Positions 1 to 29,555 of a DNA stretch of 29,555 nucleotides are shown here, piece by piece. Position 1 is the stretch's first letter. The number at the start of each line of letters is the position of its first letter. Origin of the DNA: a virus. The stretch lies in the IMG/VR virus record IMGVR_UViG_3300031669_000172, positions 1 through 29,555 of that record. One strand, given 5' to 3'. The notes under the pieces are model-generated. The model was given only the letters and a program-made list of their open reading frames with translations, was not told the DNA's origin and did not search any database. A program made the translations under genes and the position numbers.

Positions 1-92
1 TTATCAACAAAATTATTACAAGAGCATTTGCCTATGTGATTTCCAGTTCCCTTGTTTCTTTCCCAAAACTTACATTTTTTACAAGTAATCAT
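1..92 (-). CDS. Small cysteine-rich protein, 3' end cut by window edge
   Basis: The first 30 codons are visible and the gene runs off the left edge. The ATG at 92 overlaps the stop of the upstream 122-residue gene (ATGA) and follows a strong SD (AAGGAGGG, 6 bases away). The protein begins MITCKKCKFWERNKG and has a CxxC pair at residues 4-7 and a CxC pair at 23-25, so it is probably a small zinc-binding protein. The function is unknown. It is the last gene seen in the leftmost unit. Confidence 0.7.
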   Translation of the reverse strand, partial: MITCKKCKFWERNKGTGNHIGKCSCNNFVD

Positions 93-457
93 TTATGACC
101 CTCCTTCCGTACCCACAGGCATAGTTTCGCTAGTGCTTCTTGTAAACTGCTATTCCTTTTTTGACTGTCTACAATATCAGCATATTCAACAATGTATAAG
201 TCTACTATTCTACTAATATCTAAAGATTTTGAAACAACATTTTTATGCTCTATTATTTCAGGCAACCACTCCAGCATTTCGTTTGTGGTGGTGGTGGGGA
301 TTATATTATATGGGACAGGTTTATTTTTAGCCTCTGTTGATAATCTTAATTCCCAACCGTCCATTAAGGTTTGTACCCACACAAAAGCCGTCTGCCCGAA
401 ATCAATCCCCGCATCCTGTAACTTCTTTGCCGTCTCCAAACCTACGCAGTCTTTCAT
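89..457 (-). CDS. Conserved-type phage hypothetical protein (122 aa)
   Basis: The ATG at 457 overlaps the stop of the peptide deformylase gene (ATGA) and is preceded by GGAGGAGG, a very strong SD. The 122-residue product is soluble, has no signal peptide or membrane segment, and has several Trp residues near the middle (WVQTLMDGWELRL). Its overall look, KLQDAGIDFGQTAFVWV at the start and a helical C-terminus, resembles small accessory proteins common in phages, but I cannot assign a function. It is tightly coupled to the deformylase upstream and the Cys-rich gene downstream. Confidence 0.8.
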   Translation of the reverse strand: MKDCVGLETAKKLQDAGIDFGQTAFVWVQTLMDGWELRLSTEAKNKPVPYNIIPTTTTNEMLEWLPEIIEHKNVVSKSLDISRIVDLYIVEYADIVDSQKRNSSLQEALAKLCLWVRKEGHK

Positions 458-882
458 TGTACCTCCTCCGTTAAGTGTGATTTGCCATTTAAATGGTCTA
501 CTTCGTGTTGGATAACCTGTGCCGTGTAGTTAAAATAAGTCTTTATTTTGTTTTTTCTTTGCAGGAAGTCATAATAGGAAACGACAACCGCAGGGTATCT
601 ATCCTCTAAAAAAGACTTGTTAGGAAACGACAAACAACCTTCGCTTTTAATTTTAGGTTTGCCTTTCAATGCCTCAATTCTAGGGTTAATCATAAAGATT
701 TTATCATCTAAAAATATCGCGCAAAATCTCTTATCTCCCCCAGTTTGATTGTATGCCAAACCTGCGCAGTTATCTAACGTTTTAGTGAAGTCAAAGAACG
801 CTTTCGCCTCTTTTAGCAAATCCTCTGTAATTTCAGTAGGCAATAATTTAGTTTCGGTTTGCTTGCCGATTAGGATTTTCAT
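454..882 (-). CDS. def: Phage peptide deformylase
   Basis: Peptide deformylase is a metal hydrolase that removes the formyl group from the N-terminal Met of new proteins. All three family motifs are present: motif 1 as GLAYNQ (residues 41-46), motif 2 as EGCLS (81-85, metal ligand Cys83), and motif 3 as HEVDH (126-130, ligands His126 and His130, catalytic Glu127). At 142 residues it is shorter than typical bacterial enzymes (about 170), like the compact deformylases known from marine phages, and it lacks a C-terminal extension. The start at 882 overlaps the YopX stop (ATGA) with a G-rich SD just upstream. The likely role is to keep deformylation going during infection, but that is inference. 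Confidence 0.93.
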   Translation of the reverse strand: MKILIGKQTETKLLPTEITEDLLKEAKAFFDFTKTLDNCAGLAYNQTGGDKRFCAIFLDDKIFMINPRIEALKGKPKIKSEGCLSFPNKSFLEDRYPAVVVSYYDFLQRKNKIKTYFNYTAQVIQHEVDHLNGKSHLTEEVQ

Positions 883-1226
883 TCTCCCCCCTTGAGCAAA
901 TGACTATGCTCAAACTTGTTGCCGATGATTTCCATATTTGCTAAATTATCAGCACAATATGAGTCACGATAAAATTTTGGCTCAATTCCAAATTTTACTA
1001 TTTCAAAATCAAAGCAAGAATTTTTATTATTCCAAACAGTTTCATATATTGTAGAAAATTCGTCTTTTAACAAATTCCCTTCATAATCCATAATTTTATT
1101 CTTGTCGGGAAGTCCTGTGCATTGATAAGGTTTGCCGATATATGAAATATCTTTAGGAATACTAAATAAATCATAGTATAGCCACTTCTCACCATTCCAA
1201 AATCTAAACTTCAACCTATTTTCCAT
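879..1226 (-). CDS. YopX-family protein
   Basis: This 115-residue protein has the recognisable YopX pattern (PF09643): an N-terminal KFRFWNGEKWLYYD segment, a middle YQCTGLPDKN...YEG segment, and the C-terminal signature MEIIGNKFEHSHLL. YopX proteins are frequent in phages and plasmids of Firmicutes and Bacteroidetes, and their function is not established. The start at 1226 has GGGAGG 4-5 bases upstream and overlaps the preceding 64-residue gene by 11 bases. The gene is translationally coupled to the deformylase. Confidence 0.85.
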   Translation of the reverse strand: MENRLKFRFWNGEKWLYYDLFSIPKDISYIGKPYQCTGLPDKNKIMDYEGNLLKDEFSTIYETVWNNKNSCFDFEIVKFGIEPKFYRDSYCADNLANMEIIGNKFEHSHLLKGGE

Positions 1227-1410
1227 ACTGCCTCCCGAAATGCTTTATGTTTAGCTTAAATAGAGGTATGACAACTTCGTTTAAATGTCTGCAAATGTCG
1301 TGGCATAACATTGCCGTATCTCTATCTGTTTTCATATTAGCAAGCATCAGCCTGCCGTATTCGTTACTCTGCCGTCTAATTTCGTTTGCTATTTCCATTT
1401 TTACGCTCAT
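1216..1410 (-). CDS. Small hypothetical protein (64 aa)
   Basis: The ATG at 1410 has a strong SD (AAAGGGGG, 8 bases upstream). The product is predicted to be mostly helical, with charged and hydrophobic residues alternating (IANEIRRQSNEYGRLM) and a CHDIC pair near the middle. I recognise no family. It is the first gene after the structured non-coding stretch at 1411-1693, so its leader may be shaped by that region. Confidence 0.75.
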   Translation of the reverse strand: MSVKMEIANEIRRQSNEYGRLMLANMKTDRDTAMLCHDICRHLNEVVIPLFKLNIKHFGRQYGK

Positions 1411-1537
1411 TTTTTTATCCCCCTTTGGTTTTCTACCACCCAGTGAGGGGCATACATTTTACTACTCAGGGAGTGTTCTGTTAGATTTTAGGCAGGGATA
1501 ACACCCTTAGTAATTCTGCTACCCCTGCGCTATTTAG

Positions 1538-1626
1538 TGGGAGTGGCAATTCGTCAATTGCTTACTGTTGTTGGAAATCGCATCCAACGCCTACCCTGAA
1601 CGGCTCTAAAACAGCTTACACTCCCA
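1538..1626. ncRNA. Candidate structured RNA, closed multi-branch fold
   Basis: An 8-bp perfect closing stem (TGGGAGTG 1538-1545 with CACTCCCA 1619-1626) encloses several perfect inner helices. GCAATT 1546-1551 pairs with AATTGC 1556-1561 around a 4-base loop, immediately stacked on the closing stem. CTGTT 1565-1569 pairs with AACAG 1610-1614. Inside that, GTTGGA 1570-1575 pairs with TCCAAC 1583-1588, and GCC 1589-1591 can pair with GGC 1602-1604. These nest without conflict, which is unusual for AT-rich spacer DNA. The strand is undecided because every stem is Watson-Crick, but the minus strand is favoured by gene direction. No known class was recognised. Confidence 0.4.
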
Positions 1627-1651
1627 TATTTTCAAAGAACTTTTAAATCTT

Positions 1652-1677
1652 CCCCCGCCCACCCTAATGAGCGGGGG
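1652..1677 (-). repeat. GC-rich hairpin
   Basis: CCCCCGC 1652-1658 and GCGGGGG 1671-1677 form a 7-bp perfect stem with a 12-base loop. No T-tract follows on either strand, so it is not a standard intrinsic terminator. On the minus strand it comes directly after the weak terminator-like hairpin of the 62-residue gene and before the structured domain. Confidence 0.5.
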
Positions 1678-1680
1678 TCT

Positions 1681-1704
1681 CAAAACCGCAGGTTTATTCT
1701 GCGG
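1681..1704 (-). terminator. Weak intrinsic terminator overlapping a stop codon
   Basis: On the minus strand CCGCAG (1704-1699) and CTGCGG (1691-1686) form a 6-bp stem with a 7-base loop, followed by TTTT and a G. The TAA stop of the 62-residue gene lies inside the loop. The short T-tract suggests partial termination or attenuation, with read-through into the 1411-1693 region and the genes beyond. Confidence 0.5.
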
Positions 1705-1882
1705 GGATAAATTCCTCTGATTTTCTTTTAAGAATTTTATTAGTAGATAAATTTATAAAATATCCAAATTTACCTGTTTTAGAATAATGACTAAAAATAC
1801 CTCTTTTGTATCGCCATTTATTTAGATGTTCAACAAAGCTAGATTTGACTACTATCCTGTCTCCTTTTTTAAATATTTTCAT
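1694..1882 (-). CDS. Small basic protein, SH3/KOW-like look (62 aa)
   Basis: The ATG at 1882 has one of the best SDs in the window (AGGAGG, 8 bases upstream). The product is very basic and starts with FKKGDRIVVK, a pattern typical of small SH3-like or KOW-type beta-barrels that bind nucleic acid or ribosomes. That reading is from look only. It is the first gene after the lysis-cassette terminator and has its own candidate promoter at 1941-1969, so it probably opens a separate transcription unit. A terminator-like hairpin overlaps its stop. Confidence 0.75.
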   Translation of the reverse strand: MKIFKKGDRIVVKSSFVEHLNKWRYKRGIFSHYSKTGKFGYFINLSTNKILKRKSEEFIPAE

Positions 1883-1916
1883 CTAACCTTCCTCCTGTCA
1901 GTTTTGAGTTTTTTTA

Positions 1917-1935
1917 TGAGGGTTATTAACCCTCA
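1917..1935 (-). promoter_or_regulatory. Palindrome downstream of promoter (candidate operator)
   Basis: TGAGGGTTA and TAACCCTCA form a 9-bp inverted repeat around a single base. It lies just downstream of the -10 element of the candidate promoter. On the minus strand it is followed by a run of A, not T, so it does not act as an intrinsic terminator in that direction. It could be an operator or a 5' leader hairpin. Confidence 0.45.
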
Positions 1936-1940
1936 CTAAT

Positions 1941-1969
1941 AGTGTATCACAATTGCGACACAATTGCAA
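1941..1969 (-). promoter_or_regulatory. Candidate promoter with 11-bp-period direct repeats
   Basis: On the minus strand, -35 TTGCAA (1969-1964), a 17-base spacer and -10 TACACT (1946-1941) match the sigma-70 consensus at 4 of 6 positions each. TGA directly before the -10 forms an extended -10. The spacer and -35 carry two copies of a 9-base repeat (plus strand CACAATTGC at 1948-1956 and 1959-1967), 11 bases apart or one helical turn, a common layout for regulator binding. It would drive the 62-residue gene and probably the leftmost operon. Confidence 0.45.
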
Positions 1970-2091
1970 GGGTTATTTTAAGCTATTTTTTAAGCCCATT
2001 TTGAGAGGGAAAACGTCTAAAAGATTGATTTAAATAAAGTTTGCATTTTGCAGATTTTGTGTAATTTTAGCAAAAAAATAATGCTTGCCCT

Positions 2092-2109
2092 TCCTTATAT
2101 ATATAAGGA
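2092..2109. repeat. 18-bp perfect palindrome
   Basis: TCCTTATAT and ATATAAGGA form a perfect 18-bp palindrome with no spacer, directly next to the T-tract of the lysis terminator. It may be a protein-binding site, or may extrude as a second hairpin that helps termination. Confidence 0.5.
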
Positions 2110-2110
2110 T

Positions 2111-2147
2111 AAAAAAAACCCCCCACCGTTATGCAGACGGTGAGGGG
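2111..2147 (-). terminator. Strong intrinsic terminator after the lysis cassette
   Basis: On the minus strand CCCCTCACCGT (2147-2137) pairs with ACGGTGGGGGG (2129-2119): CACCGT with ACGGTG, one T-G wobble, then CCCC with GGGG. The 7-base loop is followed by eight T (2118-2111). This is a textbook Rho-independent terminator, 28 bases past the stop of the holin-like gene, and it marks the end of the late transcription unit. Confidence 0.92.
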
Positions 2148-2175
2148 ATTACTGCCACGGAGGAGGTCTCAATGA

Positions 2176-2454
2176 CTATGTTTTGTTTTTTTCCAGTCCA
2201 GCCCTAATGCCGAAGACGGCTAACCCACTTACAACCAATGTACCGCCTTCACTTTGTATCACAGTACCAATCCAGTCGGCAAAAGCGCCGACAGTTTCAA
2301 GCCCAGTAAAACTATCCACGATTTTTGCCGTACCTTGCAAGACAAGGATTGCGCCTGCGAAATATGACTTTTTGCCTTTTAAAAAGTTTTTCATTTTTGC
2401 AAAAATAACCTTATACTTTTTTGGCGTTAGTAAATTTATTAGGAATTTTTTCAC
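2176..2454 (-). CDS. Small membrane protein, holin-like
   Basis: The chosen start is GTG at 2454, which overlaps the previous stop (GTGA) and has GGGGCGA about 12 bases upstream. An upstream TTG start is possible, and an internal ATG is at 2394 (MKNFLKGKK). The 92-residue product has a basic N-terminus followed by two hydrophobic segments (KSYFAGAILVLQG and LVVSGLAVFGIRAGL) separated by an amphipathic stretch. This shape is common for small phage membrane proteins encoded beside endolysins and annotated as holins. It is the last gene before the strong terminator. The holin role is inferred from shape and position. Confidence 0.7.
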   Translation of the reverse strand: MKKFLINLLTPKKYKVIFAKMKNFLKGKKSYFAGAILVLQGTAKIVDSFTGLETVGAFADWIGTVIQSEGGTLVVSGLAVFGIRAGLEKNKT

Positions 2455-2759
2455 TGTATTTTTTCGCCCCAATTTTTACCAAGAAATTTATTTAGCGTTG
2501 TGATAATTGCGTCAATCGCAAAGCCGATTATTTTTTCCTCAAGCCATTCGGGCATAATGGGGATATTAATCAGCTTATTGATTATTGAAACCGCTAACTG
2601 CTTTTTATCAGAGCCCTTAAATCCTTCCTTAAGCGCCTCAAACTCAACGCTTTTTATTGCAGCGGGTATGTACTTTATACCACCCTCTTTGATATCCCCT
2701 GCCAATTCTTTTGAGGATTTAATCAATTCATCTGCTTTTGCTTCATAGTCTATTGCCAT
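2451..2759 (-). CDS. Lysis-region hypothetical protein (102 aa)
   Basis: The ATG at 2759 is preferred because AAGGTGGG lies upstream; a GTG start at 2768 would add three residues. The product has a charged helical N-terminal half and a C-terminal half with amphipathic helices (IPIMPEWLEEKIIGFAIDAI). There is no clear signal peptide. Proteins with this shape occur next to endolysin and holin genes in other phages, but I cannot name the family. It overlaps the 48-residue gene upstream by 17 bases and the holin-like gene downstream by 4. Confidence 0.75.
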   Translation of the reverse strand: MAIDYEAKADELIKSSKELAGDIKEGGIKYIPAAIKSVEFEALKEGFKGSDKKQLAVSIINKLINIPIMPEWLEEKIIGFAIDAIITTLNKFLGKNWGEKIQ

Positions 2760-2889
2760 TTTTCCCACCTTCCTTTTTTTTATTTTTCCGCCTGCCGAAC
2801 AATCTAAAATTATGAAACTGCAAACGGATTTTAAAGCTTAATTTCTTTATACCAAATTTACTAGCAGTTTTTAAAATACTTTCAATCAT
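2743..2889 (-). CDS. Small basic protein (48 aa)
   Basis: This short gene fills the gap between the endolysin and the 102-residue protein. Its ATG at 2889 overlaps the endolysin stop (ATGA), and a modest GAG-type SD lies about 9 bases upstream. The product is strongly basic, with FGRRKNKKKEGGKNGN near the end and an amphipathic start (MIESILKTASKFGIKKL). It overlaps the start of the next gene by 17 bases. The coupling and exact filling of the gap support a real gene. The function is unknown. Confidence 0.55.
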   Translation of the reverse strand: MIESILKTASKFGIKKLSFKIRLQFHNFRLFGRRKNKKKEGGKNGNRL

Positions 2890-3374
2890 TTTCGTAACTC
2901 AAAATGTAACAAATCGTCAAAGCCGTTGTTCGCAAAATCATTATCGCTATCCCAGTCCCCACCCCAAATTACGCTATGCTCTATAAAGCCAATTAATTTT
3001 AAAAAGAATGCGCACGCTTTAATTATACCGGCAAAATAGTAGAATTTAGCCCGCGCCTTTATTAACTTTGAAAGTTCTGCGTAAGTAAGAATGTTAAAAT
3101 CTTTGGGGATAGTTCCCCATTCATAGGGAATAGGGTCAGGCGATGCGTCTACTGCCCACGATTTTAAACGTTTAGGAGGGTCTATGTTATGTTTACTGTC
3201 GGGATATCTAACCTTACTATTGCCATTTTCAAACGCTTTGTTTTGCTCAAACTCGCCACGCTTTCCCCATAATATCTTAATCGGGAAAATCTTAACTGCT
3301 AATTTAAAAACCATTTGCAAATCTTTATGGCAGGTTTCAAGTTTTTTTAAATCTCTATCGGTAAAATTTGGCAT
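2886..3374 (-). CDS. Endolysin, M15-type peptidase
   Basis: The product (162 aa) fits the M15 zinc peptidase fold of phage endolysins, which cut peptide cross-bridges in peptidoglycan. Residues 36-40 read WGKRG and 52-76 hold the first metal site with SKHN (His62) and AVDASPD (Asp76). The C-terminus has WGGDWDSD (137-144) and DLLHFEL (154-160) with the third ligand His157. There is no signal peptide, so release would depend on a holin. A GAGG SD lies about 10 bases before the ATG. It sits in the lysis cassette between a TM/coiled-coil gene and small holin-like genes. Confidence 0.88.
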   Translation of the reverse strand: MPNFTDRDLKKLETCHKDLQMVFKLAVKIFPIKILWGKRGEFEQNKAFENGNSKVRYPDSKHNIDPPKRLKSWAVDASPDPIPYEWGTIPKDFNILTYAELSKLIKARAKFYYFAGIIKACAFFLKLIGFIEHSVIWGGDWDSDNDFANNGFDDLLHFELRK

Positions 3375-3378
3375 AATT

Positions 3379-3660
3379 TTATCGCCTCAAAAGCAATTTA
3401 ATTTCAGATTGCCCTTGCATTAAATGTTGCTGATTTGTTTCCAATTTAGCAACGTTTAAATTTATAGTGTCTATTTGGTTTTTGTTTTCTCTAATTAAAA
3501 TAAAATTATTTTTAGTGTCCTCATATTTTAGGTTATTTTTGGCAACAAAAAAAGCGGTTCCATAAAGGCCTCCAATGATTATAGACAAAACACCTAAAAA
3601 TAAAACAATAGTTTTTAAAGATACGTTGTTTTTTTCTATGAAATTATTAACTGCGCACAT
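3379..3660 (-). CDS. Single-TM coiled-coil protein, possible lysis accessory
   Basis: This 93-residue product has a hydrophobic segment at about residues 17-40 (IVLFLGVLSIIIGGLYGTA) followed by a hydrophilic coiled-coil-like tail (NQIDTINLNVAKLETNQQ). The type-II membrane topology with a coiled-coil ectodomain resembles i-spanins or XhlA-like proteins. Placement directly before the endolysin supports a lysis role. GGGGG lies 4 bases before the ATG, and the start overlaps the previous gene by 14 bases. Confidence 0.75.
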   Translation of the reverse strand: MCAVNNFIEKNNVSLKTIVLFLGVLSIIIGGLYGTAFFVAKNNLKYEDTKNNFILIRENKNQIDTINLNVAKLETNQQHLMQGQSEIKLLLRR

Positions 3661-4093
3661 CTTTCCCCCTTATCCAGTCTAAAGTTTTTTTGAACATAAC
3701 AAATAGGAGAAAAACATAAGGCGTATATTCTGCTAAAATCATAGAAGTTAGTCTATCTTTTAACAAGCCGTGATATGAAAGTAATATATCTATATTGCAA
3801 AAAATAGCAGATATAATCCAAAAATAACAATATATTTTTAACGAACCCAAAGAGTATTTTGCAGTTTTTAAAAACCTATTATGTAATGGAATATATTTTT
3901 CTGATAATCCTTTGTGAAATTGCTCATAACGACCGTAGTATATTTTTTCTCTTAAATATAATCCTAAAACAATTAATGCAATTATGCTATTTCTATTAAA
4001 AAGTAAAACATACCAACAAAGATTTTCCCCTGCAAAAATAGAGTGTAGAGGTTTTAACATTATAGCCGTTATGAGCAAAATTACTGTCCACAT
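3647..4093 (-). CDS. Multi-pass membrane protein (148 aa)
   Basis: Four hydrophobic stretches are visible: an N-terminal one (WTVILLITAIML), one near 35-47 (NSIIALIVLGLYL), one near 87-105 and one near 121-134 (YTPYVFLLFVMF). The cytoplasmic linkers are basic. No family is recognised. An AAAGGA SD lies 6 bases before the ATG. It is the first gene of the lysis region, so it may be a holin or another membrane partner of lysis, but that is from position only. Confidence 0.7.
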   Translation of the reverse strand: MWTVILLITAIMLKPLHSIFAGENLCWYVLLFNRNSIIALIVLGLYLREKIYYGRYEQFHKGLSEKYIPLHNRFLKTAKYSLGSLKIYCYFWIISAIFCNIDILLSYHGLLKDRLTSMILAEYTPYVFLLFVMFKKTLDWIRGKDVRS

Positions 4094-4104
4094 ATTAATT
4101 CCTT

Positions 4105-4257
4105 TTAAGGATTTGTTGGGGGCAGAGTAGTGCCAGGCGGTTCTTGTATTTCCAACTTAGCCCCATTAGCATTTGCCACTTCAACAAGTTTTTGTATGCT
4201 TTCAATACACCACTTTACTTGTGCTTTCAGCCCTTTTATTTCTTCTTCGTTTGCCAT
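4105..4257 (-). CDS. Small hypothetical protein with Pro-rich tail (50 aa)
   Basis: The ATG at 4257 follows a strong SD (AAGGAG, 8 bases). The product has a helical charged front part (EEEIKGLKAQVKWCIESIQK) and a Pro/Thr-rich end (PPGTTLPPTNP). It lies between the small fibre-associated protein and the lysis genes. The function is unknown. Confidence 0.7.
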   Translation of the reverse strand: MANEEEIKGLKAQVKWCIESIQKLVEVANANGAKLEIQEPPGTTLPPTNP

Positions 4258-4319
4258 TGTTTTTTCTCCTTACCTTACTTTCAAAAAGCAACTCCACTTT
4301 TTCAAAGCAAGTTTAGTTT

Positions 4320-4529
4320 TTATTTTTCCCTGTCCGCTATAACTTGCGGGTGTACAAAATCAGAAGTTACGTCATCAAAGACAAATCCCTTACTATACGT
4401 TTTTCCTTCGGTGCGTTCTAAAATATCATCGTAGCCGTGTTCGGTTTTTATCGCCTCTGCAAATTCTAAACTTGATACGATTACGTTTTCTATTTTTCCG
4501 TCTATAATTAAACAAAAGTATTTTTTCAT
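4320..4529 (-). CDS. Small tail-fibre-associated protein (69 aa)
   Basis: The ATG at 4529 overlaps the stop of the Gly-rich fibre gene (TAATG) and has GGAG 6 bases upstream, so it is preferred over the ATG at 4541. The product begins KKYFCLIIDGKIENVIV, the typical start of small proteins found right after phage fibre genes (pattern 'kyaxixngxvxNvIv'), and continues with GFVFDDVTSDFVHP. These are often called fibre-assembly or tail-tip accessory proteins. Their molecular role is not well established. Confidence 0.75.
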   Translation of the reverse strand: MKKYFCLIIDGKIENVIVSSLEFAEAIKTEHGYDDILERTEGKTYSKGFVFDDVTSDFVHPQVIADREK

Positions 4530-4993
4530 TATTCGCTCCAAATTATTTCACAAGCACCGTCATTTCCTGCCTCTGCGGCAAGTGCAGTAGATACTCTGCC
4601 ACGTCCGCCCTTTCCGTAGTCTCCAAAACTTATATTGAAATTAGAGTAACTACTACTCGTAGATGTTATTCTGCCAGCCTGCCCGCCTAACGCTGTCAAT
4701 GATGCCCCACTACTAACAGAGCTATTCGAGCCGTTTGCTAAAACCGCACCGCCAGCCCCAATGGTAACTGTTAAATTCCCAGTAACCTGTATTATTTGCT
4801 CAATAAAATGTCCTGCCTCTCCGCCTTCGCCTTCATCTGTTATCCCGCTACCCGCACCGCCACCGCCACCGCCGCAAATTCTAATTTTAATATAATCGCC
4901 TTTTAAAGATGTCGGTTTAGTCCACGTTCCGCTAACTGTAAATAATTGCGATTTTACTAATCCGCTTATCATATCAAAAACTTCAATAGCCAT
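4529..4993 (-). CDS. Glycine-rich fibre tip / adhesin-like protein
   Basis: This 154-residue protein has a short N-terminal part, then TVSGTWTKPTSLKG and the run IRICGGGGGGAGSG (about 38-51). More Gly-rich blocks follow (GEGGEAGH, TIGAGGAVLANG, GDYGKGGRGR). This is the composition of phage receptor-binding tips and Gly-rich adhesins with polyglycine helices, such as T4-type gp38, and of many fibre ends that carry the pattern 'VTGxWTKP...vxvxGGGGGGG'. It probably contacts the host surface. An AGAGG SD lies 7 bases before the ATG. Confidence 0.8.
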   Translation of the reverse strand: MAIEVFDMISGLVKSQLFTVSGTWTKPTSLKGDYIKIRICGGGGGGAGSGITDEGEGGEAGHFIEQIIQVTGNLTVTIGAGGAVLANGSNSSVSSGASLTALGGQAGRITSTSSSYSNFNISFGDYGKGGRGRVSTALAAEAGNDGACEIIWSE

Positions 4994-5005
4994 TTTTTTA
5001 CCTCT

Positions 5006-5662
5006 TTAAACCAAAACTTTTAAATCTAATTGGATTTGTACAACGCCCTGCGTTGCTACGTCCAAATTAGCGCCCACACTTTTGGCCGTAACCTTTAAAG
5101 TCGTTGGGTTTGTCATATCAAATATACCGCCATAGCGATAATGCGCCCCGACATCTGTCGCTACTGCTTGAAAAATATCAAAATCTTTGCTTAATTTATT
5201 TAGGTTTCCTGTAATTCCAACGCCCACTAAATACGAAGTTATCCCCCCGCCTAAAAATTGAGTATCGTGTTTAACGAAAGTGTCGGTTACCCTTGTTTTC
5301 GCAGGCAGAGTAAACAAATCAATGGTATTTATAAGCCCCGCAGTAGCAAAATCCGCATATGTTTTAGTAATTTTAGTATAGATACCACCCGCCGCAGTTA
5401 ATCCAATTTCTCCTATGACAGTATTGGGGGTCCCGATGCGCACTATTTTTATTGTGCGATTTTCGGCTATGTACATATCGCCCGAAGGATTTGTAACTCT
5501 ACCAAAATCAGCCGAGCCGTCTGTAATTTGTTGCCCAGTCGCTTCGGCATATGCAATTAATGCGTTTTCAGTCCAGCCAATATCGTAGAATTTTTGCATT
5601 AAAGATGCGCTTTCTAAAATTTGTAAAAGTTGATAAATTTCGGTTATGCTTGATTTTGCCAT
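5006..5662 (-). CDS. Virion beta-sandwich protein, probable tail fibre component
   Basis: The N-terminal 40 residues are helical (ITEIYQLLQILESASLMQ). The remainder is beta-rich with GITSYLVGVGITGNLNKL, DIFQAVATDV and GANLDVATQGVVQIQLDL. This C-terminal jelly-roll-like pattern is common in phage structural proteins of unknown exact role, often near fibres. The start at 5662 overlaps the 47-residue gene (TAATG) and has only a weak SD, so coupling is likely. I infer a fibre or tail-tip part. Confidence 0.7.
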   Translation of the reverse strand: MAKSSITEIYQLLQILESASLMQKFYDIGWTENALIAYAEATGQQITDGSADFGRVTNPSGDMYIAENRTIKIVRIGTPNTVIGEIGLTAAGGIYTKITKTYADFATAGLINTIDLFTLPAKTRVTDTFVKHDTQFLGGGITSYLVGVGITGNLNKLSKDFDIFQAVATDVGAHYRYGGIFDMTNPTTLKVTAKSVGANLDVATQGVVQIQLDLKVLV

Positions 5663-5805
5663 TATTTTTCACCAATTTTTAATTGTTTTTCTATTCTTTT
5701 TTGTTCTTTTAAACAAAAATCTGTTATCGCCTTTTTATCCCCTGTAAGTTGCAAAATGTTTTCGTATGCTTTGAGTTGTCCATATTTTAAATTTTCATCT
5801 GCCAT
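5662..5805 (-). CDS. Small helical protein (47 aa)
   Basis: This fills the gap between the large tail-tip protein and the 218-residue gene. The ATG at 5805 lies two bases after the previous stop region with GGAG about 10 bases upstream, and the stop overlaps the next ATG (TAATG). The product is helical and charged (MADENLKYGQLKAYENILQL) and ends KEQKRIEKQLKIGEK. No family is recognised. Such small helical proteins may act as chaperones for the next structural product, but this is speculation. Confidence 0.7.
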   Translation of the reverse strand: MADENLKYGQLKAYENILQLTGDKKAITDFCLKEQKRIEKQLKIGEK

Positions 5806-5806
5806 C

Positions 5807-8218
5807 TTAAAATTGCTCCGCAAAAAGATTTAGATTTTCCCTTTCAACTTCATTAATTACTTTACTAAAAATAATGATGTTTTGTAAATTGCCATTGTAA
5901 AAATTTACGTTAGGAGATGCCGACTTTGCGCCAAAAACAAAAGCAGATACATCGCCAACTATACTATCGCTTGTACCAGTCTGCAAAACTCCATTTATGT
6001 ATAATTTTAAATCGCTTATGCCGTCAAATGTTACTAAAATAGAATTTCTTTGAGCCGAAATTGCGCCACTTTTGGAAATAAAACTTGCCCCATTCCATAA
6101 ACTAGCCCGTAAAATTCCACTCTCAAATGAAAGCCCGAATTTATTACTTGCCCCGATTATATTGTTTACTAAAACCTGCGCAGATGCTACGCTTGCAGGT
6201 GTAAAAATTATTGACAATGAAAATGTCAATATATTTGACACTTCATTTAAAACTGTGCGGGAAATAAAATTATCAGAGCCGTTAAAATCTATTAAATTAT
6301 TTACTTTATCAAATTTCGGTTGATTTGTTTTTGTTGCCTGCGATAAATCGTAAGTATTTCCGCTTTGGTCGTAGAATGTTTTTAAATATCCAGTATCAGA
6401 ACTTGCATTTTCTAAAGCATTATCTATAAAATCATTAAAATTTAGCCATTTTTCAGCTAAATAAGTATCTAAAAATTTTCTGCGAAAAATAAAATCCCTC
6501 TCATCATCGGAACCGTCATCAACGGCTGTGTCGGCGCTATTATTACGCCTTAATTCTAGGCAATTATCCGAATAATCCTCTTTTAAAAGGTTAAATCCGC
6601 ACGCTAAAATAATATCCGATGTATCGCTTGATATTGGCGGAATATCTTCAAAGGTTACTTGTTGTAATTTTAGCGTAGTCTTTAAATTTGCCGAGTGATT
6701 AATACCGATTATTTTATAAAAATTGTTTTTATTTATTTTTATAGCCCCGATTGCCTGCCCCAAAATGCCTTCATCAAGTTTGGAAACGTCTAAAACAAAT
6801 GCACCCTTACTGTCGGATATTTCCGTCCTGCGTATTTGGCAAAGGTCAAAAATTTTAGCATCGGGATAAAAAGGCAACTCTATTTTAAAAGATAGTTTCG
6901 GATTTTCTGTCTGTGTACCGATAAAATCTAATAAATTTTGGCGTTCGGTAGCATTATCAATAAACTCAATATCAACATCTTTAGAAGTTCCAAATTTAGT
7001 GTTATTGCTTATAAATTCTAATGCCGTATCGCTCCAAAACCATTTTTCTATTACGTTTTTTCCGCCTTGATTAAAATCAAAAACGGATATCTTTTTTTCA
7101 GGCGAATTTAAAAAGAAATGTTTAACTACGCTTGTTGGTTTTGCCGGGCGGAAATAAAATACGTTATCTTTTACGTAAAAAATGGAATGCCCGAACGCTA
7201 ATTCTCGCAATAAATCTATTACTTTAGTTTCGGGGTCTATCAAAGACAGATTTAAACTCTGCGTATTGTAACCTGCGGATATATTATCTGTATTGACTTC
7301 AAAAAAAGCCGTAAACTGCCCACGATTGACTATTTCATAGACAAGGTCGTTGACATTCGTAGCGGTCAAAGTGCCTAACTCCGCCACGTTTAACGTGCTT
7401 AAAATTGATACCAAAGCCCTTGCGGAAAATTGCTCGCTGTCATCTTTTGTAGTTACGGCAGTTTTATCATCTATAAATCCTTGAAATGTCTCCGTTTCAA
7501 TCAAAATCGGGTTGTCAGGGTCGGTATATCGGTCAATGTACCCTTCCATAATCCGAATTAGCGAATTATGGCGCACAAAATTTACAAAAATTGAGTTCGG
7601 ATTGTCTTCGTCAGACATTTCCCCGTGAAGATTTTTCAATTTAAGATTAGCGGAGCCGACTTTTACCTCTCCAAATTCGTAAAGGTTGTCAGGGATTTGT
7701 TCGCTAATCGGGCTGACGCTCTTATCTATCAAGTAATTTGAAATATCAAACCAATCGTCCTCATATTCTTTTACTTTTTTAACGGAAACATCGTCTATTT
7801 CGGCAGTAAAAGCGCTCAATCCTTTTAAATATAGCGTAGAATTGCCAAGCGCTCTTATTTTTAAAATATAAATACCATTTTGCGCAATAGTTTCGCCAAC
7901 GCTTTGGTCCCCCATTAAAATTTGCAAAGTTCCGCTTGCATAACTTGTCATTAAAAATTTTATTTCGTACAAAAAGCCACTTTCCAAACCGATGTCTTGC
8001 GAAAGTGAGGTATCAGTTACGGCGCTTGCATTAGCTTTACCGTCTGCAATACTCCAATTTGCCCCTTTTGCCCAGTCGGTATCTGTGGTAAAATCGCCAT
8101 TGGTAACAAGTTCGGCCGCAAACAATTCGGTAACTGCAAGCCGTCTTTTAATTTCTAAACGCCTGCCGTGTTTCGCCTCGCTATACCTCTGCCATATTTG
8201 TTTATTAGTTAAACTCAT
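5807..8218 (-). CDS. Large tail-tip / baseplate protein with carbohydrate-binding modules
   Basis: The 803-residue product has three regions. Residues about 37-150 look like a CBM-type jelly roll (LVTNGDFTTDTDW...NWSIADGKANAS, a common CBM4/9-like start). The middle (about 155-540) is mixed alpha/beta and carries FDISNYLIDKSVSPISEQIPD, a tail-hub style element that precedes the distal part. The C-terminus (540-803) is a LamG/concanavalin-like domain (FYDQSGNTYDLSQATKTNQP, YINGVLQTGTSD). This fits a hub or receptor-binding spike. It overlaps the previous gene by one base (TAATG). Confidence 0.8.
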   Translation of the reverse strand: MSLTNKQIWQRYSEAKHGRRLEIKRRLAVTELFAAELVTNGDFTTDTDWAKGANWSIADGKANASAVTDTSLSQDIGLESGFLYEIKFLMTSYASGTLQILMGDQSVGETIAQNGIYILKIRALGNSTLYLKGLSAFTAEIDDVSVKKVKEYEDDWFDISNYLIDKSVSPISEQIPDNLYEFGEVKVGSANLKLKNLHGEMSDEDNPNSIFVNFVRHNSLIRIMEGYIDRYTDPDNPILIETETFQGFIDDKTAVTTKDDSEQFSARALVSILSTLNVAELGTLTATNVNDLVYEIVNRGQFTAFFEVNTDNISAGYNTQSLNLSLIDPETKVIDLLRELAFGHSIFYVKDNVFYFRPAKPTSVVKHFFLNSPEKKISVFDFNQGGKNVIEKWFWSDTALEFISNNTKFGTSKDVDIEFIDNATERQNLLDFIGTQTENPKLSFKIELPFYPDAKIFDLCQIRRTEISDSKGAFVLDVSKLDEGILGQAIGAIKINKNNFYKIIGINHSANLKTTLKLQQVTFEDIPPISSDTSDIILACGFNLLKEDYSDNCLELRRNNSADTAVDDGSDDERDFIFRRKFLDTYLAEKWLNFNDFIDNALENASSDTGYLKTFYDQSGNTYDLSQATKTNQPKFDKVNNLIDFNGSDNFISRTVLNEVSNILTFSLSIIFTPASVASAQVLVNNIIGASNKFGLSFESGILRASLWNGASFISKSGAISAQRNSILVTFDGISDLKLYINGVLQTGTSDSIVGDVSAFVFGAKSASPNVNFYNGNLQNIIIFSKVINEVERENLNLFAEQF

Positions 8219-9024
8219 TACGATACCTCAATTAAACGTAACGCATCATTTAAGCCAGTCCAATAAAGATTTTTAGTAAGTGAAGGGCTACCGCCTCTAA
8301 CCCTTGCAACCTTGTAAATATCTCTAAATCGGTACGGCTCAAAAGAATAATCAAATTGCCCTTCAACGCCTGCATTAATCCAAATATAAAACTCTGTCGC
8401 TCTGTCTTTTAATGTCTGCAAAAGGTCTATGTCGTTTTGGTTTATATGGCTTTTGATTGCAAGCGAAAAATCAAAACTATTTCCTTTTGTAATTACGATA
8501 TTTTTGCTATCCTCTTTTTTAAAAATTGTCTCATTAACCTTTTCAGTCGGGTTCGGGTCTACGGGAAACTCCAATGTCCCGATTAAATCAAAAGCTAAAA
8601 AATCAAATATGTATTTTTCTTCATTTGCCACTATGGTATTACTGCCTGTTATGCGAATACGGGACATCGTAGTTTTGGCGTCTAAAAGAATGTATATATA
8701 TTTATTGTCTGCGGTTTTCGTTATCGTGGCATTGACACCATCTGTAATGTTATTATAACTGCCGTCATAATACTCAAAAGCGATATTTAAAATGTTGGTA
8801 TTGTAAATAAAAAGCGCTTTTATTTCCCTGTTAGTTTCAAAATCACGCTCAATTGATATTGCATTGCCATCAGTTCCTTCTCCCGATGACTGCCAACGGG
8901 TATTTTTACGTCCGTCAAACGCAAGCCACTTACTCGCATCATTACTTGATACAGATACATCGCCTTGAAATTCCTGCAAGGCGTAATTAAAATCAAAAAA
9001 TGTTATCCCTTTAAATGTTGCCAT
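8218..9024 (-). CDS. Distal tail protein with discoidin-like domain
   Basis: Residues about 25-145 resemble an F5/8-type C (discoidin) beta-sandwich: ASKWLAFDGRKNTRWQSS is the family's typical start, and MSRIRITGSN a later strand. The C-terminal half (SFDFSLAIKSHINQNDIDLL, FYIWINAG) looks like a distal-tail beta domain. Position directly after the tape measure supports a Dit-like role joining tube to tip. No SD is visible before the ATG at 9024, so coupling to the tape measure gene is likely. Confidence 0.75.
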   Translation of the reverse strand: MATFKGITFFDFNYALQEFQGDVSVSSNDASKWLAFDGRKNTRWQSSGEGTDGNAISIERDFETNREIKALFIYNTNILNIAFEYYDGSYNNITDGVNATITKTADNKYIYILLDAKTTMSRIRITGSNTIVANEEKYIFDFLAFDLIGTLEFPVDPNPTEKVNETIFKKEDSKNIVITKGNSFDFSLAIKSHINQNDIDLLQTLKDRATEFYIWINAGVEGQFDYSFEPYRFRDIYKVARVRGGSPSLTKNLYWTGLNDALRLIEVS

Positions 9025-9030
9025 AATTTA

Positions 9031-11667
9031 TTATGCCGTAGTCGGAAACGGCGCTACTGCTCTATCCGTAATTTGATTTGAAATTATATCGTGTAAACTT
9101 ACTGCTAACTCTTCAGGCGTACTGCCTATCAAATTGCCTTCAACGTTTACCGTAATGTCCATTTTGCTACTTTGATTATTCGTTACCGCATCGGGCGATG
9201 ATAATGCCAAATCGCCACTACGTAAAAACTGCGCCTCTGCCGAAGGTACAATAATTTCCCCGGCGTGTACGTTTGCAAGCATATCACTAGGCACGCTGTC
9301 GGTACCGACTGCAAAACTTGTACTCGCAATTCTAGCAATGGGGGCTATCGCTGCAGCTGCGACCGTTGCGGCGGCTACCAAGTTAGCGGGAAACGGCAAT
9401 GTCAACGCTTTTGCAATACCTTCGTCTTTACTTACAAGCGCTTTTTTTAAGGCGATCTTCGTTTCCTGTATTGCATTTGCTTTATTTAATGTTTCCGATG
9501 CACCCAAAGTTTGCGCAACACTTTGCAAATTACTGTCGTTAAGTTTAGTATTAAATTTAGCTGATTTTTCTTTGAAAACATTTTTTCGGTCTTCAATAGC
9601 TTTTAAAGCACCTGCAAAATCTTCTTCTATCGCTTTTTCCTGCTCTTTTGTTAACGCTAAAATCTCTGTTTTCGCAAGCCCTTCGGTTTCCCAGTCAATT
9701 ATTTTATTTTCTAAATCCAATAATCGCATTTCCCTTTCGGCAAGTAGTTTTTCTTCTAATAATAAAAGTTCTGCCTCATTTGCGGAGGTTTTAATTGCCA
9801 AAATTTGTGCCGCTTCCGCCTCTGTAATTTCGCCTTTTTTAATTGATAATGCTTTAGCATCTTCCGCCGCTCTTGCGTTTGCATCTTTTTCAGCGTCTAA
9901 CTTTTCTTTTTCTTTTTTTTGTTTGTTTTCAGCAACGGTATCGCCCGCAAGTTTCCATTCATCAGCCCAAGCGCTGGCAACCGTTTTTACATCTTCCAAT
10001 ATAGATATATTTGATTTTCCAAAAAGACTACGAATGTTATTAACTAAATGCTCTACTACTGTTAAAGTATCATTGGCAAATGACAAAAATCCGTTTATAA
10101 CTTTTGTAAAAAAGCCATTAAATAAATCAAACCAAAATCTTATAGCGTCCGAAAAAACTATTTTTAAAAATTCTAATACTCGCTCTGTTTTTTCTTGTAT
10201 ACCACCCCAGTTTTTATTCCAAGCAACAAATAAAGTTCCGACTGCGACTATTAATGCGCCTATGCCTGTGGAAACTAAAGCGATTTTTAACGCACGCAAA
10301 GAAAAAACGCTACCCCAAATACCTTTAGTTAATAAACCAAAATTTGTTATTAAACTTGTGAGCGTAAATTGTTTAATGAAAATAGTATTTAAAATTAATT
10401 GAGTTTTCAAAACATTGAAACCTATGCCCAAAGCCCCGATAGCTTTTGTCGCATTTATAACCTGCCCTGCCAAAATAAGTAATGCGCTACCAAAAATGCC
10501 GATAAAAGCAACCGCACCGCTTATGCCCGCACCCCATAAAGTCAAAGTAGCGATATTATTTTTAGTGCTTTCGTCCATTTGGTTTAATTTATTTATAAAA
10601 TTAGTAACAATTTGTACCGCAGGTTTCAATTTCTCTGCAAAAAAAGCACCAAAAGAAATACGCAAAACATTTAAACTTCCTACTAAAATTTTAACTGCCT
10701 GCGAAAATGTTTCTAATTGCAATGCGTATGCTTCATTTAATCCAGTTCCATTTTTAATATCTTCGTTTATGTTGCCTATGGTTTTTCGTAAGTTTTCTAT
10801 TTCTTTTTCGCCTAACGCACCGACTGCGGTCAACGCTCTTATATTAGGTATCATTTCTGCTAATGCGTCAGGATTTTCTTTTGCGGCTTTAGCTAATTTC
10901 AAAAGCACTTCGGTAAAATCAGCGCTTTTTAAAGCAGATGCACCGACAGGGATATTGTATTTTTTCATTACTTCTATTGCTTGTTCAGTAGGTTTCAAAA
11001 GCCCTGATATAGCGCCTCTTAAAGCCGTTGACGCCTCTTCGGTACTTAATCCACCCAAAGTTAACTGCGACATTGTCGCAAGTAAAGTCTTAAATCCTAT
11101 ACCTGCCTGCTTTGCAATAGGCGCTATCTTCCCAACATTGGCCGCAAGTTCGCCCACTGTGGTTTTACCTGCTTTTTGTGCCGAGAAAAAAGCATTTGCC
11201 ACATCGCTTGCTTTGACAGTTTCCTTTCCGTAAGCATTAATAACCGAAGTCAAACCGTCTACGGCAATACTTAAATCAGTAACACCTCCGATAGCAAGTT
11301 TTTGAGCGATAGCAAAAGTTTTTAATGATTTTTCGCTTACGCCTAAAGCCGAAACAGTATCAAATAGAGCTTTGTTTGTATCTCTTATTGAAAATCCTAA
11401 ACCTATTGCGTCTTTGGCAACGCTTTTTAAATCATCGCCAAATTCGTCAAGTTCGCCTTTACTTAAAAGAGTGAAAACATTAGTAATGCCACTTTCAAAA
11501 TCTGCAAAAGGTTTTAGCGTTGAAATTATACCTGCAGAAATACCCGCAAAAGCAATAGCGCCAACTTTGGCAACATCGGCAAAGCTAGTTTTCAGCGTAT
11601 TTACTTTGCCCTCTATTTGCTTTGTGTCGGCTAAAAAATTAAGTACGACATTACTGCTTAACGCCAT
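9031..11667 (-). CDS. Tail tape measure protein
   Basis: The 878-residue product has the TP901-type tape measure core in its N-terminal third (ANAFFSAQKAGKTTVGELAA, LTLGGLSTEEASTALRGAIS). Hydrophobic segments follow in the middle (GIGALIVAVGTLFVAW), then a long charged helical stretch (about 590-730). The C-terminal end has PSDMLANVHAGEIIVPS, a typical tape measure motif. At about 0.15 nm per residue the tail would be roughly 130 nm. It follows the frameshifted chaperone pair as in other siphoviruses. GGAG lies 8 bases before the ATG. Confidence 0.93.
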   Translation of the reverse strand: MALSSNVVLNFLADTKQIEGKVNTLKTSFADVAKVGAIAFAGISAGIISTLKPFADFESGITNVFTLLSKGELDEFGDDLKSVAKDAIGLGFSIRDTNKALFDTVSALGVSEKSLKTFAIAQKLAIGGVTDLSIAVDGLTSVINAYGKETVKASDVANAFFSAQKAGKTTVGELAANVGKIAPIAKQAGIGFKTLLATMSQLTLGGLSTEEASTALRGAISGLLKPTEQAIEVMKKYNIPVGASALKSADFTEVLLKLAKAAKENPDALAEMIPNIRALTAVGALGEKEIENLRKTIGNINEDIKNGTGLNEAYALQLETFSQAVKILVGSLNVLRISFGAFFAEKLKPAVQIVTNFINKLNQMDESTKNNIATLTLWGAGISGAVAFIGIFGSALLILAGQVINATKAIGALGIGFNVLKTQLILNTIFIKQFTLTSLITNFGLLTKGIWGSVFSLRALKIALVSTGIGALIVAVGTLFVAWNKNWGGIQEKTERVLEFLKIVFSDAIRFWFDLFNGFFTKVINGFLSFANDTLTVVEHLVNNIRSLFGKSNISILEDVKTVASAWADEWKLAGDTVAENKQKKEKEKLDAEKDANARAAEDAKALSIKKGEITEAEAAQILAIKTSANEAELLLLEEKLLAEREMRLLDLENKIIDWETEGLAKTEILALTKEQEKAIEEDFAGALKAIEDRKNVFKEKSAKFNTKLNDSNLQSVAQTLGASETLNKANAIQETKIALKKALVSKDEGIAKALTLPFPANLVAAATVAAAAIAPIARIASTSFAVGTDSVPSDMLANVHAGEIIVPSAEAQFLRSGDLALSSPDAVTNNQSSKMDITVNVEGNLIGSTPEELAVSLHDIISNQITDRAVAPFPTTA

Positions 11668-12402
11668 TTTTTATAACTCCGAATTTACTCTCTAAATTTT
11701 TTCTAACAGTATCTAAATCCTCTTTTTTATTTCCATTTACATTGATAAAATTTTGATAAAAATTTACATACCTTTCAAAATTAGAGTTTGCAACCTGCAT
11801 ATTTCTGCGAGTATTCGCATTTGAAACTGCGCCCGCTACTTTCATACTATTTGCAAAACCGATATTATTAAATGCCATATCTTTTAATGAAATTTTGCCG
11901 TATTGTTCGCACAAAATTTGTATTTCCCGCAGTGTCAAGTCTCCAATTTCGTTAAATTTATATCCTGCTTTAAAGACTAAAAGCCCGATGATATCCTCAA
12001 AATTTAACTTTTTTTTTCTGCGATTTTTTCGTTTTCTTTGCTTTCGTTGTCATCTGCTTTAGGTAAACTTGCATTTAAAGCAGTAGTAACAGTTGATATA
12101 TTTCCGCTTAAGTTCTTTACAAAATTAAGTAGAATATCTGCCGTTACACTATCGCAAAAATTCTCATAAGTCATTTCTTTTTTGTCTTCTTCGGAAAATC
12201 CCGCATATAAAACCTTTGAAATTGTTAGCATAGGTTTGTTTTTTAAAAGTTCGCCCAATAGACTAATTTTCAAACCTTCTTTTTCTAACTCAATAATATC
12301 GGTTAGAGAAAATCTTAATTTATATTTTTTATTACCTATCGGAATTTCGCTACTACTCAATAATTTTGCAATGTTATCAAAACCGTCATTACTTTCAGCC
12401 AT
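11651..12402 (-). CDS. Tail assembly chaperone GT, -1 frameshift product
   Basis: The G frame ends at 12004, but a run of nine A in the message (12017-12009) gives GAA AAA AAA AGT TAA. A -1 slip on A AAA AAA continues as AAG TTA AAT TTT GAG GAT and stays open to the stop at 11651. The downstream frame has no ATG start of its own at its beginning (only TTG at 11938), and its open frame runs back to the slip site without a stop. The extension includes TLREIQILCEQYGK and a helical charged C-terminus. The fused product is about 250 residues and matches the lambda G/GT arrangement before the tape measure gene. Confidence 0.85.
12004..12402 (-). CDS. Tail assembly chaperone G (unshifted product)
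   Basis: This 132-residue protein is encoded between the tail tube and the tape measure, the invariant place of G-type chaperones that coat the tape measure during tail assembly. It begins MAESNDGFDNIAKLLSS, has a compact alpha/beta centre (KYKLRFSLTDIIELEKEGLK) and a Lys/Glu-rich tail that ends at the slippery A-run. GGAGG lies 7 bases before the ATG. The identification rests mainly on position and the frameshift. The sequence itself is weakly diagnostic. Confidence 0.8.
   Translation of the reverse strand: MAESNDGFDNIAKLLSSSEIPIGNKKYKLRFSLTDIIELEKEGLKISLLGELLKNKPMLTISKVLYAGFSEEDKKEMTYENFCDSVTADILLNFVKNLSGNISTVTTALNASLPKADDNESKENEKIAEKKS
12009..12017 (-). promoter_or_regulatory. Programmed -1 frameshift site
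   Basis: Nine consecutive A in the minus-strand message contain the slippery heptamer A AAA AAA in the G reading frame, six bases before the G stop codon. Slippage by -1 fuses G to the downstream frame. I saw no strong stimulatory hairpin directly after it. Confidence 0.8.
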
Positions 12403-12423
12403 TTTACTACCTCCATTTTAAAT

Positions 12424-12449
12424 AAGGGCGGGCGATTAAACCCGCCCCT
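12424..12449 (-). terminator. Hairpin after the tail tube gene
   Basis: On the minus strand GGGCGGG (12447-12441) pairs with CCCGCCC (12432-12426), extended by a G-T wobble (12448/12425) and an A-T pair (12449/12424). The loop is TTTAATCG, and TTATTT follows rather than a clean T-run. It probably acts as a partial terminator or an mRNA 3'-end stabiliser after an abundant structural gene. Its loop is shared with the hairpin after the capsid gene. Confidence 0.65.
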
Positions 12450-12455
12450 TTTTAA

Positions 12456-13346
12456 CTAACAAACGTCTTCGGGTTTCATTCGGTAAAGCGTATAGAGATT
12501 ATTGTTATTGCAAGGGTCTACCAGTATTTCGCCCGATAATGTTATTTCGCTCCATTCTCTGTAAACTGCGGAAAATGGAATGCCACTTGGTATACTCACT
12601 TTGTGAAAGTCAATATACGTTAAACTGCCATCACTTAATTTAGGCAACACGGCAAGCATACCCATATACGTTGTGTTGGGTTTATTGCCAACCGAAGTAA
12701 TTACATTGCCGAAGTTTACGCCTCTAACGTCTACGGCCGCAATATCTCCCTCTACAAGGGCAACAACGCCACTTCCGCCAGTTATCGTAATGCCAAGTTC
12801 GTCAACGTCAGTAGTGCCGCCAGTTCCAGCAACAGTAATGCCCGAAGCAACCAAGCCCAAGTTATCAAGGAAAGCGCCGTCTCCCTGCGGTTTACCGACT
12901 AAATAAATATCAACTTTTGTAGGGTCAGCAGTTCCCTTAAACACTAATTTTCCAAAAGGTATATTTGCTTCTTTGCCAACTTTCGCAGAAATGCTAGCAA
13001 TACCCGTAGTAGCATCAAATATAGATACGCCTTTAGTGTTTGCTATTGTGCCGATATCGCCGCTTGCCTCTGCAGCGGTATTATCAATCTGTGTTCCCTG
13101 CTCAAAAGTCGTAAATGCAAAGTCGGGAAACTCGCGCAAAACCAAAGTAATAGGATTTGCGGGTTCTCCGGGCTCTTGCGCCCACGCTCCGTCAGGATTT
13201 CCGCCAACTAAATTAACGCCTTCTCTTGACCGTTCAACTGTTAATTCCTGCAAAACCCTAAAAATGCCGTAAGGGTCTTTTGTTACCTGTTTGTAAGGGA
13301 TAACTAAATCTATCCCAAACCTTCCGTTCGGATTTAAATCGCCCAT
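12456..13346 (-). CDS. Probable major tail tube protein
   Basis: This 296-residue, Gly/Thr/Asp-rich beta protein is encoded just before the tail chaperone pair, the standard place of the tube subunit in siphoviruses. It contains an insert with repeated Gly motifs (GITVAGTGGTTDVDELG, ITGGSGVV) that looks like an Ig-like or surface-exposed domain. The N- and C-terminal parts (GRFGIDLVIPYKQVTKDP, AVYREWSEITLSGEI) form the likely core. CGAGG lies 8 bases before the ATG, and a stable hairpin follows the gene, fitting high expression. The call is from position and fold look, not a diagnostic motif. Confidence 0.7.
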   Translation of the reverse strand: MGDLNPNGRFGIDLVIPYKQVTKDPYGIFRVLQELTVERSREGVNLVGGNPDGAWAQEPGEPANPITLVLREFPDFAFTTFEQGTQIDNTAAEASGDIGTIANTKGVSIFDATTGIASISAKVGKEANIPFGKLVFKGTADPTKVDIYLVGKPQGDGAFLDNLGLVASGITVAGTGGTTDVDELGITITGGSGVVALVEGDIAAVDVRGVNFGNVITSVGNKPNTTYMGMLAVLPKLSDGSLTYIDFHKVSIPSGIPFSAVYREWSEITLSGEILVDPCNNNNLYTLYRMKPEDVC

Positions 13347-13366
13347 ATTTTTTACCTCGCTATTTT

Positions 13367-13669
13367 TTAATTTTCAAAATGACTATCGTCCCAGTTCAAC
13401 TCGTTTTTTAAATTGTATGGGATATCTTCCCAAAGCGTACCTTTCTTTACACGAAATTCAACATTCTTTTTGTAAAGTAAACGTTCTGCTTTAGTTTTTC
13501 TACCTGCGAAATTAAACACTTTAATTTTGCGCCCATCGGGTCTATATATAGCTTTCTCTCCTTCAAAAATTCCTTTCGGATTATCTTTTTTATAAGAGAT
13601 AGCCTGCGCTTTGTGATTATTTATTATTTTTTCTGCGATGTTTTTTACTTCGTTTTTATCTTTTGCCAT
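13367..13669 (-). CDS. Small basic protein in the tail module (100 aa)
   Basis: The ATG at 13669 is chosen because AGAGGAG lies 8 bases upstream; the longer frame from 13720 would place that SD inside the gene and overlap the previous gene more. The product is Lys-rich (DKNEVKNIAEKIINNHKA; RKTKAERLLYKKNVEFRVKK). It lies between the tail terminator-type gene and the tail tube. The function is unknown. Confidence 0.75.
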   Translation of the reverse strand: MAKDKNEVKNIAEKIINNHKAQAISYKKDNPKGIFEGEKAIYRPDGRKIKVFNFAGRKTKAERLLYKKNVEFRVKKGTLWEDIPYNLKNELNWDDSHFEN

Positions 13670-13682
13670 ACATACTACTCCT

Positions 13683-14165
13683 CTATGCGAATTTATAAGA
13701 TAACTGCACGCCTGTGCCAATCATTTGCGCACCAGTATCAAATTTATTGCGCACAGGTAAAAGCGTTGTCATTTCGTAACCGAAATTTACAGAATTGTTA
13801 GTTCGGTTTCCGAGCGTCCTTAACAACGCATCAGCATAACGTAACCCCTTACGATAATCAGTATTATTATTCCCTGCGTCTTCCATTGAAAACCAAAGGG
13901 AGACTACAAGGTTTAATTCAACCGCAGTACGTGCGTGATTATTAGGGTCTAACTTTATGCTATCGTCTACTACTATGTTAACGAAAACTTTCTCCTCTGC
14001 GGGTAACTCTGCCAAATCAATGTAATAAGAAGCATCATTGACGCTTGACAAAACTATGCCGTCAGTGTATTCGGAATTTACTTTTGCGATACAATTATTT
14101 AAATCGCTTTTTAAAAAATCCAATATGTCATCTAAAACTTGTTCTATATTTTTAATTACTTTCAT
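13683..14165 (-). CDS. Probable tail terminator / minor tail protein
   Basis: This 160-residue protein begins with a helical segment (KNIEQVLDDILDFLKSDL), then beta strands (KVFVNIVVDDSIKLD; AVELNLVVSLWFSMED) and a helix with RKGLRYADALLRTLGN. That alpha-beta layout and its place between the gpG-like completion protein and the tail tube fit tail terminator or joining proteins of the lambda gpU type. No sharp motif is seen, so the call is positional. Only a weak SD precedes the start. Confidence 0.6.
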   Translation of the reverse strand: MKVIKNIEQVLDDILDFLKSDLNNCIAKVNSEYTDGIVLSSVNDASYYIDLAELPAEEKVFVNIVVDDSIKLDPNNHARTAVELNLVVSLWFSMEDAGNNNTDYRKGLRYADALLRTLGNRTNNSVNFGYEMTTLLPVRNKFDTGAQMIGTGVQLSYKFA

Positions 14166-14171
14166 AATTTA

Positions 14172-14696
14172 TTAACCAAATATATTGCCTTTTAAATTTG
14201 CATTTCCTTTAAATCCTGCCCTTATAAATAGTCTTGATAAAGCATCTGATAAAGGTCTGTCCCAACGTTCTTTTACTGCCATATTCTTTACAAAAGGGTC
14301 GTTAAGTATTTCACGCTGTGGCATTTTCTTTGTGCCTAACTGGTGAAATTTAGCAATAGCGCTTTTACTTCCAAACGTTGCGGATTTATCGCTGATAGTA
14401 GTTATATTATCTGTACCGCCTTCATCAGAAAAAGAGCTTGCCATTTGTCCTGACAAAACCAAAGAAGGATACGCATCGCCCTTTAATCTTAATTTTTGCA
14501 TCTTTGTAGATGGCGCTAAATCTTTCCAAAATCTTAAATTGCCTTTGTTTGTATCAAAAAAACCGCCCATATGTCCACGAAATTTACGCCCTATTTCTTT
14601 GTATGCTTCTTTTAAGCGGATAAGGTTTTTATCGCCCAGTTTTTTAAAAATTGCCTGCGCGTCTTTAGAAAATTTTAAACTAAAACCATCAGCCAT
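14172..14696 (-). CDS. Phage virion morphogenesis / tail completion protein (Mu gpG-like)
   Basis: The 174-residue product carries the pattern of the phage virion morphogenesis family (PF05069): FWKDLAPSTKMQKLRLKG, then LVLSGQMASSFSDE, then AIAKFHQLGTKKMPQREILN. Members help finish and join head and tail. GAGGA lies 8 bases before the ATG. It follows the connector-type gene by one base, consistent with a head-tail joining block. Confidence 0.85.
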   Translation of the reverse strand: MADGFSLKFSKDAQAIFKKLGDKNLIRLKEAYKEIGRKFRGHMGGFFDTNKGNLRFWKDLAPSTKMQKLRLKGDAYPSLVLSGQMASSFSDEGGTDNITTISDKSATFGSKSAIAKFHQLGTKKMPQREILNDPFVKNMAVKERWDRPLSDALSRLFIRAGFKGNANLKGNIFG

Positions 14697-14697
14697 A

Positions 14698-15150
14698 TCA
14701 ACAATCCTCGCAACTTGCGTTTTCTTCCACTGTTTCGCTTACGCAAATAGGTAAATTCTCGTATCTTAAATCTTCTCTGCCATCTGCGATAGCAGTTTTT
14801 GACGTACTGTTTAAATATATTTTTTTATTTACAATATCGTCTATTTCTTGTAACGCCTCTTTTTTTAAATTTCTTTTTTTAGGAAAATCGCCCGTCTCTT
14901 TTGCGTCCGCATTAAGCACCATATCATCTATAGTCCCCGCAACCAATTTAGCGTGTAATTTTCGTAGTCGTTTTAAATCATCTACGTTCGTAATTGGAAG
15001 TTCGGCAACAACGCTAATGGCATCGTTTATAGTGCTTAATTCGTTATCCAAATGAAACTGTACTTTTGCTTCCGATAAGTTTGACGTAGCAGAAAACTTA
15101 AAACTCAAAAAGTAATTTTTAACATCCGCTACTAAAGCATAATTCGCCAT
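14698..15150 (-). CDS. Probable head-tail connector protein
   Basis: This 150-residue product starts MANYALVADVKNYFLSFKFS and is predicted mostly helical, with a LKRLRKLHAKLVAG segment. It is followed directly by the gpG-like completion protein. Size, helical make-up and position resemble gp36/DUF1320-like or gp6-type connectors, but I see no decisive motif. It ends in a Cys-containing tail (ENASCEDC). GAGG lies 10 bases upstream. Confidence 0.6.
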   Translation of the reverse strand: MANYALVADVKNYFLSFKFSATSNLSEAKVQFHLDNELSTINDAISVVAELPITNVDDLKRLRKLHAKLVAGTIDDMVLNADAKETGDFPKKRNLKKEALQEIDDIVNKKIYLNSTSKTAIADGREDLRYENLPICVSETVEENASCEDC

Positions 15151-15162
15151 ATTATAAAAACC

Positions 15163-15348
15163 TCATTTAAAAGTTACGCAATTTTCGCAGTCAAAATCGT
15201 ATGTATTAGCATCATTGCATTTTATCGGGCATATTCTATCGTCAGAATTTTCGTAATATACTTTTTTATAACAACCCGAAAGTAAAAAAATAAATAGAGA
15301 AATTGCCATTAAAAAGAAAATTACTAAATACCAAAAATCCTGTTTCAT
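15163..15348 (-). CDS. Small lipoprotein-like exported protein (61 aa)
   Basis: Residues about 6-25 are hydrophobic (FWYLVIFFLMAISLFIFLLS), directly followed by a lipobox-like LLSGC with Cys26. The mature part is short, acidic and has four further Cys (CPIKC; CENC). This fits a lipoprotein tethered to a membrane, but no charged Lys-rich n-region longer than MKQD is present. The start overlaps the previous stop (ATGA). It lies inside the structural operon, away from the lysis cassette. An o-spanin-like or host-surface role is possible but not shown. Confidence 0.7.
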   Translation of the reverse strand: MKQDFWYLVIFFLMAISLFIFLLSGCYKKVYYENSDDRICPIKCNDANTYDFDCENCVTFK

Positions 15349-16601
15349 TGCGATTTTCCCATTTTAAACACGGTATAGTTTATGCAAAATTCTAATGGGT
15401 AAAAATCGCCACCATTACTGTCCGTTCTAGTAATTTGGATAAACATTATGTCAGCTTCCAAAAAATCATCTATAGAATAGTCATCTATTAATACTACGCT
15501 TCCAACTTTACCGCCTGCGGGAATTGTTATATTACGAGTTATAATTCTATCCGAAGTTTGGCCTGCCCCTATATTTCCGTCAGTATGTGAAGCCGTGTAT
15601 AAGTCTATTTGAATGTCGGCTGTATTTATAGCCGTACTTGAAGAATATGACAATGCTATTTCTATTGGCGTAGAAGTGTCTATGCCAAACGGAAATGAGT
15701 AAGGGGCGTGTATTGCGTCCCCTAAAGCATTGCGTAGTTTATAGACTGTTTGAATAGCGGTAGAGCTTATATTTAATGTAGCGGTATTTGGAATGCCACC
15801 GTCCCAAAAATCTATAGCAGGAATTTTATGACTAATTTTAAATCTTGAAACGCCAAAGAATACATCCCAATTACATCTTATTGTTGCTATTCCATTACTG
15901 CGAAACATCACATTGTTTATTCTTGGCGGTGTTGCAATCCCACCGGGTGGTACTTCTAAAACGAGCCAATATCGGCTTTCACCTGTATTTGGTATTTTAT
16001 CTAAAATGTTATTACGTCCTACCCAGTCGTTGGAAATCTTTTCGCTAATTGTAATATATTGGTCGTTGGTAATTTGCCATAGATTTTTAGCATTTTGCTT
16101 AATACAGGTATCGTTCATTGACATCCAGTCTACTTCAACTAAATCGTCCGCTGTAATACTCCAGTATTTGACAAGATATTTTTCGGGCGAAGTTTTAGCG
16201 ACTGTGCATAACGATTTAATAGCCCACGTCAAAACACCTTGTGGACCGCTAAAATAAAGTCTATCGCCTGCATCTCCAGAAGTTATTATTTCAGTTTCAA
16301 AATCTGTTATCTCTGTAAACCTAGAGCCACTTGGGGCAGATGCATCAAGTTTCCAAATTTTCAAACCTTCCTGCGTAAAACCATTCTCTAAACCGACAGA
16401 ACTGCGAGAGCCCACATCCCCAGTTATGCTCCCCGTGCGGGTTTCTACAATATCAAATCTATCTATGGTCGTATTTAATTGCGTTGCAATGGTGGTAATT
16501 CCACCACTCAAAAGTAATGAGAAAATTGCAATAATCCAAACTGTGGAACATTTATAAGTTGCAATTGGTAAAGTAAATATATTTTTTAAAAACTTTTTCA
16601 T
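15345..16601 (-). CDS. Membrane-anchored beta-rich protein (418 aa)
   Basis: An N-terminal segment with basic residues (MKKFLKNIFTLPIATYK) leads into one hydrophobic span at about 20-38 (TVWIIAIFSLLLSGGITTI). The rest is a large beta-rich ectodomain with many Thr, Ser, Ile and Asp (TATLNISSTAIQTVYKLRN; IEIALSYSSSTAINTADIQI). The ectodomain looks like virion fibre material, yet the N-terminus would put it in a membrane. AAGGAG lies 9 bases before the ATG, and the start overlaps the previous gene (ATGA). No family is recognised. Confidence 0.75.
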   Translation of the reverse strand: MKKFLKNIFTLPIATYKCSTVWIIAIFSLLLSGGITTIATQLNTTIDRFDIVETRTGSITGDVGSRSSVGLENGFTQEGLKIWKLDASAPSGSRFTEITDFETEIITSGDAGDRLYFSGPQGVLTWAIKSLCTVAKTSPEKYLVKYWSITADDLVEVDWMSMNDTCIKQNAKNLWQITNDQYITISEKISNDWVGRNNILDKIPNTGESRYWLVLEVPPGGIATPPRINNVMFRSNGIATIRCNWDVFFGVSRFKISHKIPAIDFWDGGIPNTATLNISSTAIQTVYKLRNALGDAIHAPYSFPFGIDTSTPIEIALSYSSSTAINTADIQIDLYTASHTDGNIGAGQTSDRIITRNITIPAGGKVGSVVLIDDYSIDDFLEADIMFIQITRTDSNGGDFYPLEFCINYTVFKMGKSQ

Positions 16602-17116
16602 AAGTTTGCGCTCCTTGAAATTTCAAGCCAATTAGTGCCGTTATAAATTAGCGTTATGGTGGCATTGATATTATCTAAAGTAAAATCATTGCCTTGCGAA
16701 AGGCGTAAATTTCCTGTGCCGTGTTTTAAAGTGGTATCTCTGCCGTCATTTTCAGATGTTAAAATTAATAGCATTCCTGCCGACCCGCCATTTATGGTGT
16801 CTAACTCATCAGTAGCGTCATCTGCCTGCGTGTCTACTTTATGATAGCTTCTAATTGCCGTTATTACGCCTGTGGCGATAGTTAACTCCGTAGGCGTGCC
16901 GTAACTATATATTTCGGATTTAATCGTACCATCAGAGCCGTCAAGCGTAATTAAATATGTAGACGGAGTGTCGGCATCTTTAGCAATGCCTAAAAGTCCG
17001 CTCAAATTTCGTTCTGCGGTTTTAGTTCCTGTGTCAATTACAACGCCATCATAAATACCGGCATTTGCAAATCCGAAAAACAAAAAAGTAAGTAGAAATA
17101 ATTTTAATTTTTTCAT
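16598..17116 (-). CDS. Exported beta-rich protein with signal peptide (172 aa)
   Basis: A clear Sec-type signal peptide opens the protein: MKKLKLFLLTFLFFGFANA, with an ANA cleavage site at about residue 19. The mature part ends in GNDFTLDNINATITLIYN, LISR-like strands and a LILTSENDGRDTTLKHGTG segment. That resembles the common phage fibre end pattern 'D.itlkhgtGNl.L..g.dftL....atitliydGt.W.E'. A signal peptide on a fibre-like protein in the structural operon is odd. The function is unknown. Export of a fibre domain or host surface decoration would be inference. Confidence 0.75.
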   Translation of the reverse strand: MKKLKLFLLTFLFFGFANAGIYDGVVIDTGTKTAERNLSGLLGIAKDADTPSTYLITLDGSDGTIKSEIYSYGTPTELTIATGVITAIRSYHKVDTQADDATDELDTINGGSAGMLLILTSENDGRDTTLKHGTGNLRLSQGNDFTLDNINATITLIYNGTNWLEISRSANL

Positions 17117-17119
17117 AAT

Positions 17120-17323
17120 TTAACCTATCGTAATCCAACCGTCTGCGGCGGTCCATTGAAATAGTTGCTTAATATCCGTTGAGTACCACATTAACGCTAT
17201 AGTGGGCGCTACGGGTCTAGCTGCGTGAAGTCCTTCTTGAAGAATTACTACTGTGCTTGGGTCTCCCGAAAAATCGCTTTCCCGTCCCCTGCCTAAAATA
17301 TAATCTTCCTTATAACCACTCAT
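17120..17323 (-). CDS. Small structural-type protein (67 aa)
   Basis: The 67-residue product has ALMWYSTDIKQLFQWTAADGW, a pattern seen in short phage fibre-associated proteins ('lWydTt...lyvw.g..W'). It has no signal peptide or membrane segment. AAGG lies about 9 bases upstream. It sits between the 93-residue protein and the exported protein. The role is unknown. Confidence 0.7.
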   Translation of the reverse strand: MSGYKEDYILGRGRESDFSGDPSTVVILQEGLHAARPVAPTIALMWYSTDIKQLFQWTAADGWITIG

Positions 17324-17334
17324 AAGTTACCGCC

Positions 17335-17616
17335 TTAATTGTAAACGACAGTTGTCGCTCGGTTATTCCAAATGTTATCCTCTTTAGAATTTCCATCAGC
17401 CCACGTAATGTTGCCTTCAGTTACCGATGTTACTGGTTTTATAATCTTTTTAATACTCCAAATTGCCAACGCTTTTTTATCAAAAGAATTTATTTTAGCA
17501 GTACCGACATAAACAACGCCTACAGTACTAACTTCATCGTCTATAAGTCTTGTAATCTCTCCGCTTCGGTCATCTATTGCGGCCGCATTATTTCTTCCGC
17601 TATCATTTTCAGCCAT
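17335..17616 (-). CDS. Conserved-type phage protein with ITWADGNS motif (93 aa)
   Basis: The product contains VGVVYVGTAKINSFDKKALA, IWSIKKI and a C-terminal ITWADGNSKEDNIWNNRAT. This end pattern (tWAdGn..fdniWdnRas..Y) recurs in small proteins near phage fibre and structural genes, but their role is not known to me. The start uses the same SD-ATG context as the ClpP-fusion gene, as part of a 27-base exact repeat. It is likely virion-linked. Confidence 0.75.
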   Translation of the reverse strand: MAENDSGRNNAAAIDDRSGEITRLIDDEVSTVGVVYVGTAKINSFDKKALAIWSIKKIIKPVTSVTEGNITWADGNSKEDNIWNNRATTVVYN

Positions 17617-17637
17617 AATAATATCTCCTATTTTTTA
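17611..17637 (-). repeat. 27-base repeat covering SD and start codon, copy 1
   Basis: These 27 bases are identical to 22277-22303. On the minus strand they include an A/T-rich leader, AGGAG, ATATTATT and the ATG plus GCT of the 93-residue gene. The flanks differ on both sides. Confidence 0.85.
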
Positions 17638-17810
17638 ACTTCTAATAAATTTGCAATGCCTAAAGAATTTGTCATTACTTTAAATTTGATTAATTTATTT
17701 TTTCTTTTAATGTAAACATACTTTGTTTTTAAGTTTTTAATATCCTTATTCGTAATTACTTTAATTTCCGCTTGTGCTTTACTAAAAAGATTTTTCAAAA
17801 AAGACATCAT
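17628..17810 (-). CDS. Small basic protein (60 aa)
   Basis: Two ATGs stand in tandem at the start (17810 and 17807), with GAGG 5 or 8 bases upstream, so either start is possible. The product is Lys-rich (NKDIKNLKTKYVYIKRKNK) with an amphipathic N-terminus (MSFLKNLFSKAQ). It overlaps the 49-residue gene by 4 bases. No family is recognised. Confidence 0.7.
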   Translation of the reverse strand: MMSFLKNLFSKAQAEIKVITNKDIKNLKTKYVYIKRKNKLIKFKVMTNSLGIANLLEVKK

Positions 17811-17956
17811 TTAACCTCTTCCAAAGTATCTAAAATCCTTAATGCTTTATAAGAAAATTTAGCAGGCAATTCGCCCAAAGCATTTGAAACAACTCCTATT
17901 TTTTCAGATGTAATCAAAAATTTAAGTTCTTTGATTTCTTTTTTTTCGTCAGTCAT
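17807..17956 (-). CDS. Small helical protein (49 aa)
   Basis: The ATG at 17956 lies 3 bases after the fibre stop with GGAGG 8 bases upstream, so the SD sits within the end of the fibre gene. The product is charged and helical (TDEKKEIKELKFLI) with a C-terminal LEEVK. The stop overlaps the next ATG. It may be a fibre chaperone, but only position suggests that. Confidence 0.7.
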   Translation of the reverse strand: MTDEKKEIKELKFLITSEKIGVVSNALGELPAKFSYKALRILDTLEEVK

Positions 17957-17959
17957 TTT

Positions 17960-18940
17960 TTACGCCTCCAAAACTTTTAATCTTTCGTCCAAATTCTGTA
18001 CTGCCAACAAAGCAAGTAACCCGATTTTAGAATACTGTACAGTTTCAAGTTCTTTTAAATGGTTACCAAATTCGTCAAGGACCGGTATTTTTATTAGTCT
18101 ATTTATACCGTTCTCATCTTCTTCTATTTCACTTACGTATTCATATTTATACGAACATAATTGCGGGAAGTATTTTTCCACTTCTTCAGCGATAGTTCCT
18201 AACTGGTCTATGCCTTTTGATGTATCTTTGAAGTCAAAAAGTTTTACAGGTATTTTAAAAATATCTTCTATTTGTTCAGGCGTTAAATCTCGTAAATTTT
18301 CTTTGTACTTTAAGGCAGAAGAAATATAACCAAGTAATCCAGTATCGTCAACATAAGCGTCTCTATTTGTACTGCCCACTGTGGTATTATAAACTTCGGG
18401 CATTGTAATAGAGGCATTTTTATTTATAAAAAATGCGTCTATAAGTGGAGCGCCAATTCCATTATCTCTTGTTGCAAAACATAATTTACCGGAAACATCG
18501 TTTGTTCCAGTATACGTATCGATAAACGCCCGTATTTGCGATACTGTTATATTTGCCGTGCCATCATAAGCATTATTATTAATAGTAAAAATCTGCATAT
18601 TATCTGCTACGGCCGCAGGTATACTTTCGGTACCACCAAATCGATTAAAAGTAAATGAATTTCTATTTGCGGTATTATTTGAAAAATTTTGAGCTGAAAA
18701 AGTGGTATTTCCCCCAGTATTTTTTAAAAAAAATGCTGTTGAAATTTCTGCATTAAAACTATCAGACTGCCCAATAATTAACTTTTTATTTAGATTATCC
18801 CATACTAAATTACTATCAGCGCCAAATGCTCCACTAGCATTAAACTGTATCTGTCCATTACTGCCCGCAGGCGTACCTCCGCCCCCGCCATTGTCGGTTA
18901 TCCTTTCTTTATTAAGTAGCCAATCGTGTATTACGCCCAT
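17960..18940 (-). CDS. Fibre protein with S74 intramolecular chaperone
   Basis: The 326-residue protein begins with a phage fibre start: GGGGGTPAGSNGQIQFNASG and SNLVWDNLNKKLIIG. Its C-terminal third is an S74 / endosialidase-type chaperone that trimerises the fibre and then cuts itself off. The cleavage motif is SALKYKENL, with the catalytic Ser at 208 and Lys at 213. The domain continues with GIDQLGTIAEEVEKYFPQL and ends in a coiled coil with VQYSKIGLLALLAVQNLDER. The mature fibre would be only about 207 residues. Its place just after the capsid gene is unusual for a tail fibre. Confidence 0.88.
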   Translation of the reverse strand: MGVIHDWLLNKERITDNGGGGGTPAGSNGQIQFNASGAFGADSNLVWDNLNKKLIIGQSDSFNAEISTAFFLKNTGGNTTFSAQNFSNNTANRNSFTFNRFGGTESIPAAVADNMQIFTINNNAYDGTANITVSQIRAFIDTYTGTNDVSGKLCFATRDNGIGAPLIDAFFINKNASITMPEVYNTTVGSTNRDAYVDDTGLLGYISSALKYKENLRDLTPEQIEDIFKIPVKLFDFKDTSKGIDQLGTIAEEVEKYFPQLCSYKYEYVSEIEEDENGINRLIKIPVLDEFGNHLKELETVQYSKIGLLALLAVQNLDERLKVLEA

Positions 18941-18945
18941 AATAA

Positions 18946-19215
18946 TTAGTCTTTTTTATGCAAAAATTTGTTTAGCAAACTTGGTCTGCCTCTTTTTTTT
19001 GGCTTATTTTTGGTATCGCTTTTTTCTACTTCTTTTTTTTCCTCTTTAGCATTACAAAAGTTAATTATCTCTTTTGCTTTGCTTTCGGAAATAGTCTCTT
19101 TGAATTTTCCGCTTTTAAATACATAAAGACTTATATTTTCTAACTTTGTTAATTCGCCTTGAAAAATCTTTTTATGTGTTAAAAAAGGGATTGGATTTTT
19201 ACTTTCAACTTTCAT
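18946..19215 (-). CDS. Hypothetical protein with AT-hook-like end (89 aa)
   Basis: This gene follows the capsid gene after a stable hairpin, and GTGAGG lies 6 bases before the ATG. The product is Lys/Glu-rich and ends NKPKKRGRPSLLNKF, in which KRGRP resembles an AT-hook. Its first part is a mixed alpha/beta fold (GELTKLENISLYVFKSGKFK). Similar short proteins sit after capsid genes in other phages, but the function is unknown. Confidence 0.7.
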   Translation of the reverse strand: MKVESKNPIPFLTHKKIFQGELTKLENISLYVFKSGKFKETISESKAKEIINFCNAKEEKKEVEKSDTKNKPKKRGRPSLLNKFLHKKD

Positions 19216-19227
19216 TTTTTACCTCAC

Positions 19228-19258
19228 TTTAAGGGGGAGCGATTAACTCCCCCCTAAA
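19228..19258 (-). terminator. Hairpin after the major capsid gene
   Basis: On the minus strand TTTA-G-GGGGGAG (19258-19247) pairs with CTCCCCC-T-TAAA (19239-19228) as 12 bp. The G-T wobble is an A/C mismatch on the other strand, so the fold belongs to the minus-strand RNA. The loop is TTAATCG. No clean T-run follows, so partial termination or 3'-end stabilisation is as likely as true termination. Confidence 0.65.
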
Positions 19259-19266
19259 TTTATAAG

Positions 19267-20262
19267 TTAAGTATTCGTAACTTTAATAGTGCTCCACCAA
19301 GCACCATAACCAAGTCCGTGTCTGCGATATAAACCGTAGCGTAACTCATTGCCCGATTTAAATGCGTCATCAGTCGGTTTTGGCGTTCTTATTTCCAAAG
19401 GATATTCGTTTGAAATTAAGACAGGCGCAAAACCTTTTGCTATTTCTTTTGTATTGAAACAGTAAAAGTCGTTTGCATCTGCTAATTTTCTTGATACGAA
19501 TTTAAGCCCTTTGAATAAGTTTGTTTCGCTTGAAGTCGCTGTGCTTGCGATGACATCTAACGAAGCCAACTTGGTAAACAAACCTTTCAACTCAGAAGGT
19601 ATCAAAACACCTAAATCGCTAATCATCATATCCTGATTAAGCTGTCTTGCGTCTTCGTTTGAGCCGTCTGCGGTAACAGGGTAAGTGAATGTATCAAACC
19701 TTGATATAACCGTAAGTAAATCAGCGTGTAATTTTGCGATTGTATCTGCGCCACTTCCCGCTACGATATTGCTTTGACTTCCTGCGATATCAGCCCAAGC
19801 GTGCGTTGTGTCATAGAGGTTTTGTTTGTCAAAGGTTATGCCTTTAGTACTGCCAGCGCCTGCCTCAATGTATTGTACGGCTTGTTTAAGCGGATATTCT
19901 CGCGCGGCCGCAGTCATTACATCTATTTGCTTTTGAAACGGATTTAACGCCATCAAATTTTCATTTGCAGCGGCTCTATCAAAATCCGCAAAAGGTATAG
20001 TTACACCTTTGCCATATTCTTCGTTTACGACTTTGAAATCAAAACTATCGGCAGGGCTCTGATACGTAATGCCTTTGCCGTTTAGTTTTTCTAAATCCTG
20101 TAAAAAGTTAAGTAATGGAAATGTAGTCTCGTGCGTTTTTCCCGACATAAATTCCCAAAACATACTTTTTAAAACAGGGTTTAGAGGTTGATATTCTTTG
20201 ATAAAGTCGGTTTTAACTTTAATGTTAAATTGCTCGACCAGTTGTTTTATTGTTTTTGCCAT
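19267..20262 (-). CDS. Major capsid protein (Mu gpT-like)
   Basis: The 331-residue protein has the size, composition and order expected of an HK97-fold capsid subunit. Resemblance to Mu-type gpT comes from the segment GKGVTIPFADFDRAAANENL, the motif KQNLYDTTHAWADIAG (a Gx.nfFdt.H type signature) and the closing RHGLGYGAWWSTIKVTNT. AGGAG lies 9 bases before the ATG. It follows the protease/scaffold and decoration genes in standard order. No separate N-terminal cleavable domain is obvious. Confidence 0.88.
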   Translation of the reverse strand: MAKTIKQLVEQFNIKVKTDFIKEYQPLNPVLKSMFWEFMSGKTHETTFPLLNFLQDLEKLNGKGITYQSPADSFDFKVVNEEYGKGVTIPFADFDRAAANENLMALNPFQKQIDVMTAAAREYPLKQAVQYIEAGAGSTKGITFDKQNLYDTTHAWADIAGSQSNIVAGSGADTIAKLHADLLTVISRFDTFTYPVTADGSNEDARQLNQDMMISDLGVLIPSELKGLFTKLASLDVIASTATSSETNLFKGLKFVSRKLADANDFYCFNTKEIAKGFAPVLISNEYPLEIRTPKPTDDAFKSGNELRYGLYRRHGLGYGAWWSTIKVTNT

Positions 20263-20285
20263 AATTTTTATCTCCTAAAAAATAA

Positions 20286-20726
20286 TTATATCTCTACAAA
20301 CGCTTCTGTTGACGAAAGCCATTTGCGGATAGTGCCAACAAGTACATCATTGGTAGTAGTGCCAACCAAATCAACGCTTGAGCTATCTGCGACATATACT
20401 AAAGTGCTAGGCACGCCAGTAATAATCGTCAATGCAGTAGCCAACGTCATTTTAACCCACTGCCCTGTGCCTGCGGGAATAATGCGGATTTTGTTATCAG
20501 CATCAGAACCGCCTGCCGCTTGACTTAAAGCATCTATTGCAATGCCTGCAAAAGCCAAATCAGTAGCGCTATCGCTTGCCGTAGTTGCGTATCCATCAGC
20601 GTTATAATTGATTAATTCGCCTTTGTTAATCTCAAGAGCGCCAGCGGCAACGTCTACCTCAATATATTCGGTAGGCGGAATGCCGGGCAATCTCTCAATA
20701 ATTTTATTCGTAGTTAAATCAGCCAT
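20286..20726 (-). CDS. Probable capsid decoration / stabilisation protein
   Basis: This 146-residue, Ala/Thr-rich beta protein lies between the protease/scaffold gene and the capsid gene, the usual place of decoration proteins such as lambda gpD or the DUF2190 group. It begins MADLTTNKIIERLPGIPP and contains VAAGALEINKGELINYNADG, a common start of capsid-binding beta barrels. No His or Ser catalytic motif is present. GAGG lies 9 bases upstream. Confidence 0.7.
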   Translation of the reverse strand: MADLTTNKIIERLPGIPPTEYIEVDVAAGALEINKGELINYNADGYATTASDSATDLAFAGIAIDALSQAAGGSDADNKIRIIPAGTGQWVKMTLATALTIITGVPSTLVYVADSSSVDLVGTTTNDVLVGTIRKWLSSTEAFVEI

Positions 20727-20743
20727 AATTTAATACCTCGCTT

Positions 20744-21229
20744 TTATATTTTTCTAGCTTTGAGGATATCTTCCTCTTTTAAGCTTGGGTCAGACTTCAT
20801 AACTTCCATTTCTGCGTCAGTCAAAGTTTTATCGTCTTTTTCCCCGCTATCCCCAATTGCTTTTGTATGTATAACTTTTGGGGCATCTGCGTAGAATTTT
20901 TTCATATCTTCCGCAGTTTTAAATTGCGAAAAGCAAGCGTCCTTCATACCTTCTGCTACTTTGCCTTCCGATTTAATGTTTTCAAAAACAGTCTTTTTTT
21001 CCATTCCTTCTATTTTGTCTGAAAGGTCAGAGACTGTTTTTTTCAAATCAGCGTTTTCGCCTTCAACTTCTTTTTTACCGTCAACGTCAGATTTGATTTT
21101 TTTCAATTCCGCCTCAAGTTCTTTGTTTTTTTCAGATAACTTTTTGGCGTCATCGTTAGTTTTCAAAAGAGCATTAACGTCAATTTTGTGCTCCTCTGAA
21201 AGTTTTTTTATCATACTTTCTTTGTCCAT
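20744..21229 (-). CDS. Nested scaffold protein, internal start
   Basis: Within the fusion gene, ATG at 21229 (residue 352, MDKESMIKKLSEEHK) is preceded by AAGGAG with a 9-base spacer, as good as any true SD in the window. It would give a 161-residue product made of the coiled-coil scaffold only (ELEAELKKIKSDV region). This matches lambda C/Nu3 and Mu I/Z, where a scaffold is translated from inside the protease gene. It is predicted from the SD and domain border, not proven. Confidence 0.65.
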   Translation of the reverse strand: MDKESMIKKLSEEHKIDVNALLKTNDDAKKLSEKNKELEAELKKIKSDVDGKKEVEGENADLKKTVSDLSDKIEGMEKKTVFENIKSEGKVAEGMKDACFSQFKTAEDMKKFYADAPKVIHTKAIGDSGEKDDKTLTDAEMEVMKSDPSLKEEDILKARKI

Positions 21230-22282
21230 AACTTCTAACTCCTTAATTTGAAATACCGATTTTTCTGATAATTTAATCGGCTCGCCTTTTTGGAAAGGTC
21301 TATTTGTCAGCGATGCGCCTACCAACACATTGTTAAACCTTTCGCCTTTTTCGTTAACATAGTTTTTGTTAAAAAATTCAGGACTGATGTATTTATACTC
21401 CCCATTAGATATTGACTTCCTTGCATTGTCAGTAAAACTAACACCACCCCATAATTCTTTGTTTTCGTTTTTGAAAAACAGTTTTTTAATCCAGCCCCAA
21501 GCGGGTTTTTCACCTGCGTCATTATCGTGGGTATTTTCTACCGATATGTCTATGCCTCTTACATTGTTTTTGAAATTATTATTAATTTCTAAAAGGTCGG
21601 TTTCGCTTAAATTGAAATTGCCTTGCGATAAACTTTGATAATCGCCAACTTTAAAAAGCATCGCCTCGCTTAATTTATTGGTATCTTCCGAAAGTTTAAA
21701 GGCTTGTTGTATGCCCGATAGTTTTTCGTTCATTTTAAATTTTTCCCTTACGACATCGGTAAACACCTCATCGGCTATACCGTAAGCTATTGCCTCTTGT
21801 GCGTTTAGATATTTATCTGTTTTGAAAACGTCCTCTTTGATTTGCTCTAAAGTTTTACCAGTGTTTTGTGCTAAAATTCCTAAAAGTCTGTTTTCAAGTT
21901 TTTTTACTTCAGCTAACTCCTCTGTCATTTCAGGCGTTGTTCCAAATGCACCTGCCGAAACTCCGTGTAGCATAATCTCGGCATTTTCCCCGACAAATCT
22001 TTTATCACCTGCCGAAAATAAAACCGAACCGCAAGACATAGCCGTACCCAAAGCTATTGTATAAATAGGATTTGGCACAGAGTTCATCGTATCTAAAATA
22101 GCGAATAAATCTAAAACATTGCCACCAACGCTATTGATATAAATCCTTATCGGCTCTTTATTGTCAATTTCGCTATAAGCGATTATTTGCTGCGATATAT
22201 AATTAGCCGTAAAATTGTCAAATTCGTCAAACAAAAATATATCTCTGTTTAATACATTTTTCTCTAAAACATTCCTAGCCAT
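20744..22282 (-). CDS. Head maturation polyprotein: ClpP-type + Mu gpI-type + scaffold
   Basis: The 512-residue product joins three head-maturation parts. Residues 1-178 are a ClpP-fold S14 serine protease with Ser83 (GTAMSCGSVLFSAG), His106 (IMLHGVSAG) and Asp156 (KTDKYLNAQEA) in ClpP-like context. Residues about 205-335 match the Mu gpI protease family (PF10123): GIDISVENTHDNDAGEKPAW, then GWIKKL, YISPEFF and LVGASLTNRPF. Residues about 352-512 are a charged coiled-coil scaffold. Internal SD-preceded starts at 21229 (strong) and 21733 (moderate) may give shorter products. AGGAG is 8 bases before the ATG, and a long hairpin precedes it. Confidence 0.85.
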   Translation of the reverse strand: MARNVLEKNVLNRDIFLFDEFDNFTANYISQQIIAYSEIDNKEPIRIYINSVGGNVLDLFAILDTMNSVPNPIYTIALGTAMSCGSVLFSAGDKRFVGENAEIMLHGVSAGAFGTTPEMTEELAEVKKLENRLLGILAQNTGKTLEQIKEDVFKTDKYLNAQEAIAYGIADEVFTDVVREKFKMNEKLSGIQQAFKLSEDTNKLSEAMLFKVGDYQSLSQGNFNLSETDLLEINNNFKNNVRGIDISVENTHDNDAGEKPAWGWIKKLFFKNENKELWGGVSFTDNARKSISNGEYKYISPEFFNKNYVNEKGERFNNVLVGASLTNRPFQKGEPIKLSEKSVFQIKELEVMDKESMIKKLSEEHKIDVNALLKTNDDAKKLSEKNKELEAELKKIKSDVDGKKEVEGENADLKKTVSDLSDKIEGMEKKTVFENIKSEGKVAEGMKDACFSQFKTAEDMKKFYADAPKVIHTKAIGDSGEKDDKTLTDAEMEVMKSDPSLKEEDILKARKI

Positions 22283-22303
22283 AATAATATCTCCTATTTT
22301 TTA
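22277..22303 (-). repeat. 27-base repeat covering SD and start codon, copy 2
   Basis: These bases are identical to 17611-17637 over 27 bases, including AGGAG and the start codon of the protease fusion gene. The flanks differ. Confidence 0.85.
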
Positions 22304-22308
22304 CATTT

Positions 22309-22371
22309 AGACGCAAAAGGGACGCACTAATAAATTTTGAGTTTATTAATACGCCCCTTTGGAAAGCGTCT
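22309..22371 (-). promoter_or_regulatory. Long RNA hairpin 25 bases before the protease start
   Basis: On the minus strand a 19-bp arm (22360-22342) pairs with 22334-22316 across a 7-base loop. Sixteen pairs are Watson-Crick and three are G-T. On the plus strand those three would be A/C mismatches, so the minus-strand RNA is the folded form. An outer stem AGACGC 22371-22366 with GCGTCT 22314-22309 extends it across a 5/1 bulge. It lies 27 bases before the ATG and is not followed by a T-run, so it is more likely a processing or translation-control element than a terminator. Confidence 0.7.
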
Positions 22372-22417
22372 TCTATCGGTCTGCCAAAGACAGTGAGAGG
22401 TAGCGAACCTTTACCGA

Positions 22418-22446
22418 AATTTAAGTTTAATAAAAAACTTAATCAA
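22418..22446 (-). promoter_or_regulatory. Weak candidate promoter
   Basis: On the minus strand TTGATT (22446-22441), a 17-base spacer and TAAATT (22423-22418) match sigma-70 boxes at 4 of 6 positions each. In AT-rich DNA such matches occur often by chance. The only support is its place in the largest gap of the head module. Confidence 0.25.
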
Positions 22447-22495
22447 ATTTTAAAATAGCTATAATACTTTTACTAAATTAATCTTAATAAAACAA

Positions 22496-24616
22496 CTAAA
22501 AACTACGTTGCGCCCAAATACTTGGGGGTGGTAACTGGTCATCTATCTTTGCTTTTGGTTCGTCCGCATATATCGGCCGCATAAAACTACGGCAATTAAA
22601 ATGCAAAGGCGGGCGTACTTGTGAAAGCGCAATACCGCCAACACTATATATATGTCCGTTTAACCATCGGCATATATCCGTTGTATTTCCATCATCAACT
22701 GCAATAAATTGATATGCCTGTATCAAATCGGGGTTTTGTTTCCCAAAATCCATAAAGCCAACGTTTGAGCCATCTGTAATTAAATGGCTTGATGCTGTGC
22801 CTATTGGACCGCTTAAAATATAGTCATCTAAAGATTTGTTGACTTCGGCTATGGTTTGTTTTGTCGTAAATCCCTTATCGGTTTTGTTTTGCGCGACAAA
22901 AACGGCTTTAACTTTCATAGAAGTGGTTTGGTCATCTATGACGTTGTTAGACATATTCTTGGCATAGACTTTTAAATTGTCCGGCAAATTATTCGGGTCC
23001 ACGTCAGGTATTTCCGCAAGTTTTAATTTAGTCGTATGCCCTTTGGCATCTTTTTTAGCGGTTAAAAAACCGTCTCCAACAAAGTAAGATACCTTTTGTA
23101 CAAGGCCACTACGATATTTGTTTATTAACGGAACGTCTAAATTCAATATGCCACGTTGCGGTATTTGTCCCTTATTAAGTATTTTTTCTAAATTGACAAG
23201 TAATTTTTCTTTTATTACTGTCATATTTTCACGCATAAAATCAGTTAAAAGAGGTTTGTTTTTTTCTACAAATTTATTACGCTCTTTTTGTAAGGCAGAA
23301 TTGCTTTTTTCTGCAAGTTTTAGTTTAGTTGCGTTTTCGCTTAAAGGCATCGGCTCCGATGGTTTGGGTTGCGGTTCTGCGATTTGTTTTTCGCGCTCTA
23401 TTTTCTGCTCCTCTGTAAGATTTGGCATTTCCATTTTGGTACGGATAAAATCCTCATCGCTAATAGTAGGCTTAATTGCGCCCTTCTCAATTAGTAAAGC
23501 GTAATTAGTTATAAAGGTCTGTATTTTGCCTTTGTTGACGTTTAAACCGATTAATTCAGGGTAGACGTCCTGCTTGCCAAAATTAATATCTATCATTGGT
23601 TTAATTATTTTGTTATTGAAAGTATTCGTAATTAAATCAATTAAGTACTGCAAACTATCTAAAAAGATTTGCGATTGCACATCGCCTAAAGCAAAGCTAC
23701 CGCCTTTACTAGCTTGCCCTAATTCTAAAAACTGTGTCATTACAGATTTTGCCATCTGCGTATTATGCCGGGAGATTTTTTGATTTGTTATTGCATTATT
23801 ATAATTTCCAAATTGCCAAGTAAAAACATAATCGGGATATCTAATCATATACGGATTTTGCGAACGCCCAATACGTTGTAAAATACTTTGCACAGCTTTA
23901 TAATCGGGGCTATCGGGCTTTACACTTTTAGGAATAACCATATCGGGTACACCGATTGCGTTTTTACGAACTCCAATAGTGTCAATTACTTCTGTTTCGC
24001 TCTTGCGTTTCCAATCCCAGTAACTCCATCGTAAAAGCGATGTACCACGCAGGTCATCGCCCTCTTGATTTAAAACAAAAAAGACTAAATACTCAAAAGG
24101 TATGTCTACTAACTGTCCATCTGTCCGTCTTTGTTGTATTATTTCATTTCTTGGCTGTATCTCCTCAATAGATACTTGCAGTCGGGCAAGTAATTCGGGG
24201 ACGGTATATCTTTTACCTTCATAATCCCAAATAGAATAAACTTGTTCAAAAATACTAAAGCCATACTCGGTAAAAGACAATAGCTGATATAAAAGATTAA
24301 CGAACGCTATAGGATAATTTTTAAAAAAATAATCCTTGCAAAATTTAGCGTGAAATTTGTGTTTTTTGTCATCAGAACTTGTAGATATATCCCAGTCGGC
24401 AGAGAGGATAGGCGTTTTAATCATATTGAGCATCATTCCGATTTGACTGTCAAAACTCATTTTTTCGTAAATGAAACTGCCTTGTAAGCCACGTAATGGT
24501 GGTTTAGGTTCTGCGGAAACTTCTAGCCCTTCGTCAATAGTGCCGTAATCGCCTATGGCGGTAGTATGTACTTCGTCAATCTTTTGTTTTGGTTTTAAAA
24601 AATTTAAAAAAGCCAT
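22496..24616 (-). CDS. Portal protein fused to MuF-type head protein
   Basis: The 706-residue protein joins two head proteins that are usually separate. The N-terminal part (about 30-420) follows the DUF935 / Mu gp29-type portal pattern: PPLRGLQGSFIYEKMSFD, LPFEYLVFFVLNQEGDDLRG-type strands and KISRHNTQMAKSVMTQFLEL. The C-terminal part (about 460-690) is MuF-like, ending with DDGNTTDICRWLNG (from about 641) and PPLHFNCRSFMRPI (669-682), the Zn-site-like MuF motif with Cys675. It follows the large terminase by only a few bases (TAAATG). The portal forms the DNA entry ring, and MuF proteins help build the head. Confidence 0.88.
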   Translation of the reverse strand: MAFLNFLKPKQKIDEVHTTAIGDYGTIDEGLEVSAEPKPPLRGLQGSFIYEKMSFDSQIGMMLNMIKTPILSADWDISTSSDDKKHKFHAKFCKDYFFKNYPIAFVNLLYQLLSFTEYGFSIFEQVYSIWDYEGKRYTVPELLARLQVSIEEIQPRNEIIQQRRTDGQLVDIPFEYLVFFVLNQEGDDLRGTSLLRWSYWDWKRKSETEVIDTIGVRKNAIGVPDMVIPKSVKPDSPDYKAVQSILQRIGRSQNPYMIRYPDYVFTWQFGNYNNAITNQKISRHNTQMAKSVMTQFLELGQASKGGSFALGDVQSQIFLDSLQYLIDLITNTFNNKIIKPMIDINFGKQDVYPELIGLNVNKGKIQTFITNYALLIEKGAIKPTISDEDFIRTKMEMPNLTEEQKIEREKQIAEPQPKPSEPMPLSENATKLKLAEKSNSALQKERNKFVEKNKPLLTDFMRENMTVIKEKLLVNLEKILNKGQIPQRGILNLDVPLINKYRSGLVQKVSYFVGDGFLTAKKDAKGHTTKLKLAEIPDVDPNNLPDNLKVYAKNMSNNVIDDQTTSMKVKAVFVAQNKTDKGFTTKQTIAEVNKSLDDYILSGPIGTASSHLITDGSNVGFMDFGKQNPDLIQAYQFIAVDDGNTTDICRWLNGHIYSVGGIALSQVRPPLHFNCRSFMRPIYADEPKAKIDDQLPPPSIWAQRSF

Positions 24617-25825
24617 TTATAACTCTATCCCACCAAATACACCAGTATCGCCCGAAATGTAATCTTTCAATTTAGTATACAAACCGTAGCGTAATGCGTC
24701 AAGTAAATGGTCGTTAAATTTAATCGGTTCATCTAAAAAATTCCCATCCTTATTTTTTTTCCACGAATACGATTTAATTTCTTTGATTACATTATCAGAT
24801 TTCTTTGTAATATGCAAGCGGAATTTTTTAACGAAATCAATGCCTGTCTTTACGCTCTTATCGGAAGGCATCGCATTAAAGCCACCTTCTCGGCATATCT
24901 CCTCTATACGTGCGGGTTCTGCGCAATCCGCAAATATCTCGTTATGTTTATCTATGTTTAGTTTTTTTAGCTCTTCTATGACATCGGAATTTGTCAGCCC
25001 TGTTTTATAAAGTAACTCATCTATGTAAACCTCTTTGTCTTTGATTTTAATTTCAATTAAAGCAGTCGGGACATTATATCCGAAGTCAAGGCCGTAAAAA
25101 GTTTCAAAATCTCCCTTTGGCATTTCGTCTACTAAATTATAGTTTTTGTATATCAGCCCTTCGGTGTTGCCCCACTCGCCTAACGTAAAGATTTTGTAAG
25201 CGTTTTCGTCTTGGTTTTTTAAATCGGTTAGAATTTTAACATAATCCTCGCCCAAAAAAGGATTATCTAAATAATTGCTTTTGATTAAATTACAGTTAGG
25301 CTCTTTGATTAATTTAGTTGCAATCCAACTGTTTGCGTCTTCGGGGTTTAAACTTAAAAAGATTTGATTGAGTTCGCCTAAAGATGTTTTGCCTGATAGC
25401 CGTGTGTAAAGCGTTATGTAATCTCTAAAGGTAAACTCGCTCGCCTCTTCAAGCCATATGTAATTAAATTCCGTGCTTTTTATCTTTTCGGGGTCGTCTA
25501 AACTAAAGAATTGTACTCGGTTGTTTTTTTCGGGGAAATCGTAAAAGTTTTCAGTACGGTTATGATGCTCTACGTTGTAAAGCCCCCACTCTTTTAAGAT
25601 ATCTATAAACAGGCGATAAGCAGTCATCTTAAGCGCAGGTAGCGTTTTACGTGTAATGCCGATGTTCTTGTTGCGTTCGGTACGCATCTTGTAAGCGAAT
25701 AACTGCGCTATGCTATAACTCTTACTGCTACGTGCGCCCCCTATATTGCAATTAATCTTATACTTGCTTTCATAATTGCGTTTAAAAACGCTTGTTATGG
25801 TTAACTCTTTTTTATTTTCGGGCAT
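24617..25825 (-). CDS. terL: Terminase large subunit (PBSX-like)
   Basis: The 402-residue product is the DNA packaging motor. The ATPase part has a deviant Walker A (IGGARSSKSYSIAQL, Lys35) and Walker B plus catalytic Glu (YIWLEEASEF, 122-131). The nuclease part has three acidic sites: LDFGYNVP (Asp247), FADCAEPAR (Asp300) and NDHLLDALRY (Asp372/376). The order and wording match the PBSX/Terminase_3 family. I chose ATG 25825; TTG codons at 25834/25831 could also start. No strong SD is seen, so coupling to the 53-residue gene is likely. Confidence 0.95.
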   Translation of the reverse strand: MPENKKELTITSVFKRNYESKYKINCNIGGARSSKSYSIAQLFAYKMRTERNKNIGITRKTLPALKMTAYRLFIDILKEWGLYNVEHHNRTENFYDFPEKNNRVQFFSLDDPEKIKSTEFNYIWLEEASEFTFRDYITLYTRLSGKTSLGELNQIFLSLNPEDANSWIATKLIKEPNCNLIKSNYLDNPFLGEDYVKILTDLKNQDENAYKIFTLGEWGNTEGLIYKNYNLVDEMPKGDFETFYGLDFGYNVPTALIEIKIKDKEVYIDELLYKTGLTNSDVIEELKKLNIDKHNEIFADCAEPARIEEICREGGFNAMPSDKSVKTGIDFVKKFRLHITKKSDNVIKEIKSYSWKKNKDGNFLDEPIKFNDHLLDALRYGLYTKLKDYISGDTGVFGGIEL

Positions 25826-25973
25826 TATCAACAATGTGCTCTATTATTTTATTTTGTACTTCATTTACTTTTATATTTACGTCAATAACTTTTTTTAGTC
25901 TATCAATCCTTAAGTTATTTAGAAAAATTGCCGTGCATATAAAAATTATAGATATTCCAATTTCTTTGCTCAT
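25812..25973 (-). CDS. Small membrane protein before the terminase (53 aa)
   Basis: ATG at 25973 overlaps the previous stop (ATGA) and has GGGGG 8 bases upstream. The product starts MSKEIGISIIFICTAIF, a single hydrophobic segment, followed by a charged helical tail (NLRIDRLKKVIDVNIKVNEV). It overlaps the terminase start by 14 bases. Strong SD, coupling and exact fit into the gap support a real gene, but the function is unknown. Confidence 0.7.
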   Translation of the reverse strand: MSKEIGISIIFICTAIFLNNLRIDRLKKVIDVNIKVNEVQNKIIEHIVDNARK

Positions 25974-26269
25974 TTTGTTTCCCCCTTCATTTTTTTGTTG
26001 ACTTTTGCTTTTTTTACTAACTCAATAGCTATGTCTCGCTGATTATCAAAAGTTCTAATTTCTTTTAATACCTCATCTATCTTTAAACCTTTGGAAAGTA
26101 AACTGTAAAATACATCATTTGTTTTCTGCGAAAGATAAGTAGTGTCTTTTAAAATTGCCCTCGCTTGCATCATTGCAAGTTTTAATTTAGTGTAGTCTTT
26201 TTTTAATACCAAATCTTTTGCTTCTGATTTTTTTAAATTTACTTTATCTTTTGCTTTTTTCTTTTGCAT
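25970..26269 (-). CDS. Lys-rich helical protein near terminase (99 aa)
   Basis: The product is Lys-rich and helical (MQKKKAKDKVNLKKSEAKD, DEVLKEIRTFDNQRDIAIEL). The pattern is not that of known small terminases, but its place next to them is suggestive. AGGA lies 9 bases upstream. It may be a second packaging accessory or DNA-binding protein. Confidence 0.7.
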   Translation of the reverse strand: MQKKKAKDKVNLKKSEAKDLVLKKDYTKLKLAMMQARAILKDTTYLSQKTNDVFYSLLSKGLKIDEVLKEIRTFDNQRDIAIELVKKAKVNKKMKGETK

Positions 26270-26280
26270 AATTATTTATC

Positions 26281-26571
26281 CTAATTGTACCTAGAACATT
26301 CGTATTTTAATTTTCCGCAATGCTCGCAAACTTCTTTCGTTATTTTATATTTTTCTAAACGTTCCTTTTTTTCAAGTTCATATGCCGCACGTCTTGTTTC
26401 TGCATCTCTCTTTATTTTAACCTTACTGTCTAGAAAATTTTTACATTTTTTCTTGTTATTTTGAATATATCCCTTATCGCAATAATCCTGTAAAGTATCT
26501 CCTCCAAAGTCATCGCAACCGGCATAATAACATTTAGCGCAAAGTCCAGTCTTTATATCATCAGTAGTCAT
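26281..26571 (-). CDS. Cysteine-rich protein, zinc-ribbon-like (96 aa)
   Basis: This product has eight Cys. CAKCYYAGC lies near the start, CDKGY and KKKCKNF in the middle and CEHCGKLKYEC near the end, consistent with two zinc-binding sites split by a charged helix (RRAAYELEKKERLEKYK). The start overlaps the small terminase stop (ATGA) with a G-run SD. The function is unknown. Confidence 0.75.
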   Translation of the reverse strand: MTTDDIKTGLCAKCYYAGCDDFGGDTLQDYCDKGYIQNNKKKCKNFLDSKVKIKRDAETRRAAYELEKKERLEKYKITKEVCEHCGKLKYECSRYN

Positions 26572-26942
26572 CTATCCCCCTTTTTATTCTCAACTAAAAC
26601 AAGGCTGATGTCGGGCGCTCTGTCATCTTTATTTATTACTTTGTCAGGTACTTTGCCTAATACTCTTTGAAATAGTACCTCTGCCCGTTGCGGTTCGCCC
26701 TTATTAACCGATACTAAAAAGGCGCTTGCTACTATCGCCTCAAGCACATTGCTCTGCTTATTATTACGGATTTCCGAAAGCTCCTCAATTGACTTGTTAC
26801 CAAAACGTTGGATTATTTCTATCAAGTCGTTTTTAGTCTCTTGCTTCATTTTCTTAATTTCAGGCGGTAACTTCGGCTGTCCTTTGCCGTGCTTATTGCC
26901 TTTTTTAAATTTATGTTTTGGATTTGGATTGCCTTTTGCCAT
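26568..26942 (-). CDS. Probable terminase small subunit (DUF5681-like N-terminus)
   Basis: The 124-residue product begins AKGNPNPKHKFKKGNKHGKG, the typical start of DUF5681-type small terminases (Nxxx.FKkGxSgNPxGrp). A helical middle follows (TKNDLIEIIQRFGNKSIEEL). It is encoded just upstream of the terminase block. No SD is visible before ATG 26942, and two direct repeats of 10 bases sit directly in front of it. Small terminases bind pac or cos DNA, so the identification is fair but not decisive. Confidence 0.7.
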   Translation of the reverse strand: MAKGNPNPKHKFKKGNKHGKGQPKLPPEIKKMKQETKNDLIEIIQRFGNKSIEELSEIRNNKQSNVLEAIVASAFLVSVNKGEPQRAEVLFQRVLGKVPDKVINKDDRAPDISLVLVENKKGDR

Positions 26943-26946
26943 AATT

Positions 26947-26967
26947 TTATGTGTTTGTTATGTGTTT
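26947..26967. promoter_or_regulatory. Tandem 10-base direct repeats before the small terminase
   Basis: TTATGTGTTT occurs at 26947-26956 and again at 26958-26967, with an 11-base period. The repeats fill the space where an SD should be, between the Cys-rich gene's stop and the terminase start. They could be a protein-binding site, for instance for the terminase itself. Confidence 0.5.
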
Positions 26968-27199
26968 AATTTGTTTTATCTTTTATTATTTTTCTCAACG
27001 TATCAGTGTATCTCGTTTCATACCTTTTGCTTTCAGCACATTTTCTACAAAAACTAAAATAATATCTAGTAGTAACTGGCAAAGCGCCGTAATCATCTTT
27101 ATAAAAACAGTTAATCTCGCCAGATTTACAACTGGTTATTTCAACTCCACATTCGTGACAGTGATTTTTGTCTTTAGAATTTAAGCATAGTAATTTCAT
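26966..27199 (-). CDS. Cysteine-rich protein (77 aa)
   Basis: The protein has paired Cys in HCHECG and CRKCAESK, with other Cys at the start and middle, fitting a zinc-ribbon. It starts at ATG 27199, 24 bases after the ParB-like gene stop, without a clear SD. It is in the same frame as the ParB-like gene upstream, separated by one TAA stop and eight sense codons. The role is unknown. Confidence 0.7.
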   Translation of the reverse strand: MKLLCLNSKDKNHCHECGVEITSCKSGEINCFYKDDYGALPVTTRYYFSFCRKCAESKRYETRYTDTLRKIIKDKTN

Positions 27200-27223
27200 A
27201 GTTATTTTAATAACTTCGCCTTT

Positions 27224-27433
27224 TTACCTGTCAGGTTTTAGCTTTTTAAGGGCTTTAATCCTTGTATGACCGCCTAGTATTATAAAATCGTTATCTACTA
27301 TTATGGGGGCAATATAGCCGTTCTTTTTAATGCTATCGCATACGTAATCAACTGCCTTGTCGTTTTTACGTGGATTGCGCTCGTAAGGTTTAATCTTATT
27401 TAATGCGATATTTTTTAAGTGTTCTTTTTTCAT
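27224..27433 (-). CDS. Truncated ParB-like domain protein (69 aa)
   Basis: The product is the N-terminal half of a ParB/Sulfiredoxin-type nuclease domain. ALNKIKPYERNPRKNDKAVD is the characteristic start, followed by SIKKNGYIAPIIVD and ILGGHTRIKALKKL (the GGHTR motif). Full-length versions continue for at least 30 more residues after ALKKL, often fused to a DNA methylase. Here a TAA follows 4 codons later (KPDR). No SD is visible upstream. It may be a remnant or a genuine mini-domain. Confidence 0.75.
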   Translation of the reverse strand: MKKEHLKNIALNKIKPYERNPRKNDKAVDYVCDSIKKNGYIAPIIVDNDFIILGGHTRIKALKKLKPDR

Positions 27434-27445
27434 AATAATACTATA

Positions 27446-27634
27446 TTACATTGTACTAAATACTTTCAAGGTATTCTGCTCTTTTGACATATCCCAAATT
27501 TCGTAGTAATTGATGTCTCGCCGGGTAAGACAAAAGTGTTGTGCGTGGATACGTGCCTTTTGAATGCAACCGTATATATGCCTTTCGCAAAAGCCGTTAA
27601 GTAAATACAGTCTTAACTCTATTTTTTTAAACAT
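27446..27634 (-). CDS. Small hypothetical protein (62 aa)
   Basis: ATG 27634 has GGAG 6 bases upstream, within the end of the upstream gene (16-base overlap). The product is basic with three Cys and several His (CERHIYGCIQKARIHAQHFC), which may bind a metal. No family is recognised. Confidence 0.65.
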   Translation of the reverse strand: MFKKIELRLYLLNGFCERHIYGCIQKARIHAQHFCLTRRDINYYEIWDMSKEQNTLKVFSTM

Positions 27635-27801
27635 ATATTATACTCCACTTTTTTATTTCTTTCAAAATAAGCATCGTAATCAAGTTCAATTTCTTTCATA
27701 ACTACCCAGCCAAAGATGTTTTTTCCGTCAATTACGTCCCGAATAATAAAGCCCAATGACATTGATATTATTATTACTGAGATTAAAAAAAAATGTTTCA
27801 T
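27619..27801 (-). CDS. Small membrane-anchored protein (60 aa)
   Basis: The protein starts MKHFFLISVIIISMSLGFII, a single N-terminal hydrophobic segment, then a short charged part (KEIELDYDAYFERNKK). GGAG lies about 8 bases upstream. It is probably an inner-membrane protein of unknown role. Confidence 0.65.
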   Translation of the reverse strand: MKHFFLISVIIISMSLGFIIRDVIDGKNIFGWVVMKEIELDYDAYFERNKKVEYNICLKK

Positions 27802-27804
27802 AAT

Positions 27805-27975
27805 TCACTCTCCGTATTTGTCTACGCAGGATTGGGGGCGGTTAAATTTAACCAAAAAACATTCTTCTGTCTCTCTTAAATTAAGGTTGCAATGTTGCCC
27901 AAATTCACTGGATGTATAAGCAGGACACCCATTACAATACTTCGGGTCTTTTAACTTAAACTTAATTGTCGGCAT
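27805..27975 (-). CDS. Small cysteine-rich protein (56 aa)
   Basis: ATG 27975 is preferred over 27987, because GGAGG lies 5 bases before it and the start overlaps the upstream stop by one base (TAATG). The product has five Cys (YCNGCPAYTSS; HCNLNLRETEECF; SCVDKYG), a pattern also seen in other small phage proteins with unknown function. It is likely zinc-binding. Confidence 0.75.
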   Translation of the reverse strand: MPTIKFKLKDPKYCNGCPAYTSSEFGQHCNLNLRETEECFLVKFNRPQSCVDKYGE

Positions 27976-28202
27976 TAATTCCTCCATAACATATGATAAC
28001 TACTAGCGTTCATATCAAATATAATTTTGGGAATTTCTTTAGACACACCACACTTACAAAGCGGATAAAATTTTAATTTTTCGTAACTAAAATTAAATTC
28101 TTTTTTGCACTTTGGGCAAGTTAAAAATCTCTTAACTAGAAAATCTGATACTCGCTTAATATGCCCATTTCGGGTATTTCCTGTAAATTTATTTGTCGGC
28201 AT
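27975..28202 (-). CDS. Small zinc-ribbon-like protein (75 aa)
   Basis: The product has a basic N-terminus (KFTGNTRNGHIKRVSDFLVK) and then CPKCKKEF and CKCG, a zinc-ribbon pattern. AAGGA lies about 9 bases upstream. It overlaps the upstream coiled-coil gene by 14 bases and the next gene by one base. The basic arm could bind nucleic acid. Confidence 0.75.
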   Translation of the reverse strand: MPTNKFTGNTRNGHIKRVSDFLVKRFLTCPKCKKEFNFSYEKLKFYPLCKCGVSKEIPKIIFDMNASSYHMLWRN

Positions 28203-28506
28203 TTTTGGTATCCTTTCTATATTTGCAATTTTTATTCATTGGATTTTCGCAATCTTTTAATGATGCGCAATCTAAACAAAAAATATCTAACTTTACATTA
28301 TTTTTAAAACGTGGTACTATTTTTTTTGTTTTTTTGTCTATTTTATTTATAGATATGTCAGGTTTATTAAGTTCCATTAAAGCAGTTTTTATATCTGTTT
28401 TAAGATTTTTAATTTCAGATTTTAAACTTTCATTGTCTTGCCTTAAAAACAGAATGGTACATTTAAGTCTTTTTATTCTATCTGTTAAAACAAGTAAATT
28501 ACTCAT
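28189..28506 (-). CDS. Coiled-coil plus Cys-rich protein (105 aa)
   Basis: The N-terminal half is a coiled coil (IKRLKCTILFLRQDNESLKS, EIKNLKTDIKTALMEL) and the C-terminus is Cys-rich (FCLDCASLKDCENPMNKNC). The start overlaps the nuclease stop (ATGA). No family is recognised, but the layout is like a dimer with a metal site. Confidence 0.75.
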   Translation of the reverse strand: MSNLLVLTDRIKRLKCTILFLRQDNESLKSEIKNLKTDIKTALMELNKPDISINKIDKKTKKIVPRFKNNVKLDIFCLDCASLKDCENPMNKNCKYRKDTKNADK

Positions 28507-28907
28507 TTCCCTATCTCCCCTAGTGTGTTTAAAAACTCCTCAAAAGTCTTATGGCTGTCAATAAGAACATACGGCAAACCTTCTGCCTCTATTTCTTTTT
28601 GAAATTTCTTTTGAGCGTCTGACTGTTTACCCCCTGCTTTAGCAATAATCCGCTTACCTGTCTTTTTACTTATGGTGTACTCTGTAGGCGCTTTAATTTC
28701 AACGAAATAAACCTTGCCTTTATTTACTACGATTAAATCACTTGCGCCTGTGTATAGCCCTTCTCGCTTTAAATAAGACATCATAAAAAATCTTTGTCTG
28801 TATGGTATCTTTGAAAGCAAACTTTGTCCGTTTGTAACTGAAAAGCAAAATATATTCTGCATCTTAAGCGTATTGACTATATTAACTTGGAAATCGTGTT
28901 CGGTCAT
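28503..28907 (-). CDS. VRR-NUC domain nuclease
   Basis: The 134-residue product fits the VRR-NUC family (PF08774), a PD-(D/E)XK-type nuclease fold found in phages and Holliday-junction-related enzymes. Key residues visible are GASDLIVV (Asp57), VYFVEIKAP (Glu70, Lys72) and GGKQSDAQKKF (Gln99). ATG 28907 is chosen because GGGAG lies 8 bases upstream and it overlaps the upstream 37-residue gene (ATGA); a TTG further upstream gives a longer frame. It probably acts in phage DNA recombination or processing. Confidence 0.88.
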   Translation of the reverse strand: MTEHDFQVNIVNTLKMQNIFCFSVTNGQSLLSKIPYRQRFFMMSYLKREGLYTGASDLIVVNKGKVYFVEIKAPTEYTISKKTGKRIIAKAGGKQSDAQKKFQKEIEAEGLPYVLIDSHKTFEEFLNTLGEIGK

Positions 28908-29017
28908 TTCTTTTTCTCCCATACGTGATAATACTTTCCGCAATACTTACAAAATTGTTTAAACGGTATTTTTTCATCGGGTTCAAGTGTGGTTCGTTTA
29001 TGTATTAGACATTTCAT
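28904..29017 (-). CDS. Tiny cysteine protein (37 aa)
   Basis: The ATG at 29017 has AGAGGGG 8 bases upstream and the stop overlaps the nuclease start (ATGA). The product has a Cys at 3 and CKYCGK near the end, a CxxC knuckle, with a basic tail. It is probably a small zinc-binding protein. Confidence 0.65.
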   Translation of the reverse strand: MKCLIHKRTTLEPDEKIPFKQFCKYCGKYYHVWEKKK

Positions 29018-29018
29018 T

Positions 29019-29183
29019 TCAAATACCCCTCTTGTTTTTATTTTTTCCACTGTGTTCAATTATATAATTTAGTGTTTTTTGACACTGGTAAATAATTAAT
29101 GGTTTTTTAAACCCAATCGTATACCAGCATAAATGAATACCTCTTTTTACCACTTCGTTTAAAGTTATAATTTTCTTAGACAT
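29019..29183 (-). CDS. Small hypothetical protein (54 aa)
   Basis: ATG 29183 has AGGAG 7 bases upstream and overlaps the previous stop by 8 bases; the ATG at 29189 is too close to the SD. The product reads MSKKIITLNEVVKRG, then a hydrophobic/aromatic centre (HLCWYTIGFKKPLIIY), and ends in a basic tail. No family is recognised. Confidence 0.65.
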   Translation of the reverse strand: MSKKIITLNEVVKRGIHLCWYTIGFKKPLIIYQCQKTLNYIIEHSGKNKNKRGI

Positions 29184-29555
29184 ACCCATTCTCCTTACAC
29201 CACTTAAATAGTTTGATTGCGGCGTTGGCGGGTTTTTTTTCTGAAGTGCAATTAAGACTATACAACTGATTTTCCTCTCCGTGGGAATACATAATTGAAC
29301 TTACTAATCTATATTTATTAAATTTCAAATCATAAATGGTTTCGCTTCTAACTATATGCACAGGCAACTTCGCCCAAACCTCTGCGAAAGTGGGTGCGGA
29401 GATTGGATTATCAGTAGTTTCGGGCAATAATTCATAATCTCTACGCATTATATATATGTGTGGACAGTTTGGCACTTTGCTAGGTGCATAAACAAAAACC
29501 GTCTCTCCCCAAACTTTAGGGTCTAAATCCTTGCAATACTCAAGGTCTGCTACTA
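29176..29555 (-). CDS. Hypothetical protein, 5' end cut by window edge
   Basis: The reading frame is open from the right edge to the TAA at 29176, giving 125 visible residues. A GTG at 29475 could start a 99-residue product, but the frame upstream continues with protein-like sequence (WGETVFVYAPSKVPNCPHIY), so the gene probably starts outside the window. The sequence continues with YELLPETTDNPISAPTFAEV and ends KLFKWCKENGYV. This resembles small phage hypothetical proteins with the 'APTFAEVWAKLP' type motif. The function is unknown. Confidence 0.75.
   Translation of the reverse strand, partial: VADLEYCKDLDPKVWGETVFVYAPSKVPNCPHIYIMRRDYELLPETTDNPISAPTFAEVWAKLPVHIVRSETIYDLKFNKYRLVSSIMYSHGEENQLYSLNCTSEKKPANAAIKLFKWCKENGYV

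Follow-up and report, generated by a model that had tools for sequence, protein, structure and literature searches.

A phage head gene joining a ClpP-type and a gp21-type protease to a coiled-coil scaffold in a single chain

We describe a single gene that joins a ClpP-type (S14) protease domain, a protease domain of the Mu gpI and T4 gp21 type (Mu-I) and a coiled-coil scaffold in one uninterrupted open reading frame (ORF) of 512 codons on the minus strand of a virus contig (IMG/VR record IMGVR_UViG_3300031669_000172, positions 1 to 29,555; this whole 29,555-nt stretch is the window). The explanation that we favour, and to which we give an even chance, is that this gene supplies head protease and scaffold to an uncultured tailed phage whose head is Mu-like, and that both proteases probably work. 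The sequence strongly indicates that the gene makes two proteins, the 512-residue chain and the 161-residue scaffold alone. Head maturation in tailed phages relies on proteases of unrelated types, and it seems that on more than one occasion a protease of one type has taken the place of another. Each part of the gene is known, but their combination is new and is conserved among a few uncultured phages; the novelty appears to lie in carrying two unrelated proteases in one chain.

Pfam places CLP_protease (PF00574) at residues 10-175 of the chain (E 5.5e-42; positions 14-180 of the 182 in the profile) and Mu-like_Pro (PF10123) at residues 253-497 (E 4.5e-20), the latter scoring 72.9 bits against a gathering cut-off of 25.2. 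The matches of the ClpP part in PDB and PHROG searches stop near residue 176-187, and in the PHROG search with the fusion the two protease domains never came under one single profile. The first-pass annotation, made from the letters of the sequence, had read the chain as ClpP, Mu gpI-type protease and scaffold. Pfam, the PHROG and PDB matches of the ClpP part and a fold model of the Mu-I part all bear this out, and the motifs GWIKKL, YISPEFF and LVGASLTNRP stand where it had placed them. It had also said what would refute it, namely a region 205-335 that matched neither PF10123 nor any protease fold, or loss of the catalytic residues across close relatives; PF10123 matches, the relatives keep the residues, and the claim stands.

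Table 1 Features of the fusion gene and its neighbours in the window
Feature	Position	Strand	Details
Fusion gene: ClpP (S14) domain, Mu gpI/gp21-type protease domain, coiled-coil scaffold	20744-22282	minus	512 aa
AGGAG ribosome-binding site of fusion gene	22291-22295	minus	8 nt before ATG at 22282
ClpP/S14 domain, residues 10-176	21755-22255	minus	PF00574, S. aureus ClpP alignment, triad
Ser83 codon	22034-22036	minus	ClpP triad
His106 codon	21965-21967	minus	ClpP triad
Asp156 codon	21815-21817	minus	ClpP triad
Linker 179-208, with candidate cleavage sites	21659-21748	minus	residues 186-194 pLDDT <50
KLSE 196-199	21686-21697	minus	ClpP/Mu-I linker, candidate cleavage site
KLSE 203-206	21665-21676	minus	ClpP/Mu-I linker, candidate cleavage site
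Mu gpI/T4 gp21-type protease domain, residues 205-336	21275-21670	minus	PF10123, fold match, H252/S300
His252 codon	21527-21529	minus	invariant in 45 sequences
Ser300 codon	21383-21385	minus	invariant in 45 sequences
KLSE 337-340, candidate cleavage site	21263-21274	minus	directly after Mu-I domain; KLSE in 4/4 members
Internal Shine-Dalgarno AAGGAG	21239-21244	minus	9 nt before ATG codon 352
Coiled-coil scaffold, residues 352-512	20744-21229	minus	predicted separate 161-aa product from ATG 352
KLSE 360-363	21194-21205	minus	in scaffold
KLSE 381-384	21131-21142	minus	in scaffold
Portal (Mu gp29-type) fused to Mu F-type minor head protein	22496-24616	minus	706 aa; PF06074 E 5.6e-34
KLAE 433-436 in portal-F	23309-23320	minus	candidate cleavage site
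KLAE 532-535 in portal-F	23012-23023	minus	candidate cleavage site
Small head (decoration-type) protein, adjoins fusion gene	20286-20726	minus	phrog_1731, virion structural protein
Major capsid protein, Mu gpT-like	19267-20262	minus	PF10124 E 2e-6; phrog_371 major head protein

The ClpP domain carries the intact triad that the annotation had reported: Ser83, His106 and Asp156 align with the catalytic columns of ClpP and do not vary among the four members of the family described below. It lacks the axial N-terminal segment of cellular ClpP (roughly 15-20 residues): in the PDB search, the alignment to S. aureus ClpP begins at query residue 7 and ClpP residue 22. Against NF045542, a model for ClpP-related head maturation proteases, it scores 91.1 bits under a curated cut-off of 120, and by sequence it is thus similar in kind to those proteins but not filed under that model. 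Such an enzyme might do its work in the infected cell, for example by changing how host ClpP functions or by breaking down a host protein, and merely be encoded in a head gene. The nearest solved structures are indeed cellular ClpP enzymes, and plasmid-borne ClpP genes exist in Campylobacterota; nevertheless, we regard this as very unlikely, since, of the family matches that have a named role, the best are to phage head maturation proteases (phrog_94 and phrog_2976), the gene lies between the portal and capsid genes, and the missing N-terminal segment is the one used with ClpX. One ClpP match on an Arcobacter plasmid was set aside, as it adjoins plasmid-type genes and not head genes.

The Mu-I domain was modelled with AlphaFold (residues 200-345) from an alignment of 45 sequences drawn from the window and viral contigs, giving a mean pLDDT of 87 and a pTM of 0.82. 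The top PDB match of the model is the T4 capsid protease gp21 (5jbl, probability 0.95), and next to it stand the Kaposi and Epstein-Barr virus proteases; probabilities for the gp21 and herpesvirus matches are about 0.9. The E-values of this search are weak (0.03-0.08) and the top-ranked matches are the expected ones, so that the assignment to the gp21 fold rests on the fold matches and the sequence match together. The domain-only model and its fold match rule out a chance coiled-coil match as the source of the assignment. The nearest named relatives of this domain, and of the terminase, are in Helicobacter and Campylobacter phages, at 35-42% identity.

Whether this domain still cuts bears directly on the favoured explanation. 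Across the 45 Mu-I domains 11 columns are invariant, His252 and Ser300 among them. The histidine motif, D-Y-E-H in most members of the Mu-I family, reads E-N-T-H here, which places Glu for Asp at position 249; Thr326/Asn327 and Glu249 are candidates for the third catalytic residue, none of them assignable. The altered motif could mean that only ClpP cuts the head proteins and that the Mu-I domain is a leftover linking protease to scaffold or portal, and ClpP-type head proteases on a scaffold without a gpI domain do occur in Gordonia and Mycobacterium phages. We consider this improbable: the change from Asp to Glu is conservative, His252 and Ser300 are constant in the 45 sequences and in all members of the family despite 56-66% identity, and a pure binding domain would not need the two together.

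The order ClpP, gpI and scaffold recurs in three other virus contigs (L001, L010 and L013), and all catalytic residues of both proteases are kept in all four members. L001 encodes a protein of 614 residues with an additional N-terminal module and a diverged ClpP domain; the 512-residue ORF of L010 is 53-54% identical to the window protein; and the 639-residue protein of L013, also with an extra N-terminal module, is 49% identical. PF10123 scores 65.3 bits in L010 and 55.5 bits in L013. Identity among members is 49-62% for the ClpP domains and, apart from the identical pair of window and L001, 56-66% for the Mu-I domains and 42-46% for the scaffolds. In each diverged pair, both protease domains show more synonymous than non-synonymous divergence (dS > dN), indicating that both are under purifying selection. 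The annotation had asked whether one protease now acts only in binding; we do not favour this, because the catalytic residues of both are retained across the three diverged versions.

The family comprises four metagenomic contigs but three diverged versions, since two of the contigs are nearly the same apart from the ClpP module. That all copies are metagenomic and two come from near-identical phages leaves room for an assembly artefact or a one-off recombinant, but three diverged versions from different metagenomes keep the frame, the domain order, the linker motifs and the internal start, which makes such an origin barely conceivable. ClpP as a neighbour fused in frame, or through an assembly error, is ruled out by L001, L010 and L013.

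Between the window and L001, identity is 99.3% over 22306-27489 and 94.7% over 12747-22248. Within the second of these stretches the ClpP module drops to 66-75% nucleotide identity for the greater part of its length, and the N-terminal module that precedes it in L001 is absent from the window. The divergence of ClpP beside an identical Mu-I domain and scaffold suggests that the ClpP module undergoes divergence or exchange separately from its surroundings. A diverged stretch is likewise present in the capsid gene (79-91% over about 20.1-19.5 kb); in 150-base bins, divergent patches at 73-95% lie at 19538-20138 (capsid gene) and 15938-17138 (genes at 15345-17116). The gap between the portal and fusion genes (window 22283-22495) contains an inverted repeat (AAAGGGGCG...CGTCCCTTTT), and a 27-base sequence at window 22277-22303 recurs at L001:10148-10174; these repeats are a possible exchange point for the ClpP module.

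An exchangeable end, 66-75% identical where the sequence upstream is 99% identical and the Mu-I domain and scaffold do not differ at all, is also what might be seen if only the Mu-I domain were the head protease and ClpP a ring-forming or docking module or a swappable N-terminal one, and other Mu-I proteins do bear varied non-protease N-terminal modules. We judge this somewhat unlikely, because Ser83, His106 and Asp156 stay constant at 49-62% ClpP identity with dS above dN, and preservation of a triad is not expected from a structural role alone. As to the N-terminal modules themselves, a small one (PYPNEHAARL...FRR...) precedes ClpP in L001:5197-5530 and L013:5566-6006 and occurs also in L015 (Synechococcus phage S-CBS1 gp04), whose chain contains a capsid domain and weakly matches an S78 protease. 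The Mu-I proteases of L041, L088, L093 and L133 share another (SWSFSAEDGN...WFLGHD...KYPFGK), which had no Pfam match above cut-off in the three proteins scanned.

The pairing of the two proteases appears rare in the sequences surveyed. Of 103 further distinct Mu-I-type ORFs, taken from viral contigs and from bacterial genomes, none contains a ClpP domain, nor is there a ClpP ORF in the 1-3 kb flanks around them, which fits the annotation's remark that a phage normally relies on one of the two types. Beyond the family, whole-chain, gpI-only and ClpP-only scans of the viral contigs gave no fusion of ClpP with gpI, and none was found among 30 loci examined from 395 bacterial genomes. Not one of 50,697 phage records or 72,556 plasmids covered at least 80% of the fusion, and no chain with both proteases was among them. 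Within the collection of papers searched, none joined ClpP with 'Mu-like prophage I protein'. Three ClpP proteins (L014, L137 and L138) are without a visible gpI domain, and ORF86 of Microcystis phage MaMV-DC, a long match of the fold search, has gpI-like motifs by eye and no ClpP match.

An internal start, which the annotation had missed, very probably yields in addition the final third of the chain as a protein of its own, the 161-residue scaffold. The predicted helices of the scaffold span residues 369-402 and 407-438. The ATG after the second linker is preceded at equal distance by a Shine-Dalgarno (SD) sequence in the window (AAGGAG), L010 (CAGGAG) and L013 (AAGGAG). Synonymous recoding of the window produced a six-base SD site there in 798 of 20,000 trials (4%); taken by itself the window is therefore suggestive, and stronger evidence comes from the Mu-I family. 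An SD of at least five bases stands at the first ATG past the protease domain in 74 of 99 Mu-I-family genes, compared with 30 of 490 other internal ATGs (p 2e-47, counting related sequences separately), strongly indicating that an internal scaffold start is a feature of the whole Mu-I family. Nested arrangements are known in the head genes of Mu and lambda. The internal starts at the ClpP/Mu-I junction (M184 and M208) have no well-spaced SD. In L010, the first ATG of the ORF sits in a hairpin-like repeat, and the real start is probably 26 codons downstream of it.

The neighbours of the fusion gene are head genes (Table 1). In the portal-F protein, the Mu F-type part has a weak PF04233 match (E 4.4e-4) that lies below the cut-off of that family. 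Similar fused portal-F chains occur in L010 and L013, and the window's KLAE motifs fall in the joining region. Elsewhere in the window, 454-882 (minus strand) holds a phage-borne gene resembling peptide deformylase (PF01327, E 4.7e-21).

A short motif, KL(S/A)E, links the fusion and portal-F proteins. It occurs five times in the former, a count reached in none of 100,000 shuffles, and twice in the latter, a count reached in 35 of 100,000, and it is absent from all 33 other window proteins tested. Its places are the ClpP/Mu-I linker, the point right after the Mu-I domain (within a linker, 332-352, predicted to be disordered with pLDDT <50), the scaffold and the stretch between the portal and F domains. 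L-S-(E/D) is kept at four motif places in all members, and in L001 and L010 the motif is nearly limited to the same two genes. Proteases of the gp21 type cut after Glu in short x-x-E motifs, ITE/LTE in T4 and AXE in SPN3US (PMC5694885). By their resemblance to these, the KL(S/A)E motifs are candidate gp21-type cleavage sites, at which the Mu-I domain would presumably cut, with the portal-F protein a likely substrate; alternatively, the motif may serve as a binding peptide. KL(S/A)E does not occur in the capsid protein, whose processing the favoured explanation therefore does not cover.

Comparison with known systems shows how the parts relate. Like the Mu gpI family (PF10123 and phrog_328), the window protein has a gp21/herpes-type protease followed by a coiled-coil scaffold with internal SD and ATG, but it carries a complete ClpP domain in front. 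Like the ClpP-type head maturation proteases (phrog_94, phrog_2976 and NF045542), it has a ClpP domain with an intact triad N-terminal to a scaffold-like region, but a second, unrelated protease stands between the two. Gordonia phage Nettuno gp4 combines ClpP with a region that matches PF10123 in its C-terminal, scaffold portion (positions 144-300, E 1.9e-8), and has no gpI protease domain; that region matches both phrog_2976 (ClpP type) and phrog_328 (gpI type). The two protease types thus occur on related scaffolds, which lends support to viewing the window gene as a possible intermediate stage in the replacement of one protease by the other. By sequence, the window scaffold likely belongs in this series of shared scaffolds, although alone it scores 24.9 bits against PF10123 (cut-off 25.2), as unrelated families do similarly. 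ClpP-capsid fusions (NF045540) in Paracoccus prophages likewise join a ClpP protease to another Mu-like-type head protein, but there the partner is the capsid protein and a second protease domain is not identified (PMC6536676). The 848-residue chain of Microcystis phage vB_MaeS-yong1 (L007:3887-6433), rich in L(S/A)E motifs, is also a long head fusion, with a gpI-type protease flanked by LSE motifs, but it has no ClpP domain, and a capsid-like region follows the scaffold. Salmonella phage SPN3US similarly keeps two prohead-protease homologues, gp245 and gp117, with cleavage after x-x-E (PMC5694885); those, however, are separate genes of the same fold, one of them diverged, whereas here two unrelated folds share one chain.

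Under the favoured explanation, the shared coiled coil would bring a few full chains into the prohead along with many copies of the scaffold. After closure of the shell, the gp21-type domain would cut after the KL(S/A)E motifs of the linkers and so release both itself and the ClpP domain, and would also trim the scaffold and split the portal from the F-type tail. The ClpP domain, without the axial segment used with the ClpX unfoldase, might act free of ATP on further head substrates, the scaffold or the capsid protein for example. The gene may have arisen by addition of ClpP to a gpI-scaffold gene or by insertion of gpI into a ClpP-scaffold gene, both being kept. A bolder form of this proposal, possible though doubtful, is that the proteases act in sequence, the gp21-type domain cutting both fused head proteins at KL(S/A)E sites and releasing ClpP, which would clear the scaffold or trim the capsid, and that the gene is a living intermediate in a head-protease swap on a common scaffold.

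On our reading, two unrelated head proteases are both kept here, perhaps in an intermediate in the replacement of one by the other on a shared scaffold. A chain with both types on one scaffold, and both active sites conserved, makes the question of head-protease replacement directly testable, and the linker motifs and internal start yield concrete predictions of cut sites and products.
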